Source of the DNA: Abyssibacter profundi
Lineage (GTDB): Bacteria > Pseudomonadota > Gammaproteobacteria > Nevskiales > OUC007
DNA length: 63,490 nucleotides
Reading direction: 5' to 3'
NCBI RefSeq assembly: GCF_003151135.1
Contig: NZ_QEQK01000020.1
Span: 1 to 63,490 of the forward strand
The notes beneath the pieces are model-generated. The model did not search any database and was not told where the DNA came from. It saw only the letters and a program-made list of their open reading frames with translations. The position numbers were made by a program, and so were the translations under genes. Each line of letters starts with the position of its first letter. Within the stretch, counting starts at the first letter, position 1. Below are positions 1 to 63,490 of this stretch, in pieces.

Positions 1-160
1 CCATCTCACCATGGTCCATCTCACCATGGTCCATCTCACCATGGTCCATCTCACCATGGTCCATCTCACCATGGTCCATCTCACCATGGTCCATCTCACC
101 ATGGTCCATCTCACCATGGTCCATCTCACCATGGCCCATCTCACCATGGCCCATCTCGCC
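1..160. repeat. 15-bp tandem repeat inside the cusB-like gene
   Basis: A 15-bp unit is repeated head to tail from the window edge. There are eight identical copies at 11-130, a partial copy at 1-10 and two diverged copies at 131-160. Read on the minus strand in the frame of the CusB-like gene, each unit encodes Gly-Glu-Met-Asp-His (Gly replaces Asp in the diverged copies). Identity at the nucleotide level suggests recent expansion by slippage. There are no spacers, so it is not a CRISPR. The array continues to the left of the window. Confidence 0.95.
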
Positions 161-1651
161 GTGATCCATCGGCGCTGCCGACCTGGCGTCGATCTCGGTG
201 ATCACATAGCGCGCGGCGCCCTGCCGCTCGACCCGAACCTCGACCCGATCCCCCGGGGACCATGCTGCCGGGTCCAGTCCCGCACCCAGATCAAACGACA
301 TGGTCATCCCTGGCATGGACAGGCCGGTCTCGCCAAGCGGTTCAAGCGGCCCGTGTTCCAGGCGAACCGTGCCATCGGCGACGTTCACCTCGCGGACGAT
401 CGCCCGGGCCCGGCCAGCCGGCCGCTGACGGGCTCGCAGGCGTAGCGTCTCGGCATCCAGATTGGCCTCGGAATCGATCAAGAACTGACCGCTGATCACA
501 ACCTGATCGCCGGCCGCCAAACCCTCTAGCACCGCGGTCCGCCCCTCGGTGCTCAGCCCGGTGGTGACGGGAACAATGTCGTACTGGCCAGGCGCTGCCA
601 CGCGCACCACGCGATCACCCTGGCCCGTTCGGATCACGGCCTGTGTTGGCACCGTCAGCATCGAGGCATCGGGCTCCGGGGTCAGCGTCACGTCGGCAAA
701 CATGCCCGGCACGAGCTGCTCGTCTGGATTGTCGAACACCAGACGCGCCCGCTGCGTGCGGGTCGAGGCGTCGACCTCAGGCATCACGAGGTCCACCCGG
801 CCGGTCCATTGCCGCCCGGGCCATGCCTGCACCGTTGCAGCGGCGGCCAGTCCGGGCCTGAGTCGGGCGGCTTGTCGCTCGGGCACGTCCACATAGATCC
901 ACACACGGTCGAGCCGGGCCAGCGTCATGACCATGCTCCCGGGCGTGACGAACTGGCCGGGGCGCGCATCCAGCGAGGCAACCACCCAGGGTGCCTGCGC
1001 GTGGCGGTCGCTCCGCTCCCTCGCTGAGCCTCGGCGCGCCAGCGCTGCGATCTGCGCGCGCGTGTAGCCCAGGGCCAGCAGCCGGTCGGCGGCGGCCTCC
1101 CGTAACGCGCGGTGCCCTCGGGCGCTGAGGTATTCGCGCTCAGCCGCCAACAGATCCGGAGAGAACAACGAGAACAGCAAGTCACCGGGCTGCACGCGCT
1201 CACCCACCGTCGAAACCCCCAGCTGCTCCAGCCAGCCAGCCGCACGGCTATGCACCATGTTCAGGCTATCGGCATCCAGCGCCACGACACCGCTGGCACG
1301 AATGGTGGGCGCCAGACGCTCCCGCCGCACGACGGCCTTGCGTATCCCCAAATGCTGAACGACGGCCGGCTCGATCTGAACATCGACGCTCTGACCGGAG
1401 CCCCCGCCGCAAACGGGCACCAAATCCATGCCCATCGGCGACTTCCCGGGACCGTCGCGCCGATAGCTGGCGTCCATTGGCGCCACCCAGTACTCGGCTG
1501 GTGCCCCCTCGCAAGGCCCGTCGCCGCCTCCGGCGCCGGACCGCATCGCCTCGGTGCCTGGCTCAGGGGCGCGAAACGTCCCCAGCGAGTAACCGACCAC
1601 AGCGGCCATGAGCACGGCGATCAGCACAATCCAACGTTGATAGGTGTTCAC
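1..1651 (-). CDS. cusB: Copper/silver RND efflux periplasmic adaptor (CusB-like) with CusF-like domain and Met/His-rich repeat tail, partial
   Basis: Membrane-fusion adaptor linking an inner-membrane RND pump to the TolC-like channel encoded just upstream. The GTG start at 1651 overlaps the channel stop by 4 bp (GTGA), and the frame stays open to the window edge. Visible in order: an N-terminal membrane segment; a heavy-metal-binding segment near residues 50-82 with APMD, YRRDGPGKSPMGMDLVP; barrel-sandwich and beta-barrel adaptor regions; then a CusF-like domain with LEHGP and MPGMTMSF, where Met stands in place of the usual Trp before PxMTM. After ITEIDARSAAP comes a tail of Met-Asp-His-Gly-Glu repeats that may bind Cu(I)/Ag(I). 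The stop codon and the expected cusA lie outside the window. Metal preference is inferred. Confidence 0.9.
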   Translation of the reverse strand, partial: MNTYQRWIVLIAVLMAAVVGYSLGTFRAPEPGTEAMRSGAGGGDGPCEGAPAEYWVAPMDASYRRDGPGKSPMGMDLVPVCGGGSGQSVDVQIEPAVVQHLGIRKAVVRRERLAPTIRASGVVALDADSLNMVHSRAAGWLEQLGVSTVGERVQPGDLLFSLFSPDLLAAEREYLSARGHRALREAAADRLLALGYTRAQIAALARRGSARERSDRHAQAPWVVASLDARPGQFVTPGSMVMTLARLDRVWIYVDVPERQAARLRPGLAAAATVQAWPGRQWTGRVDLVMPEVDASTRTQRARLVFDNPDEQLVPGMFADVTLTPEPDASMLTVPTQAVIRTGQGDRVVRVAAPGQYDIVPVTTGLSTEGRTAVLEGLAAGDQVVISGQFLIDSEANLDAETLRLRARQRPAGRARAIVREVNVADGTVRLEHGPLEPLGETGLSMPGMTMSFDLGAGLDPAAWSPGDRVEVRVERQGAARYVITEIDARSAAPMDHGEMGHGEMGHGEMDHGEMDHGEMDHGEMDHGEMDHGEMDHGEMDHGEMDHGEM

Positions 1652-2916
1652 GATCCGGTCTCCCCTAGCAGCTGTTCGTCCAGCATCCCACCGGTTAAGC
1701 GCGCGATACGGGCGCGGTGCTTCCATTGGCGCGCCTCCGCAGCCAGGCGGCCCACTCGCGCCTGCAACAGGCCCTCCTCGGCATTGATGACAGCATCTAC
1801 ATCGCCACGCCCGCTGGCATAGTCGGCCATCGCGGCCTCCAGCGTCTGACGCGCCAGAGGCACCAGATCGCCTCGATAAAGCTGCAGCATCTGCGCGGCG
1901 GCACGGTCGGCGGCCACCTGCTCGGCCAGCGCCGCGACCAGGTGCTGAACCTGCTGCCGCTGTTCGGCCTCCAGCCCGGCGATTCGTGCATCGGCGGCGG
2001 CCTCGGCCGCGCGGCGTTTGGATTGACCCAGGGGCAGATTCAGCATCACCCCGACCTGGGTTCGGTACTCCGACCGCGGCAAGGTCCCCAGATAGTTCGC
2101 GGTCAGCCGGAGGTCAGGCTTGTACGCCAGCGCCGCCAGTTCACGATTCAGCTGCGCCGTTCTACCCTGGGCCTGCAGTTTCAACAGGCGCGGATTGGAC
2201 TGCCGCAACGCGCCCTCGAGTGCTGCGATGGGCGGCAGCGCAGGCAGGGTGGACCAGCCGCTGGGCCGGGGCACGCTCGAATGGATGGGACGATTGCGCA
2301 TGGCATTCACCCTCGCCTCCACCATGCGACGCCGCGCGGTGAACTCCAGCGCCTGGCGGCGGCGCTCGGCCAGCCGCGTTGAGGCGCGGAGCAGCGCATG
2401 CTGAGACCCGGCGCCCGCCCGATAACGGCCCGACGTGGCCTGTTGAAGCTCGGTAAGCCGCTGCTGCTGCTCGGCATTGATTCGCAGGGCGCCATGCAGG
2501 TAGTGCAGCTCGGCGTAGGCCTGACGGGCTGTGGCCGACAGCGCCAGCCGCAGTGCCCGCAGATCTGACTCTGCGACGCGAACGTTGGATTCGGCCGCCT
2601 TGCGTTGTACCGCTCGCTTACCCGGCCAGGGCAGCGGCTGGGCAACACCCACGATATGGCCCGGATCGATGCCCGCCGCGTCCACGGACCGTGGCGCGAT
2701 GGCGTAGGTTAGTTGCGGATCGTCCAGGGCACCGGCCGGCTCGACCTGCCAAGCCGCGGCGGCGACAGCCTGCTGCAGGGCGTCCACACCAGGATTGGCG
2801 GCCAGGGTTTCGTCAACCAGCGCCTGCGCCGTCCAGGCCTGCGCAAGCAGGGGCTGGCTGCACAACAGCAAAAAAGCCAGACGCCACCAGGCGCCATCGA
2901 AGTCTCTGTCAATCAT
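1648..2916 (-). CDS. cusC: TolC-family outer-membrane channel of the efflux system (CusC-like)
   Basis: Outer-membrane factor of a tripartite RND metal efflux pump, 422 residues. It has an N-terminal signal peptide (LAFLLLCSQPLLAQA) and the paired long alpha-helical hairpins rich in Ala, Gln, Arg and Leu that are typical of OEP/TolC repeats (two halves, roughly residues 28-215 and 225-410). It follows the small CopL-like gene by about 100 bp and overlaps the adaptor gene by 4 bp, so the three probably form one transcript. The assignment to heavy-metal rather than drug efflux comes from the adaptor and the promoter, not from this protein itself. Confidence 0.85.
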   Translation of the reverse strand: MIDRDFDGAWWRLAFLLLCSQPLLAQAWTAQALVDETLAANPGVDALQQAVAAAAWQVEPAGALDDPQLTYAIAPRSVDAAGIDPGHIVGVAQPLPWPGKRAVQRKAAESNVRVAESDLRALRLALSATARQAYAELHYLHGALRINAEQQQRLTELQQATSGRYRAGAGSQHALLRASTRLAERRRQALEFTARRRMVEARVNAMRNRPIHSSVPRPSGWSTLPALPPIAALEGALRQSNPRLLKLQAQGRTAQLNRELAALAYKPDLRLTANYLGTLPRSEYRTQVGVMLNLPLGQSKRRAAEAAADARIAGLEAEQRQQVQHLVAALAEQVAADRAAAQMLQLYRGDLVPLARQTLEAAMADYASGRGDVDAVINAEEGLLQARVGRLAAEARQWKHRARIARLTGGMLDEQLLGETGS

Positions 2917-2990
2917 GTTGAGTCCTGACTGGATCGGCCGTGCGAACGGCCCGAAGCCGGTCCGGTGCGGATTCCGGACAGGCGTAAGCG

Positions 2991-3009
2991 CCGCACCTCG
3001 TGGGTGCGG
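2991..3009 (-). terminator. Short stem-loop after the CopL-like gene
   Basis: A perfect 7-bp stem (CCGCACC/GGTGCGG) with a 5-nt loop lies just downstream of the CopL-like stop and before the channel gene. No T tract follows. It may be a partial attenuator or an mRNA processing element; it could also be chance in GC-rich DNA. Confidence 0.3.
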
Positions 3010-3015
3010 TGACCG

Positions 3016-3381
3016 TCAGGTCAGACTGGGAGGTCGGATGAGATCAGCCGTGATCCCGTCACGCGTGGCGCGAGTACCGGCACGCCGCGGCGAGTCGGCC
3101 AGGGGCGCTGCGAGGTTCCAGAGCGGGACGACAGCCCCCGCGAGCACGCCGCTCATACAGGCTGCGCCCTGTGCGCAATCGGCGTGAGGCAACTCAGGTC
3201 CATCCACCTCGGCGACGGCGCTGACCAGCGCGTGGCAAGGCGGTTGATCGGCCTGGGCACTCGCCTCGGTGTGTGTCGGCTGTGTCGGTGGCGCCGGCCG
3301 TTCGAGGCAACAGGCCTCTGTGGCCTGGACGACAGGCATCCCGGCCAGGACAAAGACGAGGCTTAGAACGATCCAGCGCAT
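3016..3381 (-). CDS. Small secreted Cys/His-containing protein, CopL-like, first gene of the copper efflux operon
   Basis: 121 residues. A signal peptide is visible (MRWIVLSLVFVLAGMPVVQA). The mature part has scattered potential metal ligands (ACCLE, PPCHALV, HADCAQGAACMSG) and ends with LIRPPSLT. A C-terminal ...RPP motif with Cys/His clusters is typical of the CopL family of metal-binding regulatory proteins found ahead of copper resistance genes. A longer reading from 3468 exists, but the ATG at 3381 is preferred: it starts the signal peptide and sits right after the MerR-type promoter, which the longer version would contain. Function in copper sensing or buffering is inferred from family and context. 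Confidence 0.7.
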   Translation of the reverse strand: MRWIVLSLVFVLAGMPVVQATEACCLERPAPPTQPTHTEASAQADQPPCHALVSAVAEVDGPELPHADCAQGAACMSGVLAGAVVPLWNLAAPLADSPRRAGTRATRDGITADLIRPPSLT

Positions 3382-3388
3382 GGTGGCG

Positions 3389-3419
3389 AGTCTAACCCTG
3401 TTGTCGACTCCAGGGTCAA
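3389..3419 (-). promoter_or_regulatory. MerR-family-type metal-responsive promoter with 19-bp spacer
   Basis: On the minus strand, TTGACC (-35, 3419-3414) and TAGACT (-10, 3394-3389) are separated by 19 bp. The spacer region holds the dyad ACCCTG/CAGGGT centred on GTCGAC. An over-long 19-bp spacer with a dyad is the hallmark of promoters untwisted by MerR/CueR/ZntR/PbrR-type activators. The -10 lies 7 bp from the ATG at 3381, so the leader would be very short. No merR-like gene is in the window. Confidence 0.8.
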
Positions 3420-3507
3420 TGCGCCCACCCCGCCCCCATCCAAAGACTGGCTGCCAGCCGTCGCCCACAGTGGTACCGTCCGCAGCCTGCGATGCACTGG
3501 ATGAGAC

Positions 3508-4644
3508 ATGGATAACGAACTAGAACTCTTTCGCGACAACGTCCGACGCTTTTTCACAGACGAGGTCCTCCCCGATTACGAGCGGTGGGAGCGCGAGGGC
3601 ATCATGCCCCGCGATCTCTGGAACCGCATGGGTGAGGCAGGGCTGCTTTGTGTGGATGTCGCGGAAGAACACGGCGGTATCGGCGCGGAATTTCCGTTCT
3701 CCTGCGTCATTCTGGAAGAGACCGCGCGCCTGGGCATGATGAGCCTGGCCACGAATCTGGCCGTTCACTCGGACATCGTCGCCCCGTATATCTCCCACCT
3801 CGGCACGGACGAGCAAAAGGCCTACTGGCTGCCCCGACTGGCCAGCGGGGAAGCCGTCGGCGCCATCGGCATGACCGAGCCCGGCGCAGGCTCCGACCTG
3901 CAGGCGATCAAGACCAATGCCGTGGCCGATGGTGATGACTACATCATCAACGGGCAGAAGACCTTCATCACCAACGGGCAGCATGCCGACCTGGTCATTC
4001 TGGCGGTTAAGACCGACCCCAAGGCCGGCGCCCGGGGCACGACGCTATTCCTGATCGACACCCACCTCGATGGTTTCAGCCGCGGCCGCAACCTGGAGAA
4101 GATCGGGCAGCACGCCGGCGACACCTCGGAGCTTTACTTCAGCGACTTGCGCACGCCAGCAAGCTCCGTGCTCGGCAGGCTGGGTGGCGGGTTCGGGCAT
4201 TTGATGGACGAGCTGCCCCGCGAACGGCTGGCGCTGGGCGTCACGGCCGTTGGCGCTGCGCAGGGCTGCATCGAGCAGACCATCGACTATGTGCAAAACC
4301 GCAAGGCCTTCGGACAGGCCATCGGCAGCTTTCAGAACACGCGCTTCGAGCTGGCGCGCATGAAAACAGATCTCGAGGTGAATCGAGCCTTCGTGAATCA
4401 CTGCGCCAGCCTGTATGCCCAGGGGCAGCTCGATGTTCCCACCGCAGCCATGGTCAAGCTGGCCAGCACGGAGATGCAATGCAATGTGGCCGATGGCTGC
4501 CTGCAGCTATTCGGTGGCTACGGTTACATGAGCGAATACCCCATCGCGCGGGCCTTTGCCGATGCGCGGGTCCAGCGGATTTACGGCGGTACCTCCGAAA
4601 TCATGAAAGAGGTCATCGCCCGGTCCATGCTGGGGCGCGCCTAG
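3508..4644 (+). CDS. Acyl-CoA dehydrogenase
   Basis: FAD-dependent alpha,beta-dehydrogenation of acyl-CoA thioesters, first step of beta-oxidation or branched-chain acyl degradation; cytoplasmic. 378 residues, the normal size. Helical N-terminal domain (about 1-115), beta domain with the signature GMTEPGAGSDLQAI and FITNGQHADL (about 120-225), and C-terminal helical domain with FGQAIGSFQNTRF and LFGGYGYMSEYP. The segment YGGTSEIMKEVIAR near the C terminus contains the Glu position that acts as base in many members. Substrate chain length cannot be told. It converges on the epimerase gene, with an inverted repeat between them. It is not in an operon with other beta-oxidation genes here. Confidence 0.93.
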   Translation: MDNELELFRDNVRRFFTDEVLPDYERWEREGIMPRDLWNRMGEAGLLCVDVAEEHGGIGAEFPFSCVILEETARLGMMSLATNLAVHSDIVAPYISHLGTDEQKAYWLPRLASGEAVGAIGMTEPGAGSDLQAIKTNAVADGDDYIINGQKTFITNGQHADLVILAVKTDPKAGARGTTLFLIDTHLDGFSRGRNLEKIGQHAGDTSELYFSDLRTPASSVLGRLGGGFGHLMDELPRERLALGVTAVGAAQGCIEQTIDYVQNRKAFGQAIGSFQNTRFELARMKTDLEVNRAFVNHCASLYAQGQLDVPTAAMVKLASTEMQCNVADGCLQLFGGYGYMSEYPIARAFADARVQRIYGGTSEIMKEVIARSMLGRA

Positions 4645-4679
4645 CTACGCCAGATCGCGCCAAGCGCTGCAAGTCGTCT

Positions 4680-4707
4680 GGCGGGATCAGCCATCCCTGA
4701 TCCCGCC
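4680..4707. terminator. Perfect stem-loop between convergent genes
   Basis: GGCGGGATCAG and CTGATCCCGCC form an 11-bp perfect stem with a 6-nt loop, placed between the ends of the acyl-CoA dehydrogenase (+) and epimerase (-) genes. There is no clear T tract on either side. The position fits a bidirectional transcription end. Confidence 0.55.
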
Positions 4708-4736
4708 ATCACCTCCCGCCCGGCTGGGCGGCTCGC

Positions 4737-5726
4737 TCAGGCCGGGAGATAGCCCACACTGCGGAACCAGTCCAGCGCGCTGTCCAGGGTTTGCTCCAGG
4801 GTCAGCCGGGGCTGGTAATCCAGTTCGCGCAAAGCCTTGTCGCCGCTGAGGTGCTGGCCGGCCGACATCACCGCAATCGCCGTGGCACTGATCTGCGGTG
4901 GTGGTCCGCCCAACCGATACCGCAGGGCCTGCACCGCGCTCACGGCCCGGGCAACCGGCAAAGGCACCGCGCGCGGCACGGCGGTGCCCAGACGGCGAGC
5001 CGCCAGTGTCATGATCTCGTCCATACTCGTATTGCTGCCGGTCAGCAGGTAGCGCTCGCCCGCCGCGCCGCGCTCGATCACGGCCAGAATGCCGCGCCCG
5101 GCATCCTCGGCGGCCACGACATTGCGGTTGCCGCGCACATAATTGGGCAATGCGCCATTGCCGAGACGCGTCAGCAACTGGCCGGTCGACGGCCCATAGT
5201 CATACGGCCCGAACGTCATGGCCGGAATCGCGATGGACACCGCGAGTTGCTGATCCGACGCCTGGGCGTAGTGGGCGTCCATGGCCCACTTCAGGCGCAC
5301 GTACGGATTACGTGTCCGGGGCGCCGTGTCACGGATGCAGCGCTCATCTCCGACCGCACCCTCCCCCGCTGGCGCCAGCGCAATCGAGCCACCGACGTAA
5401 ACGGCACGCGACACAGCAGCGGCTCGGCAGGCCGTCAGGAAATCTTCGGTTTGCCGCAGTGCTGTGCGGACTTCATCGCGCCACGGTCGCGGTGTCGTGG
5501 GGTAGTACGCGGCCGCGTTGACCACCGCATCGAGCCCGGCGAAGGCCTGCTCCAGCGATGCCCGCTCGTTGGCATCGGCCACCCGGCATTCGGCGGCCAG
5601 ATCGCTGACGCGTGACAGGTCTGACCCAGCACGGTGTAGGACCACAACCTCGTGCCCGGCTGCCTGCGCGGCCGCTGCAGCGTGGTGCCCCAACATGCCG
5701 GTGCCACCCAGAACTCCGATTTTCAT
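4737..5726 (-). CDS. NAD-dependent epimerase/dehydratase family protein
   Basis: Extended short-chain dehydrogenase of about 329 residues. The N terminus MKIGVLGGTGMLGHHAAAAA carries the GxxGxxG nucleotide-binding motif. Further marks are VVNAAAYYP, an SRAVYVGGSIAL strand, and PYVRLKWAMD, in which the catalytic YxxxK motif is only approximate (Y-V-R-L-K). The ATG at 5726 is chosen over 5753 because it begins directly at the Rossmann fold. Hopanoid-associated sugar epimerase or dihydroflavonol reductase-like proteins are possible relatives; the substrate is unknown. It is divergent from the MarR gene, with matching inverted repeats in between, so MarR control is likely. Confidence 0.82.
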   Translation of the reverse strand: MKIGVLGGTGMLGHHAAAAAQAAGHEVVVLHRAGSDLSRVSDLAAECRVADANERASLEQAFAGLDAVVNAAAYYPTTPRPWRDEVRTALRQTEDFLTACRAAAVSRAVYVGGSIALAPAGEGAVGDERCIRDTAPRTRNPYVRLKWAMDAHYAQASDQQLAVSIAIPAMTFGPYDYGPSTGQLLTRLGNGALPNYVRGNRNVVAAEDAGRGILAVIERGAAGERYLLTGSNTSMDEIMTLAARRLGTAVPRAVPLPVARAVSAVQALRYRLGGPPPQISATAIAVMSAGQHLSGDKALRELDYQPRLTLEQTLDSALDWFRSVGYLPA

Positions 5727-5743
5727 GCCGCCTAACCCCTTGA

Positions 5744-5834
5744 TGTGCCTCACGCACTGTCGAGCCCCATCGCAGCTGCGTCAAGACACAAGACTTGACC
5801 CGGTCCCGGCCAATATGGACAGTGCATAGGCACA
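5744..5834. promoter_or_regulatory. Spaced inverted repeat in the divergent epimerase-marR intergenic region
   Basis: TGTGCCTCACGCACTG at 5744-5759 and CAGTGCATAGGCACA at 5820-5834 are nearly exact reverse complements, about 60 bp apart. Together they flank the divergent promoter region. They may be two operator copies for the adjacent MarR regulator, one for each gene. This is inferred from position and sequence symmetry only. Confidence 0.45.
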
Positions 5835-5853
5835 CTTATAGTTAGAGGCATCC

Positions 5854-6312
5854 GTGCCCCGATCTCGCGTCCCCGTTGGCCCCTCGTCCCTGATTGTCGA
5901 AATCGCCCGCCTGATCCGTCGGGATTTCGGTCAGCGTGCCGAGCACCTGAACCTGACCCAGTCCCAGTGGCGCGCGCTGTACCAAATCTCGCATCGTCCG
6001 GGGATCAACCAAGCCAAGCTCGCCGAGAAATTGGAGGTGCATCCGGTGTCCGTCACCCAGGTGGTCGACCGACTGGTCAAGGCGGGCTGGGTCGTCCGTG
6101 TTCCCGACCCCATGGACCGTCGAGCCGTGCAATTGCAGCTCACTGACGCCTGTGTCCCCCTGCTCGAAGAAATGGACCGGATTTCCATCGAAACCCGCGA
6201 GACCGTGCTGGCCGGGCTGGATGAGACACAGCGCAAGGACCTCGAGGATGTGCTGCGCCACGTCCGGGCCAACCTGCGCCAGGCGTTCGGCGCAGATGAA
6301 AGCGACGATTGA
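5854..6312 (+). CDS. MarR-family transcriptional regulator
   Basis: 152 residues, normal for MarR. The winged-helix core is visible: LTQSQWRALYQISHRPGINQ (first helices), KLAEKLEVHPVSVTQVVDRL (helix-turn-helix), and a wing with VRVPDPMDRRAVQLQLT, which holds the typical D-x-R-[RS] element. It probably binds DNA as a dimer and represses itself and/or the divergent epimerase gene. The start is GTG at 5854. The ligand is unknown. A short stem (AAGCC/GGCTT then TTC) at 6317-6332 could be a weak terminator. Confidence 0.9.
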   Translation: MPRSRVPVGPSSLIVEIARLIRRDFGQRAEHLNLTQSQWRALYQISHRPGINQAKLAEKLEVHPVSVTQVVDRLVKAGWVVRVPDPMDRRAVQLQLTDACVPLLEEMDRISIETRETVLAGLDETQRKDLEDVLRHVRANLRQAFGADESDD

Positions 6313-6627
6313 TAGCCAAGCCCTCGGCTTTTCGTGCCGCCACGTTGCGGTCCGCTAACCGACGAGGCACGGCGCGCGAAGCAATGTTTGGTCATTCCGA
6401 ATAAACGAGGCGCGACGCGGTCAGGCCTGTTTGCAGGCGCGCATGACCTGACGTCGCGGTGCCCTCGCCGCGTCTTGTTGTAGCGGGCGGCAAGATCACC
6501 GATCTCTCACGCGGCCAGCCTGCCGCCATCGACCTTGTTCACGCCTGCCAGTCCTGTGGCCCTGCACTAATCTCGCGCCCTCGACCACATCTGGCCGAAG
6601 GCCGCACTGGCGGCTGGGCGAGAATTC
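6313..6627. other. Intergenic region between marR and the DNA repair module
   Basis: No convincing gene in 315 bp; the reading frames here are shadows of neighbours. It contains the possible marR terminator (6317-6332) and the nested stem structure at 6411-6458. It should also hold the promoter for the four-gene repair module, but no clear -35/-10 pair stands out. Confidence 0.5.
6411..6458. repeat. Nested palindromic stem structure
   Basis: The outer arms CGCGACG/CGTCGCG (6411-6417 and 6452-6458) and TCAGG/CCTGA enclose an inner hairpin GCCTG-tttg-CAGGC. This could be a REP-like element, an RNA structure or a terminator; there is no T tract. No second copy was recognised in the window. Confidence 0.4.
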
Positions 6628-7620
6628 TTGGCTGCACCCCTGCTTCAACAAACTGATCGCGGGCTGTACTGCGCGCCCGGCGATTTCTACATCGACCCCT
6701 GGCGGCCGGTGGACCGGGCGATCATCACGCATGCCCACGCAGACCATGCGCGGCCGGGTCACGCCCACTATCTGGCCCATGCGCAAAGCTGGCCGGTCAT
6801 GCAACGCCGTCTGGGCGAAATCTCCGGTGACATCGTTCGCTACGGCGAGGTCATCCGCCATCAGGGCGTCACCATCAGCCTGCATCCGGCCGGGCATATT
6901 CTCGGGTCGGCACAGGTCCGTGTGGAGTCCCGCGGCGAGGTCTGGGTGGTCACGGGTGATTACAAGCGCGATGCGGACGCCACCTGTACGGCGTTCGAGC
7001 CGCAGCGGTGCCACACGCTGATCTCCGAGGTGACGTTCGGGTACCCGGTGTACCGCTGGCCTGGCGAAGCGGTGGTGCTCGAGCAGCTACGGCAGTGGTG
7101 GGCGCAATGCCGCGTCCGGGGCGAGGCCGCCGTCCTGTTCTGCTACGCCTTGGGCAAGGCACAGCGCCTGTTACATGGCCTGCGTGCCCTCGATGAACCG
7201 GTGGTCGTGCATGGCGCCCTGCCCCCCATTAACGCCATCTACGAAGCCGCCGGTGTTCCGCTGGCACCATGCGAAACCGTTGGCCGCCGGCAACAAAGCT
7301 TTGCCGGACGCCTGGTCATGGCCCCACCCAGCGCCGCCGGCAGTGCCTGGATGAAACGCTTCCCCAAGCGTTCGACTGCATTTGCCTCGGGTTGGATGCA
7401 ACTCCGCGGAAACCGACGGCGGCGGGGCTATGACCGGGGCTTCGTGTTGTCCGACCACGCCGACTGGGCAGGTCTGCTGCAGACCGTTGCAGACAGTCAG
7501 GCCGAGCAGGTACTGCTCACCCACGGCGACAGCGCCCCGCTGGAACGCCTGCTGCGTGAACGTGGTCTGGATGCCCGCGCCCTGGAGGCGCAGCGCCCGC
7601 CGGGCGAAGACAGCCCATGA
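6628..7620 (+). CDS. Ligase-associated DNA exonuclease (metallo-beta-lactamase/beta-CASP type)
   Basis: 330 residues. Metal-dependent nuclease of the SNM1/CPSF-like fold that travels with LHR-type helicase and ATP-dependent ligase. Visible: GLYCAPGDFYIDPWRPV at the N terminus, the metal motif THAHADHA near residue 35, HPAGHILGSAQ, VVTGDYKRD, and a C-terminal SDHADW motif. The start is TTG at 6628, placing a short leader before GLYC. The stop overlaps the ligase start by 4 bp (ATGA), so translation is coupled. It probably processes DNA ends for the ligase. Processing of RNA is less likely given the neighbours. Confidence 0.88.
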   Translation: MAAPLLQQTDRGLYCAPGDFYIDPWRPVDRAIITHAHADHARPGHAHYLAHAQSWPVMQRRLGEISGDIVRYGEVIRHQGVTISLHPAGHILGSAQVRVESRGEVWVVTGDYKRDADATCTAFEPQRCHTLISEVTFGYPVYRWPGEAVVLEQLRQWWAQCRVRGEAAVLFCYALGKAQRLLHGLRALDEPVVVHGALPPINAIYEAAGVPLAPCETVGRRQQSFAGRLVMAPPSAAGSAWMKRFPKRSTAFASGWMQLRGNRRRRGYDRGFVLSDHADWAGLLQTVADSQAEQVLLTHGDSAPLERLLRERGLDARALEAQRPPGEDSP

Positions 7621-9215
7621 AACGTTTCGCCGCACTCTTCCACACCCTGGACGGCAGCACGCGCAGTTCGCACAAGCGCGCGGCCCTGGTCGCATACTTC
7701 GCATCCGCGCCCGCCCGGGATGCGGCCCACGCGGTGGCAACACTCTGCGGTCAGCGCCCACGCCGCGCGGTTAATGCCACACGACTACGCCAGGCCGCCG
7801 CGCAACGCACCGGATTGCCGCTTTGGTTGATCGAGGAGACCTATCACCACGTTGGCGACCTGGCCGAGACCATTGCACTGCTGCTGCCCGAGCCCGATCA
7901 CCCGCAGTCCATCCCCTTGCATGAACTGCTCGAACGGCGCCTACCGGCACTGGCAAGGGCGGATGAAGCCGGGCAAATCGATCAACTCTGTCGGCTGTGG
8001 TCTCACTTGCCTGCCGATGAGCGACTGGTCTTCAACAAACTGTTGACGGGGGGCTTTCGGGTCGGTGTGGCCCGCCAAAGCGTCATCCATGCCCTGGCGG
8101 CGCATCTTCAGGTCGACGCCGAACGGATCGCCGCACGATTAATGGGGCGCATCGAGCCGGACCCCGGCCTCATGGACCGGCTGGGTGCTGACGAGCGCCC
8201 CGCGGATTCGCTGGCCCCCTACCCCTTTTTGCTGGCACACCCGGCTCCGGAATCCATTCAGGATCTCGGGGACGCCACGGACTATCTGGCCGAATGGAAG
8301 TGGGATGGCATGCGTGCCCAGCTCGTCGTACGCAACGGTGCTGTCGCGATCTGGTCACGTGGCGAAGACGATGTCACCCCGCTCTTTCCGGAATTACGGG
8401 ATGCGGCCGCAACGCTGGCGGATGGCACGGTACTCGATGGTGAAATTCTGGCCTGGGATGCCAGGGGTGTCCGTCCCTTCGGGGATTTGCAGCGTCGACT
8501 GAATCGCAAGCGCGTCAGCACGAAACTCATGGCAGACGTGCCTGTGCGGATGCTGGTCTACGACCTCCTCGAAGACGCGGGCATCGACCTGCGCGACCAG
8601 CCCCTGGCCATGCGCCGGCAACGGCTACAGCGCCGCGCGGTCCATCTGGGCGAGGCGCTGCGCCCGTCCCCCCTGGTCGAGGGCCGAGACTGGGCCACCC
8701 TGCAATCGGCGTTTCGTCAGGCGCGTGAGCGTGGCGTGGAAGGCCTGATGCTCAAGCACAAGACCAGCCGCTACAGCAGCGGTCGCCCGCGCGGTTACTG
8801 GTGGAAGTGGAAGGTCGAGCCCTACACCGTGGATTGTGTCCTGCTCTACGCCCAGGCGGGTCATGGGCGTCGCTCCAATCTGTACACCGATTACACGCTG
8901 GGCGTCTGGTCAGGCGATGCGCTGGTCCCGGTGGCCAAGGCCTACTCCGGTCTCACCGATGAGGAGTTGTCGGAAATGGATCGCTGGATTCGTCGACACA
9001 CCACGGATCGGTTCGGCCCGGTGCGTGCGGTGGAGGCTGGCCAGGTCTTCGAGATCGCCTTCGAGGGCCTGCGCCCATCCAGCCGGCACAAGTCCGGGAT
9101 TGCGCTGCGTTTTCCAAGAATCCAGCGTTGGCGGCAGGACAAGTCACCAGAGCAGGCCGATCACCTCCGCGCCCTGCAAGACCTGCTGCAAGGCGCCGGT
9201 TCCCAGACGCCATGA
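7617..9215 (+). CDS. ATP-dependent DNA ligase
   Basis: 532 residues. Seals nicks using an enzyme-adenylate intermediate. Layout: an N-terminal DNA-binding domain (1-200), the adenylation domain with motif I EWKWDGMR (Lys228 expected to carry AMP), and motifs DGEILAW and GVEGLMLKH. The C-terminal OB-fold domain carries YWWKWKVEPYTVD and later FEIAFEGLRPSSRHKSGIA. This is the bacterial LigB/LigC-like type found with exonuclease, LHR helicase and PdeM, distinct from the NAD-dependent LigA used in replication. It overlaps both neighbours by 4 bp. A role in repair of DNA damage is expected from family context. Confidence 0.93.
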   Translation: MKRFAALFHTLDGSTRSSHKRAALVAYFASAPARDAAHAVATLCGQRPRRAVNATRLRQAAAQRTGLPLWLIEETYHHVGDLAETIALLLPEPDHPQSIPLHELLERRLPALARADEAGQIDQLCRLWSHLPADERLVFNKLLTGGFRVGVARQSVIHALAAHLQVDAERIAARLMGRIEPDPGLMDRLGADERPADSLAPYPFLLAHPAPESIQDLGDATDYLAEWKWDGMRAQLVVRNGAVAIWSRGEDDVTPLFPELRDAAATLADGTVLDGEILAWDARGVRPFGDLQRRLNRKRVSTKLMADVPVRMLVYDLLEDAGIDLRDQPLAMRRQRLQRRAVHLGEALRPSPLVEGRDWATLQSAFRQARERGVEGLMLKHKTSRYSSGRPRGYWWKWKVEPYTVDCVLLYAQAGHGRRSNLYTDYTLGVWSGDALVPVAKAYSGLTDEELSEMDRWIRRHTTDRFGPVRAVEAGQVFEIAFEGLRPSSRHKSGIALRFPRIQRWRQDKSPEQADHLRALQDLLQGAGSQTP

Positions 9216-11623
9216 CCCAGACGCCGATGCATCACTGGATGGCCGATCAGGGCATGGCGCCGCTGACGCATCAGGCCGCCTTGTGGACGGCCTGGTCCGA
9301 AGGCCAATCCGGGCTGCTCCACGCGCCGACCGGTCATGGGAAATCCCTGGCCGCCCTGGGCGGTTTGCTCAACAGCACGATCACCGGCGGCCGCCTGCGG
9401 ATGCTGTGGATCACCCCGATGCGTGCACTGGCCGCCGACTTACAGCAGGCCTTCGAGGCGCCTGTTGCGGCGATTAAGCCCGGCTGGAGCGTCGAATGCC
9501 GCACCGGCGACACCGGCCAGTCCCAACGCAGCCGCCAACGCCGCAAACCACCCGAAATCCTGATCACCACGCCGGAGTCGGCCAGCTTGCTGCTGACCTA
9601 TCGCGACATGCTCACGCACCTGGCGGGTGTCGACACGGTGGTCGTCGATGAATGGCATGAGCTACTGGGCAATAAGCGAGGGGTGCAGACCCAGTTGTTG
9701 CTCGCTGCACTCCGCGTCGCGAACCCTTCGCTGCGGGTCTGGGGCCTGTCCGCCACCATCGGCAATCTGGAAGAAGCCCGTGATGTCTTGCTGGGCCCGG
9801 GTCGAGACGGCGCGCTACTCGCTGCGACAAGCCAGAAACCTTTGGTCATCGAATCACTGCTACCGGACACCCAGGACCGGCTGACCTGGGCCGGCCACCT
9901 GGGCCTGCGTCTGCTGCCCCGTATCGTCGAACAGATCACGGCCGCCCGCAGCACACTGCTGTTCACCAATACGCGGTCACAGGCTGAACGTTGGTTTGAA
10001 GCCCTGGCCTGTACCGAAGCCTTGGATGGGCGGATCGCCCTGCATCACGGATCGCTGGACCGCAGCCTGCGCGATGCCGCCGAACAAGGCCTCAAAACAG
10101 GATCGCTGCGCTGCGTGGTCTCGACTTCCAGCCTGGACCTGGGCGTGGATTTCTCACCCGTCGACCAGGTCATCCAGATCGGTTCGCCCCGCACCCTGGC
10201 CCGTCTGATCCAGCGCGCGGGGCGTGCCGGGCATCAGCCCGGGGCCAGCAGCCGGATTCTTTGCGTCCCAACCCACACCCTGGAACTGGCCGAATTCGCC
10301 GCCGCCCGCCGACTCTGGGCGTCGGGCCGTGTCGAGGCACGCCAACCGCCGAATGAACCGATCGATGTGCTGTTGCAACACGTCGTCACCCGCTGTCTCG
10401 GCCAGCCGCAACGGCCCGATGCGCTGCTCGCCGAGCTGCGCCAAACCCATGCCTACCGCCATCTCAGCGATGCCCGCTGGGACTGGGTGCTGGATTTTCT
10501 GGGTCGCGGCGGCGAGGTGCTGCGAGCCTACCCGGAATACCACCGCGTGCGGGCCGACGCACACGGACACCTGCGCGTCAGCAATGCCACCGTGGCCCGT
10601 CGCCACCGCATGATGGTCGGCACCATCGCCGCTGATGCCACCATGCGTCTGCGCTGGTTGAAAGGTGGGTCGCTGGGGCATGTGGAAGAGGCCTTCATCT
10701 CCCGGCTGAAACCCGGCGACCAGTTCCTGTTCTCGGGGCGGGCACTGGAGCTCGTCCGGGTGCGCGAGCTCACGGCCTATGTGCGACGGGCGCGTCGCCG
10801 GCGGGTGGCCGTGCCGCGCTGGGCTGGGGGCCGCCTGCCATTATCAGAGGCCCTGTCCACCGCCTTTATTGATTGGCTTGCGAAGCCGGATGCCGCGCCA
10901 GAATATGCCGCACTTGCACCCTTGCTGCGGCTGCAGCAACAGGTATCGTCCCTGCCCAGCCATGAGTCTCTGCTGGTCGAGACCACCCGGTCGCGAGAGG
11001 GCTGGCATCTGGCGCTGTTTCCTTGCGCCGGCCAGGCCGTACACGAAGGCCTCGGCGCCTGCCTCGCCTGGCTGGTCACGCGGCAGCAGGCGCGCAGCAT
11101 CACGGTGGCCAGTAACGACTACGGTTTGGAACTGCTGTCGAGCAAGCCCTGGCCGGACGATTCAGCCTGGCTCGCCCAGCTGCTGGATTTCGGATCGGTG
11201 GAGGATCTGCTCACCGAGGCGCTGAACGCCACCGAGCTGTCCAAGCGCCAGTTCCGGGATGTCGCGCAGACCGCCGGACTGGTCTTTACCGGCTATCCCG
11301 GTCGCGGCAAGTCGACGCGACAGGTGCAGATGTCGACCGGCCTGCTCTTTGATGTGTTCGCGCGCTACGACCCCGACAACCCGCTGTTAATGCAGGCCAG
11401 CCTTGAATCGCGTCGCCAGGCACTGGACTGGGGCCGCTTCCAGCAAACCCTAACCCGGCTACGCCGGCAGCCGATTCGCTGGCATGCCACCGAGTCTCTC
11501 AGTCCCTTCGCCTTCCCACTCTACGCCGAAGCCCAGCGTCAGCAGTTGTCCAGCGAATCCCTTGCCGAGCGACTGCAGCGAGCGGCCGAACTGATTGAAC
11601 GTCGTGCAAGTCACGCCGCCTGA
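9212..11623 (+). CDS. Ligase-associated DEXH-box DNA helicase (LHR family)
   Basis: 803 residues. Superfamily 2 helicase. Walker A APTGHGKS (residues 38-45), DEWH box (146-149), SATIGN motif III, then a RecA2 domain with SSLDLGVDFSPVDQVIQIG and RLIQRAGRAGH. LHR-specific winged-helix and beta-barrel regions follow (about 400-800). The ATG at 9212 gives an ATGA overlap with the ligase stop and matches the expected N terminus; upstream in-frame codons at 9128 are inside the ligase. It probably unwinds DNA for repair together with the ligase, exonuclease and PdeM encoded in the same unit. Confidence 0.93.
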   Translation: MTQTPMHHWMADQGMAPLTHQAALWTAWSEGQSGLLHAPTGHGKSLAALGGLLNSTITGGRLRMLWITPMRALAADLQQAFEAPVAAIKPGWSVECRTGDTGQSQRSRQRRKPPEILITTPESASLLLTYRDMLTHLAGVDTVVVDEWHELLGNKRGVQTQLLLAALRVANPSLRVWGLSATIGNLEEARDVLLGPGRDGALLAATSQKPLVIESLLPDTQDRLTWAGHLGLRLLPRIVEQITAARSTLLFTNTRSQAERWFEALACTEALDGRIALHHGSLDRSLRDAAEQGLKTGSLRCVVSTSSLDLGVDFSPVDQVIQIGSPRTLARLIQRAGRAGHQPGASSRILCVPTHTLELAEFAAARRLWASGRVEARQPPNEPIDVLLQHVVTRCLGQPQRPDALLAELRQTHAYRHLSDARWDWVLDFLGRGGEVLRAYPEYHRVRADAHGHLRVSNATVARRHRMMVGTIAADATMRLRWLKGGSLGHVEEAFISRLKPGDQFLFSGRALELVRVRELTAYVRRARRRRVAVPRWAGGRLPLSEALSTAFIDWLAKPDAAPEYAALAPLLRLQQQVSSLPSHESLLVETTRSREGWHLALFPCAGQAVHEGLGACLAWLVTRQQARSITVASNDYGLELLSSKPWPDDSAWLAQLLDFGSVEDLLTEALNATELSKRQFRDVAQTAGLVFTGYPGRGKSTRQVQMSTGLLFDVFARYDPDNPLLMQASLESRRQALDWGRFQQTLTRLRRQPIRWHATESLSPFAFPLYAEAQRQQLSSESLAERLQRAAELIERRASHAA

Positions 11624-12293
11624 GGGACTTTCGCTGACGCTTGGCGGCGAGAAGCTCTGGCTGCTGCCCGAGCGCGCGCTCTGGTGGCCGGCTCAGCAGG
11701 CCGTGGTGGTGGCCGACGTGCACCTGGGAAAGGATGCGGTGTTTCGACGTCAGGGTCTGGCCATCCCCAAGGGCGGCGCCGGGTCTGATCTGGCAAGGCT
11801 CACGCAGCTGATCCGACGCCACGACGCCGCTCGGCTCCTCGTCCTGGGCGACTGGCTGCATGCGGCTCCGCGCGCTTCCGAAGACTGGACTCCCGAGTTA
11901 CTGGCATGGCGCGACACGCACGCGGACCTGGAGTTCAGCTGGGTGGTCGGCAACCACGACCGCCGGATCGAAACGCTGGCCGTCCAACTCAATGCTCATT
12001 GCCTTGAGGAAGCCCGTTCGCTCAACGGCCTGGCGCTTTGTCACGAACCGCCAGAGCGACTGGATCGGCCCAGTCTTTGTGGTCACTGGCACCCGGTATT
12101 GCGACTACAAACCGGCGCGAGAACCCGTCAGCGGCTGCCGGCATTCTGGTTGGCGGGCCATCGCCTGGTGCTCCCGGCCTTTGGCAGCCTGACAGGCGGC
12201 CACCCCATCCAGGGGGCGCCAACAGATCGAACCTGGGTCACCGACGGCACGACGGTGTTCGAGTGGCCGCCTAGTCCTCGTTCAAAGCGCTGA
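11595..12293 (+). CDS. pdeM: Ligase-associated DNA damage response endonuclease PdeM
   Basis: About 230 residues. Calcineurin-like metallophosphoesterase and last gene of the four-gene module. Metal-binding motifs are visible in order: VVADVHLGKD, LVLGDWLHA, WVVGNHDRR, LCHEPPE and CGHWHPV. The N-terminal LWLLPERALWWP is typical of PdeM. The start could be TTG at 11595 or GTG at 11604; both lie inside the helicase 3' end, so the genes overlap by 20-29 bp. The gene ends 23 bp inside the convergent unknown gene. The family is assigned to DNA end processing. Confidence 0.9.
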   Translation: MNVVQVTPPEGLSLTLGGEKLWLLPERALWWPAQQAVVVADVHLGKDAVFRRQGLAIPKGGAGSDLARLTQLIRRHDAARLLVLGDWLHAAPRASEDWTPELLAWRDTHADLEFSWVVGNHDRRIETLAVQLNAHCLEEARSLNGLALCHEPPERLDRPSLCGHWHPVLRLQTGARTRQRLPAFWLAGHRLVLPAFGSLTGGHPIQGAPTDRTWVTDGTTVFEWPPSPRSKR

Positions 12294-12675
12294 CGACCTG
12301 TGCGCGCAGCGCGCGACCGTCCGGCGGCGTGGCCCGACTGTCCAGCCGCTCGATGGCCAACGCACCCGCCTCGGTCAAGGTCAGCTCGTATCGATGTCCG
12401 GTGTGCCGTGATTCCAGCAGGCCGGCCCCCACCAGCGCGCCAGTCGCCCCTACAAAATCCAGACTCCGGATATGGGTCTGGTCAGCCAGCTCAGGCCAGT
12501 AGGCCCTAAGATCGACGGCATCGCCGGCCGAAACGCCCCTGGCCTTCAGGTCCAGCAAAATAGCTTGGCTGGCGGCCTGACAGAACAACTCATTGGCCGC
12601 CGTGCGCTTGGCCTCCCGGCGTTCGCGCGCAGCCTCACCGTCGTTGCGACGGTCGAACAATTGATCGCTTTTCAT
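12271..12675 (-). CDS. Unknown small protein, paralogue of the product at 55947-56336
   Basis: 134 residues from the ATG at 12675; a longer start at 12756 exists but lacks conserved sequence. A charged N-terminal third (FDRRNDGEAARERREAKR) is followed by a compact domain: AILLDLKARGV, GDAVDLRAYWPEL, DFVGATGALVGAGLLES and RYELTLTEAGALAIERL. The last part looks like a winged-helix wing, as in a MarR/PadR-like fold, but this is inference. The second copy near 56 kb shares DRR, LKA/LHA-x-GV-x-x-G-x-A-[VI]-DL, the Trp, G-LLG/LVGAG and LTEAG. Function is unknown. It converges with pdeM and is divergent from the TonB receptor operon. Confidence 0.7.
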   Translation of the reverse strand: MKSDQLFDRRNDGEAARERREAKRTAANELFCQAASQAILLDLKARGVSAGDAVDLRAYWPELADQTHIRSLDFVGATGALVGAGLLESRHTGHRYELTLTEAGALAIERLDSRATPPDGRALRAQVVSALNED

Positions 12676-12865
12676 GATGTCCCCAATCCCCAAGCCTCGC
12701 ATCCTACCGAAACCGCGGTGATCTCTGCGAGCCCGCCCCGGGCAGGCCATCGCCATCGCACTGCCTTCATCGCCCCTTCACCACGCAATCGCTACGCTCG
12801 ACATCGATGCAGACCTGCGACCACCCGCTGCAGGGGGACTGGATGCGATACGCAGAGGGGGACAG

Positions 12866-14860
12866 ATGAAGCCAGACAACCGCCGCGACGGACCCGGCCA
12901 CCCAGACCGCTGGCCTGGGCGCATTGGCCGATGGGTCTGGCCATTGCTCTTGTGCGGACCGGCATGGTCGGCGCAGCTCGATCTGGCGTCCAACGATTTC
13001 ACGGCCTTGTCGCTGGAAGAGTTGCTGGAGCTCGAAGTCGTCACCGTGTCCAAGGCAGCGGAGCCGGCGGCCCAGGCGCCTGCGGCGGTTTACGTGCTGA
13101 CACGCGACGAAATCCTGCAATCCGGTGCACGGTCAATTCCTGACGCCCTGCGCCTGGTCCCAGGCGTCAACGTGGCGGCGGTGGACGCCCGCGAGTACGC
13201 AATCTCTATTCGCGGCTTTAACAGCACGACCTCCGACAAGCTCGAGGTACTCATCGACGGACGCAGCGTCTACACCCCCCTGTTCTCGGGGGTCTTCTGG
13301 GACGTGCTGGACCTGCCGCTGGATGACCTTGACCGTATCGAGATTGTGCGTGGCCCCGGTGCCACGCTTTGGGGCGCCAATGCGGTGAACGGCGTGATCA
13401 ATATCGTGACCCGCAGCGCGTTCGAAACAGATGGCACGGCCGTGGTCACCCAGCTGGGCACCGAACGCAACGCTGCGACACTGCGCACAGGCTCCAGTCA
13501 GTGGCTGGACGGCCAGGCCGCCGCGCGCGTCTACGCTCGCGCGGTGGAGCGCAAGAGCAGCCGCATGCCCAACGGGGACAGCGGTGCCGATCGGCAAACC
13601 CTGGTTGCCAGCGGCGGCCGCTTTGATGCCCGGCTCACCGACACACAAACCCTGATGGGCACCGCCGAGCTTTATGCCGCGCATGCAGCCGACACCGCCG
13701 TGACAGGTTCGGAGTCGGTCGAGAACGACGCGCGCGGGGCATCGCTGAATCTGGTCTGGAGTCACCAATACGCCGACACAGGCAGCACCGAGCTGCGACT
13801 GGCGTACACCGGCTATCGACGGGACTACCCGACCCTGTACCGCGAAGTGCGGGACACGGTCGACCTGCAGGGCCAATGGTCCACGCGGCTGGCGGAGCGA
13901 CACCAGATCACGGCAGGCCTGGGCTATCGTCGATCCCGCGACGAAACCGGGGGGCCGCCCCGCGCCATTATCTTCACCCCGGCCGACCGCAGCATCGATC
14001 AGCCCAGCGCGTTCGTGCAGGACCGGGTCACGCTCTGGCAGGACCGCCTGACGCTGACGGTCGGCTCCAAGTTCGAGCACAACGACTTCACGGGTTACGA
14101 GGTCCAACCCGGCGTAAGGATCGGCCTGAAAACCGACAACGGCTACTTCTGGAGCTCGGCATCCCGCGCGGTGCGCACGCCCAACCGCTTTGACCATGAC
14201 ATCGGCCTGTACTGCCCGCCACCAGACGGTCTTCCGGGCTTTTGTGGCGGGGACGAGACACTGCGCATCGGCAACCCGGACCTCGACTCCGAGCAGGTCT
14301 GGACCTACGAGGCCGGCTGGCGACATTCCCTGCTCGACTGGCTGACCATCGACCTCGCGCTGTTCCACAGCGACTATGAGCAGCTGCGCAGCAATGAGCC
14401 GGCCACCCTGGGCATCCGCTTTGACAACCGCCTGGCGGCCCGAAGCCGCGGTGGCGAGGCCCTGCTTATCGCTCGGCCTTTCGATCACTGGGAATGGCGG
14501 CTCTGGTACGCCGGTCTCGATATCGACGCCGAGATGGGCTCCAGCCAGGACCAGGAAGGCGCCGACGGGATCGAAGGTGGCAGCCCCAGCCACCAGGCGC
14601 TGACAGCGCTGCGCTGGTCTCCCGGTCAGTGGGTGCTGGCAGGCATTCTGCGGTACGTCGACGAACTGGAGTCCGAGCAGGTGCCCGCCTACACGGAACT
14701 GGACATCCTGGTAGAACGGCAGCTGCAGCCCGGCCTGTCCATTGCGCTAATTGGGAGTAACCTGCTGGACGATCACCACCCTGAGTTCGGTGAGCCGGAT
14801 GAGCGACGCGAAACTGAGCGCAGCCTGATGCTGGAGTTGCAATGGCTATGGGACCGGTAA
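12866..14860 (+). CDS. TonB-dependent outer-membrane receptor
   Basis: 664 residues, on the short side for the family. Signal sequence near residues 28-43 (WVWPLLLCGPAWSAQ), then SLEELLELEVVTVSKAAE and a plug domain (RDEILQSGARSIPDALRLVPG, IEIVRGPGATLWGANAVNG), then a 22-strand-type barrel ending in EWRL and final hydrophobic strands. The start has AGAGGGGG upstream. It overlaps the YfiR-like gene by 19 bp and heads a unit with a sensor kinase and response regulator. This arrangement suggests a surface-signalling or regulated-uptake role. The ligand is not evident; no iron-specific marker is visible. Confidence 0.9.
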   Translation: MKPDNRRDGPGHPDRWPGRIGRWVWPLLLCGPAWSAQLDLASNDFTALSLEELLELEVVTVSKAAEPAAQAPAAVYVLTRDEILQSGARSIPDALRLVPGVNVAAVDAREYAISIRGFNSTTSDKLEVLIDGRSVYTPLFSGVFWDVLDLPLDDLDRIEIVRGPGATLWGANAVNGVINIVTRSAFETDGTAVVTQLGTERNAATLRTGSSQWLDGQAAARVYARAVERKSSRMPNGDSGADRQTLVASGGRFDARLTDTQTLMGTAELYAAHAADTAVTGSESVENDARGASLNLVWSHQYADTGSTELRLAYTGYRRDYPTLYREVRDTVDLQGQWSTRLAERHQITAGLGYRRSRDETGGPPRAIIFTPADRSIDQPSAFVQDRVTLWQDRLTLTVGSKFEHNDFTGYEVQPGVRIGLKTDNGYFWSSASRAVRTPNRFDHDIGLYCPPPDGLPGFCGGDETLRIGNPDLDSEQVWTYEAGWRHSLLDWLTIDLALFHSDYEQLRSNEPATLGIRFDNRLAARSRGGEALLIARPFDHWEWRLWYAGLDIDAEMGSSQDQEGADGIEGGSPSHQALTALRWSPGQWVLAGILRYVDELESEQVPAYTELDILVERQLQPGLSIALIGSNLLDDHHPEFGEPDERRETERSLMLELQWLWDR

Positions 14861-15390
14861 TCGCGCTGCGCCCCGCCTCACTCTGGCGTGGCGGCGGATG
14901 GGTGTTGCTGGCGGCAGCCATCGGTTTTGCATCGCCGAGCCACGCGGCCGTAGGCGACCGGGTCAAGGCGGCCTTTCTGCTGAATTTCGCCAAGTTCGTG
15001 GACTGGCCTGCCGGCCACTTCGATGCGCCGGATTCGCCTGTTCAACTCTGCCTGCAAGTGCCTGATGACGTGGCGGACACCATCCGCAGCTCGCTGGCCG
15101 GTAAATCGGTGGGGCGTCGCCCGATGCGCGTGGAGCGTCGTCCCGAGTCGCTGGATGGCTGTGATCTGGCCTATCTGCGAGGCGACGACGACCGGGTACG
15201 CCAGCAACTGGGGCGGCTGCCCAGCCCCGGGCTGCTCAGCGTCTACGAACATCCCGACACCGTGGAAAGCGGCGTGATTCGGCTATTTTTGGAAGAACGC
15301 AAAATCCGTTTTTCCATTGATGTGGAATCTGCCCAGGCCCAGCAGCTCACGGTTAGCGCCAAGCTGCTCAGCGTGGCCCGGCAACCCTGA
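14842..15390 (+). CDS. YfiR-family periplasmic protein
   Basis: 182 residues. Signal peptide (LLAAAIGFASPSHAAV) followed by the YfiR/DUF4154 hallmark VKAAFLLNFAKFVDWPA. Later come SCYL-like segments (LCLQVPDDV, GLLSVYE) and the typical C-terminal IRFSIDVESAQAQQLTVSAKLLSVA. YfiR of Pseudomonas is a periplasmic repressor of the diguanylate cyclase YfiN. Here it lies between a TonB receptor and a membrane histidine kinase, so it may modulate that kinase. The role is inferred from position; the family assignment is strong. Confidence 0.88.
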   Translation: MAMGPVIALRPASLWRGGGWVLLAAAIGFASPSHAAVGDRVKAAFLLNFAKFVDWPAGHFDAPDSPVQLCLQVPDDVADTIRSSLAGKSVGRRPMRVERRPESLDGCDLAYLRGDDDRVRQQLGRLPSPGLLSVYEHPDTVESGVIRLFLEERKIRFSIDVESAQAQQLTVSAKLLSVARQP

Positions 15391-15394
15391 GCCC

Positions 15395-16966
15395 GTGCTG
15401 CGTAACCAGCCCATCGGCCGCAAGCTCACCGTCATCGCCATGGTGGCGGCCGCTGCAGGCCTGCTCCTCGCGGCGGGCGCCCTGATCTGGCTGGCCTATC
15501 AGTCCGAATTGCGCGCCAGCGAGCGCAATCTCCAGACCATCGGCACGCTGATGGCGGCCAACAGCACGGCGGCGCTAAGCTTTAATGATCCGTCCACCGC
15601 CACCGAGGTGCTGGCCACCCTGGATGCAACACCGGCGATTGTTCGGGCCTGCCTCTACGCCGAGGGAGAGCCCGCGGTGTTCGCCAGCTTTCAACGTCCC
15701 GAATCCGCTGATTGCCAAACCGGAGAGGTACAACTCGATGGCGTGGTCACGGCGCGGCTGCCCGTCCAGCTGCTGGGCGAAACTCTCGGACACCTGCAAC
15801 TCACCGCCACGCTAGCCCCGGTCTATGCCCAGTTGCGCCAGCAGGTGCAGCTGACTTTAACGGTGCTGATTGGCAGCCTGCTGGTCACGGTCCCCCTGAT
15901 GACCCGGCTGCAGCGGATGATCACCGATCCGGTTCTCCACCTGGGCACGGTGGCGCGACAAGTCAGCGAAACCCGCGACTACAGCCTGCGCGCCCAGGAT
16001 TCCGGTGCGGACGAAATCGGCCAGCTCGCACGTGATTTCAACACCATGCTGGCGCGCATTCAGCACCGGGATGCCGACATTCTGGCCGCGCAGAAACGCC
16101 TGGCCACCCAGGTCGAGGAAACCCGGACCGCCAACCGCGAACTCGAGCAGACCATGGATCAGCTGCAAACAGCCCAAACCCAGCTGGTCCAAACCGAAAA
16201 ACTCGCTTCGCTGGGCGGACTGGTCGCCGGCGTCGCGCATGAGATCAATACCCCGGTCGGTGTCGGGGTAACGGCGGCTTCGACGTTGCGAGCAGCCGCC
16301 GAGCAGCTGGTCGAGCGCCTGGCCGCGGGCACGCTGAAACGCTCGCATCTGAGCGAATTCACCTCGACGGCCGACGATGCCACCCGCATCATTCTCAGCA
16401 ACCTGCACCGTGCTTCTGAGCTGGTGCAAAGCTTTAAACAAGTCGCGGTCGACCAGTCCAGCGCGGAGCGCCGACACTTCAACCTCAAGGAATATGTGGA
16501 CGAGGTGCTGCTAAGCCTGACGCCCCGGCTGAAGAAAACGCCGCACCAGGTCACCACCGAGATTCCGGAAGACCTGATGCTGGACTCCTACCCAGGTGCG
16601 CTGGCGCAGATTCTGACCAACCTGGTCACCAACGCCTTGATTCATGCCTTCGATGACCGGCGCCCGGGCACCATTACGGTCCAGGCACAGGCCGAAGGCG
16701 AGCAGCTTCGGTTGATCTGCAGCGACGATGGCTGCGGCATGTCGCCCGATCACCGGAAGAAGCTCTTCGACCCGTTCTTCACCACCAAGCGCGGGGCCGG
16801 CGGCAGCGGACTGGGCATGCATATCGTGTTCAATCTGGTGACCCAGGCCCTGCAAGGCCGTATTACCGTGGAGACCGAGCCCGGTCAGGGCACACGCTAC
16901 GACATGCTGATTCCGCTGCGTGCCCCGGACCGCCCGGCACCTCCTTCACAGGACCCCAGATCATGA
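15395..16966 (+). CDS. Membrane sensor histidine kinase (CHASE8-like sensor, HAMP, HisKA/HATPase)
   Basis: About 523 residues from the GTG at 15395, 5 nt after the YfiR stop; in-frame codons from 15317 are inside yfiR. Layout: TM1 (VIAMVAAAAGLLLAAGALIW), a periplasmic part with ERNLQTIGTLMAANSTAALSF, typical of CHASE8, then TM2 (LTVLIGSLLVTVPLM) and HAMP. A coiled coil (AQKRLATQVEETRTANREL) leads to the phosphoacceptor box GVAHEINTPVG with His282, and then the ATPase domain with NLVTNALIHAF, DDGCGMSP and GGSGLGMHIV. It is coupled to the response regulator by an ATGA overlap. Confidence 0.9.
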   Translation: MLRNQPIGRKLTVIAMVAAAAGLLLAAGALIWLAYQSELRASERNLQTIGTLMAANSTAALSFNDPSTATEVLATLDATPAIVRACLYAEGEPAVFASFQRPESADCQTGEVQLDGVVTARLPVQLLGETLGHLQLTATLAPVYAQLRQQVQLTLTVLIGSLLVTVPLMTRLQRMITDPVLHLGTVARQVSETRDYSLRAQDSGADEIGQLARDFNTMLARIQHRDADILAAQKRLATQVEETRTANRELEQTMDQLQTAQTQLVQTEKLASLGGLVAGVAHEINTPVGVGVTAASTLRAAAEQLVERLAAGTLKRSHLSEFTSTADDATRIILSNLHRASELVQSFKQVAVDQSSAERRHFNLKEYVDEVLLSLTPRLKKTPHQVTTEIPEDLMLDSYPGALAQILTNLVTNALIHAFDDRRPGTITVQAQAEGEQLRLICSDDGCGMSPDHRKKLFDPFFTTKRGAGGSGLGMHIVFNLVTQALQGRITVETEPGQGTRYDMLIPLRAPDRPAPPSQDPRS

Positions 16967-17925
16967 TGGATGACGACAGCCTCGACTTTCTCGACGAAGA
17001 CGACGATCAAGCTGCCCCCTTGCGGGCCTGGAAGATCCTGATCGTCGATGACGACCCGGATATACACGACGTCACCAAGCTGGCCCTGACCGGCTTGGAG
17101 TTCAATGGCCGCGGCCTGGAGTTTCTTCACGCCTATTCCGGCGCCGAAGCCCGCGAGATGATCGCCGGCCAACCGGATATTGCGCTGGTGCTGCTCGATG
17201 TGGTCATGGAATCCGACCACGCGGGGCTGGACGTTGTGGAGTATGTCCGCAACGAGCTGGGTAACCAGTTCATCCGCATCATTCTGCGCACTGGTCAACC
17301 CGGTCAGGCGCCCGAGATCGATGTGATTACGCGCTACGACATCAACGACTACAAGCACAAGACCGAACTGACGCGCCAGCGCCTGTTCACGACCATTTAC
17401 ACCGGCCTATCCGCCTATCGCGACCTGATGGCACTGGATGCCAACCGCCGTGGCCTGGAGAAGGTGATCGACGCCTCCGCCCACATCTTCGAGCTACAGT
17501 CGCTGGAACGGTTCGCTCAGGGTGTCATCGAGCAGCTATGCGCCTTGTTGTTCCTGGAGGACGACGCGGTGATGCTGCATGCCTCAGGCATGGCCGCGGC
17601 AGACTGCGAACCGGCACTGCGCATTCTTGCCGGGTCTGGCCGTTTTGAGTCGCTGGTGGGCAGCGATGCCGCCCAGGCCCTGGATGCCGACACGCTGGCG
17701 CGCATCCACAAGGCCCGCGAGGAAGGTCGGCTGATCTTCCAGTCGCATCAGATCGCGGCCGTCCAGTCGGCCCCGACCGACCACAGCAACTTCGTGATTT
17801 ATCTGGAATCTGATGCACCGCTGGAAGCCTCGGCCCAGCGGCTGGTGGAAATGTTCTGCCGCAATGTGTCGATTGCCTGGCGCAACCTGCGCGCGCCACA
17901 AAGCGCGAACAAGACGGCCGACTAG
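16963..17925 (+). CDS. Response regulator with DUF3369 domain
   Basis: 320 residues. Receiver domain with acidic pocket ILIVDDDPD and phosphoacceptor Asp79 in ALVLLDVVM, then DINDYKHKTELT and a DUF3369 region (about 150-315) ending in LFCRN-like sequence. There is no DNA-binding, GGDEF or HD-GYP output domain, although DUF3369 receivers are often fused to HD-GYP. It is therefore probably an adaptor acting by protein contact. It is co-translated with the kinase. Its TAG stop and the TAG stop of convergent moeA share the palindrome CTAG at 17922-17925. Confidence 0.88.
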   Translation: MMDDDSLDFLDEDDDQAAPLRAWKILIVDDDPDIHDVTKLALTGLEFNGRGLEFLHAYSGAEAREMIAGQPDIALVLLDVVMESDHAGLDVVEYVRNELGNQFIRIILRTGQPGQAPEIDVITRYDINDYKHKTELTRQRLFTTIYTGLSAYRDLMALDANRRGLEKVIDASAHIFELQSLERFAQGVIEQLCALLFLEDDAVMLHASGMAAADCEPALRILAGSGRFESLVGSDAAQALDADTLARIHKAREEGRLIFQSHQIAAVQSAPTDHSNFVIYLESDAPLEASAQRLVEMFCRNVSIAWRNLRAPQSANKTAD

Positions 17926-19094
17926 ATCGGGAGATAAGCCGCCCAGGGCCCCGTGTCGTCCGGTTCAAGACGGACCAGCGCATTGGCCGACAGCAAATTG
18001 CCCAGCCTATGAGACCCCTGCCCGGGGAGCAGATCCAGCCGGGGTGGCTGTGCTGGGTCATGATGGGCCCGCGCTCTCGCGAATAAGGGCCGGTCACCCT
18101 TGAGAGTGGGCCGCGCATCCAACCGCCCCCATTGCCAGGGTAATGCGGGCGATGCGTCGCCAGCCAGGCGGGCGAGGATACTGCGCAGGTGCAACTGCAG
18201 GCCCAGATGAACCGACGCCGGGTTACCCGGTAGCGCCAACAACACCTGCGGCCCGCGCGAGGCAAACAGCAGGGGCTTGCCCGGCTTCTGCGCCACCTTC
18301 CAGAAATGCCGGATCAAGCCTGCGGCATCGGCTGCTTCAGGGATGAAATCCCGGTCGCCTACCGAGGCCCCACCCGAGGTGATCACCAGATCGGACTGAT
18401 CCAGCGCCTCGGCCAGCGCCCGATCGACGGCCTGTCGCGTATCTGCCACCGCCACGGTCTGCAGTTCGGCCACACCTGCCGCCCTGAGCCAGGCGGTGAT
18501 CAGCGGCCCATTGGCATCGGGCGTGGCGGAATCCGATAACGGCTGGCCGGCCGGAACCACCTCATCACCGGTGACGAGCACGGTCACGCGTGGCAAGCGC
18601 GTCACCTCGACGCTGGCCACACCGGCGGCACAAAGCGCCGCGACGCCACCCGGGGAGAGGCGCTGCCCGGCCTCGGCGATGCGCTGACCAGCAGCGACTT
18701 CCTCAGCACGCTTTCGGATATGGCGACCCGGCTGCGCACCGTCGACAAAGCGCACATGCCTTGCGTCCGACTCGACCTGCTCCTGGGGCACGACGGTATC
18801 GGCACCGGCAGGTAACGGGGCGCCGGTGAGAATACGTACGCAGCTCCCCGGCTCCAGCACCGGCGCGGCGCCACCGGCTTCCGCCCGGCCTTGTAATGGC
18901 AGGCGGCCGGGCGCGTCCTGATGCCGGATGGCATAGCCATCCATTGCGCTTTGATCAAAACGCGGTAGGTCGACTGCGGCCACGGCATCCGCCCGCAGCA
19001 CGCGGCCACTGGCTGCAGCCGTCGGGAGTGGCTCGCTGGGCAGTGGCTGAACATGCTCGGCGTAGCTGGCTTGTGCGGCATCGAAGCTAATCAT
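17922..19094 (-). CDS. moeA: Molybdopterin molybdenumtransferase MoeA
   Basis: 390 residues, the normal length. Inserts molybdate into adenylylated molybdopterin, the last step of Moco synthesis. Seen: LPRFDQSAMDGYAIR (MoeA N-terminal signature), GADTVVPQEQV, VTVLVTGDEVVPAG, TSGGASVGDRDF (MPT-binding loop) and LLALPGNPAS. The start at 19094 (MISFDAAQ) is preferred over 19175. It is last of the nine-gene nrt-moco unit and lies 112 bp after moaCB. It may have additional expression, since the molybdenum cofactor is needed by other enzymes too. Confidence 0.93.
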   Translation of the reverse strand: MISFDAAQASYAEHVQPLPSEPLPTAAASGRVLRADAVAAVDLPRFDQSAMDGYAIRHQDAPGRLPLQGRAEAGGAAPVLEPGSCVRILTGAPLPAGADTVVPQEQVESDARHVRFVDGAQPGRHIRKRAEEVAAGQRIAEAGQRLSPGGVAALCAAGVASVEVTRLPRVTVLVTGDEVVPAGQPLSDSATPDANGPLITAWLRAAGVAELQTVAVADTRQAVDRALAEALDQSDLVITSGGASVGDRDFIPEAADAAGLIRHFWKVAQKPGKPLLFASRGPQVLLALPGNPASVHLGLQLHLRSILARLAGDASPALPWQWGRLDARPTLKGDRPLFARARAHHDPAQPPRLDLLPGQGSHRLGNLLSANALVRLEPDDTGPWAAYLPI

Positions 19095-19206
19095 CGTTGC
19101 ACGCGCCAAGCACTGAGCCAGCACAGACCGACGCGTACTCCCTGCTCGGCACTCACCGCATCGCAGGCCCGCCACCTAGCCGGGAGGGACGACATCCCCG
19201 CCCGCC

Positions 19207-20142
19207 CTACTGGTACCCGCCGGGATGCGCGAAGGCATCACGGCAGTCGAATAGATGAATCAGCCCGGGCAGGACGGCCAGCAGGGTCTCGGTGGCGCCC
19301 CCCCGGCTCCCCGGCAGGGTCATCAGCAAGCTCCGTCCATGCGGGCCGGCCAATCCGGCGATGCCACGCGACATCATGGCGTAGGGTGTCCGTCGCTGAC
19401 CGAATGCGCGACCCGCCTCCATGATGCCCGGCATGTCGCGGCGAATCAGTGGCGCCAGGGTCTCCACGGTGATATCCCGCGGGCTGATCCCGGTGCCTCC
19501 AACCGTCAGAATGCAGTCCACGCCGGCCTCAAGCGCTTGATTGACCGCCTCGAGCAGCGGCTCGGGCTCATCCGGCATGATGCTGTAATCCAGCGGTGCG
19601 AAGCCGCAGGCCGCCAATCGCTCCCGCACCGCCTGGCCGGCCGTGTCGGGCTTGCGGCCGGCCGCGACGGTATCGGACAGGACAATCACCAACGCCGATT
19701 TAGGGGCGCGCAGTCGCGTGGAGAACTGCGACTTGCCGCCGGTCTTCTGGAGCAATCGAACCCCGTCGATATGCAGGTCTTCCGGCTCGCAATACATCTT
19801 GACCATGTCGTAAATGGTCAGAGCGGCGGCCGAGACGGCGGCCAGCGCTTCCATCTCCACGCCCGTGGGACCGATCACGGCCGCCTCGGCATGAATCACC
19901 ACCGCGTCGTCGGTGAACTCGAATGCCAGTTCGGCCGCGTGGATGGGCAGCGGATGACAAAGCGGGATCAGGTCGTCCGTTCGCTTGGCGGCCTGGATGC
20001 CGGCCACCCGGGCCACCTGCAAACAGTCCCCCTTCTCCACCTGGCCGCTGCGGATTCGTTCCAGCACCTCGGCCGGTGCCTGCAAGCGCCCGGAGGCACG
20101 CGCCGTCCGGAGCGTGTCCGGCTTGTTGCCAACATTAATCAT
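19207..20142 (-). CDS. Bifunctional MoaC/MoaB molybdenum cofactor protein
   Basis: 311 residues joining two enzymes. Residues 1-150 are MoaC-like (cyclic pyranopterin monophosphate synthase): AGIQAAKRTDDLIPLCHPLPI, GVEMEALAAVSAAALTIYDM, KTGGKSQF. Residues 155-305 are MoaB/MogA-like (molybdopterin adenylyltransferase): VLSDTVAAG, DCILTVGGTGISPRDITVE, SRGIAGLAG, LPGSRGGATE. The start at 20142 (MINVGNKPDTL) begins MoaC homology; the ORF extends upstream to 20292 inside moaA. Such moaCB fusions are known in proteobacteria. It lies 25 bp after moaA. Confidence 0.92.
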   Translation of the reverse strand: MINVGNKPDTLRTARASGRLQAPAEVLERIRSGQVEKGDCLQVARVAGIQAAKRTDDLIPLCHPLPIHAAELAFEFTDDAVVIHAEAAVIGPTGVEMEALAAVSAAALTIYDMVKMYCEPEDLHIDGVRLLQKTGGKSQFSTRLRAPKSALVIVLSDTVAAGRKPDTAGQAVRERLAACGFAPLDYSIMPDEPEPLLEAVNQALEAGVDCILTVGGTGISPRDITVETLAPLIRRDMPGIMEAGRAFGQRRTPYAMMSRGIAGLAGPHGRSLLMTLPGSRGGATETLLAVLPGLIHLFDCRDAFAHPGGYQ

Positions 20143-20167
20143 TCGGTGGCCTCTGGCCTGTGCACGC

Positions 20168-21151
20168 CTAGCCGCCCAGGCCGTGCATGGTAATGGGACG
20201 CTCGACCGCGCCGGTGCGGGCATAACCGGGCGGCTTGGCGCGGACCGCAGCCGACAAATGCGCGACCAGCGCATCGTCGCTGATTCCATCACGCAGCAGC
20301 GGCTGCAATGGGGTGCCCTGCGCCGAGAACAGGCAGGTGTACAGCTCGCCTGTGGCGGTCAAACGCATGCGGTCACACTGGCCGCAGAACGGCCGGGTGA
20401 CGGTAGGGATGACCCCGAAGCGGGTGCCATCGTCCAGTTGGTAATAGCTTGCGGGCCCTTCGGCGCCGAGCGCATGCACCCGGCCGTGGACCCGGCGAAT
20501 CTGCGTCAACATATCGGCTTCACTGCAGACACGCTCGCGGCGCCAGAGCGCCCCGCCCTCCAGGGGCATGAACTCGATGAATCGTAAGACCAGCTGGCGG
20601 CGAGACGCCCAGTCCAGCAGTGGCACGACCTGATCTTCATTCTGGCCGCGGATGATCACCGCATTGATCTTCACCGCCAGGCCGACCTCGCGGGCGGCCT
20701 CGATCCCGTCCAGCACCGCAGGCAATCGCCCCCGGGTGCGCGTCATCGTGTCGAACTGCGCCGGCTCCAGGGCATCGAGGCTGACATTGAGGTCGTCCAG
20801 GCCGGCGGCCTTGAGCGCCGATGCTCGCCGCCTCAGCAACTGGGCGTTGGTCGTTAGTGATAGCCGGAGCCCGCCGGTCTCGGAATCGTCGCGTAGCTCG
20901 CGCAGCATCGGCTCCAGATCGGGGGACAGCAGCGGCTCGCCACCGGTCAGGCGAACCGCACGAACGCCCGCGCGCTGAACAAACAGGCGAACCAGGCGCA
21001 ATCGCTCCGACAACGTGAGCAGGTGCCGGGCGGGCGCCCACTGGGGCTGTTCGGGCATGCAGTATCCGCAGCGGAAATTGCACCGGTCGGTCAGCGAGAC
21101 CCGCAGCTTGCGAGGCCGGCGTCCCTGGGTATCTTCAAACGCTCGGCTCAT
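20168..21151 (-). CDS. moaA: GTP 3',8-cyclase MoaA
   Basis: 327 residues. Radical SAM enzyme converting GTP to the 3',8-cyclo intermediate, first step of Moco synthesis. The radical-SAM cluster motif is Cys24-x3-Cys28-x2-Cys31 (DRCNFRCGYC). The second [4Fe-4S] site is CGQCDRMRLTATGELYTC. The C terminus has the Gly-Gly tail (HGLGG) needed for activity. TGGEPLLSPDLE is also present. The ATG at 21151 gives an ATGA overlap with mobA; an upstream Met at 21166 is possible. Confidence 0.95.
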   Translation of the reverse strand: MSRAFEDTQGRRPRKLRVSLTDRCNFRCGYCMPEQPQWAPARHLLTLSERLRLVRLFVQRAGVRAVRLTGGEPLLSPDLEPMLRELRDDSETGGLRLSLTTNAQLLRRRASALKAAGLDDLNVSLDALEPAQFDTMTRTRGRLPAVLDGIEAAREVGLAVKINAVIIRGQNEDQVVPLLDWASRRQLVLRFIEFMPLEGGALWRRERVCSEADMLTQIRRVHGRVHALGAEGPASYYQLDDGTRFGVIPTVTRPFCGQCDRMRLTATGELYTCLFSAQGTPLQPLLRDGISDDALVAHLSAAVRAKPPGYARTGAVERPITMHGLGG

Positions 21152-21777
21152 GCGACCGGCACCCACGGCTCCGGTGCCGGCTGCACACCGCAGTCTGCGG
21201 CCTCAGCCGGGGTGTTGATGCTCAACCGCGTGGCCGCGGGCATGGGGGCGGTGCCAACGGGGGTCAGGCTGAGCCAATCCCGCAGGGAACCCCGGCCGGG
21301 GGGCAGCGGTAAGGCATCCCGCTGCAGCAAACATGCGGTGTAGTGACGGTCCTGTCCGACCTGCGCAACCACGACACGCGTGGCCTGGGTGGTTAAAGCC
21401 TGGGTCATCCGTTGGACGAAATCGGCGGGCAGCCCGGGCGCGTCACCGGGCACCAGTAGCAGGTAGGGCGTTGAGCAGACCTTCCACACTGCACGCACCC
21501 CGGCGATCGGCCCCGCATAGTCCGCAGTCGCATCGGTCACCACGCCCATGCGCTGACCGGGCCGCGGCTCGATCCCGTCCAGCACGGCCTGGTAAGCCGG
21601 GACGTTGCGATGAATGCTAAGCCAAAGGGCACAAACATCGGGTTGAAGTTGCTGGATCAGCGTCTTGACCAGCGGCGCGCCGGCCCGGCGCATCAGGCCT
21701 TTATCCAGCCCGCCCATCCGCCGGCCTGCTCCGCCGGCAAGAATGCCCGCGGTCACCTGCTCTGGTGCCAATGTCAT
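21148..21777 (-). CDS. mobA: Molybdenum cofactor guanylyltransferase MobA
   Basis: 209 residues. Attaches GMP to Mo-molybdopterin to make the bis-MGD used by nitrate reductase NasA. The N-terminal nucleotide-binding signature ILAGGAGRRMGGLDKGL is clear. YAGPIAGVRAVW and VPGDAPGLPADFV follow the family pattern. The ATG at 21777 overlaps the upstream stop (ATGA). Its presence in the nitrate unit fits, because assimilatory nitrate reductase is a bis-MGD enzyme. Confidence 0.92.
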   Translation of the reverse strand: MTLAPEQVTAGILAGGAGRRMGGLDKGLMRRAGAPLVKTLIQQLQPDVCALWLSIHRNVPAYQAVLDGIEPRPGQRMGVVTDATADYAGPIAGVRAVWKVCSTPYLLLVPGDAPGLPADFVQRMTQALTTQATRVVVAQVGQDRHYTACLLQRDALPLPPGRGSLRDWLSLTPVGTAPMPAATRLSINTPAEAADCGVQPAPEPWVPVA

Positions 21778-23225
21778 GCGCTGCAGGCCAGCGGCGTCGA
21801 CTCGTCCGGCAGGGCACGCACACCGCCGGTCAGCGTCCAGACCTGACCAAAACCCTGCTCGCGCAGCGTGTGGCAAACGGCCTCGCTACGCCGGCCACTG
21901 GTGCAGATCAGCAAGTAGCGCTGGTCTGGCTCCAGACCACGGCCAGCCATGGCCTCATCAAAGGCAAGCGGCTGTGCACCGGGCAGCGGGCGCAGACGAC
22001 GCTCGGTCGCTTCACGCAGGTCAATCCAGTGCAGGGCGGGGTCCAAGCGGTCACGTTGGACTGCGTCCGATCGGCCGTCCGCCTCCTGGTGACAGCGGCA
22101 GGTCTTGCGCTGCTTTGGCACGAATCGCTGAAACTGGCCGGACCCGAAATCCAGCACGGTCCACCGCCCGGCGAGCGCAGAATCCAGACCGATTAGTCGT
22201 CGCAAGGCCTCGCCCGCCATTGCGGCACCGATGACAGCCGGTGTCGGGCCCAGCACGCCCTGGTCCCCACAGTCGCTCCCTTGAGCACTGATGCACGCCC
22301 AGCACACACCGTCCTGGGCCTGGCGGGGGCTGACGAACAGTCCGCCAGCCAGCTGGTGCACTCCACCGACGATGCAGGGCCGACCGCTGACTCGCGCCCG
22401 ATGCGTCACCCATTGTTTGCTGGCCGGATCGTCGCTGCAGTCCACTACGAGATCGGCATCGTCCAGCCATGCCGTGTCGTTGCCGGCAGCCAATGCCTGC
22501 GGCCTGGCATCGATGACGGTCGAGCTATTGCGCTCCAAAAGTCGCCGACGGGCGGCATCCACCTTGAGCGCCCCCACGTCGGCCTCGGCATAAAGCGACT
22601 GGCGATGCAGATTGCTGAGCTCTACCCGATCCGGGTCGATCAAGGTCAGACGACCAACGCCTGCTCCGGCAAGCAGGTCGGCCACGGGACACCCCAACGC
22701 CCCGACACCGACCACCGCGACATGCGCTTGCCGCAGGCGTTGCTGGCCAGCCTCGCCGACCCCCGGCACGCGCTGCTGGCGGTCATACCGCGGGTCGTGA
22801 CCATGGTCGGCACAGCCCTGACAGCCCACCCACTGGGTCTCGCCGTCCAGATAACGTTCATGTTTCCAGACCGGCAACCGCCGCTTCACCTCATCGATCA
22901 CATACCGGCAGGCGGCAAAAGCGGCGTCCCGGTGAGCCGCGCCCACACCGACCCACACCGCGGTGTCGCCAATTTGCAAATCCCCCGTCCGGTGAATACA
23001 GGCCACCGCATCGATGGCGTAGCGCTGTCGGGCCTCCTCGAGAATGCGCTCTCCCTCCGTGATGGCCAGCGCTGGGTAGGCGCTGTAGTGCAATTGCTCG
23101 ACCGAACGCCCGTGATGGTGATTGCGCACACAGCCACGAAACTCGACAAAACCGCCACTGTGCGGGTCTGACAGAGCCGCGGCCGCAGCGGTGATATCGA
23201 TGGCTTGGTCGGTTAGGCGAAACAT
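21774..23225 (-). CDS. Three-part MoaE - MoeB - rhodanese fusion protein
   Basis: 483 residues. Residues 1-140 are MoaE (large subunit of molybdopterin synthase): FRGCVRNHHHGRSVEQLHY and RRLPVWKHERYLDG, with the active-site Lys region. Residues 155-375 are a ThiF/MoeB adenylyltransferase: VVGVGALGCPVADLLAGAGV, LIDPDRVELSNLHRQ, DCSDDPASK, and CWAC plus CRC as zinc-site candidates. Residues 385-483 are a rhodanese domain with active-site loop CTSGRRS. Together they would adenylate MoaD, transfer sulfur to it and then use the thiocarboxylate. It sits 6 bp after moaD. No frameshift is needed. Confidence 0.93.
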   Translation of the reverse strand: MFRLTDQAIDITAAAAALSDPHSGGFVEFRGCVRNHHHGRSVEQLHYSAYPALAITEGERILEEARQRYAIDAVACIHRTGDLQIGDTAVWVGVGAAHRDAAFAACRYVIDEVKRRLPVWKHERYLDGETQWVGCQGCADHGHDPRYDRQQRVPGVGEAGQQRLRQAHVAVVGVGALGCPVADLLAGAGVGRLTLIDPDRVELSNLHRQSLYAEADVGALKVDAARRRLLERNSSTVIDARPQALAAGNDTAWLDDADLVVDCSDDPASKQWVTHRARVSGRPCIVGGVHQLAGGLFVSPRQAQDGVCWACISAQGSDCGDQGVLGPTPAVIGAAMAGEALRRLIGLDSALAGRWTVLDFGSGQFQRFVPKQRKTCRCHQEADGRSDAVQRDRLDPALHWIDLREATERRLRPLPGAQPLAFDEAMAGRGLEPDQRYLLICTSGRRSEAVCHTLREQGFGQVWTLTGGVRALPDESTPLACSA

Positions 23226-23231
23226 GCGGCG

Positions 23232-23471
23232 TCAGCCTCCGGACATGGGCGGCAAAAAGGCCACCTGATCACCGGCACGCAGCACATCGGACCAGTCGGC
23301 GAATTGCTCGTTAATCGCAACCCGGAGCTGTCGACGCGACAGGCGGAGGCCCCGTTGCTGCGCCAGGCGTTCATACAGCTGCTGCGCCGTGTCGGACGGC
23401 TCGGGCGTGAGCCACTCCTCGTGGCGACCGGCTTGGTCCGCCAATGCGGCGAAGTACAGCACCCGGATCAC
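23232..23471 (-). CDS. moaD: Molybdopterin synthase sulfur carrier MoaD
   Basis: 79 residues. Ubiquitin-like sulfur carrier that ends in Gly-Gly (FLPPMSGG), the residue thiocarboxylated by MoeB and the sulfurtransferase. It starts MIRVLYFAALADQAG, typical of MoaD. The start overlaps the nrtC stop by 4 bp, tying cofactor synthesis directly to the nitrate transporter genes. Its partner MoaE is encoded immediately downstream as part of a fusion. Confidence 0.93.
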   Translation of the reverse strand: MIRVLYFAALADQAGRHEEWLTPEPSDTAQQLYERLAQQRGLRLSRRQLRVAINEQFADWSDVLRAGDQVAFLPPMSGG

Positions 23472-25573
23472 GCCGCCTCCCGACCCAGCGCGGCCGCCAG
23501 CCAGGCTGGTTTGGCGCCAATCGGCAGCTGATTGAGGTAATCCAGGGGCCTGGCGGGGTCGAACTCAGGCCCCAGTATCCGCGTGTTGGGCGCGGACGCC
23601 TGAGCCGGCGTGCCCAGCACCTGATCAAAGACCTCGGCACCGTAAACCGCAGCGGTGGCATTGGTCATGGCCACCGGCCGCTCCAACTGCCCCCAGCGGT
23701 ACATCTGCGTCAACCACCAAAGGGCAGACGCCGCATCCGGCCGCGCGCTCGCATCGTGGGTGAAGCGCTGGATACGCACCGGCTCGGGGTCTAGCTCACG
23801 GGCGAAGCGGAACTGCCCGGACAGCGTGGGCAACAGGTCATCCACGGACTGATTGAGATAATGCGGCGAGGCCAGCAACCGTGCGATGTCCTGGGTGTGT
23901 GTGCGGTCTTCCAGCCAGCGGCCAGCGGTGTTCAAGGCCCGCAGCAGCCCGGCCAGCGCCTCCGGCCGACGGCGTGACAATGTCTCGCCGACACCGAACA
24001 CCTTTTCGACATGATCGGGCCACAGCTCGGCGCTGGTGGCTAGGGTCACGCCGATACCCCGCTCCACGGCCACGGTATTCCAGGGCTCGCCGACACAGAA
24101 TCCGGCGACATTGCCGACATCGAGGTTTGTCACCATCTGCGGCGGCGGAATCACGACCAGCCGCACATCGCGGTCGGGATCGATGCCGCCGCTGGCCAGC
24201 CAGTGTCGGAGCAGATAGTTATGGCTGGAACTCGGGAACACGACGCCGAAGGTCAGCCGCTGCCGGCCACGTGCCGCGCGCTGCTCCACCACCTTGCGCA
24301 AGGCGGCGGGTGCGCGTCGACGATCGCTGCTCAGATCGGGGTCGAGATCGCACATGTCCCGGAACAGGTCGCGCGAAACCGTGAGACCGTTGCCGCCCTG
24401 TGACAGGGTCATCGGCGCTGTCAGTGCCTGTTTGGGTCCGCCAGCACCGACGCTAGCCGCCAGCGGCATCGGGGCCAGCATCTGCGCGCCATCGAGCATG
24501 CCAATGGCCACCTTGTCGCGAATAGAAGCCCAGGAGGTCTCGCGCACCAGCGATACGTCAACGCCCTCCTGCCGGAACAGACCCAGTTCGTGGGCCACCA
24601 CCAGCGGCGCCGCATCGGTTAACGGGATGTAGCCAATCTCCAGCGGACGCCCGGCCGGCACCCGGCCGGTGCCCGATGACGAGCGGGCCGCCGGCTGCTC
24701 GGTCCCCGCCACCGTGTCCGGACCGGCTGGCGCTTCGGCGGAATCGGCCAGCGCGCTTGCCGGCACATCGGGCTTGGCATGGCGCTCGTGCAGAAAGTGC
24801 AGAACTTCGGCACGCAAATGGTTGTAGTGCGGATCATCGGCCAGCTCCAGCCGCTTGCGCGGTCGCAGCAGATCGACCTGGAGAATCTCGCCCACCGTGG
24901 CTGCCGGACCGTTGGTCATCATGACAATCCGGTCGGATAGCAAGACGGCCTCGTCCACGTCATGGGTAATCATGATGACCGTGTTGTTGAGACGCTGATG
25001 GATCTCCATCAGCGAATCCTGCAAATGCGCCCGCGTCAGCGCGTCCAAGGCACCGAAGGGTTCGTCCATCAGCAGCACCCGCGGCTCCATGGCCAGCGCC
25101 CGGGCAATGCCCACGCGCTGTTTCATGCCGCCGGAGATTTCATCCGGGCGCTTATCGGCGGCGTGACCCATGTGCACCAGCTCGAGGTTGTGCAGAATCC
25201 AGTCGCGCATCTCGGCCTTGGTCTTGCGGCCACGAAACACATGCTTCACGGCAATGGCGACGTTTTCGTACACCGTCAGCCAAGGGAATAGCGCATGGTT
25301 CTGAAACACCACCGCTCGCTCGGGGCCGGGGCCACGGACCTCGCGCCCCTCCAAAATCACCCCGCCCTCTGTCGCATCCGTCAGCCCGGCGACAATGTTC
25401 AGCACCGTGGACTTGCCGCAGCCCGAGTGGCCGATGAGCGAGATGAATTCGCCCTCGGCAATCTTGACGTGCACGTTGTCCAGGGCCTTGAACGTCCCGG
25501 ACTGGGTGTCGAAGACCTTGCTGACCTGGCTGATTTCCAGATGTGCGGAAGGCGCTTGTTGTTGTTCGCTCAT
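23468..25573 (-). CDS. nrtC: Nitrate ABC transporter ATPase fused to an NrtA-like domain (NrtC type)
   Basis: 701 residues. The N-terminal 270 residues are an ABC ATPase: GHSGCGKST (Walker A), EISGGMKQRVGIARAL (signature), RVLLMDEPFGALD (Walker B) and a late switch His in MITHDVDEA. After a low-complexity linker (about 272-305) a second domain to residue 690 resembles the NrtA binding protein (IGYIPLTDAAPLVVAHELG, GFCVGEPWNTVA, SSHNYLLRHWLASGG). In cyanobacterial NrtC such a domain senses nitrogen status. Inner-membrane-associated. It overlaps moaD by 4 bp and lies 13 bp after nrtB. Confidence 0.93.
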   Translation of the reverse strand: MSEQQQAPSAHLEISQVSKVFDTQSGTFKALDNVHVKIAEGEFISLIGHSGCGKSTVLNIVAGLTDATEGGVILEGREVRGPGPERAVVFQNHALFPWLTVYENVAIAVKHVFRGRKTKAEMRDWILHNLELVHMGHAADKRPDEISGGMKQRVGIARALAMEPRVLLMDEPFGALDALTRAHLQDSLMEIHQRLNNTVIMITHDVDEAVLLSDRIVMMTNGPAATVGEILQVDLLRPRKRLELADDPHYNHLRAEVLHFLHERHAKPDVPASALADSAEAPAGPDTVAGTEQPAARSSSGTGRVPAGRPLEIGYIPLTDAAPLVVAHELGLFRQEGVDVSLVRETSWASIRDKVAIGMLDGAQMLAPMPLAASVGAGGPKQALTAPMTLSQGGNGLTVSRDLFRDMCDLDPDLSSDRRRAPAALRKVVEQRAARGRQRLTFGVVFPSSSHNYLLRHWLASGGIDPDRDVRLVVIPPPQMVTNLDVGNVAGFCVGEPWNTVAVERGIGVTLATSAELWPDHVEKVFGVGETLSRRRPEALAGLLRALNTAGRWLEDRTHTQDIARLLASPHYLNQSVDDLLPTLSGQFRFARELDPEPVRIQRFTHDASARPDAASALWWLTQMYRWGQLERPVAMTNATAAVYGAEVFDQVLGTPAQASAPNTRILGPEFDPARPLDYLNQLPIGAKPAWLAAALGREAA

Positions 25574-25586
25574 GTCGAAACCTCGC

Positions 25587-26600
25587 CTAGCGATCCGTTT
25601 CGTAGGAGACCAGCCGCTGGAGCGTGAGCATCAGCCAGTCGAGTAAGAAGCCGATCAATCCAATGGTGATCACTGCCACCAGAATCCGGCCGAGAGAGTT
25701 GGAACTGCCGTTCTGGAACTCGTCCCAGACGAATTTCCCCAGACCGGGGTTCTGCGCGAGCATTTCCGCGGCGATTAGCACCATCCAGCCGATGCCCAGG
25801 GAGATGCGCAGCCCGGTGAAGATCATCGGCAAGGAGGCCGGTAGCGCGATCCGGCGGATGCGCGTGGCCAGCGGCAGGTTGATCACCCGTCCGACGTTGA
25901 TCAGGTCGCTATCAATACGAGAAACGCCGACGGCGGTGTTGATCAATGTGGGCCACAGCGAGCACAGCGTGACGGTCAGCGCCGAGTTGATGAACGACTT
26001 CTCAATCATCGGATCAGGCGTGACGTACACCGCCGACACCACAATGGTGATGATGGGCAGCCAGGCCAGAGGCGAGACCGGTTTGAACACCTGAATCAGC
26101 GGGCTGATCGCCGTGTTCAGCGTCTCGCTCAGCCCACAGGCCACACCGATGGGAATGGCAATAATCGTGGCCAGCACAAAGCCGGCGAAGACCGTTTGCA
26201 GACTGGTCCAGATCTGGTCGTAAAACGTCGGTGCGCCGGTGTAGTCCCGGTACACCAGCTTGGCGTCCGGGTTACGGGCCAGCTGCCGTTCATGCCGTTG
26301 CTCCTGACGCTCGTAAAACGCCTCTGCCCGTTCGCGTTCGGCACGATGTTCGGCATGTAGATTCTTGGCCTGCGCCCAGGTCTGCGCCGGGCCCGGCAAC
26401 TGCCCCAGACTGGTATTCACCTGCGCCGCGCCCGCAGCCCACAGCATCAGGAAGATACCGATGGCCAGCAATGGCAGGCCGATACGCTGCCACAGGGCGT
26501 GCAGTTGCTCACGGGGATTGTCACCACTGGCCAGCAAGACCATGGGCGAGAGCCAGGCAAAGCCGGCCGTGTTGAGTCCATTGACGATGCGCGCTTTCAT
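25587..26600 (-). CDS. nrtB: Nitrate ABC transporter permease NrtB
   Basis: 337 residues. Inner-membrane permease of the BPD_transp family. The first TM near LPLLAIGIFLMLWAAG is followed by a long charged periplasmic segment (RAERERAEAFYERQEQRHER), usual in proteobacterial NrtB. The conserved core follows with TVFAGFVLATIIAIPIGVAC, the cytoplasmic EAA-like loop (RIALPASLPMIFTGLRISLG) and a final TM. The ATG at 26600 (MKARIVNGLN) is chosen; 26645 is less likely. A perfect hairpin separates it from nrtA. Confidence 0.93.
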   Translation of the reverse strand: MKARIVNGLNTAGFAWLSPMVLLASGDNPREQLHALWQRIGLPLLAIGIFLMLWAAGAAQVNTSLGQLPGPAQTWAQAKNLHAEHRAERERAEAFYERQEQRHERQLARNPDAKLVYRDYTGAPTFYDQIWTSLQTVFAGFVLATIIAIPIGVACGLSETLNTAISPLIQVFKPVSPLAWLPIITIVVSAVYVTPDPMIEKSFINSALTVTLCSLWPTLINTAVGVSRIDSDLINVGRVINLPLATRIRRIALPASLPMIFTGLRISLGIGWMVLIAAEMLAQNPGLGKFVWDEFQNGSSNSLGRILVAVITIGLIGFLLDWLMLTLQRLVSYETDR

Positions 26601-26652
26601 CGAGTCTCTCCGTGATCCCGCCGGGGATCGGTTACTCGGCTGCAAGAAGCCT

Positions 26653-26683
26653 GCCGTGCCCGGAGCCTGTGCCCGGGCACGGC
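26653..26683 (-). terminator. Intercistronic hairpin between nrtA and nrtB
   Basis: GCCGTGCCCGG and CCGGGCACGGC form an 11-bp perfect stem with a 9-nt loop, 7 bp after the nrtA stop. There is no T tract, so it is more likely an mRNA-stabilising or partial-termination element that lets the binding protein be made in excess over the membrane parts. Confidence 0.6.
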
Positions 26684-26690
26684 CCGTGCA

Positions 26691-28040
26691 CTAGCGATAA
26701 ATGTCGCCTTGCTTCATACCGATAGGGAACGACGACAAATAGGCATTGGGCTGGGTGCCGTCATAGGTGATGCCGTCGATGAATTCGGTCTGCGGCGGTT
26801 TGAAGCCGGTTTCCTCATCGAAATCCGGGAAATCCGAGGCTTCGAAGTAACCCTCTTCGATCAACTCGCGGGCCGCCGCGGCGTACACATCGGGCCGATA
26901 CACCTTGCGGGCGGTCTCCATGTACCAGTCGTCCGGCTTGTGTTCGGGAATCTGCCCCCAACGCCGCATCTGCGTCAGGTACCAGATGGCATCCGAGTAG
27001 TAGGGATAGGTGGCGTTGTAGCGGAAGAAAACGTTGAAATCCGGCACGGCGCGCTTGTCGCCTTTTTCGTATTCGAAGGTGCCGGTCATGGAGTTGGCGA
27101 TGACCTCCTCGTCCGCCCCCACGTAGTACGGCCGCGCGAGCATTTCCACGGCCTTGCCGCGGTTGGCGTTGTTGTTTTCATCCAGCCAGGCCGCTGCGCG
27201 AATCAACGCCTTGACCACAGCCTTGTGCGTTTCCGGATAGCGATCCGCCCAGGCCTTGGACACGCCGAAGACCTTCTCGGGGTTGTTCTTCCAGATTTCG
27301 TAGTCGGTGATGACCGGGACGCCGATTCCCTTGAACACCGCCTGCTGATTCCAGGGCTCACCGACGCAGTAACCGTAGATTGTGCCGGCTTCCAGCGTCG
27401 CCGGCATTTGCGGCGGTGGTGTCACGGATAGCAGGGCATCAGCTTCCAGCGTGCCCGAGATATCCCCCTTGAGCGGCGCGTAGAAACCGGGGTGAATCCC
27501 GCCGGCAGCCAGCCAGTACCGCAGCTCGTAGTTGTGGGTGGATACCGGGAAGACCATGCCCATCTTGAACGGCTTGCCGGCATCGTTGTACTGCTCGACC
27601 ACGGGTTTGAGGTAGTCGGCCTTGATCGGATGCACCGGCTTGCCGTCGGCGCGCTTCGGGATGCCGGGCTTCATCTGCTCCCAGACCTCGTTGGACACCG
27701 TGATTCCGTTGCCATTCAGATCCATGGAAAACGCGGTCACCACATGTGCCTGGGTGCCGAAGCCAATCGTGGCCCCCAGCGGCTGGCCGGCCAGCATGTG
27801 GGCGCCGTCGAGCTGGCCGTCAATGACCCGGTCCAACAAGACCTTCCAATTGGCCTGGGCTTCCAGTTCGACAAAAAGCCCCTCGTCCTCGAAGAAAAAC
27901 AGCTCCTTGGCCACCGCCAGCGGCGCCATATCGGTGAGCTTGATGAATCCGAATTTAAGGTCGGGCTTTTCAGGCTCGGCGGCCAGGGCTGTGGTCGACA
28001 GCATGAGGGCTCCGAGACTGGCAATGCAGTGCTTCAACAT
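26691..28040 (-). CDS. nrtA: Nitrate ABC transporter substrate-binding protein NrtA
   Basis: 449 residues. Periplasmic nitrate/nitrite-binding protein with signal peptide ([20 protein letters not shown]). Conserved stretches: [66 protein letters not shown]. It starts 22 nt after the leader terminator, so it depends on antitermination. It is first gene of the nrt-moco unit. It could bind bicarbonate or cyanate instead in related proteins, but its neighbours fit nitrate. Confidence 0.94.
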
Positions 28041-28061
28041 GGCTTGGGCTCCGTTCAGCGC

Positions 28062-28113
28062 AAAAAAAAAGCGCCCGCCGAGTGCAGCCTTTGGGGCTGA
28101 CTCATGCGAACGC
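28062..28113 (-). terminator. Intrinsic terminator (attenuator) in the nrtA leader
   Basis: On the minus strand the outer arms GCGTTCGC/GCGGGCGC (with two G-T pairs) and the inner arms GAGTCAGCC/GGCTGCACTC (one bulge) form a long stem, followed by nine T residues at 28070-28062. It ends 21 bp before the nrtA ATG. Its 5' arm contains the 3' arm of the hexaloop hairpin at 28107-28122, so the two structures exclude each other. Confidence 0.88.
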
Positions 28114-28188
28114 CTTTGTTCGGGCCTGACCAGCCGCAGGGCTGTGCAGACAATGTTCGGGCCGGGCCGCTGCTGGACACCGTTGTCC
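28107..28188 (-). promoter_or_regulatory. ANTAR-type two-hexaloop antitermination leader of nrtA
   Basis: Hairpin 1 (28188-28175): stem GGAC/GTCC, loop AACGGT. Hairpin 2 (28122-28107): stem CGAAC/GTTCG, loop AAAGGC. Both loops are six nucleotides with A at position 1 and G at position 4, the known recognition feature of ANTAR-domain antiterminators. Hairpin 2 overlaps the terminator 5' arm. An extra stem (CAGCC/GGCTG) lies between them. Binding by the nasT-like product is inferred. Confidence 0.82.
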
Positions 28189-28210
28189 GCGACTCGACGC
28201 CATGTCTAGA

Positions 28211-28226
28211 AGCAATGCTGATGCCA
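28211..28226 (-). promoter_or_regulatory. Sigma-54-type -24/-12 promoter of the nrt-moco unit
   Basis: Minus-strand TGGCATC-N4-TTGCT matches the RpoN consensus TGGCACG-N4-TTGCW with exact GG-GC spacing. It lies about 22 bp before the first hexaloop hairpin, so the transcript would begin just before the antitermination leader. The match GCACC-N5-GGTGC at 28557-28573, inside the divergent gene, resembles an NtrC site but may be chance. Confidence 0.7.
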
Positions 28227-28286
28227 ACCCGGCCGTGCTGGCTCGACCATTGCAGCCACGGGTGACAAACCCGCAGAGTCACTGGT

Positions 28287-29141
28287 ATGGAACAGCCCTC
28301 GAATCGTCGCCCCGTGGTTGCGTCTTCCCTGCAGGGGAAACGCATTGCCGTACCGGAAACCCGCTCTCTGGACGTGTTCTGCCGCTTGCTGGAAGAGCGC
28401 GGGGCTCGCGTGCTGCGTTGCCCGCTGGTCGCGATTCTGGACGCGCCAGACCCCGAACCGGTCGCCCGCTGGTGTGACCGCTTGGTTGCAGGAAGCTTCG
28501 ATACGGTCATCTGGCTCACCGGCGAAGGGCTACGCCGCACCATGAAGGTGGTGCATCGCACCAACCCGGTGCTGGAAGAGGCGTTTGTGCGTCAGCTGGG
28601 CCAGTGCTTCAACGTCTGCCGGGGCCCCAAGCCCGCCCGCGAACTTCGAGCCTTGCGCATCACCCCGTCACTGGTCGTCTCCCCTCCCACAACAGCCGGT
28701 GTCATCCAAGCGCTAAAAGACCATGCACTGGCCGGCCAACATGTCGGCGTTCAGCTCTACGGTGACAATCCGAACACGCCGTTAATGCAATGGCTGGAAC
28801 AGGCCGGCGCCCTGGCCGATTGCGTGGCGCCCTACGTCTATGCCGACAAGGCCAGCGAACAAGACGTGCTGGGTCTTATCGACGCGTTGGTGGATGGTCA
28901 GGTGGATGCCATCGCACTGACCAGCGCACCGCAGCTGCGCTACCTCTTTCGAGTGGCGCGCAAGTATGAGCGGGATGCGGCCCTGAAGACCGCGCTGATG
29001 CAGACCTGCGTAGCGTCGGTCGGACCGGTCGTCACCGCCAGCCTGGCCGAGGCGGGAATCACCGCGACCGTGCAGCCGGAGAGCCAGTTTTTTCTTAAAC
29101 CGCTGACTCGGGCACTGGAGCACTACTTTGCCGGTCGCTGA
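28287..29141 (+). CDS. hemD: Uroporphyrinogen-III synthase-like protein
   Basis: 284 residues. Two-lobed HemD fold: LQGKRIAVPETRSLDVFCRLL at the start, FDTVIWLTGEGLRRTM, VVSPPTTAGVIQAL, VGVQLYGDNPNTPLMQWL, DAIALTSAPQLRYLF and ASVGPVVTASLAEAGI. The enzyme closes hydroxymethylbilane to uroporphyrinogen III, precursor of sirohaem needed by the nitrite reductase NirB. It is the only plus-strand gene in the nitrate region, divergent from nrtA and converging on modC with a 7-bp gap. It may be a second, nitrate-linked copy, but the rest of the haem pathway is not in view. Confidence 0.83.
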   Translation: MEQPSNRRPVVASSLQGKRIAVPETRSLDVFCRLLEERGARVLRCPLVAILDAPDPEPVARWCDRLVAGSFDTVIWLTGEGLRRTMKVVHRTNPVLEEAFVRQLGQCFNVCRGPKPARELRALRITPSLVVSPPTTAGVIQALKDHALAGQHVGVQLYGDNPNTPLMQWLEQAGALADCVAPYVYADKASEQDVLGLIDALVDGQVDAIALTSAPQLRYLFRVARKYERDAALKTALMQTCVASVGPVVTASLAEAGITATVQPESQFFLKPLTRALEHYFAGR

Positions 29142-29148
29142 ACAGCAA

Positions 29149-30243
29149 TCAGCGCAGCACGGCCACCGCCTTGATCTGCGCCCAAAGCTGGTCGCCTGAA
29201 CACAGCCCGAGTTCCGCGACAGATCGTCGGGTCACCCGTGCCAGCAGAGGGGTCGACCCGGCACGAAGCCGAACCAGCTGATCTGGCCCATCGCCGGGCC
29301 CATCCAGCGCCTCGACGGTGACGGGCAGGCGATTGAGCAGGCTGCTGCGGGCCTCGGGGTCACGGCTCAGGCTGACATCGCGGGCCTGCACCTGCAGCCG
29401 CAAGTAGGCGCCGGGCTGCCCGAGGCGCCCATCGACCCACAGTGCACCACCTGCGAACGCGGCGCGCAGCAGCCCCCAGCGGGCATCCTGCTCGACGACC
29501 TGCGCCTCGATGAGCGCGCCGGGTTCTTCATGGGCGCCCCGCAGATGCGGCAGCACGTCCCGCACCGTCCCCTGCCTGGCCACCCGCCCCTGACGCAGCT
29601 CCACGACGTAATCCGCCAACCGAGCGACTTCGTACACGCGATGCGTGACGTACAGCACGGGCAGCGCCTGATCACGGCAGAGACGGTCGAGATACGGCAG
29701 CAGCTGGTGGCGTCGCTCCGGGTCCAGCGCGGACAAGGGTTCGTCCAGTAGCAACAGCGCGGGCCCGACGAGCAATGCGCGAGCGATAGCGACACGCTGG
29801 CGCTCCCCACCGGATAGCGTTTGCGGACGCCTGTCCAGCAACTGACCCAGTTCCAGTGATTCGACCACCGCATCGAAACCGGGGGCCCCGTCACCGGCCC
29901 GCCGGGCGGCATAACGCAGATTGCCCCGCACTGTGAGATGCGGGAACAGCGCGCAATCCTGGAACACGTAACCGATCCGGCGTCGGTGAGCCGGTAGCTG
30001 ATGCTGCGGTGATTGCCAAGACTGCCCACCCAGGGTCACCCAACCCTGAGCGGCCGACAGGCCGGCGATGGCGCGCAGCAGGGTGGTCTTTCCGGCACCT
30101 GACGGGCCGAAGATGGCCGTCACACCTCGACCCGGCAACTGCAAATCGACCGCCAGACGATCCGCGCATGACGGGACCGCAGCCGCCAGCCTGAGCTGCA
30201 CCCGCAACCCGCAGGGCGATGTTGTCGGCGGACAGCCGGTCAT
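29149..30243 (-). CDS. modC: Molybdate ABC transporter ATPase ModC
   Basis: 364 residues. ABC ATPase domain with GPSGAGKTTLLRAIAGL (Walker A), LSGGERQRVAIARAL (signature) and LLLLDEPLSALD (Walker B). A C-terminal Mop/TOBE-type molybdate-binding region follows (LNRLPVTVEALDG, QLVRLRAGSTPLLARVTRRS). The ATG at 30243 gives an ATGA overlap with modB; an earlier Met at 30327 lies within modB. It is last gene of the porin-nir-nas-mod unit. It energises molybdate uptake for the cofactor of NasA. Confidence 0.93.
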   Translation of the reverse strand: MTGCPPTTSPCGLRVQLRLAAAVPSCADRLAVDLQLPGRGVTAIFGPSGAGKTTLLRAIAGLSAAQGWVTLGGQSWQSPQHQLPAHRRRIGYVFQDCALFPHLTVRGNLRYAARRAGDGAPGFDAVVESLELGQLLDRRPQTLSGGERQRVAIARALLVGPALLLLDEPLSALDPERRHQLLPYLDRLCRDQALPVLYVTHRVYEVARLADYVVELRQGRVARQGTVRDVLPHLRGAHEEPGALIEAQVVEQDARWGLLRAAFAGGALWVDGRLGQPGAYLRLQVQARDVSLSRDPEARSSLLNRLPVTVEALDGPGDGPDQLVRLRAGSTPLLARVTRRSVAELGLCSGDQLWAQIKAVAVLR

Positions 30244-30932
30244 GTCCCGACGCCGCGCAAGCCAAGCAACCGTCCGCGCCAGCCGTAAACCGGCAGCAAC
30301 ACGGCAAAGGACAGGCCAACCAGCCACGCCGCCAGCCCATGGGCCCGGTCGTAGTCTAGCGATTCCACATGCTCGTAAATCTGCACGGCAGCCACGCGCG
30401 TCTCGCCCGGCAGGCTGCCGCCCATCATCAACACCACGCCGAATTCACCCAGCGTGTGCGCAAACCCCAGCACGGCAGCGGTCACGAAGCCGGGCCAGGA
30501 CATCGGAAGCACCAGCGTGACCAGGCGGTCCAGCGGACCGGCTCCCAGGGTCGCGGCGGCATCCAGCGATGCGGACCCCACCGCCTCCATCGCGCCCTGA
30601 ATCGGCTGGACGACGAAGGGCAGCGAGTACACCACCGAGGCCAGCACCAGCCCTTCGAATGTGAATGGCAGACGCCCCAGCCCCAGGGCTTGCGTCCATG
30701 CCCCGATGGGGCCGCCCTCACCCAATACGATGAGCAGGTAGAAACCCAGGACACTGGACGGCAACACCAGCGGCATGGCCACCAGTGTTGCGACGATGGC
30801 CCGCCAGCGGCTGCTGCCCCGCGCCAGCCACCAGGCCAACGGTGTGGCGAGAATGAGCAGGAACAGCGTCGAGACCAGCGCCAGCCGCAGGCTTAACGCC
30901 AGCGCCTGCCAGTCAGCGGCGGCCAATGTCAC
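30240..30932 (-). CDS. modB: Molybdate ABC transporter permease ModB
   Basis: 230 residues. Inner-membrane permease with five or so TM segments, for example LALVSTLFLLILATPLAWWL and VLPSSVLGFYLLIVLG. The EAA-type loop is DAAATLGAGPLDRLVTLVLP, and GFAHTLGEFGVVLMMGGSLPG is typical of ModB. The GTG start at 30932 overlaps the modA stop by 4 bp; the longer frame from 31085 is inside modA. Confidence 0.93.
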   Translation of the reverse strand: MTLAAADWQALALSLRLALVSTLFLLILATPLAWWLARGSSRWRAIVATLVAMPLVLPSSVLGFYLLIVLGEGGPIGAWTQALGLGRLPFTFEGLVLASVVYSLPFVVQPIQGAMEAVGSASLDAAATLGAGPLDRLVTLVLPMSWPGFVTAAVLGFAHTLGEFGVVLMMGGSLPGETRVAAVQIYEHVESLDYDRAHGLAAWLVGLSFAVLLPVYGWRGRLLGLRGVGT

Positions 30933-31699
30933 GAGATAGCGGCGCGATCGACAACGGCATAGCCAGCCGCCTCGATACGCGCTTGCGCCGGCTGGCCGCG
31001 TAGCCAACGGATGAAGGCCACCGCGGCCGGCTGCCCGGCACCACGGAGCAGCAACACGGCTTCCTGGTCGATCGGTGCATGCCAATGCGCGGGCACCAGC
31101 CAGGCCTGGTTACGCTGGGACGGCGGAATCAGCGACCACGCAACCAGCCCGATCGGCGCGTGTCCGGTCGCGACATAACGCGTGGCCTGGGCCACGTTTT
31201 CGCCCAGCACCCGTTGCGTGGCATCCAGATCGAGTGCGAGGTAGCGCAGCACCTGCATCGCGGCCTGGCCATAGGGCGCCAGGCGCGGATTGGCCAGCGC
31301 AATCGTCGGTTCGGCGTACAGCCGCTGAGGCCCGCGCAGCGGCTGCCCGTCACCGGCCCAAAGTGCCAGCCGGCCGCTGGCATAAACAAAGCGCTTGCCT
31401 GGAACGGTGAGCCCCAGCGCTTCCAGCCGCGCCGGTTTATCGCGATCGGCCGATAACAGCACGTCATACGGAGCGCCTTGGCGAATCTGGGCGTAAAGCT
31501 TGCCGGATGCGCCACCGATCAACGTGAGGCGGTGTCCGGTTTGTCGCCGAAACAAGGGCGCCAATTCACGGGCAACCGGCAGAAAATTCATCGCCACGGC
31601 CACGCGCGCGGGCTCTGCCGGACTCGCCAGGCCAGGGTGTGTCCATACGAACAGCCCGAGCCAGGCCAGAGCCAACCAGCGCAGCAGGGCCGCGATCAT
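30929..31699 (-). CDS. modA: Molybdate-binding periplasmic protein ModA
   Basis: 256 residues from the ATG at 31699, which overlaps the nasA stop (ATGA); the frame upstream to 32071 is inside nasA. Signal peptide MIAALLRWLALAWLGLFVW...ASPA. Mature motifs: VAVAMNFLPVARELAPLF, LTLIGGASGKLYAQI (oxyanion contact), GAPYDVLLSADRD, TIALANPRLAPYGQAAMQVL. Binds molybdate or tungstate for ModBC. Direct coupling to the molybdenum enzyme NasA is the noteworthy feature. Confidence 0.92.
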   Translation of the reverse strand: MIAALLRWLALAWLGLFVWTHPGLASPAEPARVAVAMNFLPVARELAPLFRRQTGHRLTLIGGASGKLYAQIRQGAPYDVLLSADRDKPARLEALGLTVPGKRFVYASGRLALWAGDGQPLRGPQRLYAEPTIALANPRLAPYGQAAMQVLRYLALDLDATQRVLGENVAQATRYVATGHAPIGLVAWSLIPPSQRNQAWLVPAHWHAPIDQEAVLLLRGAGQPAAVAFIRWLRGQPAQARIEAAGYAVVDRAAIS

Positions 31700-34380
31700 C
31701 CGGCGGCCGCGAGTAATGCGCGTAGCTCCGGCAGGCAGGATCCGCAGTTGGTTCCGGCCTTGAGCCGGGCGCCAATGGCATCCGTATCGCCGCAGCCCTG
31801 GGCAATGGCATCGACGATGGCCTGTCGGCCGACGCCAAAGCAGGCGCAGACCTGCGGTCCGGGGTCGGCCCCGGGGTCCGGCGATTGACCCGCCAACAGA
31901 CCCCGGCGGTCTGCCTCGTCGAGCGCCGGTTTGGCAAACAAGCCGCCAAGCCAACCTCGATCCGGCAGACGCGCCGGTCCTGCCGCAACAAATAGACAGC
32001 CGACCAGGCGACCATCCCTGATGCGCGCGATGCGACCCTGCCGCGTCCTGGCGTCGACATACTGCAGCCATTCATCGCGCTCGCCTCCGAGCCACACCTT
32101 GGCTCGCTCCACCCAGTCTTCCGGCGACAGGTGTTCGTCGATGCTGACGAACTCCATGCGCCAGAAGGCCGGACCTCTCGCCCGTACCCAATACGCCGGT
32201 GCGGTGTCTCGTGGCCCGCCGGCATCGGCCGCCAGCGCCTCGCGGCTCAAGGCAAAGCCATACCAGGCGGCCGGCAGCGCACGCACACGCACGGGGGTGT
32301 GCTTGAACTCGGGCTCGCCCGAGTCGGGATCGACCACCGGATTGACCACGGCATCGATCCGACAGCGACTGGACACGGCATCGTTCCAGTGCATCGGCAC
32401 GAAGACCGAACCCGGCCGCTGACCGGTATCGATATGGACCCGGGCCAGCGCCCGTCCCCATCGGCTCTCGATCAGGGCCACGTCCTGCTCAAACAGAGAC
32501 AGACTGCGCGCATCCTGCGGATGCACATCCACGGTCGGCTCCGGCCGATGCCCACCCAAGCGAGGTGCCTTGCCGGTGCGCGTCATCGTGTGCCAGTGAT
32601 CACGCACACGTCCGGTATTGAGTACCAACGGATAATCGGGATTGGGCGGATGCGCCGGGGCACGTGGCTGGAGCACCTGCATGCGCGCCTTGCCCTGATC
32701 CGTTGAAAACGGGTGATCCGCGAACGGTCTGGCTCGATCCTCGGGTCCGAGTATCGGCCACCGGCGTGGGGCCATGGCCGCATAGGCCTGGGCGCCCTGC
32801 CCGACCAGTCCCGCCAGATTCAACTGGCGGATGCGACCGTTGGCGTCGTTCTCGAATGCAGTCAGCCGCGCATGTTCGTCAAAGATCTCCGCCGTTGTTT
32901 CATAATCAAAGCCCTCCATCCCAAGCCGCTGGGCCACCTGGGCCACCATCCACCAGTCTGGCCGCGCCTCACCGGCCGCCGGCAGAAACCGCCGCTGCCT
33001 GGAGATCATCCGCTCCGAGTTGGTTACCGTGCCGTCCTTCTCCCCCCAGGCCTCGGCGGGAAGCCGGACGTTGGCGGTGGCCACCGTATCGGTATTGGCC
33101 ATGCAGTCGGAGACGATCACATTCGGACAGCGCAGCAATGCCTCACGCACGCGATCGGCGTCCGGCATGGAAACCACGGGATTGGTCGCCATGATCCAGA
33201 TCAGCTGTATCCGGCCGGCATGCACGGCCTCGAACAAATCGACCGCTTTCAGCCCCGGCTGGCGGGCGACGGCCAAGCTCCCCCAGAACCGCTGGACCCG
33301 ATCCGCCTCGTCAAAACCCATGTGGGCAGCCAGCGTCGATGCCAGGCCCCCGACCTCGCGCCCACCCATGGCGTTCGGCTGACCGGTTATCGACAGGGGG
33401 CCGGTACCGGGCCGATTCAGGCGTCCGGTTGCCAGGTGACAATTAATGATGGCGCTGACCTTGTCACTGCCGGCGCTGGATTGATTCACGCCCTGCGAGT
33501 AGAGCGTGACCACCCGGTCCGTGCGGGCGAATAGCTGGAAGAAGCGCGCCACATCCTCTGCACCCAGACCGCAGCGCGCAGCCACCGCCGCCGGGGATGC
33601 GCCTTGCTCCCGGGCAGCGGCCAGCGCCTCGCCAAACCCGCTGACCTGGGCCTCCAGATAGCGGTAGTCCAGATGACCGTTGTGCTCCAGAAAGGCCAGC
33701 AGTCCCTGGAACAGCGCGACATCGCTCCCCGGCGCGAGCGGCAAATGCAGATCTGCCTCCTCTGCGGTGGCGCTGCGCCGCGGATCGATCACCACGACCT
33801 GTGCCTTGCGTTGCCGCTGATTACCACGAATGCGCTGGTAGACGATGGGATGACACCAGGCCGTATTGGCTCCCACCAACACGATGAGGTCGGCCACATC
33901 GAGGTCCTCGTAACAGCCAGGGACCACGTCTTCGCCGAAGGCCCGTTGGTAGCCCACCACCGAGGACGACATGCAAAGCCTGGAGTTCGTATCGATGTTG
34001 CCGGTGCCCAGTCCACCCTTGGCGAACTTGTTGGCCACGTAGTAATCCTCGGTCAACAACTGACCCGAGACATACAAGGCCACCGCCTCCGGCCCATGCG
34101 AATCCAGCACGCGACGAAAACGACCCGCCACGTCATCCAGCGCGGTGTTCCAGTCCACGGCTTGGCCGTCCACGCTGGGGTGTAACAGTCGCTGATCCAG
34201 ATCCAGCGTCTCACCCAACGCGCTGCCCTTTGAGCACAGCCGTCCCGCATTGGCCGGGTGCGCCGGATCACCGGCAATCGTGGCCTGGCCGTTCTCCAAG
34301 GGGGTGGCCAGCACGCCACAACCCACCCCGCAATAAGGGCAGGTGGTGCGAACAGGCGACTGCGTGGCGGTCGCTGGCAT
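31696..34380 (-). CDS. nasA: Assimilatory nitrate reductase catalytic subunit NasA
   Basis: 894 residues, cytoplasmic. Reduces nitrate to nitrite with bis-MGD and iron-sulfur clusters. N-terminal [4Fe-4S] motif TTCPYCGVGCGV plus GRLCSKGSALGETL; molybdopterin domains with LCMSSSVVGYQRAFG, VVIDPRRSAT, NQSSAGSDKVSAIINCHLATG, GREVGGLA. The C-terminal molydopterin-dinucleotide domain has VLNTGRVRDHWHTMTRTGK. Residues from about 835 form an added BFD-like [2Fe-2S] domain (VCACFGVGRQAIVDAI, TNCGSCLPELRALL), usual in NasA of proteobacteria. The start at 34380 lies 1 nt after the nirD stop. Confidence 0.95.
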   Translation of the reverse strand: MPATATQSPVRTTCPYCGVGCGVLATPLENGQATIAGDPAHPANAGRLCSKGSALGETLDLDQRLLHPSVDGQAVDWNTALDDVAGRFRRVLDSHGPEAVALYVSGQLLTEDYYVANKFAKGGLGTGNIDTNSRLCMSSSVVGYQRAFGEDVVPGCYEDLDVADLIVLVGANTAWCHPIVYQRIRGNQRQRKAQVVVIDPRRSATAEEADLHLPLAPGSDVALFQGLLAFLEHNGHLDYRYLEAQVSGFGEALAAAREQGASPAAVAARCGLGAEDVARFFQLFARTDRVVTLYSQGVNQSSAGSDKVSAIINCHLATGRLNRPGTGPLSITGQPNAMGGREVGGLASTLAAHMGFDEADRVQRFWGSLAVARQPGLKAVDLFEAVHAGRIQLIWIMATNPVVSMPDADRVREALLRCPNVIVSDCMANTDTVATANVRLPAEAWGEKDGTVTNSERMISRQRRFLPAAGEARPDWWMVAQVAQRLGMEGFDYETTAEIFDEHARLTAFENDANGRIRQLNLAGLVGQGAQAYAAMAPRRWPILGPEDRARPFADHPFSTDQGKARMQVLQPRAPAHPPNPDYPLVLNTGRVRDHWHTMTRTGKAPRLGGHRPEPTVDVHPQDARSLSLFEQDVALIESRWGRALARVHIDTGQRPGSVFVPMHWNDAVSSRCRIDAVVNPVVDPDSGEPEFKHTPVRVRALPAAWYGFALSREALAADAGGPRDTAPAYWVRARGPAFWRMEFVSIDEHLSPEDWVERAKVWLGGERDEWLQYVDARTRQGRIARIRDGRLVGCLFVAAGPARLPDRGWLGGLFAKPALDEADRRGLLAGQSPDPGADPGPQVCACFGVGRQAIVDAIAQGCGDTDAIGARLKAGTNCGSCLPELRALLAAAG

Positions 34381-34381
34381 C

Positions 34382-34723
34382 TCAGATGGGCAGCGCGACA
34401 AAGACCACGTCGCCATCGACGCGGGTGGCCAGCGTGCCGGTCTGCCCTTCATCCGGGGCGACCGCCTCGCCTGACTGCAGCTCGATGCACCAGTCATGCA
34501 GCGGGCAGTACACCCGGCATCCAGACACAATGCCCTGCGACAACGGACCGCCGCGATGCGGGCAGGCATCGTCCAGGGCAAACACCTGATCGTCGGCCGT
34601 GCGGAACACCGCAACCCGGCCACCCGGATGGGTCAGCGTCTTGGCGCCCATGCGGGGAATCTCGTTGAGCAAACCGACGCGCTGCCATTGCGGCGCGGCT
34701 TCACTGGCGGGCATCGCAGTCAT
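34382..34723 (-). CDS. nirD: Nitrite reductase (NADH) small subunit NirD
   Basis: 113 residues. Rieske-type fold with the cluster pattern CPHRGGPLSQG and YCPLHDWCIEL, so the cluster ligands appear intact; in enterobacterial NirD they are often lost. Starts MTAMPASEAAPQW. ATGA overlap with nirB upstream; nasA follows directly. Partner of NirB in reducing nitrite to ammonium. Confidence 0.93.
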   Translation of the reverse strand: MTAMPASEAAPQWQRVGLLNEIPRMGAKTLTHPGGRVAVFRTADDQVFALDDACPHRGGPLSQGIVSGCRVYCPLHDWCIELQSGEAVAPDEGQTGTLATRVDGDVVFVALPI

Positions 34724-37197
34724 GATCCAGCTCCGGTGAGCGCGTTCAGGGGACGGAATTCGCTCGCAGCCTCAGTGCCAGGCGCCATGGTTTCCCAAGG
34801 GTCGACCTGGGCGGTTTTCTGTGACTCGAGAAAGCGCGCATAGGCCGCCTGTCGACCCGCCGGGTCATCCACGACCCGTGCCCGGATGTAATCCAGCCCG
34901 ACCCGTTCGATCCAGGGCGCCGTGCGCTCCAGGTAATGCGCCTCTTCGCGGTAGATCTGCATAAAGGCGCCGCAATACTCCAGAACTTCGGCCTCGCTGG
35001 TGACCCGGCAGAGCACGTCGGCCCCACGCAACTTGATGCCACCGTTACCGCCGATTTGCAGCTCATAACCCGAGTCGGTGCACAGCACCCCAAAATCCTT
35101 GATCGAGGTCTCGGCGCAGTTACGTGGGCAACCGGAGACCGCCATCTTGAACTTGTGCGGTGTCCAGGACCCCCAGGTCATGCGTTCGAGCTGCACACCC
35201 ATGCCGGTAGAGTCCTGGGTCCCGAAGCGGCACCACTCGCTGCCGACACAGGTCTTGACGGTTCGCAAAGACTTGCCATAGGCATGGCCTGAGATCAGCC
35301 CGCCCTGCTCGCGCAGGTCCTTCCAGACCGCGGGCAAGTCCTCCTTTTTGACGCCGAACAGATCAATCCGCTGGCCACCCGTCACCTTGACGGTCGGGAT
35401 GGCGTACTTGTCCGCCACATCCGCGATTGCCCGCAGCTCCCGGGGTGAAGTCAGCCCGCCGAACATGCGCGGAACCACTGAATAGGTCCCGTCCTTCTGA
35501 ATGTTCGCGTGAGCGCGCTCGTTGATGAACCGAGATTGCGGATCGTCGCGGCCATCGGGATGGGTGGAGATCACGTAGTAGTTCAAGGCCGGTCGGCATT
35601 TGTTGCACCCATCCGGCTGCTTCCAGCCCAGACCGGCCCGCGCATCCGCCGCATCGGTCCAGCCCTGCTCGCGAATCGCTGCACGGACCTCGTCATGGTC
35701 CAGGTCGGTGCAGCCGCAGATGCTCGGCTTCTCAACCACCATGTCGTCGCCCAACGTGGCCTCCAGCACCTGCTCCACCATGGGCTTGCAAGAACCACAG
35801 CTGGTACCCGCCTTGGTGTACTGGCCGACTTCGGCCGCCGTCTTCAGCCCCTCGCGCTGAATGGTTTCGACGATCGCGCCCTTGCACACGCCATTGCAGT
35901 CACACACCTGGCGGTCATCCGGCCAGTCAGCTGCCGATGCGCTGTTCGCCGCAGGCGCATCCACAAAGGCCTGACCAAACACCAGCCGGTCACGAAACTC
36001 GGACACATCGGCGCCCTGGTTCATCAGATCGAAATACCAGCCGCCATCGAGGGTATCGCCATAGAGCACGGCGCCGGCGATGCGATTGTCCTTGACGATC
36101 AGGCGCTTGTAGACGCCGCGGCGCGGATCCTGGAAGACGATATCTTCGCTGCCCTCCCCGCCGGAGAAGTCGCCGGCCGAGAACAAATCCACGCCGGTGA
36201 CCTTGAGCTTGGTCGACACCGCCTTGGACACGAACCGGCCTGAGCCGACCTGGGCCAGGTGTGAGGCGCAGACCTTGGCCTGATCCCAGATCGGAGCCAC
36301 CAGCCCGAACACGGCCTGACGGTGCTGCACGCATTCACCGATGGCGTAGATGCTGGGATCGTAGGTCTGCATGGTGTCGTCGACGACGATGCCACGCTCA
36401 CAGTGCAGGCCGATTTGCTGAGCCAGCGCAATATTCGGGCGGATGCCCACCGCCATGACCACGAGGTCGGCCTCCACCTCGCTGCCATCGGCAAAACGGA
36501 TTCCGGTGACACGATCATCGCCGAGAATCTCCTGCGTTGCCGCCTGCATCCGGAACGCCATCCCGCGTGACTCCAGTTCCTGCCGCAGCAGATTGCCGGC
36601 CGGCGCATCAAGCTGGCGCTCCATCAGGGTGTCCATGATGTGGATGACGGTGACCTCCATGCCCCGCTTGGCCAGGCCATTGGCGGCCTCCAAACCCAGC
36701 AACCCGCCGCCGATGACCGCGGCCTTGCGATGGGTCTTGGCCGCATCGAGCATGGCGTTGACATCGTCCACATCACGGAAACTGATCACACCGTCCTTGT
36801 CCTTGCCCGGCACGGGGATGATGAACGGATTCGAGCCGGTGGCCAGCAGCAATCGGTCGTAAGGCACCTCAAGCCCTGATGCTGAGACCACCACTTTCTG
36901 TCGGCGGCGGACATCCACGACCGGATCACCGGCATGCAAGGTGATGCCGTGCTCGGCATACCACTCCGGGGTATTGATCATGATCTCGTCGAGCGTCTTC
37001 TCGCCCGCCAGCAGCGGCGAAAGCATGATCCGGTTGTAGTTGCCCAGCGGTTCGGCACCGAACACGGTGATGTCGTAGAGATCCGGCGCCAGCTTGAGCA
37101 GCTCTTCGACCGTCCGCATCCCGGCCATGCCGTTGCCCACGACCACCAGCCGGGGTTTGCGAGTCGAAGAAATCGACGGTTCTGTGGATTCGGTCAT
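34720..37197 (-). CDS. nirB: Assimilatory nitrite reductase (NADH) large subunit NirB
   Basis: 825 residues. Reduces nitrite to ammonium using NAD(P)H, FAD, [4Fe-4S] and sirohaem. FAD/NAD domains at 10-300 (VVVGNGMAGMRTVEELL, AAVIGGGLLGLEAANGLAKRG, VVMAVGIRPN), two BFD-like [2Fe-2S] segments (VCDCNGVCKGAIVETI, TSCGSCKPMVEQVL; ICGCTDLDHDEVRAAI). The sirohaem half holds KTCVGSEWCRFGTQDS and SGCPRNCAETSIKDFG. The ATG at 37197 is preferred over 37326. It is 34 bp after the porin. Confidence 0.95.
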   Translation of the reverse strand: MTESTEPSISSTRKPRLVVVGNGMAGMRTVEELLKLAPDLYDITVFGAEPLGNYNRIMLSPLLAGEKTLDEIMINTPEWYAEHGITLHAGDPVVDVRRRQKVVVSASGLEVPYDRLLLATGSNPFIIPVPGKDKDGVISFRDVDDVNAMLDAAKTHRKAAVIGGGLLGLEAANGLAKRGMEVTVIHIMDTLMERQLDAPAGNLLRQELESRGMAFRMQAATQEILGDDRVTGIRFADGSEVEADLVVMAVGIRPNIALAQQIGLHCERGIVVDDTMQTYDPSIYAIGECVQHRQAVFGLVAPIWDQAKVCASHLAQVGSGRFVSKAVSTKLKVTGVDLFSAGDFSGGEGSEDIVFQDPRRGVYKRLIVKDNRIAGAVLYGDTLDGGWYFDLMNQGADVSEFRDRLVFGQAFVDAPAANSASAADWPDDRQVCDCNGVCKGAIVETIQREGLKTAAEVGQYTKAGTSCGSCKPMVEQVLEATLGDDMVVEKPSICGCTDLDHDEVRAAIREQGWTDAADARAGLGWKQPDGCNKCRPALNYYVISTHPDGRDDPQSRFINERAHANIQKDGTYSVVPRMFGGLTSPRELRAIADVADKYAIPTVKVTGGQRIDLFGVKKEDLPAVWKDLREQGGLISGHAYGKSLRTVKTCVGSEWCRFGTQDSTGMGVQLERMTWGSWTPHKFKMAVSGCPRNCAETSIKDFGVLCTDSGYELQIGGNGGIKLRGADVLCRVTSEAEVLEYCGAFMQIYREEAHYLERTAPWIERVGLDYIRARVVDDPAGRQAAYARFLESQKTAQVDPWETMAPGTEAASEFRPLNALTGAGS

Positions 37198-37231
37198 GAT
37201 GCAGTCCTCGCGATCAGTCGGGGGAAGCGGT

Positions 37232-38455
37232 TCAGAAGGCGTAAGCGGTTTGCAGCCACAGGCGTCGCGTATCCACGGCGTGGGTATCGGCGCTGTAGTC
37301 GGCAAACTTCGCCAGCAGGCTGACACCGCATTTCAGTTTTTTGGCTGCGACCAGGTCCAGCTCCGTGCCCAGATCCTGGCCGCCGGTATCCGCCGTGAAC
37401 TGGTGCCAGGCAGCCACGAGCTTTACGCCGCCCAACTTCGTGACGACCGAGGCGTAGAGATCCTCGACCCCGAAGGCCGGGATCGCCGCGACGAAAATAT
37501 CGGCAAAGCCCTGGAACTTGTGGTTGGTGCCAAAAGGCGTCTGGAACGCATAGCTCCCGTCACCCGACAGCAGCTCGTAGCCGATGGCGGGCTTGAAGCC
37601 GGCGAATTGGTAGCTCAACTCCAGCTGGCTGTAGTCGGCGTCCACGGTGTCGGGACTGTCGGCATAGTCGCTCTGGGTTGCGTAGCTGGCGCGGTAGCCA
37701 AACGCGCCCAGTTTTCCTGCGGCCGCAACCCCCAGCGTCTGGCTGTCAGGTGCGCCCGGAATACGCGGCGCGGTGCCGGCATCCACATCAAAATCCACCA
37801 GGTAGGCAAATCCGCTCAGCGACCAGGCGGCCGACGGTGCCAGCCGTGCGTGCAGCAAATGCGACGACATCTCGTTGTCGTTGAAGAAGATGAAGTTCTG
37901 ACGGGTCAGATAGCTGTAGTCCAGCGTGACGGCATCGCTTGCCTTGTACTGCAGCCGCAAGCCGTCGAAGGTCTGCTCATCCTGACGCCAGCCGACATTG
38001 CCGACAAAACGGGCGTTGTCGAGGATGATGCGCTGGCGTCCCAACGTGGCCTTCAACCCATGACCCGGCGCGTACTGGAGCTGCGCCCGGTTGATATCGG
38101 AGCCGGTGGGGTCGGGAATCATCGAAAATCCGGACTGGCCATTGGTGGTCGCCAACACCCCCGGGCCGCTGTTGTAGTCCTGGCCCCCGGTTGCGAAAAC
38201 ACCCTCGTACTCGACCAGCACACTCCAGTCATCGGCTGGAGCAGCGACATAGCCCAGGCGCAGTCGCGTGGTCAGCGCATCGCCATCTTCCAGTGCATTG
38301 TCCTGCTCCACATGTTCATAGCGGATTCGCAGGTCAACCATCGGCTCACCAGCGGCCAGCCCCGTTGCATCGGGTGCAGACGCCAGGGCCTGCAGGGGCA
38401 GGATTAACGCGAATGGGCCGACAACGGCGGCACGTAAAAAGCTTGGTTTGGTCAT
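37232..38455 (-). CDS. Outer-membrane beta-barrel porin of the nitrate assimilation operon
   Basis: 407 residues from the ATG at 38455, preceded by GGGAG. Signal peptide ends near LQALASAPDA. The mature protein has alternating amphipathic strands (LRIRYEHVEQDN, TTRLRLGYVAAPADDWSVLVEYEG) and ends with aromatic LWLQTAYAF, as expected for BAM-inserted barrels. It resembles alginate-export-like porins seen ahead of nitrate assimilation genes. A start at 38509 would run through the leader terminator, so it is rejected. It probably passes nitrate across the outer membrane; this is inferred from its place at the head of the operon. Confidence 0.82.
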   Translation of the reverse strand: MTKPSFLRAAVVGPFALILPLQALASAPDATGLAAGEPMVDLRIRYEHVEQDNALEDGDALTTRLRLGYVAAPADDWSVLVEYEGVFATGGQDYNSGPGVLATTNGQSGFSMIPDPTGSDINRAQLQYAPGHGLKATLGRQRIILDNARFVGNVGWRQDEQTFDGLRLQYKASDAVTLDYSYLTRQNFIFFNDNEMSSHLLHARLAPSAAWSLSGFAYLVDFDVDAGTAPRIPGAPDSQTLGVAAAGKLGAFGYRASYATQSDYADSPDTVDADYSQLELSYQFAGFKPAIGYELLSGDGSYAFQTPFGTNHKFQGFADIFVAAIPAFGVEDLYASVVTKLGGVKLVAAWHQFTADTGGQDLGTELDLVAAKKLKCGVSLLAKFADYSADTHAVDTRRLWLQTAYAF

Positions 38456-38474
38456 GTTCAGGCTCCCAGAAACG

Positions 38475-38507
38475 AAAAAGCGCCCGACAGCCAAGCTGCC
38501 GAGCGCC
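38475..38507 (-). terminator. Intrinsic terminator (attenuator) in the porin-nir-nas-mod leader
   Basis: Minus strand: GCGCTCGGCAGC and GCTGTCGGGCGC pair over 12 bp (two G-T) around a TTG loop, followed by TTTTT at 38479-38475. It lies 19 bp before the porin ATG. Its 5' arm overlaps the second hexaloop hairpin at 38501-38514. Confidence 0.9.
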
Positions 38508-38561
38508 ATTGCTCAAATTCGGTTGTGGAGCTGAGTCCGCTGAATGGGCCGCCGTTGACCC
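38501..38561 (-). promoter_or_regulatory. ANTAR-type two-hexaloop antitermination leader of the porin-nir-nas-mod unit
   Basis: Hairpin 1 (38561-38546): stem GGGTC/GGCCC, loop AACGGC. Hairpin 2 (38514-38501): stem GAGC/GCTC, loop AATGGC. Both hexaloops have A at position 1 and G at position 4. Hairpin 2 uses bases of the terminator 5' arm, giving a terminator/antiterminator switch. The nasT-like gene ends 109 bp upstream. Confidence 0.87.
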
Positions 38562-38583
38562 GCAGAATCAGTCAGCCTCTGTT

Positions 38584-38601
38584 ATGCATCTGGCGTGCCA
38601 A
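38584..38601 (-). promoter_or_regulatory. Sigma-54-type -24/-12 promoter of the porin-nir-nas-mod unit
   Basis: Minus-strand TGGCACG-CCAG-ATGCA matches the RpoN consensus except for the first T of TTGC. The predicted start, about 12 bp downstream, is just before hexaloop hairpin 1 at 38561. The same arrangement is found before nrtA. Confidence 0.78.
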
Positions 38602-38651
38602 ACGAAATTGCGCGTCAATACGGGCTTGGAGACGCCGGATCCCGCAGATGC

Positions 38652-38668
38652 CGCACCGCAGCAGTGCG
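38652..38668. promoter_or_regulatory. Possible NtrC-type enhancer site
   Basis: CGCACC-GCAGC-AGTGCG agrees with the NtrC pattern TGCACY-N5-RGTGCA apart from the outermost bases. It is about 55 bp upstream of the sigma-54 element and immediately after the nasT-like stop codon. Assignment is tentative. Confidence 0.4.
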
Positions 38669-38669
38669 A

Positions 38670-39236
38670 CTACGCGCTATTCTGGAGCAAGCGCAATGAG
38701 ACATCGGCCATCGGCGTGCCGGAGCGCATCGATTCATCACGCAGCCGTTTAAAGGCCTCGGCCTCAGTCAGCCCATGCTGATCCATTAATAAGCCTTTGG
38801 CGCGTTCGATCAACCGGCGGCCCTCCAGCGAATGCTTGGCTTCCTGTAGTTCCGCCCGTAGCAAATCAGCCTGCCGGTACTGGGCCACCGCCACTTCGAC
38901 CATCGACCGGAGCAGCGCCGGTGACAGGCCATCCACGCTGTAGGCCGCCACGCCCTGGCCCAATGCCATCCGCAACAGCTCGGGGTTATCGGTTCGGGTC
39001 AGCATCAACAAGGGCTGGCCAGCATTCGCGCCTGCAGCAACCAGGTCTTCCACCACGTCGCGCGCGGGTGAATTGGCGTCAGCCAAGACCACATCCGGAT
39101 GGAGCTCGGCAACCCGGTCATAAAGCTCCAAAGGCTGGGACACCGTGGCGATGACTGAGAATCCTGCGTCTTCCAGGGCCGCTCGCAATAGCGAAGCGCG
39201 GCCGGACTTGGCATCGACGAGTAGGATTTTCAGCAT
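38670..39236 (-). CDS. nasT: ANTAR-domain response regulator / transcription antiterminator (NasT-like)
   Basis: 188 residues from the ATG at 39236. The receiver-like domain (1-115) has KILLVDAKSG and Asp53 in VVLADANSP. The usual conserved Lys is absent (LMLTRTDNPE), and the acidic pair at the N terminus is reduced to one Asp. A helical linker leads to the ANTAR RNA-binding domain (about 125-185) with LEGRRLIERAKGLLMDQHGL and SEAFKRL-like sequence (TEAEAFKRLRDESM). NasT binds two-hexaloop leaders and stops transcription termination in nitrate genes; both targets are in this window. The usual nitrate-sensing partner NasS is not encoded here. Confidence 0.9.
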   Translation of the reverse strand: MLKILLVDAKSGRASLLRAALEDAGFSVIATVSQPLELYDRVAELHPDVVLADANSPARDVVEDLVAAGANAGQPLLMLTRTDNPELLRMALGQGVAAYSVDGLSPALLRSMVEVAVAQYRQADLLRAELQEAKHSLEGRRLIERAKGLLMDQHGLTEAEAFKRLRDESMRSGTPMADVSLRLLQNSA

Positions 39237-39412
39237 GTTTACTGCACCGCAACATTCCGATGTAGCAAGCAGTGAGCAAGCTTCGTGCCGTAAGACTGGC
39301 CTACGGGCTTGCCATCCCAACCGACGCCGCGAGCGACCCAGGATGCTGCGGCCCGCCTGGCAGGACGAGGTCGGCCCGAAGCCTGCCCAGCGCAGCCATC
39401 GGGCCGCACAAC

Positions 39413-39440
39413 GAAAACGGCCCGCTAGAGCGCGGGCCGT
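39413..39440 (-). terminator. Intrinsic terminator after the ClpP-like gene
   Basis: Minus strand: ACGGCCCGC and GCGGGCCGT form a 9-bp perfect stem with a 6-nt loop, followed by TTTTCGTT. It lies about 20 bp beyond the stop of the ClpP-like gene and insulates it from nasT. Confidence 0.85.
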
Positions 39441-39461
39441 GAATGGATCGCCGGCGGCCAG

Positions 39462-40058
39462 CTAGTCCAGGTCGCCAATCGTCTGGATGGTGCGGCTGAC
39501 GATGCCGTAGTCCATCGCCTCCTGCGGACTCATCCAGAAGTCACGCTCCATATCGGTGAGCACCTTGTCATAGTCTTGGCCGGTGGCATCGGAGACGGTG
39601 CGTGCAATGCGCTCGCGGGTCTTGATGATCTCCTTGGCCTGAATGGCGATGTCGGCAGCCGGACCACCGGCCCCACCACCCGGCTGATGAATCATGAACC
39701 GCGTATTGGGCAGACACACCCGCCGTTCCTTCGGTGCCGACAGGAAAATGTGCGTGCCAGCGCTGGCCACCCAGCCACTGCCGATCGTCGTCACCGGCGA
39801 CCGGATGAAACGAATCATGTCGTGGATGGCGTCCCCCGACTCGACATGCCCACCCGGCGAGGAAATCAGCATGCGGATGGGTGCGACCTTGTCATGATCC
39901 ATGGCCAACAACTGGCGGCAGATCAGCGCAGCCGTCTTGTCATTAATGCCCCCGAACACGAGTACGAATCGGGCATCGAACAGCAGCTTGCCTTCCAGCT
40001 TGAAAATATCGTTCAAGGGGTTGGCCTCGTCTCCAGAGGCCATGTGCAGGTCGCTCAT
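39462..40058 (-). CDS. ClpP-family serine protease paralogue
   Basis: 198 residues from the ATG at 40058, which has AAAGGA about 8 bp upstream; 40079 is an alternative. The catalytic triad is intact and at near-canonical positions: Ser99 (GWVASAGTHIF), His124 (RFMIHQPGGG) and Asp173 (MERDFWMSPQEAMDYG). The oxyanion glycines are SSPGGHVESGDAIHD. The sequence differs from housekeeping ClpP (SAGT instead of ASMGA; GGGAGG after HQP), and no clpX or tig is adjacent. It is thus a specialised second ClpP, possibly working alone or in a mixed ring. It has its own terminator. Confidence 0.9.
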   Translation of the reverse strand: MSDLHMASGDEANPLNDIFKLEGKLLFDARFVLVFGGINDKTAALICRQLLAMDHDKVAPIRMLISSPGGHVESGDAIHDMIRFIRSPVTTIGSGWVASAGTHIFLSAPKERRVCLPNTRFMIHQPGGGAGGPAADIAIQAKEIIKTRERIARTVSDATGQDYDKVLTDMERDFWMSPQEAMDYGIVSRTIQTIGDLD

Positions 40059-40200
40059 AGGTTGATCCTTTCCATTCAATTCAACCGGCGGTCGAGCCTG
40101 TCGACGCCGGCGGGCTGCAGAGGATCGGATGAATCGCCATCAATCGCAACGACTGATCCGCCGCCTCGCGCTTCCGCCGCGTCGGACGGTGGTCGGGGCA

Positions 40201-42285
40201 TCAGAATTCGTAGGCAATAAACGCCTTGACGTGATCCCGGTCGCGCTCGAGATTGGAGTTGCCCGCACCCGTGTACCAGTTGTAGGAGACACCGGCCGTC
40301 CAGGCGGCGCCGAAGGTGGCATCCAGATTCCCGATGATCAACTTGCGTCCCTCAACAAAGTTGGTCATCGGCGACGGGGCATTGCCGCGGACATCGTGAA
40401 ACCAGATCAGCGTGGGCTTGAGCGCAACGCCCGGGAAGACTTCGTTATAGGTCAAACGTACCAGCCCCCGCCATCCCCAGGAGGTGGGTGTCACGAAGTG
40501 ATCGCGTTGCTGCGTCGGGTTCTGCCGCCGGGTGTCGGGCTCGCCATCCGGCGTGCCGGTGCCATCGGCTCCCGGGCTGGGATGCGTGTAATCACCCGGT
40601 CCCTGCAAGGGCAGCGTCTGCGGGCCGGCCAAGTCCCGAACGTGCATCAAGCCGGCCTCCAGCAGCAATAACAATTGGTCGGACCCGAATGGGTTGGCCG
40701 ACAGAATGCGTAAGGCGGTCATCGACATCTGCGCCACGCCGTGGCGCTCATAGCCCTGGATCCGCGTGCCCGGTTGAACATCGATTCCCCGATTCTGGGC
40801 CGCGTAATCCGGCACCGCCGACCGGGCGCCCGGAATCGTCGAGTCCGCACCGTCCACCGTCGGCACGCCGGGAATCGCTCCGGCGCCAATCACGATGTCC
40901 TGCTCCGGAAACGCCGGCTGCAGCGCGGCGAAGACCAGGTCGGCTTGGTGGAGTTGCAGCGGCAGATTCGGGCGGTAGCTCAGCTCGCCCGCCAATGCCC
41001 AGTCACCGGCATTGGTGTTGAACGAGAGCCCGAACATGCGAATGTCTTCCGGATACTCCAGCTGCGCCTTCATGGTATCGACAGGTAGCAGATCATTGGC
41101 ATTGCTGCCCGGCACGCGGCCGAAGCCCTCGCAAGCGACCAGGACTTCTGCGAATGTGCCGTTCTGCGTCCCTCGACCGCAGCTTTCCTGGGCTCCGAAG
41201 GTGGTCAGATAAGGCAGCCGGCTGTGGTAGTTCAAAAAATGAAACGCCAGCTCGGTGCCGTTGTTCAGCCAGTCGGCGTAATACGAGACCCGCAAGCCGA
41301 ACTGACCGCCATCGTCCGGTTCGTTGTCGGGCAGCCGGTCCACCGTCCGTGTCGATTGCGAGATCTCGCCGGTCAAACCCGCGGCGCGAAACAGACGCTC
41401 CGGATCATCGTTGGTGTTGCCCAGGCCGATCATGATGTAGTCCTGGTCGCCTCCCGCCACATCGGACGTGGACAGGAAGGAGCCCGCCGGCGCGGGACGC
41501 ACCGACTCCCAGCCGTACTGGTAGATCAACTCCGTGGAGACGAAATCGCCAATCGGGAACTGGACCAGCGCCAGCGGCGCCGGGATGTTGACATCCGCAA
41601 TCTGAAATCCGGGGAAGCTCGCCACTGAGCCATCCAACGGGTTGAGTTCGTTGATCGAATTGAACAGCAGCAGGTTGGCCTCGCCCCAGGGGACCGTTTG
41701 GCGACCGACCGAGAACTGCACCTCGCGATTGAACATCGGGACGTAGGCCCGCAGGTAGGCCTCGCGCAGCTCGCCCCCCAAGGCATAACGCTGAACGATG
41801 CGCTCATCGCGCGGTGTTCGAGCCGGTTGGAACCGCGCGTCGGGATGATGCTCGTCGAAATCGGCATTGACCGGGTCATAGAACAACATGCCGGCGGCCG
41901 TGAAGGACACCGAACCGCGCGACACGGTCATCTCCGGTGCGATGAGCGTGGTCGCCGCTGTCACGTCCCCTTTGTCGTAGTTCAGGTTGCCGTTATCGCT
42001 GTTCAGCAATCCGAAGCCGCCCGGGGCGTCGACCAGGCGCTGGTTAGGTGCCGGATCGCCACTACTGGACTGACAGTTGTCCTCGGCACAAAGGTTCTGC
42101 TGACCCGGCACCGCCATCTTGTCGATTAACTCGTGGGCCCGATCCTGCGTGCGGATCGCCACGCCGCTCGACAGGCGGGTGGTCAACCGCACGTCGAATC
42201 CTGCGATGGATTCCTCGACCCCCCAAGCCGACGCACTCACCCCTGCAGCCAGTAGCGCCAACGCGCCCAGTCGCGATTGCTTCAC
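40201..42285 (-). CDS. DUF1302 family outer-membrane protein
   Basis: 694 residues with signal peptide (LGALALLAAGVSASAWG). DUF1302 features: GFDVRLTTRLSSGVAIRTQDR, NYDKGDVTAATTLIAPE, SVGRQTVPWGEANLLLFNSI, LNPLDGSVASFPG. It ends in aromatic-rich beta strands (GVSYNWYTGAGNSN...AYEF), so an outer-membrane beta barrel is likely. Members often stand beside DUF1329 proteins and lipid or steroid degradation genes, but no DUF1329 gene is present here. Substrate is unknown. The 213 bp upstream hold the divergent promoter shared with the Panacea-domain gene. Confidence 0.88.
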   Translation of the reverse strand: MKQSRLGALALLAAGVSASAWGVEESIAGFDVRLTTRLSSGVAIRTQDRAHELIDKMAVPGQQNLCAEDNCQSSSGDPAPNQRLVDAPGGFGLLNSDNGNLNYDKGDVTAATTLIAPEMTVSRGSVSFTAAGMLFYDPVNADFDEHHPDARFQPARTPRDERIVQRYALGGELREAYLRAYVPMFNREVQFSVGRQTVPWGEANLLLFNSINELNPLDGSVASFPGFQIADVNIPAPLALVQFPIGDFVSTELIYQYGWESVRPAPAGSFLSTSDVAGGDQDYIMIGLGNTNDDPERLFRAAGLTGEISQSTRTVDRLPDNEPDDGGQFGLRVSYYADWLNNGTELAFHFLNYHSRLPYLTTFGAQESCGRGTQNGTFAEVLVACEGFGRVPGSNANDLLPVDTMKAQLEYPEDIRMFGLSFNTNAGDWALAGELSYRPNLPLQLHQADLVFAALQPAFPEQDIVIGAGAIPGVPTVDGADSTIPGARSAVPDYAAQNRGIDVQPGTRIQGYERHGVAQMSMTALRILSANPFGSDQLLLLLEAGLMHVRDLAGPQTLPLQGPGDYTHPSPGADGTGTPDGEPDTRRQNPTQQRDHFVTPTSWGWRGLVRLTYNEVFPGVALKPTLIWFHDVRGNAPSPMTNFVEGRKLIIGNLDATFGAAWTAGVSYNWYTGAGNSNLERDRDHVKAFIAYEF

Positions 42286-42498
42286 CCGTTTTGTCTCCCA
42301 GTCCGACGCGGTTGTTCGCGCCTTGTCGTTGTTTTGCGGCAGCCTTGGACGGCTGCTCTGTCAGCCAACAGTAGCGCCCCGGCAAGGATTTCGGAACGAC
42401 CCATCCGGTCGCCGGGACCCGGTGACCTGCCGGCAGTGGTAACGGCTGGTCAGTTCGTGCTCGCCGCCAGCGGGCGAGTTCGATAGGATGTTCAGGCC

Positions 42499-43029
42499 AT
42501 GTTGAAAGCCGTCACAGAGCAAGCGGCTGCGGTCGCCAACGAGCTTATCCTTGTTGCTTATGAGGACGAGGGGCCGTTGTCTGCGCGCAAGTTGATGGCA
42601 CTGGTCTATCTCGCCCATGGCTGGCACCTGGGCTACCACCACAGCCCGCTGCTGAATGAACCGATCGTGGCGACGCGTTACGGCCCGTCGATTCGCTCGC
42701 TGGAACAGTGGCTACGCATGGACAGCAAGCGCGATGTTCGCGCCTTGTTAATCCTGCGAGACGGCAGTTCGCCGCGCATGGCCAATCCCTCGCGGATGCA
42801 GAACCACCTGGAGGTACTGTGGACGGTTTATGGCCGCATGAGCGCGAACCAGATTCAGCGGATTACCTGCCTGGGTGATTCTCCCTGGTCGCTTTGTTGG
42901 CGCGAGCGTCATGAGAATCTGGGCGACGAGCTGATCATCCCGGACGATCTGATCTACAGCTATTTTTCCCGTCGCACCAACCGCCGGCGGGGCACGGCAG
43001 CGGCCAATCAGGACGCGTTCAGCCGCTAA
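42499..43029 (+). CDS. Panacea/SocA-like (DUF4065) domain protein
   Basis: 176 residues. The domain core is KLMALVYLAHGWHLGYHHSPLLNEPIVATRYGP followed by SIRSLEQWLR (residues 32-75). This is the pattern of the Panacea (SocA/GepA) domain used by many antitoxins and protease adaptors. A later SPWSLCWRERHENLGDELI segment is also typical. No known toxin is beside it; the small convergent gene at 43019 overlaps it by 11 bp. SocA of Caulobacter is a ClpXP adaptor. Antitoxin or adaptor function is possible but unproven. Confidence 0.78.
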   Translation: MLKAVTEQAAAVANELILVAYEDEGPLSARKLMALVYLAHGWHLGYHHSPLLNEPIVATRYGPSIRSLEQWLRMDSKRDVRALLILRDGSSPRMANPSRMQNHLEVLWTVYGRMSANQIQRITCLGDSPWSLCWRERHENLGDELIIPDDLIYSYFSRRTNRRRGTAAANQDAFSR

Positions 43030-43288
43030 GCCCCATCGCCTGTTGCTCCGCAGCTTCTGGCGGCGGGCCGTAGGGAATACCGCCCGGCTTCATCCGCCGC
43101 AGTCCGTCATGCCGGAACCACAGCCCCCCGCGCTCGTGGATGTAGGCCTTTGCGACGAGATAGGGCATGGCGCGCCCCTCGAACAGCGGCGGCGGTAACC
43201 GGCACAACACCACGGCGTCACGCGCCTCTTCGTTGTCGTCCACGGCCACGATGCGTCCATGCTCGCCGGCGTAGAGATGGGTCTTCAT
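43019..43288 (-). CDS. Small unknown protein
   Basis: 89 residues, not recognised. Starts MKTHLYAGEHGRIVAVDDNEE and has a middle part with LPPPLFEGRAMPYLVAKAYIHE; there is no signal peptide or TM. Codon use is similar to neighbours. It converges on the Panacea gene with an 11-bp overlap. Either an ordinary conserved small protein or, less likely, a toxin partner. Confidence 0.55.
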   Translation of the reverse strand: MKTHLYAGEHGRIVAVDDNEEARDAVVLCRLPPPLFEGRAMPYLVAKAYIHERGGLWFRHDGLRRMKPGGIPYGPPPEAAEQQAMGLSG

Positions 43289-43389
43289 GATCTGCTTGTG
43301 CGTGAGGGGTCCGGTGCATAAAACGCAAAGCCGAGGTAGAACCGGACATGCGATGATGTCCCCGACTTCAAAACAACAAGGGGAGACTC

Positions 43390-43776
43390 ATGACGATTGC
43401 ATTGTGGTGCGTGTTGGCCGGTGGACTCATGCCGCTGATCTGGACCGGCATGGCCAAGTTCACCGGTGACCGCAAGCTCAGACCGCAGGACAACAAAAAC
43501 CCGCGGGCCTTTCTCGCCGACGCCACCGGCCGACAGGCGCGCGCCAACAACGCCCAGCTCAACGCCTTCGAAGCATTCCCGCTGTTTGCCGCCGGTGTGC
43601 TAACCGCAGAGTGGCTCAATGCCACCCAGTCGGTCGTCGACGGCATTGCGCTGCTCTGGGTGGGACTGCGCCTAGCCTATGGCTTCATCTACCTGGCCGA
43701 TTTGGGCACCCTGCGCAGCCTGGTCTGGTTTGCTGCCCTGCTCTGCTCGGTCTCACTGTTCGTCGTCGCAGCCTAA
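43390..43776 (+). CDS. MAPEG family membrane protein
   Basis: 128 residues with four TM segments: LWCVLAGGLMPLIW, AFEAFPLFAAGVLTAEWL, GIALLWVGLRLAYGFIYLA and LVWFAALLCSVSLFVVAA. The hallmark RANNAQLNAFEAFPLFAAGV resembles the MAPEG E-x-F motif. Family members include glutathione transferases and leukotriene synthases, while many bacterial ones are uncharacterised. AAGGGGAG is upstream of the ATG. It stands alone. Confidence 0.88.
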   Translation: MTIALWCVLAGGLMPLIWTGMAKFTGDRKLRPQDNKNPRAFLADATGRQARANNAQLNAFEAFPLFAAGVLTAEWLNATQSVVDGIALLWVGLRLAYGFIYLADLGTLRSLVWFAALLCSVSLFVVAA

Positions 43777-43985
43777 TCCGTTCGCGCCGCCAAGTCGCTG
43801 CCTGCCAAGCGGCACAGCGTAGCGCGTTGATGCGCTTCGCCCTTTGCCCGTGTGAATCCGTTCCGCGCGCATTCGCGTTGTTCACCGACTTGGAGTGACC
43901 CAGCGGCACTCAGGTCGCCTGGCCTCACGCCAATCCGGCGCTGATGCTGCGAATCAATCAGCGCTGTGCTTGCTCGCGACCGCGA

Positions 43986-44408
43986 TCAAGCATCGAGGCC
44001 GGGCGGGCGGCGGAGTTGCTTCGCTCGTCCGGTCGCCTTTTTTGACTCGACCCTCCGACGCTTGGCGGCGCGGCTGGGGCGTGTGGGCACCCGCTGTTTC
44101 GGTGCCTGCGCGGCCCGTTGTAACAGCCGCACCAAGCGTTCGATGGCATCGGCCTTGTTCTGCGCCTGGCTGCGGTAGCGTTGCGCCGTCAGGGTGATGA
44201 CCCCATCGCTACGCATGCGCCGGCCCGCCAAGCTCCTTAGCCTTGCTAGCACCGCCGGAGAGACGGCGCTGGAGCGGGCGGCATCGAAGCGCAGCTGCAC
44301 AGCGGTCGATGCCGTATTGACATGCTGCCCGCCCGGCCCCGAAGCCCGCAGGTGGCTAAAGCTGATCTCTTCGGACGGGATCCACCAGTTGTCATCAATC
44401 TCGATCAT
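43986..44408 (-). CDS. arfB: Alternative ribosome-rescue factor ArfB (peptidyl-tRNA hydrolase)
   Basis: 140 residues from the ATG at 44408. Class I release-factor-like domain with the catalytic GGQ in FSHLRASGPGGQHVNTAST. The C-terminal tail is long and basic (RAAKRRRVESKKATGRAKQLRRPP), the part that enters the empty mRNA channel of stalled ribosomes. Releases nascent chains on non-stop ribosomes without a stop codon. Also known as YaeJ. Confidence 0.94.
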   Translation of the reverse strand: MIEIDDNWWIPSEEISFSHLRASGPGGQHVNTASTAVQLRFDAARSSAVSPAVLARLRSLAGRRMRSDGVITLTAQRYRSQAQNKADAIERLVRLLQRAAQAPKQRVPTRPSRAAKRRRVESKKATGRAKQLRRPPGLDA

Positions 44409-44478
44409 GGCCCACACGGTAGCGCCGCCTGTGCGGGTCTGACCAGCCGGTCTGAACAGCCAGGCCGGCCCTACGGGG

Positions 44479-45123
44479 CTAATGCTGGGCCGCCGCCCGT
44501 AATTTGCGGGCGCCGCTGAGCCGATAAAAGCGGCGCAGGCGGTTCAGGTGAGCACGCGGCCCCACCGCCGCATCCAGACGCTCGCAGTATTGGCGCGCCA
44601 ATTGGCTGGCCCGGCGATAGCGCCAGCGCTGCTCGGCATCCAGCGTCTCACGTAGCTGAGGTTGATCGAACAGCCAGCGCAGCAGCAATGCCGGTGGCAC
44701 GACCTGCTGCTGTTCGGTCAGCCGGTGCTGCAACCAGACAAACTTGTCGACTTCCGCCTGTAATTCAAGCTCCAGTTGGCTGACCGGCTGGTCCGCCTGG
44801 GCACGTTGCACCAACAGCTCGAAATGGCTGACGCCCTCCAACGCTTGCAGCCAGGCGTCCAGATTCCCGCCGTCGACACGCCCCGACGCCAGCTGGGACA
44901 GCAATTGGGCGTCGACAAACAGGCTGATATCGAGCTGCTCCCCCTGCTCATGGACCAACAGGGCCTCCTGCAAGTCCGCCGGCAATGGCGACAGTTGACT
45001 GGCCTGACGGCGATCGGTGATCAAAAAGCGGCGAACATCCGGACCGGGCACCAGGTCATAAACGCCTTGCAGGTCACGTTGCAGCCGCGCCATCACCGAG
45101 GTGACGGCATGCGCATTGGACAT
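44479..45123 (-). CDS. Unknown conserved protein, second gene of a two-gene unit
   Basis: 214 residues, not assigned with confidence. Mostly alpha-helical, rich in Leu, Gln and Arg. Recognisable stretches are VYDLVPGPDVRRFLITDRRQASQ, HEQGEQLDISLFVD, HFELLVQRAQADQPVSQLELELQAEVDKF and a C-terminal ARQYCERLDAAVGPRAHLNRLRRFYRLSGA. There is no TM or signal. It lies 12 bp after the gene at 45136-45756 and is likely co-transcribed. The second part hints at a soluble regulatory or phosphoprotein-like helical bundle, which is speculation. Confidence 0.68.
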   Translation of the reverse strand: MSNAHAVTSVMARLQRDLQGVYDLVPGPDVRRFLITDRRQASQLSPLPADLQEALLVHEQGEQLDISLFVDAQLLSQLASGRVDGGNLDAWLQALEGVSHFELLVQRAQADQPVSQLELELQAEVDKFVWLQHRLTEQQQVVPPALLLRWLFDQPQLRETLDAEQRWRYRRASQLARQYCERLDAAVGPRAHLNRLRRFYRLSGARKLRAAAQH

Positions 45124-45135
45124 GACGGCGCAACC

Positions 45136-45756
45136 TCAATGCGGCCGCAGCGTATCCCGCTCGGCCACCGGCTGAATGCCTAGCCGGGCCAGTTGACGTG
45201 CGGCCCGTTGACTGCCCGTCTGTGCCCACAACGTGTACAGCTGCACGACATCCGCATCGGATTTGAGGTCTGATCGCTCCGACACTTCGTGCAGTACATC
45301 CACGAACCGGGGAAATTTCTCGGACAGCTCACCGAAAATGTCTCGGAACACAGCCCGTGCACGCGATGACTCGTAGATGTCACGCAGGCAGCTATACGCG
45401 GAACCGCCCATGGAAACGTAGTAGCGCAGCCCCACCTGACGCCGTTCCAGCCACTCGGGAAAGATGCCCGCGATGAAGAGCGCAAGATCGCCCATACGCT
45501 GGAGGGCCTCGTTGCGCGCCTCGGGCGACGGTGCCTCCACAGCCTGTTGATACAGTCCGGCCAGGGGTTGCAGGACCACCCCATCGGGCGTGGTCTCGAA
45601 CACACGTTCGGCATGGACGAAGCCCGAGAGCATCTCCACCAGATACACCACCGTTTCGCCGGTGGCCTCCAATTGCTGATGAGCCATGGCCTCACGCACG
45701 GAAGTATCCAGGTACTCCCGCAGTCCCATGTCAATCAAACCCGTGGTATCTCTCAC
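45136..45756 (-). CDS. Unknown helical protein, first gene of a two-gene unit
   Basis: 206 residues from a GTG start at 45756 with a strong Shine-Dalgarno (AGGAGG, 5-6 bp away); longer frames to 45966 lack one. All-helical: GLREYLDTSVREAMAHQQLEA, ETVVYLVEMLSGFVHAERVF, MGDLALFIAGIFPEWLERRQ, YYVSMGGSAYSCLRDI. The last two segments are highly conserved-looking. Function is unknown. It is coupled with the gene at 44479-45123. Confidence 0.72.
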   Translation of the reverse strand: MRDTTGLIDMGLREYLDTSVREAMAHQQLEATGETVVYLVEMLSGFVHAERVFETTPDGVVLQPLAGLYQQAVEAPSPEARNEALQRMGDLALFIAGIFPEWLERRQVGLRYYVSMGGSAYSCLRDIYESSRARAVFRDIFGELSEKFPRFVDVLHEVSERSDLKSDADVVQLYTLWAQTGSQRAARQLARLGIQPVAERDTLRPH

Positions 45757-46082
45757 GTTGTCCTCCTGTCGCTGACTCGACGGCTGGTGGGTACTCCGGT
45801 TGGTTGTCCTGAGACGTCCAGCAAGCTTTGTGCCTGCGTCCGCCCACAGATCCGGACAGGACGCTTCCAGCCGTTCTAAACGATGCCTCGACGCCCGCCG
45901 GATTCGACGGCTGGTGACCGAACAACGGCCGGCTCCAGCCGACCAACGCGCATGACGCGGCCACATCGCAATGCACGACCTGCCTCATCGAGGACCGAAG
46001 CGGTTTGTGGACTCAAGTTCCCGCAAAAGGCGCCGATGTCTGCTGTCAGAACGGCCCTGTTCAGCCACGTGTGACTCCCAAC
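45757..46082. other. Divergent intergenic region upstream of the redox cluster
   Basis: 326 bp without a supported gene. The 13-bp sequence TCGACGGCTGGTG occurs twice (near 45777 and 45905), which could be a protein-binding repeat or chance. Promoters of the unknown pair (-) and of the MauG-like operon (+) should be here; no clear core elements were identified. Confidence 0.4.
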
Positions 46083-47075
46083 ATGATCTTGACGAACCGT
46101 CTCCTACGCCCCCTGATCGCCACCTTGCTGCTCATCGCTAGCGGCGTGGTCTTGGCCACGACACCACTGGGGACCCCACACCCGGACGACATCTGGTATC
46201 CCGACGACGAACCCCATAGCGCGCGGGAGATCGAACTCGGCAAGCTGCTGTATTTCGACACCCGGTTGTCGCATGACCAGGCACGGTCCTGCGCAAGCTG
46301 CCATAACCCTGATCTGGGATTCGGCGACGGCATGCGCCGCAGCCCGGGCATCGATGGTCAGCCGCTGGGTCGCAACACGCCGCACATCTACAACATGGCA
46401 TGGAACACGGTGTTCTTCTGGGACGGCCGCGCCGCCACGCTGGAAGAGCAGGCCATCATGCCCATCCAGGCGGCCGAGGAAATGAATCTGCCGATGGCAG
46501 CTCTGGTGACCCGGCTACAGACGGTGCCGTACTACCGAGAGGAATTCAGCGCCGTCTATGGCAGTTCTGCCATCGATGAGGCCCAGATCGGCCGCGCCCT
46601 GGCGGCATTCATGCGAACGGTGGTCGCCGACAACTCACCCTTCGATCGCTACCTGCAGGGCGAACAAACCGCCATGAGCCCGGAAGCCGTGCGTGGCCTG
46701 GCGTTGTTCGAGGGCAAGGCGCGCTGCCACCTCTGCCATGACGGTCCAAACCTCACCGATGAGAGCTTCCACAGCCTGGGCATCGACGATGAGGACCTGG
46801 GCCGCGGCGGCGTCATCGGCGTCGAATCGCTCAATCACGCCTTCAAGACCCCAGGCCTGCGTAACGCGACCCTGACCTACCCCTATATGCACGACGGCTC
46901 GCTGCCGGACCTGGAGGCGGTGATCCGCTTCTACAACCGGGGCGGCGGTGATGCCGCACACAAGAGCAACCTGATGCAGCCCTTGAATCTCACCGAATCC
47001 GAGATTGTCGACCTGATTGCCTTTTTGGGCGCACTGGAAAGCCCGGTGCGTGTTACCCGCCCCACCCTTCCTTAA
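46083..47075 (+). CDS. Dihaem cytochrome c peroxidase / MauG-family protein
   Basis: 330 residues. Signal peptide (LLRPLIATLLLIASGVVLA). Two c-type haem motifs: CASCH (residues 70-74) and CHLCH (215-219). The region GKLLYFDTRLSHDQARSCASCHNPDLGFGDG and later YPYMHDGSLPDLEAVI are typical of the CcP/MauG family, periplasmic enzymes that reduce peroxide or carry out protein oxidations. The ATG at 46083 is preferred over 46005, since it starts the signal peptide. It is 11 bp ahead of the cupredoxin gene and begins a three-gene unit. Confidence 0.93.
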   Translation: MILTNRLLRPLIATLLLIASGVVLATTPLGTPHPDDIWYPDDEPHSAREIELGKLLYFDTRLSHDQARSCASCHNPDLGFGDGMRRSPGIDGQPLGRNTPHIYNMAWNTVFFWDGRAATLEEQAIMPIQAAEEMNLPMAALVTRLQTVPYYREEFSAVYGSSAIDEAQIGRALAAFMRTVVADNSPFDRYLQGEQTAMSPEAVRGLALFEGKARCHLCHDGPNLTDESFHSLGIDDEDLGRGGVIGVESLNHAFKTPGLRNATLTYPYMHDGSLPDLEAVIRFYNRGGGDAAHKSNLMQPLNLTESEIVDLIAFLGALESPVRVTRPTLP

Positions 47076-47086
47076 CCCGGCCACCC

Positions 47087-47743
47087 ATGATGAACAAACG
47101 CAACAAGACCCCGCTACATGCCCGACTGACGACCATCCTGCTCGGTGGCCTGCTGGCACTTCCGGTGACCGCCGCCGATCAATTCACCGGTCAGATCAGC
47201 TTCTCCAGCCGTCCCGCTGTGGTCGCCGTGCTCTACGTCCCAGGCCCCGGTGCTCAGGCGCAGACGCCCGTGGTCGACCAGGTGGATAAGCAATTCGCCG
47301 AATCGCTGGTTGTCGTTGCGCCTGGAGAATCCGTGGAGTTCAAGAATTCCGATGCCGTGGACCACAATATCTTTGCCAACGATATTCGTAAGAACGCGCG
47401 CTTTGACGTCGGCCTGATGCCGCCGGGCGGACAGCAGGCGATCCCCGCCGACTGGAACGAAGACACGCTGGTCCGCGTCGGCTGCAAGATCCATCCGAAG
47501 ATGCGCATGTACATCGCCTCGCTGGAAGCGCGCTACCACAAAGTGGTGGAGTTCGACTCACGCACACGCGAGTACCCGCTGTCGCTGGCGGGCGTACCCG
47601 CAGATGCCGAGACCCTGGTGGTCCGCATTCCAAAATATGACGTCGTCGAGCTCGATCTGCGTGGCGCATCAGCATGGACGGTGCCGCTGACCAAGGGCGG
47701 CAAGCCCCGCGGTGAGATCACCCTGGCACGGGCTACGCCGTGA
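47087..47743 (+). CDS. Periplasmic cupredoxin, amicyanin-like (methylamine utilisation-type)
   Basis: 218 residues. Signal peptide (LTTILLGGLLALPVTAADQ). Blue-copper ligands are visible: His93 (SDAVDHNIF) and the C-terminal loop VGCKIHPKM, where Cys133, His136 and Met139 have the short spacing C-x2-H-x2-M of amicyanin. There is an added N-terminal segment and a C-terminal beta domain. Likely carries electrons to or from the neighbouring cytochromes. No methylamine dehydrogenase is present. It overlaps the P460-like gene by 4 bp (GTGA). Confidence 0.88.
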   Translation: MMNKRNKTPLHARLTTILLGGLLALPVTAADQFTGQISFSSRPAVVAVLYVPGPGAQAQTPVVDQVDKQFAESLVVVAPGESVEFKNSDAVDHNIFANDIRKNARFDVGLMPPGGQQAIPADWNEDTLVRVGCKIHPKMRMYIASLEARYHKVVEFDSRTREYPLSLAGVPADAETLVVRIPKYDVVELDLRGASAWTVPLTKGGKPRGEITLARATP

Positions 47744-48339
47744 AACAGATCGTCCTGGGGCTTGCGGTCGCACTGATCCTGGCCGTCGGGCCCGCCCTTG
47801 TGGAGGCCGGAGACGAGGCCTCGCCCTACCCCCAACACATCAAAATGTTCGATACGCCACCGGCGTATGCAGAGCAGCTAGGGGATTACCGTCGACGCTG
47901 GGAGCGACTCACCGGTTTTGAGTACTCCGGCCTGCACTGGAACCAGTTCATCATGGTCTACACCAACCTCGGCGGCGAGGTGTACCAGAACAATTATCTG
48001 GAATTCATGCGCTGGTACGAGGATCCGGACGAGCCCGACAATCTGCCCCAGTACCAGCCGTATCCTGTTGGCACTGTGGTGCTCAAGGAAAACTTCCTGG
48101 CAGAAGAAGGCAAGCCCACGCAGGCCACCACGGTCACGGCCATGATCAAACAGCCGCCTGGCTACGCGCCGGCGGCCGGAGACTGGGAATATCTACAGTT
48201 TGACGCAGCCGGTCGGATCATCGTGGCCGGTCGCGGCGACGATCCGGCCATTCATGCGCTATGCGCTGACTGCCACAACAATATGGCCGAGCGAGACTAC
48301 ATTTTCTCGCAGATCTACAGCGCAGCGGGCCGCGACTAA
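47740..48339 (+). CDS. Cytochrome P460-like protein
   Basis: 199 residues from a GTG start at 47740. Signal peptide (VLGLAVALILAVGPALVEA). P460 fold features: HWNQFIMVYTNLG, YPVGTVVLKENF (Lys115, a candidate for the haem-lysine cross-link, by analogy) and GDWEYLQFDAAGRI. The haem motif is CADCH (175-179) near the C terminus. True P460 oxidises hydroxylamine or NO; other members, including cytochrome c'-beta, bind NO. Which applies here cannot be told. Encoded with a dihaem peroxidase-like protein and a cupredoxin. Confidence 0.85.
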   Translation: MKQIVLGLAVALILAVGPALVEAGDEASPYPQHIKMFDTPPAYAEQLGDYRRRWERLTGFEYSGLHWNQFIMVYTNLGGEVYQNNYLEFMRWYEDPDEPDNLPQYQPYPVGTVVLKENFLAEEGKPTQATTVTAMIKQPPGYAPAAGDWEYLQFDAAGRIIVAGRGDDPAIHALCADCHNNMAERDYIFSQIYSAAGRD

Positions 48340-49562
48340 TCTGCAGTCGCGGCCGCGCGCAGGCCATCACGAATCGCGCGGAATACCACGATGGATTCAT
48401 CCATGTTGGCCCGGTATTCCGGGTCGACGCTGCTACGCACGATGATGAGCCGGTCGGGCTCGGACACATAGATGTACTGGCCCCAGACACCGGCAGCAAA
48501 GTACTCGCGCTGCGCATCCGCCGGAATCCACCAGTGCAGCCCGTAGCCTCGCGGGCCGTACGCGTAGTCGGACTGGCCCGGTTGCATGTCCTGACGCGGA
48601 GGCGTCGTTGCCATCGGCACCCAGCCATCCGGTAACAAGGCACGGCCTTGCCATTGGCCCTGTTGCAAATACAACCGCCCGAGCTTGGCGTAATCACGCA
48701 GCTGGGCGTTGAGGCAGCAGAACGCCAGTTCCATGCCCTGCTCGCCCATGCGATCCGTGTTCCAGTACGCCTGACCGGCCATACCCAAGGGCTGCCATAG
48801 CTTGTCCTCCAGCAGCTTGCTCAGCGGCTGGTCGTACAGCTCGCTTAGCAGCTGGCCCAGAGCCTGGGTCTCGATGCTCGCATAATGAAAGTGACTGCCA
48901 CTGGGGCGCGCTCGGTCGTAGTCATGCAAGACCGCCGTCAGGCGTTGCCGGAACGCGAACAGCTTGACGAACAGCATCTGAATATCGGAGCGACGGCTGT
49001 TGTAGGTCTCGTCAAAATCGATACCTGACGACATCTCCAACACGTGGCGTATCGGCACCCCTTCGTAAACGCTGCCGGTCAGTGACGGCGCATAGCGGTC
49101 TATCGGATCATCCAGCGACGCGATGCGACCTTCGCGCAGCGCCACACCCACCAACGTGGCGACGAAAGACTTGGCCACCGACCACGAGGTGTGTCGAGTG
49201 GTCTCGCTGGCCCCGAGGCGATACTGCTCATGCACGATGCGATCGTCCTGAATGACCAAGAGCCCGGTCGCGTCGACGCGAGTCAGGAAATCATCCAGGC
49301 GTCGCGTCTCTCCCGCATACGAGTATTGATCGACAATCGCGGCGGGCGCCGCGTCGAATTGAAACGGCCGGTCGGCGGCGTCAACCACGCGATACGGCAT
49401 CAATCCTTCCATCGCCCGGAAGTGCGCGACCCGTTGATCCTCCGCGAACATCGTGTTGAGTTTGATCGGATTGTAGGTCGCCCAGGGCCTGAGCAGACCC
49501 AGCAAGGCGAGCACCCCGGCGAGTCCGATCAGCCCCAGTGCGGCCAGCAGTCGACGACGCAT
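48336..49562 (-). CDS. Serine hydrolase, class C beta-lactamase/penicillin-binding type
   Basis: 408 residues. N-terminal membrane anchor or signal (LLAALGLIGLAGVLALLGLL). SxxK motif in HTSWSVAKSFVATLVGVAL, second motif HYASIETQALGQLL, and YGPRGYGLHWWIP near the C terminus. Family members are esterases, D-aminopeptidases or 6-aminohexanoate dimer hydrolases (NylB), so substrate is unknown. It converges with the P460 gene, overlapping by 4 bp, and lies 5 bp after the SDR gene, probably in one unit with it. Confidence 0.9.
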   Translation of the reverse strand: MRRRLLAALGLIGLAGVLALLGLLRPWATYNPIKLNTMFAEDQRVAHFRAMEGLMPYRVVDAADRPFQFDAAPAAIVDQYSYAGETRRLDDFLTRVDATGLLVIQDDRIVHEQYRLGASETTRHTSWSVAKSFVATLVGVALREGRIASLDDPIDRYAPSLTGSVYEGVPIRHVLEMSSGIDFDETYNSRRSDIQMLFVKLFAFRQRLTAVLHDYDRARPSGSHFHYASIETQALGQLLSELYDQPLSKLLEDKLWQPLGMAGQAYWNTDRMGEQGMELAFCCLNAQLRDYAKLGRLYLQQGQWQGRALLPDGWVPMATTPPRQDMQPGQSDYAYGPRGYGLHWWIPADAQREYFAAGVWGQYIYVSEPDRLIIVRSSVDPEYRANMDESIVVFRAIRDGLRAAATAD

Positions 49563-49567
49563 CCCGC

Positions 49568-50314
49568 TCAGCCCATCCGCGCCAGCGCGCCCAGGGGCAA
49601 CCAGCGCATCAGCCGGGCCACCAGCCCCCAGGGCCAGCCCGGCACGAATGCCGAGGCCGGTTCACGCTCGATGGTCTTGACCAAGGCCCGGCAGCCGGTC
49701 TCGACATCGACCCGAAACGGCGCGTTTTTCAGATCGGCGTTAATGGCGGTCAGAATGTAGCCCGGCAGAATGGTCGACACATTGATCGGCGTGCCCAGGC
49801 AATCTAGGCGGATTCCTTCGGCCAGATTGGCCAGGCCTGCCTTGGTGGCCGCGTAGGTGGCCGCCGGCCCCTTGAAGCCGCGCACGGCGCTCACCGACGA
49901 CATCGCCACCAAATGCCCGGCGTTCTGCGCCCGGAAAATCTCCATCGCCGCCTCGCACTGGGCCAGCGCGGCCGTGAAATTGGTCGTCGCCGTGCGGAGA
50001 TTGGTGGAAAAATGCCCCGTGCCAATCTGCGCGCCGAACCCGATACCGGCATTGACGATGATGCGATCCAGCGTTCCGAATTCTTCACGAAACGCGTTAA
50101 AGACTTCGAAAACCTGGTCGTAATTGCAGACATCCAGTGCCCGCAGGCTGATGCGGATCTCGGGATACTTGGCCGACAGCTCGGACCGCAGGCTCTCCAG
50201 CGCATCGGTGTTGCGCGCACAAAGCGCCAGATGACGCCCCCGCGCGGCAAACTCGCGTGCCATGCCGGCGCCCAGCCCAGCGCTCGCGCCGGTGATCAGA
50301 ATTGTTTTTCGCAC
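49568..50314 (-). CDS. Short-chain dehydrogenase/reductase
   Basis: About 248 residues from the GTG at 50314, which has AGGGAG 5 bp upstream; an ATG at 50338 is the alternative. Classical SDR: TGASAGLGAGMAREFA (nucleotide binding), IIVNAGIGFG (NNAG-like), SSVSAVRGFKG and the catalytic YAATKAGLANLAEG. Arg-rich ARN after the second strand suggests NADP. There is a conserved C-terminal helix. Closest overall type is a broad oxidoreductase such as AdhII/DltE-like SDRs. Substrate is unknown. Confidence 0.9.
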   Translation of the reverse strand: MRKTILITGASAGLGAGMAREFAARGRHLALCARNTDALESLRSELSAKYPEIRISLRALDVCNYDQVFEVFNAFREEFGTLDRIIVNAGIGFGAQIGTGHFSTNLRTATTNFTAALAQCEAAMEIFRAQNAGHLVAMSSVSAVRGFKGPAATYAATKAGLANLAEGIRLDCLGTPINVSTILPGYILTAINADLKNAPFRVDVETGCRALVKTIEREPASAFVPGWPWGLVARLMRWLPLGALARMG

Positions 50315-50347
50315 CCCTGCTCCCTGGTGATGAATCATCTTGTCTTG

Positions 50348-50372
50348 GGACGGCGCTGATTGCGCGCCGTCC
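50348..50372. terminator. Stem-loop between phoD and the SDR gene
   Basis: GGACGGCGC and GCGCCGTCC form a 9-bp perfect stem with a 7-nt loop. It lies about 50 bp after the phoD stop. There is no T tract, so termination strength is unclear. Confidence 0.4.
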
Positions 50373-50420
50373 TGCTCAGGGCGCAGGGTAAGCCCTGCCT
50401 GCCGTCAGTGCGAGTCCGGT

Positions 50421-52175
50421 CTATGACAGCCGTGGGCTGAGGTGATTGGGTCGGCCCACCGATGAATGCGAGGTGCCGAAACGCCCGATGACCTCGGCGT
50501 CGTCCGTGTCCGAAAAGGGCACCAGCACAGTCCCCACGTTCCAGAAGGTGCCCGTGGCCGATTCGGGGGTGATCTCAAGCTCGACAAATCCATGCGCACC
50601 GGCGTGGTGGAACGCGACATTTGGATTGGCCGCGACCACCGCGGCGTTGTAGAGCGGTGCCAGCACGGCACCGCCTGGCGAATCGGCCAGATTGTTCGAG
50701 GTCACGCTCATGCAGGTGAATTCGACCGCCACGCTGCCGTCCCCGGTTAGCGGGTTGTATCCGGGCACGCCGGTCAGCTCAGCGGTCAGCGGATTAAACG
50801 GCGTATAGGGATCCTCGACGACATCGCTGGCCCAGCCGGTGTGGATGTCGCCGGTTAACACGATATTGTCCACAATCCCCTCGCTCCGCCAGATCTGCAT
50901 TAACTGGTCGCGCTCGAACTGGTAGGCGCCCCAGTTATCGCCGCCCTCGTTGCCACCGCCAGGGCGCAGGCCCATTTCCTCGGCCACCTCGGGTGGCAGG
51001 TAGGGCAAGGGCGAATAGCGGGGATCCGGGTTATTCCGATGCGGTGACATCATGGTTTGCTGACCCAGCACCCGCCAACGGGTGCCTGCCGCCTTGGAAG
51101 CACGCATCCGATCCAGCAACCAGGCCTTTTGCGGCTCACCCAGCATGGTCCGGCTGGGATCGGCACTCTCGGTGCCAGTGGCCGACGTGTCCGTCTCCGG
51201 AGCGTTCCGCTGCAGGCGGGTATCGAGCATGAGCAGGTCCACCAGATCCCCGAATGGCAGATGGCGCCAGATGCGTAGCGGATTATCCGGCTCGGGCAGG
51301 CGGATCGGCAGCCACTCGGCATAGGCGCGGGTCGCCGCCGCACGGCGTTCGGGCCAGTCACCCTCGGTGTCGGGCTGGTGATTCTGCGCCCCGTCCGCCC
51401 AACTGTTGTTCGTGGATTCGTGATCGTCCCAGACAGCGATCAGCGGATGGGCCGCCGTCATGGCCTGGAGATCAGGGTCGGTCCGGTACTGGGCATGGCG
51501 CTGCCGGTAGTCGCTGAGCGTGACAATCTCATGCGGCGGAAAATGATCCCGCCCCAGATCACTGCTGTTCCCGTACTCGTAGAAATAATCGCCGACATGA
51601 ATCACCGCATCGATGTCCCGTCGCGCCAGCACCTTGTAGGCATTGAAGTAGCCGGTGGAGTAATTGGAACAAGACACCAAGGCGAAGCGGGCCCGTTCAG
51701 CACCCGGCGCGGGCGCCGTTCGTGTACGCCCCACCGGCGAGGTCACCGCACCAACCCGGAACTGAAAGTAATAGGTGGTGGCGGCACTCAGGCCGGTGAC
51801 ATCCAGTTTGACCGTGTAGTCGGACTCGGCTCGCGCCCAAGCACTGGCCGCCGCGTCGAGCCCGTCCCCGGATGTTCGCAGCACGTTGGTCATCGCCGGA
51901 TCGGAGGCCAACACCCACTCCACCGGCGTGTCCGTCGTCAGCCCGCTAACCCGTGTCCAAAGCACGACGCGATCTGCCAGGGGATCACCGGAGGCCACCC
52001 CGTGCTCGAAACTGGCATGACTCGCTTTAGGGCCCTCAACAGGCGGGCGCGGTTCGGAGCTGTCCTGTGCACAACCGGCGAACACCACGGGCGCACAGGC
52101 GGCGCCCACGAGAAAGCGTCTGCGCGACAACGCACGCTGGGACAAACGCCGCATGCGGCGCAAACGTCTGCTCAT
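50421..52175 (-). CDS. phoD: PhoD-like alkaline phosphatase/phosphodiesterase, Tat-exported
   Basis: 584 residues. Twin-arginine signal SRRRFLVGAACAPVVFAGC, with a Cys that could be a lipobox. The PhoD N-terminal domain has FEHGVASGDPLADRVVLWTRV. The catalytic domain has VSCSNYSTGYFNAY, VIHVGDYFYEYGN, AVWDDHESTNN, TRWRVLGQQTMMSP and LTGDIHTGW, giving the expected metal-binding residues. Family members need Fe/Ca and release phosphate from mono- and diesters. No pho box was identified. It is downstream of the ceramidase-like gene by about 107 bp. Confidence 0.93.
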   Translation of the reverse strand: MSRRLRRMRRLSQRALSRRRFLVGAACAPVVFAGCAQDSSEPRPPVEGPKASHASFEHGVASGDPLADRVVLWTRVSGLTTDTPVEWVLASDPAMTNVLRTSGDGLDAAASAWARAESDYTVKLDVTGLSAATTYYFQFRVGAVTSPVGRTRTAPAPGAERARFALVSCSNYSTGYFNAYKVLARRDIDAVIHVGDYFYEYGNSSDLGRDHFPPHEIVTLSDYRQRHAQYRTDPDLQAMTAAHPLIAVWDDHESTNNSWADGAQNHQPDTEGDWPERRAAATRAYAEWLPIRLPEPDNPLRIWRHLPFGDLVDLLMLDTRLQRNAPETDTSATGTESADPSRTMLGEPQKAWLLDRMRASKAAGTRWRVLGQQTMMSPHRNNPDPRYSPLPYLPPEVAEEMGLRPGGGNEGGDNWGAYQFERDQLMQIWRSEGIVDNIVLTGDIHTGWASDVVEDPYTPFNPLTAELTGVPGYNPLTGDGSVAVEFTCMSVTSNNLADSPGGAVLAPLYNAAVVAANPNVAFHHAGAHGFVELEITPESATGTFWNVGTVLVPFSDTDDAEVIGRFGTSHSSVGRPNHLSPRLS

Positions 52176-52282
52176 GACCGGGAACCCTGCGAATCATTGA
52201 AAGATGGATCCGCACTTTGAGCCTGATCTGTAACAAGACGATGACGCCTTGCCCGCACCCGCGCTGATGCCGAGACGGGGGT

Positions 52283-54652
52283 CTATGCCGGAGGCGCCTG
52301 AGATCCCGGGCAGTCGGCCTGCGATGCCGACACCGTAAACGCATCCGTTACCACGTCATAGGCCCGAAGCGACCCATCCAGCCCGCGGGATTGACCGGTA
52401 AAACGGAACCGATAGCTGCCCGCTGGCAGATTCGCCGGAGTCTGCCAGCGGGCATCGGCGGTGCCGCCACTGCTGGTCAGCGGCCGTTCGGTCGCCACGG
52501 GGACAGGGAGCAACGGCTTCCAGGCGTAGATCAGCTGTGGATCGCGGTCCTCAATCCAGGTCTCCCAGCTGCCATCGCCACGTTGGCGCTCGACATTCAA
52601 ATAACTGCCCTGCAGTTGCAAGTCGTTACCGGGGTGCCCTGCCACCACCTCAGCTTCCACCAATTCGCCGGGTGTGACAGCCGCAGGAGGCTGGCGAACC
52701 AGGGTGCCAGGCTCGCCGGCCGGGTGCGGGCTTTCCACCGGCCCCGGCACCAACGCGAGGTCGATTCGCTCGGCGGGCGGCAGCTCGACCGAGACCGCCT
52801 CACCGCGACGCATCGCCCGGGCCAGCTTGAGCGACTCCTGCATCACCGCAGCATGGGTCCAGGGGCCATACAGCGTCGACGCACCTTCGTACTGCTGGGC
52901 CGCGTATTCCTCACGTGTCGTCAGGTAGTGCACGTAGTCGTTCACCAGGCCGGCCACCACGATGGTCTGCACGCCAACAGGCGCAAGCTCTGCGAGCAGC
53001 AGCGTCTTGAGCCGGCGCGCCGCCATGGTTGTCACCTCCCAGGGCAAGCCGATGACCGCGAGCTGGCCGATGCGGAACAACTGCAACGGCAGCTCCGTGC
53101 CACCCCGCGGCAACAGCACGGGCTTTTCCGCCTGGCAGGAGAAGTCCCCGAGTACGGGAGGCAGCATGGAGACATTGCACATCACCACGGCAGACAACGT
53201 CTGACCGGGAATCGTCTCGGCCGGCCAGCCACCGGGAAAGCCTTCCAGACGCGTGCCGGTCAGCGTGGCGATGTCATCCAGCGCGGCATCCAGCAACGCC
53301 GGATCATCACTGCAAGTCAGGCCCTCGGTCGTGGGGCCTGGCCCATCCTCTGCACCGGCCCCGAAGGAGGCACCGAGAATGCCGGTGCAGGTTCGCTTGT
53401 CCTCGGCGTCCAGCTCAGCGGGTAGGTTCAGGCTGGCCAGCACGGCCGGGTCATCGATGCTGATCGACTCGATGGGCACGCGAATCAACCGATAGTCCAC
53501 CGGACCCGTGACCACCTCACCCGTCCCCATGAGTTCCAGCGAACGCGCCAGCTGTTTGAGGCCGGATATCGCATTGGCATCCAGATCATCCACACCACCG
53601 CCCCGCCTGGGGTCCGGGTAGGGGTAGGTCTCAATGGCGATATTGGGCGAGGCATCGCCTTCATCAGCCTGGGCGAACGCGCCGACAAACGTGCCTGCCG
53701 CAGGGTCGGCTCGGTAGTCAGTCCCCATCAAGGCTTCCAGCCCCAGCGAGGCCTGCCCCTTCACATCTCCACTGACGTAGTGCTGCGCGGGACCGATCAC
53801 CGTGGGGTGCACGCCGAACCAGTTGATCAGCCCTGTCAGGCCAGCCTCACGCAGCAGTTCCAGCTGCACCATGCGCTTATTGACCTGCACCTCTTCGCCG
53901 CGCTCGTTCAGAAACGCCTGACGGTCAGCCTCGGCGTTCATCACATAGGCAGGCTTGGACCGGTTGATGTTGGTGTTGAGCAGTTCACCCGACGACAACT
54001 GGATCGTCGCCAGCTGCGCGTGGGCAACGAAATTCTCATGCGCATTGCGAATGGCCGCGACCGTGCCACCGACGATGACGGCCGCGCCATTGCCGACCCC
54101 GGCCAAGCCGGTGCCCGGATCGGAATGGGTGTGCGTGACCGACAGCATGACGTTATGGGCGTCATAGTGCGCGGACAGGCGCTCATCGGCAGCCAACTCC
54201 GCCAGAATTGCCTGCCGCACGGCGGCGCTCATCAAGCCCGTGTCCAGCGACACGAACAGAACCCGCCGACCGTTGCAGGGTGACTCGATCACAAACGCCC
54301 GGGCATAGACACGCGTGTGCAATGCGGAGAACACCTGCTGCGGGTTCACCCAGGCCAGGCTTGCGGTATCGGCAATGGGCCCGGTGATGTCGTGGATGCC
54401 AACACCCACGCGATAGCCCCTGTTGTCGGCACAGGGCGCGGGAATGGGACCGGCTGGTGGGGTGTCGACGACCAGGCGGCCCGGCGCATCCAGGCCATCG
54501 CCCACCTGCCGGCGGGGGTCGCTCGTCACGCACTCCAGCGCCTCGGCGTCGACACCAGCCACGCCCGCGTTGGGGGCGTCAGATGCCGGTCCGCCACCAC
54601 AGGCCGCCAGCGCGGCCATCCCCACAAAACCCAACCAACGCAGCTGCACCAT
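52283..54652 (-). CDS. Neutral/alkaline ceramidase-like lipoprotein
   Basis: 789 residues from the ATG at 54652 (54670 is the alternative). Lipoprotein signal WLGFVGMAALAACGG. The catalytic domain has GYRVGVGIHDITGPIADT, VLFVSLDTGLMS, SVTHTHSDPGTG (zinc-site His residues) and FAQADEGDASPNIA, corresponding to the family's active-site GD-x-SPN. A C-terminal beta domain (about 640-780) is present. Neutral ceramidases split ceramide into sphingosine and fatty acid. The bacterium may use it on host or environmental sphingolipids. Ile-Thr-Gly-Pro and other conserved runs make the family call strong, but the substrate is unproven. Confidence 0.87.
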   Translation of the reverse strand: MVQLRWLGFVGMAALAACGGGPASDAPNAGVAGVDAEALECVTSDPRRQVGDGLDAPGRLVVDTPPAGPIPAPCADNRGYRVGVGIHDITGPIADTASLAWVNPQQVFSALHTRVYARAFVIESPCNGRRVLFVSLDTGLMSAAVRQAILAELAADERLSAHYDAHNVMLSVTHTHSDPGTGLAGVGNGAAVIVGGTVAAIRNAHENFVAHAQLATIQLSSGELLNTNINRSKPAYVMNAEADRQAFLNERGEEVQVNKRMVQLELLREAGLTGLINWFGVHPTVIGPAQHYVSGDVKGQASLGLEALMGTDYRADPAAGTFVGAFAQADEGDASPNIAIETYPYPDPRRGGGVDDLDANAISGLKQLARSLELMGTGEVVTGPVDYRLIRVPIESISIDDPAVLASLNLPAELDAEDKRTCTGILGASFGAGAEDGPGPTTEGLTCSDDPALLDAALDDIATLTGTRLEGFPGGWPAETIPGQTLSAVVMCNVSMLPPVLGDFSCQAEKPVLLPRGGTELPLQLFRIGQLAVIGLPWEVTTMAARRLKTLLLAELAPVGVQTIVVAGLVNDYVHYLTTREEYAAQQYEGASTLYGPWTHAAVMQESLKLARAMRRGEAVSVELPPAERIDLALVPGPVESPHPAGEPGTLVRQPPAAVTPGELVEAEVVAGHPGNDLQLQGSYLNVERQRGDGSWETWIEDRDPQLIYAWKPLLPVPVATERPLTSSGGTADARWQTPANLPAGSYRFRFTGQSRGLDGSLRAYDVVTDAFTVSASQADCPGSQAPPA

Positions 54653-54727
54653 CACCCCCGGCCTCCTCACGCCTGCAAACCTTGCAAGCTAACCCGCGCC
54701 CGGCCGCAGTGCGATGGTAAATCGGGA

Positions 54728-55177
54728 TTAGTGGCGACAGCCTTCCGACCGGAGCGTACAGGCGCGGCGGATCGCGATGCTGCGCGCGGCCGGCAGCCCC
54801 GAGGGCGTCAGCGGCAAACCGGCGTCGGGATTGGCATCCGCCCAGGGCGAGTAGGCTCGGGTCTGCAGCAACCCGGCTTCAAGATCCAACGCCCAAACCT
54901 GCAAATACCCACCGCCGCCCTGCTCCAGATGCTGGTAGTCCACAACCAGCAATGGCACCGGCAGGCCCTGCGCATTGGTCGCCTCCAACACGGCATCACC
55001 AATGTGGTGCCCGCCGATCGCAAGCACGATCTGCGGATTCGGCGCGATCAGCGCCTGCCAGATCGCTTGACCGAAGACGCTGAGCTCCGCCGGTTGATCG
55101 ATGGCAGCCTGCACCAGCGGCCCCAAGCCCGCACCGGCCGAGCACTGTCGTCGCCGGGCCCGTCTGCTGGACATCAT
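54728..55177 (-). pseudogene. C-terminal remnant of a metallophosphoesterase
   Basis: Only about 135 residues are homologous: IAPNPQIVLAIGGHHIGDAV, PVPLLVVDYQHLEQGGGGYLQ and LLQTRAYSPWADAN. This matches the C-terminal third of calcineurin-like phosphoesterases (GHxHG-type motif, then ADYQ...GG-x-G). The N-terminal catalytic motifs are missing. The first 16 codons (SSRRARRRQ) are the antisense of the imelysin remnant next to it, so the real 5' end was lost. Probably non-functional. Confidence 0.6.
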
Positions 55178-55856
55178 GGCCGAGCATCTCTACAGCGAAC
55201 TGGGCGGCATGACGCTGAACTGGGCCGGCAACAATCCGGGCAGCTATGGCCTGCATCTCATCCAGGGCGAGGTGAACAACGGGCTGCGGCGCATGCTGTT
55301 CGGGATGATTCGCCTGGCCGGCGATGAACTCTCCGGTGAACGCATGCAGGTCCCGCTGCTCAGCCAGTCGCCTGAGGAGGAGCAGGATTGCTTCTCTGAT
55401 GACACGCATCAGTCGCTTTATTACAACGCCCGGGGCATAGCCAACGTCTATTATGGCCGCTACCGGATTGTCGGCCAGGACGACACTTCGACCTACCGCG
55501 CGCCGCAGTCCCTGGCCAAGCGGGTGGCCCAAATCGACCCTGAGCTGGCAGCCCGCCTGGACCAGCAGATTGACCGGGTGGAGAGTCTGATGGCGGCGAT
55601 CCGACACCGCGGCGAACACGGTGAACCCTTTGACCGGCAGATCCAGGCAAGCAATCGCGAATCACGCGTCTTGCTAGGTGAGGCGATTGCCGCCCTGCAG
55701 GCTCTCAGCGCGGCGTTGGAGGCGGTGGCCGCCCGACTGGCCCTGGGGTCGATCAACCCACAGGCGCCTCGCTCTGAGTCGATCAGTCGGACGTATACGG
55801 CACCGGCCACCGCCCATCGTTCAGGTGACCAGCCAGATCTGGATGGGCTTGGATGA
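55101..55856 (+). pseudogene. C-terminal remnant of an imelysin-family (M75/IrpA-like) protein
   Basis: About 250 residues. The imelysin C-terminal hallmarks are clear: CRRRARLLDIMAEHL, FGMIRLAGDELSGERMQVPL, PEEEQDCFSDDTHQSLYYN, ARGIANVYYGRYR and an ending in helical repeats. The N-terminal half with the signal peptide and the GxHxxE metal motif is absent. The first residues (MAACTSGPKPAPAEH) lie in sequence antisense to the metallophosphoesterase remnant. The protein would therefore lack export and is likely inactive. Confidence 0.65.
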
Positions 55857-55946
55857 CAGATTCCATGCGCCGACATTCAGCGGTGACTGTACGAACCGCA
55901 AGAACACGGTAAAGTGCGTTCTACCCTGTTCACTCGGTGTTCAACC

Positions 55947-56336
55947 GTGGCCCAGCCGCCGAACGTACTTGATCGTCGATCCCGTCCGCGGCCCGTTGAT
56001 AACCGCCGCAGCGTCGCCAAGCCCCGCTCTGGCCCCCTGCTCGATTCCATCATCCAGGCCATGCTGGCCAAACTCCACGCCGAGGGTGTGCAGCCCGGTC
56101 AGGCAATCGACCTGAACGCGCTTTGGCATCACCTCAGTGTCGAGATGGGGGTGCGGCAGTTCGACACCATCCCCGCGGCCGGCGAGTTGCTGGGTCGCGG
56201 CTATGTGCGGCATATCGGTGATGACTCGTACCAGGTCGCGCTCACCGAAGCCGGGTTTATCGCCGCGTCCCGTGCCTCCACCCAGCCGATGCAGCAAATG
56301 GTTTCCGCAATTCGGGATTTGCAGAGCGCGGTCTAG
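55947..56336 (+). CDS. Unknown small protein, paralogue of the product at 12271-12675
   Basis: 129 residues from a GTG at 55947 (MAQPPNVLDRRSRPRP); an ATG at 55914 is an alternative but shows no similarity. Charged, proline-rich N terminus, then a compact domain: IIQAMLAKLHAEGVQPGQAIDL, NALWHHL, IPAAGELLGRGYVRHIG and SYQVALTEAGFIAA. It shares its layout and many residues with the gene at 12.3 kb. The domain may be winged-helix-like. Function is unknown. Confidence 0.68.
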   Translation: MAQPPNVLDRRSRPRPVDNRRSVAKPRSGPLLDSIIQAMLAKLHAEGVQPGQAIDLNALWHHLSVEMGVRQFDTIPAAGELLGRGYVRHIGDDSYQVALTEAGFIAASRASTQPMQQMVSAIRDLQSAV

Positions 56337-56477
56337 CCACACCATCAGTCAGCGCGCGCCCCGCATACAGCGGTTGACCTGCACCGCGCGGCTTGGCCGC
56401 CGCGGACAGCCAAGGCATCCGCCCGATGGCCCCACCGGAACGTTGGTGCACCGTCGCACCCCGCCCCGGCTGCCCGG

Positions 56478-58334
56478 TTATCCGGATTTCAGCTGAGACA
56501 GGTCGCGGACCGCTCCCCGTGCGGCAGACGTCGCCATGGCGGCGTAAGCCTGCAGGGCCAGTGACACCTGGCGCTCACGCTGCACGGGTTTCCATGCCTG
56601 ATCGCCGCGCGCTTCCATCGCTTCGCGGCGTTCGGCCAGCTCGGCATCACTGAGGTCCACGCGAATCACGCGGTTGGGAATATCAATCTCGATGATGTCG
56701 CCGGGCTCGACCAGGCCAATGTCGCCGCCCTCGGCGGCCTCAGGCGAACAATGACCAATCGACAAGCCCGAGGTCCCGCCAGAAAAGCGGCCGTCGGTGA
56801 TAAGCGCGCAGGCCTTGCCCAGACCCTTGGATTTCAGGTAGCTGGTCGGGTACAGCATTTCCTGCATGCCCGGCCCGCCCTTCGGACCCTCATAGCGAAT
56901 CAGCACGACATCGCCGGCCTTGACCTTGTTGCTCAGCAGAATGCCGTCGATGGCCTCTTCCTGACTCTCGAAGATCACCGCCGGCCCCCGAAACTTGAGG
57001 ATGGATTCGTCGACGCCTGCCGTCTTGACGATGCAACCATCCTTGGCGATGTTGCCGTAGAGCACCGCCAGCCCACCATCTGTGGAATAGGCATGCTCCA
57101 CATCGCGGATGCAACCATCGGCCCGGTCGGTATCGAGACTGGGCCACTGCGCCGACTGGCTGAACGCCACCTGGGTCGGAATACCGCCTGGCCCGGCCAT
57201 GTACCGCCCGGCAGCTTCCTCGCCACCGCGCATGACGTCCCAATGCGCCAGCGCCTCACCCATTGTGCGGGCGTGGACCGTGCTGCAGTCGCTGTGCAGC
57301 AGACCGCCCCGGTCGAGCTCCGCAAGAATGCCGATGACGCCACCAGCGCGATGGACGTCTTCCATGTGATATTGCTGCGTCGCCGGCGCCACCTTGCAAA
57401 GGTTGGGGATCTTCCGCGACATGCGGTCGATGTCGGCCATCGTGAAGTCCACACCGGCCTCATGCGCCGCGGCCAGCAGATGCAAGACCGTGTTGGTCGA
57501 GCCGCCCATGGCGATGTCCAACGCAATGGCGTTTTCGAAGGCCTTGAAACTGGCGATGGACCGGGGCAGCACCGAGGCATCATCGCCTTCATAGTAGCGC
57601 TTGGCCAAGTCGACGATGACCCGCCCCGCCTGGAGGAACAATTCCTTACGTTCGCTGTGGGTCGCCAGCAACGAGCCATTGCCGGGCAAGGACAGGCCCA
57701 GGGCTTCGGTTAGGCAATTCATCGAATTGGCGGTGAACATGCCCGAGCAAGAACCGCAGGTGGGACAGGCGCTGCGCTCGATGCTGGCCACATCCTCGTC
57801 GGATTCCTCTGGATTGGCCGCGCTGACCATGGCATCGACCAGGTCGAGCTTGATGTCACCCTTTTTGGCCAGGCTGACCTTACCAGCCTCCATCGGCCCG
57901 CCCGAGACGAAGACCGTCGGGATATTCAGTCGCATGGCGGCATTGAGCATGCCGGGGGTGATCTTGTCGCAGTTGGAGATGCACACCAGCGCATCGGCAC
58001 AGTGGGCGTTGACCATGTACTCCACACTGTCTGCGATCAGATCACGACTGGGCAGGCTGTAAAGCATGCCGCCGTGGCCCATGGCAATGCCGTCATCCAC
58101 CGCAATGGTGTTGAACTCCTTGGCCACGCCACCCGCCGCCTCGATTTCCCGCGCCACCAACTGGCCCAAATCCTTCAGGTGGACATGACCTGGCACGAAC
58201 TGAGTAAACGAGTTGGCAACGGCGATAATCGGCTTGCCGAAATCATCGTCCTTCATCCCGGTGGCGCGCCAGAGCGCACGGGCACCGGCCATGTTGCGTC
58301 CGAAAGTGGTCGTGCGGGATCGATATGCAGGCAT
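56478..58334 (-). CDS. ilvD: Dihydroxy-acid dehydratase IlvD
   Basis: 618 residues, usual length. Converts 2,3-dihydroxy-isovalerate and -methylvalerate to 2-keto acids in branched-chain amino acid synthesis. Iron-sulfur ligands and active-site motifs: [46 protein letters not shown], and [16 protein letters not shown] near the C terminus. The start [14 protein letters not shown] is typical. It stands alone, without other ilv genes. Confidence 0.97.
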
Positions 58335-58687
58335 GGTCTCAGTCCTTGGGCGCGGCTATGCATCGACAGCCACGTAGATCGTACGAGGCGCGCATTGCAG
58401 CATAGACAGGCCGCATCACCAAGCCAGACCGACGCACCAGGTGCCGACGATGGCCAACTCGGAGCCTGCCGCGCCTGAGGTTACAGCCACCAGGAACGCG
58501 GCGTCGCCACAAACCGGACCGGTCCCCTGGACTGAGAACACGCGATCGCGTGGCCGGTCTTGCCGGGAGGTGCCGCAACCAGCCGCTCAGCGATTGGGCT
58601 AACCGGCAGAGCCCCTATAGGCGGCCAGCTTCGGCAGGAGGGCGTCGCGCAACCGCACAACGTCCAAGGTCAGGGCGACCGGCCGAC
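58335..58687. other. Intergenic region upstream of ilvD
   Basis: 353 bp between ilvD (-) and the SH3-like gene (-). The reading frames here have no recognisable product. It should contain the ilvD promoter, but no leader peptide or attenuator of the classical type was recognised. Confidence 0.4.
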
Positions 58688-59266
58688 TCAGCCCTGTGCG
58701 CCGTTGCGCACCCAGTCGGCGCTCCGCCCTCGCGTGGTGAGCAGAGGGTTCAGCCAGTCTTCGGCCACCCAGCCGGAGGCTGAACTCTCGCCCGTCACGG
58801 CGCTGACATGACACCACCGCCGTGCGTTCCCGTCGCTGCACTCGATGACGTCGACCACCACGCCGTGGGCGAGGCTGCCAATGGCGTCACCACCGGGTTG
58901 CGCCCGCACGGTCAACGATTGCTCAGCGCCGACTTCGACGGTGCGCAGCCGCGACATTTCGGCGTGCAAGGACTTCACCTCATCACGCAGCGCCGCATTT
59001 TCGCGTTGAAGCCGCACTGCACGTGCGTGGCTGCGCTCGAACTCTTCAATGACCTGGCTGGCTGACTGATGCGCCTTGTCCAGCGCGGCGCGCATGGCCT
59101 GGACCTGGCCGATCTCCCCAAACCCGGTGTGCGACACGTCCGCGACCGAACAATCCTGCTGCGCTCCCAGCGGGACATCGGACCCGATGGCTGCACAGGC
59201 GCAAAACAGTAATCCAACCCATGCGAGCGCCGGCACGCGCTTCGTCTGTTGCTTGATCTCCGCCAC
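58688..59266 (-). CDS. Exported coiled-coil protein with SH3-like domain
   Basis: 192 residues. N-terminal hydrophobic segment (VPALAWVGLLFCACAAIG) acts as signal or anchor. The middle part is a predicted coiled coil (AMRAALDKAHQSASQVIEEFERSHAR...LRRENAALRDEVKSL-like). The C-terminal bacterial SH3 region has LTVRAQPGGDAIGSLAHGVVVDVIE and GWVAEDWLNPL. SH3 domains of this kind bind cell-wall peptides. It resembles the TIGR04211 SH3 proteins in layout. Monocistronic, with AT-rich DNA upstream. Confidence 0.78.
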   Translation of the reverse strand: MAEIKQQTKRVPALAWVGLLFCACAAIGSDVPLGAQQDCSVADVSHTGFGEIGQVQAMRAALDKAHQSASQVIEEFERSHARAVRLQRENAALRDEVKSLHAEMSRLRTVEVGAEQSLTVRAQPGGDAIGSLAHGVVVDVIECSDGNARRWCHVSAVTGESSASGWVAEDWLNPLLTTRGRSADWVRNGAQG

Positions 59267-59280
59267 CCCATTCCCCTAGG

Positions 59281-59400
59281 CGAAATTTTTGTAAAGACTA
59301 GAGACTTATCAAGCGGTCAGCCATCGTAAATTTGCTGTATTTTCAACAAGATTGGTCACTTGTTAGCCATATTTACTAGACCATCCATCGTAATCTGCGA
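59281..59400. other. AT-rich promoter region
   Basis: A 120-bp stretch of clearly lower GC than its surroundings (many runs of A and T), lying upstream of the SH3-like gene. It has no ORF. It is a probable promoter and possibly a site for a nucleoid protein; a foreign origin is also possible. Confidence 0.5.
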
Positions 59401-59471
59401 CCGCTGATCGGACGCAGCTCGCGAGCTAATTTCGTCCGGCAACGAACCGGCTCATCGCGGGCCGTCAAAGC

Positions 59472-59499
59472 GCCCACCCCGCCACGGGACGGGGTGGGC
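59472..59499 (-). terminator. Strong hairpin after the Abhydrolase_10-like gene
   Basis: GCCCACCCCG and CGGGGTGGGC form a 10-bp perfect stem with an 8-nt loop. It lies 6 bp beyond the stop of the lipoprotein gene. There are only three T residues after it on the minus strand, so it is a less typical terminator. Confidence 0.6.
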
Positions 59500-59505
59500 C
59501 GCGAC

Positions 59506-61014
59506 TCAAACCGGATCGCCACCGGCGGGTGGTGGAGGTGGCACGCGCGGGACGGGATTGGTGATGTCCGAGCCTCGGGCGCGGCGCAAGAGATCTTCCG
59601 CATGCTCGGGAAGCAAGCGACCCGAATCCACAGCTTCGGGGATCACCGCCTCAAGCTGGGCCAGATAGTCGTCGTGCGACTCGTACAAGCCCATCATCCG
59701 AGCAGGGTCAAAGGTTTGGGAAGTGCCCACCAACGGAACCAGACCGCCGGGTGTGCAATGCGTGAGGCTGGTTCCTACCGGCAACTGGCCCGCGAAGTAG
59801 GCTCCGATCGGGACATCCACGATGGGCAACCGGAATCCCCCCAAGGCATTGCCATGCTCGTCAAATGTCAGATCCCCAGCCTCATCCCGAGCCAGCGGCG
59901 GGACACTGCCCGGCGCCTGCCCGGAGACCAGCCACTTGTGTAGCGCGACGATGCCCGAGCTCCACACGTACCGCACCGGGTAACGGTTACGGTTGCAACT
60001 GCCCTGCGGATCCAGTTCACCGTACTGACCGGCTACCTCCGGGTCATAACGTCCATGGACGCCGTTGCTGTTCGCATAGATCGCCATGCTGGTGTAGTAC
60101 TGCTCACCCGCATTGGTCGTGTGGGGTGGACCCGCCACTTCCCAATATCGGAACAGCGGCTCATCGGCCGGCGCTTCGACGATGCCCGCGGCCTCATCCT
60201 GGCTGTTGATCCAGAGAATCGGAACCAGATCTTTGCGGGTGTCCAACACCGAGCCGGAAATCTGGGGCATGTAGCCATCAAACATCCGGTCACGCTCATG
60301 CACCTCATTAATATAAGTGGTCAGGCGACCAGCCGATTGTGACGACCCCGTGGCCACCACACGCTCAATTCGATCCCGTATCTCCGCTGGCATGACAATG
60401 GGATCGAACACGGCCTGGGCGGCCTGCGAGAAGATATCGAAGGAATAGTCATCCCCCGGGTGCATCAAGTCTGCGTAGCGAACCGGGTCCCAGAAATATA
60501 GGCTGGTTGGCGCCCCATCGACCCCCTGCTTCTGCGCCGAAACGCCGACGTAGATAAAGCCGCGCCCCATCAGCACGTCATTCGCCGCTGCCCAGGTGGA
60601 TTCGATATCGAACTGCAGCGTGACGTTGTTCCAGTCCAGCACCACCGTTCCATTGAAATCATCGGGATCAACGGGCCGGCGCACGGTCATTCGCGTGCGG
60701 TAGGCGCTTTCGGTGTCCGCAGCATCGCCGTGGCCGCGTGCCAGGCCACCAAAGCTGAACTCCTCCTCTACGTAGCCCTCGATCAGCGGCACCATGGTGG
60801 TTCCCCAGGGTTCGCCGGTGCGGATGCCGCCCATCAGCGGACCCAGTACCTCGGGTGCCGGCACCGGCTCCTGAGCAACCGGGGGTGTACCGGGATCGCC
60901 GCCCGCCCCCGTTGGATCCGTGGAAGCCGTAGGGCCTGAATTGCAGCCCATCAGGCCGAGCACCAGTAGCGCGGTGCAGGCGGTTTTCGGCCGCCGGCTC
61001 GTGACCTGTCTCAT
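59506..61014 (-). CDS. Lipoprotein with alpha/beta-hydrolase domain (Abhydrolase_10-like)
   Basis: 502 residues. Lipoprotein signal LLVLGLMGCNSG. The hydrolase-like part has NGTVVLDWNNVTLQFD, GRGFIYVGVSAQKQGVDG and VVATGSSQSAGRLTTYIN, with a G-x-S-x-S nucleophile elbow. Later come VPILWINSQDEA and YWEVAGPPHTTN, with a possible acid and His. The low-complexity proline-rich C terminus (VPPPPPAGG) is unusual. Members are annotated only as alpha/beta-hydrolase domain proteins; the substrate is unknown. It is divergent from the crotonase gene, with palindromes between them. Confidence 0.82.
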   Translation of the reverse strand: MRQVTSRRPKTACTALLVLGLMGCNSGPTASTDPTGAGGDPGTPPVAQEPVPAPEVLGPLMGGIRTGEPWGTTMVPLIEGYVEEEFSFGGLARGHGDAADTESAYRTRMTVRRPVDPDDFNGTVVLDWNNVTLQFDIESTWAAANDVLMGRGFIYVGVSAQKQGVDGAPTSLYFWDPVRYADLMHPGDDYSFDIFSQAAQAVFDPIVMPAEIRDRIERVVATGSSQSAGRLTTYINEVHERDRMFDGYMPQISGSVLDTRKDLVPILWINSQDEAAGIVEAPADEPLFRYWEVAGPPHTTNAGEQYYTSMAIYANSNGVHGRYDPEVAGQYGELDPQGSCNRNRYPVRYVWSSGIVALHKWLVSGQAPGSVPPLARDEAGDLTFDEHGNALGGFRLPIVDVPIGAYFAGQLPVGTSLTHCTPGGLVPLVGTSQTFDPARMMGLYESHDDYLAQLEAVIPEAVDSGRLLPEHAEDLLRRARGSDITNPVPRVPPPPPAGGDPV

Positions 61015-61085
61015 GGTCGTGTCTCCTCGTTGTTGTACCGCCTATTCCCCGCCTAGAAGCAGGTGAACTAACGGTTAACTATTTG

Positions 61086-61101
61086 TGTACCCGACTGTAC
61101 A
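61086..61101. promoter_or_regulatory. Inverted repeat, possible operator
   Basis: TGTAC-CCGACT-GTACA lies between the divergent lipoprotein and crotonase genes. The 5-bp arms are modest. It could bind a TetR-type regulator; no such gene is nearby. Confidence 0.3.
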
Positions 61102-61194
61102 TAGCGTTGCAGGAGGGTTCAATAACCGCCTGTCTGCACAGACTGGACCCATCGCGGCCAGCTTAATACTTGCGTTTCGCAATCTATTTATTTA

Positions 61195-61209
61195 CTTTCG
61201 TATCGAAAG
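61195..61209. promoter_or_regulatory. Palindrome upstream of the crotonase gene, possible operator
   Basis: CTTTCG-TAT-CGAAAG is a perfect 6-bp inverted repeat about 47 bp before the crotonase ATG, in AT-rich promoter-like DNA. A nearby CTTTCGATTGG repeats a half-site. It may be a repressor site. Confidence 0.4.
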
Positions 61210-61255
61210 CGTTATGCCTGCTTTCAAATGAACCTTTCGATTGGAGATTCCCTAG

Positions 61256-62146
61256 ATGCAGCCCCAAACAAAACCCACCGGAACAGGCGCCACCGAACTT
61301 CCGGCCTTTGAAGATCTCGTGTTCACATCAAACGGACCGGTCGCCACCATTCAGCTGAATCGCCCTCAGGTCACGAATGCCCTGTCGATCCGGCTATCTG
61401 CCGAATTCCTCACCGTTCTCGAACACATCCGTGACAGCGAGCAGTACAAGGTGGTGGTGATCGAGGGCGCGGGCGGCAACTTCTGCGCAGGCGACGACCT
61501 GGCAGAAATGGCCGCCGGCAAGTGGGGTAACGCAAACCAGATCATGCGGCGCGTTCGCGGTTATCAGCACATGGCGAACACCCTGGAAGACCTGGACAAG
61601 ATCACCGTCTGTGCCGTGGACGGCTACTGCGTCGGCGGAGGCCTGGAAATCACCATGGCTGCAGACTTCGTTATTTGCACCGAAAGATCCCGATGGGGCA
61701 TGCCGGAAGTTGACTGGGGCATTACACCCGGCTGGGGCGGCACCACCCGCATGGCCCGGCTCATTGGCCGTCGTATGACCAAGGAGATCAACCTGCTCGG
61801 CGCACTCCACCCTGCTCGACGCGGTCTCGAGCTCGGGCTGTTCAACCGTGTGGTGCCACCACAAAGCCTCGCGGATGAAACCCGACGGCTGGTGGACCTG
61901 CTGCTGATGAAGAACCAGCAGGGCGTACGCCAGCTCAAGTACATGATCAATAAGAACGTCGAGGCAGACCTCCAGACCGCACAGGGATTCGAAGCAATGG
62001 GCGCCGCCCTCACCGGGGCGCTACTCGGTAGTTGGCAGGTACCGGATGCCGACGGCCAACATGGCTGGGCCGATTACAGGACCCAGGCCGAGGACAGTAA
62101 AATTCATCAGCGTCGGGCTGCCGCCCTGAACTTCTGGACCGACTAA
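61256..62146 (+). CDS. Enoyl-CoA hydratase/isomerase family protein (crotonase)
   Basis: 296 residues. Crotonase fold: NRPQVTNALSIRLSAEF, VVIEGAGGNFCAGDDLAEM (oxyanion hole), CAVDGYCVGGGLEITMAADF and WGMPEVDWGITPGWGG, where a Glu is well placed to act as a catalytic acid/base. TTGGAG precedes the ATG at 61256. It resembles ring-degradation and benzoyl-type crotonases as much as EchA; the substrate is not determined. It is monocistronic, with a strong terminator and palindromic DNA upstream. Confidence 0.9.
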   Translation: MQPQTKPTGTGATELPAFEDLVFTSNGPVATIQLNRPQVTNALSIRLSAEFLTVLEHIRDSEQYKVVVIEGAGGNFCAGDDLAEMAAGKWGNANQIMRRVRGYQHMANTLEDLDKITVCAVDGYCVGGGLEITMAADFVICTERSRWGMPEVDWGITPGWGGTTRMARLIGRRMTKEINLLGALHPARRGLELGLFNRVVPPQSLADETRRLVDLLLMKNQQGVRQLKYMINKNVEADLQTAQGFEAMGAALTGALLGSWQVPDADGQHGWADYRTQAEDSKIHQRRAAALNFWTD

Positions 62147-62164
62147 CCCGGGCCAGCCGCCCTC

Positions 62165-62196
62165 GGAACGAACGGGCCTGCACGCCCGTTCGTTCC
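62165..62196 (+). terminator. Terminator of the crotonase gene
   Basis: GGAACGAACGGGC and GCCCGTTCGTTCC form a 13-bp perfect stem with a 6-nt loop, 18 bp after the stop codon. It is followed by TATTC rather than a long T run. Because of its strength and position it most likely ends transcription. Confidence 0.8.
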
Positions 62197-62348
62197 TATT
62201 CAGGCCCCTGGTGTCATCGAAGGCCGCAGACGCCCACCTCGGTCGCACGCCCGCACCACCCGTCCGCCGGGCTGCGCACGCGGGATGGGTTCTACCCCGT
62301 TCTCGCGGACACTTTCAAGAAGCCTGATACTGGGCCAAAGGAGTGTTC

Positions 62349-62621
62349 ATGTCGAAGCGCAGGAAGTTCAGCCGAGAGTTCAAACAAGGGGCTGTGGAGC
62401 AGACCTATCAGCCGGGGGTGACATGTGCGCAGGTTGCCCGTGAGCTTGAGATTGGCGCCAATCTACTCACCCGCTGGCGGCGAGAAGCCGAGGCGAGCGG
62501 TGGCTTCTTACACCACGACCGCTTTTTGAGCAACCACACCTCTATAACACCCCTTATTGCACAAAATCCGTTGTCCTCCATCGGTCAACATTTGACTGGA
62601 ACTGATTGCTTTGTCGCGTAA
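62349..62621 (+). pseudogene. IS3-type transposase OrfA remnant
   Basis: The first 52 residues are a transposase OrfA helix-turn-helix (MSKRRKFSREFKQGAVEQTY, VTCAQVARELEIGANLLTRW). After RREAEASGG near 62505 the homology stops and the frame continues in lower-GC, unrelated sequence to 62621. No OrfB with a DDE motif follows. It is a truncated insertion-sequence end. GCGGACACTTTCAAGAAGC just upstream may be part of the left inverted repeat. Confidence 0.75.
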
Positions 62622-62749
62622 TTCTTCAGATTTTCACCCATGGCGCTTCAGCGTCGCGCCGGTGATGGACTGGACGGATTTCTTTATAATTCAATTGCTT
62701 ACGTAATCATTGTGCAAATATTGCGCACCACAGTTCGGGCAAACGCTGG

Positions 62750-63436
62750 TCACCCTGGTAACTGAAGCGCCAACACGACCACGCGCTCAGCTGATGAGAC
62801 CGATGCGACACATGAATTCGCGACCATCTGGAGATAATCAAGAGCCTCGGCGAGCTTCATTCGCCGTTGCCGCCCAGCGACGGTGAAGGTCAGCCCTTGC
62901 TTTCTCTGTGCGACCAGCAGAAAGACACCAGACCTGCATTCGCGATGGCGCATATATTGGCCGATGAGCTGATTCTCCAAACGCTCGACCAGTTCGTTTC
63001 CGGACCACTTGTCGATCAGCTTCAACTCAATGGCCACTCGGTCAGGAGAAGCAGCAGATTGCACGATGTAGTCCGGCTTTTTGTTCTCGGCGACTTCCGG
63101 CTCCCGATGGATAGTGAACTGACGAGCGGATTTTCTTTCCAGCTCGCTCCCCAAGCTGGGCTGCAAGTCGCCTTCAAGACCAATCGCCTTCCAAGCCAAT
63201 CGATGACTGAGTGCCGCGTTCTCCAAGTCGTACGCAATTTCCCCAAGTGCGGAGACGACGCGGTCCAAGAGTTCATCGGCAGTCCGAACTGGGCCACATT
63301 GCGAGTTGACCCACTCTGCGTACTCACCTGACGAGAATGGCAAGGTCGTGTCCCCGGACGTGGTGTAAGAGTGGCCACCGTGCCCCGCGGTAATCTGAGG
63401 TTTCTTGACGACCTTAGACAACCGAAAGAGGGACAC
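62750..63436 (-). CDS. Unknown protein with PD-(D/E)XK-like motif, possibly 5'-truncated by an IS
   Basis: 228 residues as read from a GTG at 63436. A nuclease-like pattern is visible: KPDYIVQ, then AIELKLID about 15 residues later, and ENQLIGQYM; this is the D...ExK plus Q layout of PD-(D/E)XK enzymes. EFLVA-type strands (GVFLLVAQRKQGLTF) follow. The first 30-40 residues may derive from the end of the adjacent IS256-type element (see right edge), so the native start could be lost or lie inside the ORF. GC is lower than in the bulk of the window. It may be a fragment of a defence or DNA-processing system; unproven. Confidence 0.55.
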   Translation of the reverse strand: MSLFRLSKVVKKPQITAGHGGHSYTTSGDTTLPFSSGEYAEWVNSQCGPVRTADELLDRVVSALGEIAYDLENAALSHRLAWKAIGLEGDLQPSLGSELERKSARQFTIHREPEVAENKKPDYIVQSAASPDRVAIELKLIDKWSGNELVERLENQLIGQYMRHRECRSGVFLLVAQRKQGLTFTVAGRQRRMKLAEALDYLQMVANSCVASVSSAERVVVLALQLPG

Positions 63437-63437
63437 G

Positions 63438-63490
63438 ATGACCGACGACAGGATGGCGCTGCGCGCGCTGCTTGAAAAGGGTTCTCACGC
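63438..63490 (+). mobile_element. IS256-family transposase, N-terminal start only (partial)
   Basis: An ATG at 63438 with AAGAGGGA upstream opens MTDDRMALRALLEKGSHA to the window edge. This beginning is typical of IS256/Mutator-type transposases. The element would extend to the right. The terminal inverted repeat probably lies in 63340-63437, at the 5' end of the minus-strand gene. Only 17 codons are visible, so confidence is limited. Confidence 0.65.

Follow-up and report, generated by a model that had tools for sequence, protein, structure and literature searches.

The closest described systems to the locus reported here are the NasT-dependent leaders of nitrate assimilation operons. In Paracoccus denitrificans, NasS and NasT are reported to part on nitrate, after which NasT binds the leader RNA (PMC3795266). 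ANTAR proteins are described as binding two hairpins and keeping a terminator from forming, an activity for which A1 and G4 of the loop are needed (PMC3369931). Two transporter systems are also relevant: cyanobacterial NrtC is reported to be regulated via its C-terminal domain and PII (PMC6603209), and Escherichia coli MalK is described as holding MalT while no substrate is transported (PMC10427625).

The DNA analysed here is a stretch of 63,490 nucleotides from Abyssibacter profundi, referred to below as the window. On its minus strand, a leader of approximately 215 nt (leader 2) lies between a nasT-like gene and the start of a porin gene at 38455. It contains, in this order, a GCAC-N7-GTGC dyad, a −24/−12-like site, a hairpin with the loop AACGGC, a hairpin with the loop AATGGC, and a 12-bp terminator:

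38670–39236, minus strand: nasT-like gene, degenerate receiver and ANTAR domain; the sole ANTAR protein found in the genome
38653–38667, minus strand: NtrC-like dyad GCAC-N7-GTGC, 2 nt past the nasT stop; the spacing of 7 is enriched before promoter-bearing leaders
38585–38600, minus strand: sigma-54-like −24/−12 site TGGCACGCCAGATGCA; the pattern is at chance alone and is backed by its conserved position before leaders
38546–38561, minus strand: predicted ANTAR hairpin 1 of leader 2, GGGUC-AACGGC-GGCCC, from composite scans and a held-out covariance model
38499–38516, minus strand: predicted ANTAR hairpin 2 of leader 2, UUGAGC-AAUGGC-GCUCGG, from composite scans and a held-out covariance model
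38475–38506, minus strand: predicted intrinsic terminator of leader 2, 12 pairs and T5, excluding hairpin 2, from folding and a motif scan

It is very probable, judging from the sequence, that this stretch is a NasT (ANTAR) transcription attenuator placed behind a promoter of the NtrC/sigma-54 type. A preliminary description of the DNA had pointed to the same elements, and all of them were found. Both loops are present on the minus strand and obey the A1/G4 rule, which is specific when compared across 16 loop rules; the near-consensus TGGCACG-N4-ATGCA lies at 38600–38585 and has one mismatch to TGGCACG-N4-TTGCW; the NtrC-like dyad lies beside the nasT-like stop, at 38667–38653; and the second hairpin overlaps the terminator stem. 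This stem runs from 38506 to 38480 and is followed by T5 at 38479–38475. Its 5′ arm (38506–38495) covers the final two bases of the hairpin 2 loop together with the 3′ side of that hairpin, so that the two pairings are mutually exclusive. The predicted −24/−12 site would place the start of the transcript near 38574. The region 38455–38570 is more stably folded than 199 of its 200 shuffled versions (z −3.1); the fold energy of the whole 215-nt leader is not exceptional (z −1.4, with 21 of 200 shuffles as low).

The arrangement was scanned for on both strands as a composite of two A..G.. hexaloop hairpins (at least 4 pairs) and a terminator stem of at least 8 pairs before T5 that overlaps the second hairpin. 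The composite occurs at two places in the window, namely leader 2 and a leader upstream of nrtA (leader 1). It does not occur in any of 30 dinucleotide-shuffled versions of the full window. Since few terminators are to be expected in shuffled sequence of high G+C content, the comparison of loop rules is the stronger control. This comparison covered 73 loci (1,348,809 bases), consisting of the window and regions surrounding matches to ANTAR or NMT1_2. Under the A1/G4 rule there were 49 composite sites (one leader, in L065, being counted twice), whereas the 15 other rules for the first and fourth bases gave 4 sites in total, with 0–1 per rule. A −24/−12-like site was present within 100 nt upstream of 34 of the 49 A1/G4 sites, compared to none of the 4 sites of the other rules. 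The scanner is incomplete: it found a leader in 20 of the 40 loci of a second set, some of which have NasT but no composite. No further composite was found in the weaker model matches L191–L197 or in 30 loci with TGGCAY-N6-TGC, and there was no third leader in the genome among the 150 of 2581 model candidates that were scored, where leader 1 itself was not listed.

These results bear on the suggestion that the hairpins form an ordinary intrinsic attenuator, or a terminator of nasT read-through, that involves no ANTAR recognition. A terminator alone would indeed explain the stem and the T run. However, only A1/G4 of the 16 loop rules gives many sites, nasT and the terminator are separated by a promoter-like site, and a covariance model from which the window was held out recovers both window leaders, as described below. 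We regard this explanation as extremely unlikely.

Counted in isolation, the −24/−12 pattern occurs in the window at the level expected by chance (15 matches with up to two mismatches, against 15.25 expected), as does the looser TGGCAY-N6-TGC in the whole genome (107 matches, against 96 for a reversed control). The support for this element comes from its position before leaders in relatives. The dyad was compared with other spacings: among the 34 promoter-bearing sites, 12 have the exact GCAC-N7-GTGC in the 300 nt upstream, compared to 0–2 for each other spacing between 0 and 15, and with one mismatch allowed the dyad is found at 23 of the 34, compared to 4–16. The genome encodes NtrC, with a score of 706.7 bits against an NCBIfam cut-off of 558.6, and an RpoN would be expected to accompany it.

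Leader 1 spans 28226–28062 and precedes nrtA on the minus strand:

28211–28226, minus strand: sigma-54-like −24/−12 site of leader 1 TGGCATCAGCATTGCT, from a pattern scan, lying before the composite
28175–28188, minus strand: predicted ANTAR hairpin 1 of leader 1, hexaloop AACGGT, from the composite scan and held-out model
28107–28122, minus strand: predicted ANTAR hairpin 2 of leader 1, hexaloop AAAGGC, from the composite scan and held-out model
28062–28113, minus strand: predicted intrinsic terminator of leader 1, with T9, from the composite scan

The preliminary description had proposed that one control architecture is present twice. This holds for the hairpins, the terminator and the −24/−12-like site, which occur at both leaders, but not for the exact NtrC dyad GCAC-N7-GTGC, which is absent upstream of leader 1. 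It had also stated that the leaders are not simple sequence copies of each other, in agreement with the BLAST comparison, in which the sole match between them is the 12-nt terminator end.

Conservation was assessed on an alignment (A2) of 16 leaders from other genomes, part of a set of 32, chosen for similar spacing. Three rows had aligned badly in a first alignment (window leader 1, L059 and L153); A2 omits these three and window leader 2, and has two other rows added. In A2, 95.8% of cells are paired and 7 of the 9 pairs are changed on both sides, in 26 cells compared to 6.0 in shuffles; the rows were preselected by a scanner that needs at least 4 pairs, which biases the percentage paired and affects the two-sided changes less. 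Sliding the pairing partners by 1–3 columns abolishes the covariation signal. The two pairs that close the loops are C-G in all 16 rows. A search of the window with the covariance model derived from A2, which contains neither window leader, ranked these two leaders first and second, at 36.7 and 23.4 bits, with the next window match at 11.1 bits. The comparison with related genomes that had been suggested as a check thus shows structures that covary and a held-out model that finds both leaders. An Rfam search of the window gave no family at its gathering score, and two chance-level matches at E values up to 10.

In relatives, the same leader grammar precedes nrtA, porin, nirB, nasA, MFS and NasS-like genes. 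Together with the held-out model and the enrichment of the dyad, this gives good support to the earlier proposal that the two leaders belong to a shared regulon of the NasT/ANTAR and sigma-54/NtrC type. We conclude that the leaders are sound new members of the known NasT/ANTAR attenuator kind.

The genes behind the two leaders are:

37232–38455, minus strand: porin, first gene of the controlled operon (Alginate_exp, PF13372; profile match)
34720–37200, minus strand: nirB, nitrite reductase large subunit, start codon uncertain (profile match)
31696–34623, minus strand: nasA, assimilatory nitrate reductase with a C-terminal BFD-like domain (profile match)
29149–31700, minus strand: modA, modB and modC, molybdate uptake, approximate outer limits (profile matches)
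26691–28040, minus strand: nrtA, nitrate-binding protein with a signal-peptide-like start (NMT1_2 match)
25587–26645, minus strand: nrtB, permease (database match)
23468–25573, minus strand: nrtC fused to a NasS-like domain; ATPase approximately residues 11–264, NasS-like part approximately residues 306–684 (23522–24658)

The first of these operons had been read as porin-nirBD-nasA-modABC. Porin, nirB, nasA and modABC are all present; nirD is absent between nirB and nasA, where the nirB stop at 34720 and the nasA start at 34623 leave a gap of 96 nt. We note that positions 17922–23225 of the window, after nrtABC and on the same strand, hold genes for the molybdenum cofactor, namely moeA, a moaC/moaB fusion, moaA, a mobA-like gene and a moaE/moeB fusion. 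A gene for a HemD-like uroporphyrinogen-III synthase (28287–29138) is divergent to leader 1 and could provide siroheme for nirB. The search included two other genomes of the genus (G061 and G062). Neither has an ANTAR match or a strong match to NMT1_2, and the nitrate block may have been gained here or lost in those two.

The nasT-like protein matches the ANTAR family (PF03861) with 70.2 bits and the receiver family (PF00072) with 28 bits, under the cut-off of 30.2. Receivers usually carry a lysine where NasT has Asp-Gly, here at residues 102–103, a pair shared by most of 71 NasT rows. A free NasS was not found in the genome (47 contigs, completeness 99.75%), in which family and protein queries gave only NrtA and the C-terminal domain of NrtC as NMT1_2 matches; the preliminary description makes no reference to this absence. 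The usual place of nasS is directly after nasT: in 20 of 29 other loci, an open reading frame of 350–420 amino acids starts −14 to +32 nt from the nasT stop.

A different location was seen in Salinisphaera sp. Q1T1-3 and apparent same-genus genomes (g21; L022, L023, L026, L027, L030, L031 and L033), in which nasS lies behind a NasT-type leader and has no signal-peptide-like start. The idea that Salinisphaera is without NasS was rejected once nasS had been located there. In genomes of this type the sensor gene would sit within the operon that its partner NasT controls.

An alternative reading of the window is that the real partner of NasT is a free NasS that lies outside the assembled sequence or is too diverged for NMT1_2. 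The 47 contigs leave room for a gap, and the most diverged NasS-like proteins of relatives score only approximately 150 bits with the NrtC domain. Against this stand the high completeness of the assembly and the outcome of the two kinds of query; moreover, mapped nasS genes are mostly beside nasT or in the nrt operon, and the window contains both places with no nasS in either. We therefore consider a hidden NasS improbable.

NasT without NasS is common. The class includes 68 genomes with weaker matches. Of these, 53 have an ANTAR match as well as an NrtA-like match, and in 43 of the 53 a single NMT1_2 match exceeds 250 bits; it is NrtA-like in the loci that were read. The absence of free NasS as a feature special to genomes with a fused NrtC was rejected for this reason, many ANTAR genomes being without a NasS that could be found. 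It follows that the missing NasS is no proof that NrtC has taken over its function, and the argument from the fusion loses weight. We also note a group of gammaproteobacterial loci (L198–L229, for example L199, L202, L205 and L223) that have NasT and nrtABC, and in which NasS was found neither free nor fused. The scanner finds a leader in 8 of 20 loci with such orphan NasT proteins.

The fused domain was placed by searches, trees and profile models. In a class-wide search of 369 genomes, the NrtC C-terminal domain scores 259–351 bits with NasS-like proteins, fusions and some Tat-exported relatives, and at most 239 bits with the remaining class proteins (216 with its own NrtA), a lower range that also includes some diverged NasS. 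Fusions of an ATPase with a domain of this type occur in seven further genomes (G246, G329, G424, G256, G390, G237 and G435). Six of these have an ANTAR match, with none in G256, a draft that is 90% complete. Free NasS was not found in the seven, one strong NMT1_2 protein each in G329 and G256 being left unplaced. A 747-residue open frame in G234 was rejected as a fusion, since nrtC lies there in another frame.

Binding-protein stretches of at least 250 residues and at least 140 bits were used as input for the trees. A quick tree had 82 rows, after dropping 15 diverged, redundant or incomplete rows; a careful tree had 56, after dropping 26 more, including eight NasS rows, two of which (L139 and L156) the quick tree had placed outside the NasS group. 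In the careful tree the window domain lies inside NasS (97/91, for a set of 12 NasS rows and the window row), on a long branch, and the cyanobacterial NrtC and CmpC domains lie apart, with Tat-exported proteins (99/93). The remaining seven fusions group in a separate clade (95/84); its position beside NasS or NrtA is not resolved in this tree. AU tests rejected none of three alternative groupings: the window domain with cyanobacterial NrtC (p 0.29), all fusions with the cyanobacterial domains (p 0.21), and all fusions as one clade (p 0.42).

Models were compared on the tree set with one Picosynechococcus domain added. The window domain scores 421 bits with the NasS model and 264 bits with the cyanobacterial model. 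With models of three members, NasS was best for it in 20 of 20 draws, with a mean of 377 bits, compared to 336 for the nearer Tat-exported group, 264 for the cyanobacterial domains and 228 for NrtA. For the other fusion domains, the NasS models and those of the nearer Tat-exported group were approximately equal. The window domain keeps 40 of 42 near-invariant positions. On these scores and placements, the nearest relatives of residues 306–684 of NrtC appear to be NasS proteins rather than NrtA or the cyanobacterial NrtC domains, although the AU tests also allow the cyanobacterial grouping. Fusions of this kind are found repeatedly in Gammaproteobacteria; they may have more than one origin, independent of cyanobacterial NrtC.

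Two observations concern the Tat-exported proteins. A nitrate-binding protein with a Tat-like start is linked to nasT in L133, L134, L136 and L137 and in L064, L065, L067 and L080; of the Tat-like proteins, the group comprising L130, L133, L134, L136 and L137 is close to NasS in the models.

The receiver aspartate of NasT is kept in 33 of 40 NasS-paired proteins, in 2 of 20 orphans, and in 5 of 5 readable fusion genomes (6 of 6 in another reading); in a NasT tree of 84 of the 85 rows, a truncated fused row being omitted, the link between this residue and a NasS domain rests on 1–2 independent pairs, and it was not used as a test. The aspartate is also kept in 14 of 19 NasT genomes whose binding proteins are Tat-exported, an observation that the fusion does not account for. 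Its retention in the fusion genomes would fit a retained partner for NasT.

The main competing explanation of the fusion is that the NrtC C-terminal domain acts as in cyanobacteria, shutting nitrate uptake post-translationally (with PII) and unconnected to NasT, so that NasT would always be free and the leaders would answer only to the amount of NasT and to NtrC. The order of domains is the same as in NrtC and CmpC of solved transporters, and in Synechocystis PII is reported to bind NrtC and NrtD, with loss of the NrtC regulatory domain giving an ammonium-insensitive transporter (PMC6603209). The AU test allows the window domain to join cyanobacterial NrtC, and ANTAR genomes in which no NasS was found exist in any case. 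The model scores, the placement of the window domain within NasS in the careful tree and, with the limit just given, the retained aspartate all point the other way. We regard this explanation as possible, if rather doubtful.

The reading that we favor for the leaders is attenuation by NasT. Under nitrogen limitation, NtrC would drive initiation approximately 12 nt past the −12 element. If NasT is not available, the 12-bp terminator would form and the porin-nirB-nasA-modABC transcript would end before the porin start codon. A free NasT dimer would hold both A1/G4 hexaloop hairpins; hairpin 2 uses the 5′ arm of the terminator, which then cannot form, and the operon would be read. Nitrogen limitation would thus start transcription, and nitrate would let it continue. 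A second leader of the same grammar precedes nrtA-nrtB-nrtC, and one NasT would therefore switch uptake and reduction together.

For the nitrate input, we propose that the NasS-like C-terminal domain of NrtC would replace free NasS, holding NasT without nitrate and freeing it with nitrate. The fused domain would hold NasT at the membrane and release it as nitrate enters, an RNA-level counterpart of MalK-MalT; the evidence leaves the chances of this evenly balanced. With nrtC located downstream of leader 1, this sensor would in addition exert feedback on the operon that encodes it.

The leaders extend the NasT regulon and were not picked up by any Rfam family at its threshold; the loop rule provides a simple and specific finder of NasT leaders near nitrate genes, though some are missed. 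In a search of mainly open-access literature, we found no paper with both NasS and NrtC as whole words and, among the titles listed, none on such a fusion. Should the fused sensor prove real, it would couple transport physically to gene control at the RNA level and open the puzzle of NasT without nasS to testing: in some genomes the sensor would be part of the transporter, and others may have lost nitrate sensing. Annotation would then change as well, a NasS in fused form being readily labelled a nitrate ABC ATPase.

The locus can now be compared with the known systems. Like nasA of Paracoccus denitrificans and nasAB of Azotobacter vinelandii, it has NasT and a hairpin leader between regulator genes and the nas operon, and in those systems too NtrC nitrogen control is reported as a further layer (PMC3795266, PMC5424462; A. 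vinelandii as cited in PMC12316311). Unlike the described NasT/NasS leaders, the window has no free nasS beside nasT, a NasS-like domain being fused instead to the ATPase NrtC, and it has two leaders, one of which precedes the operon encoding this domain.

The two hexaloop hairpins with A1 and G4, whose formation excludes a terminator, are as described for the antiterminators EutV, NasR and AmiR (PMC3369931). Unlike the leaders of these proteins, leader 2 has a sigma-54-like promoter and an NtrC dyad directly upstream, and the signal is expected to be nitrate acting through NasT rather than phosphorylation, as for EutV, or the NIT domain of NasR.

The fused NrtC has an ATPase followed by a solute-binding-like domain, as in cyanobacterial NrtC and CmpC (PDB 8wm7, 9u9z and 9uak). 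It differs in that its domain is nearest to NasS in the tree and the models (subject to the AU result above), and in that its operon carries a NasT-type leader. The nearest working analogy is MalK-MalT of E. coli, in which, as would be the case here, an ABC ATPase holds a transcription regulator. In the window the regulator is unrelated to MalT, the part that holds it would be a nitrate-binding domain, and the output would be antitermination.
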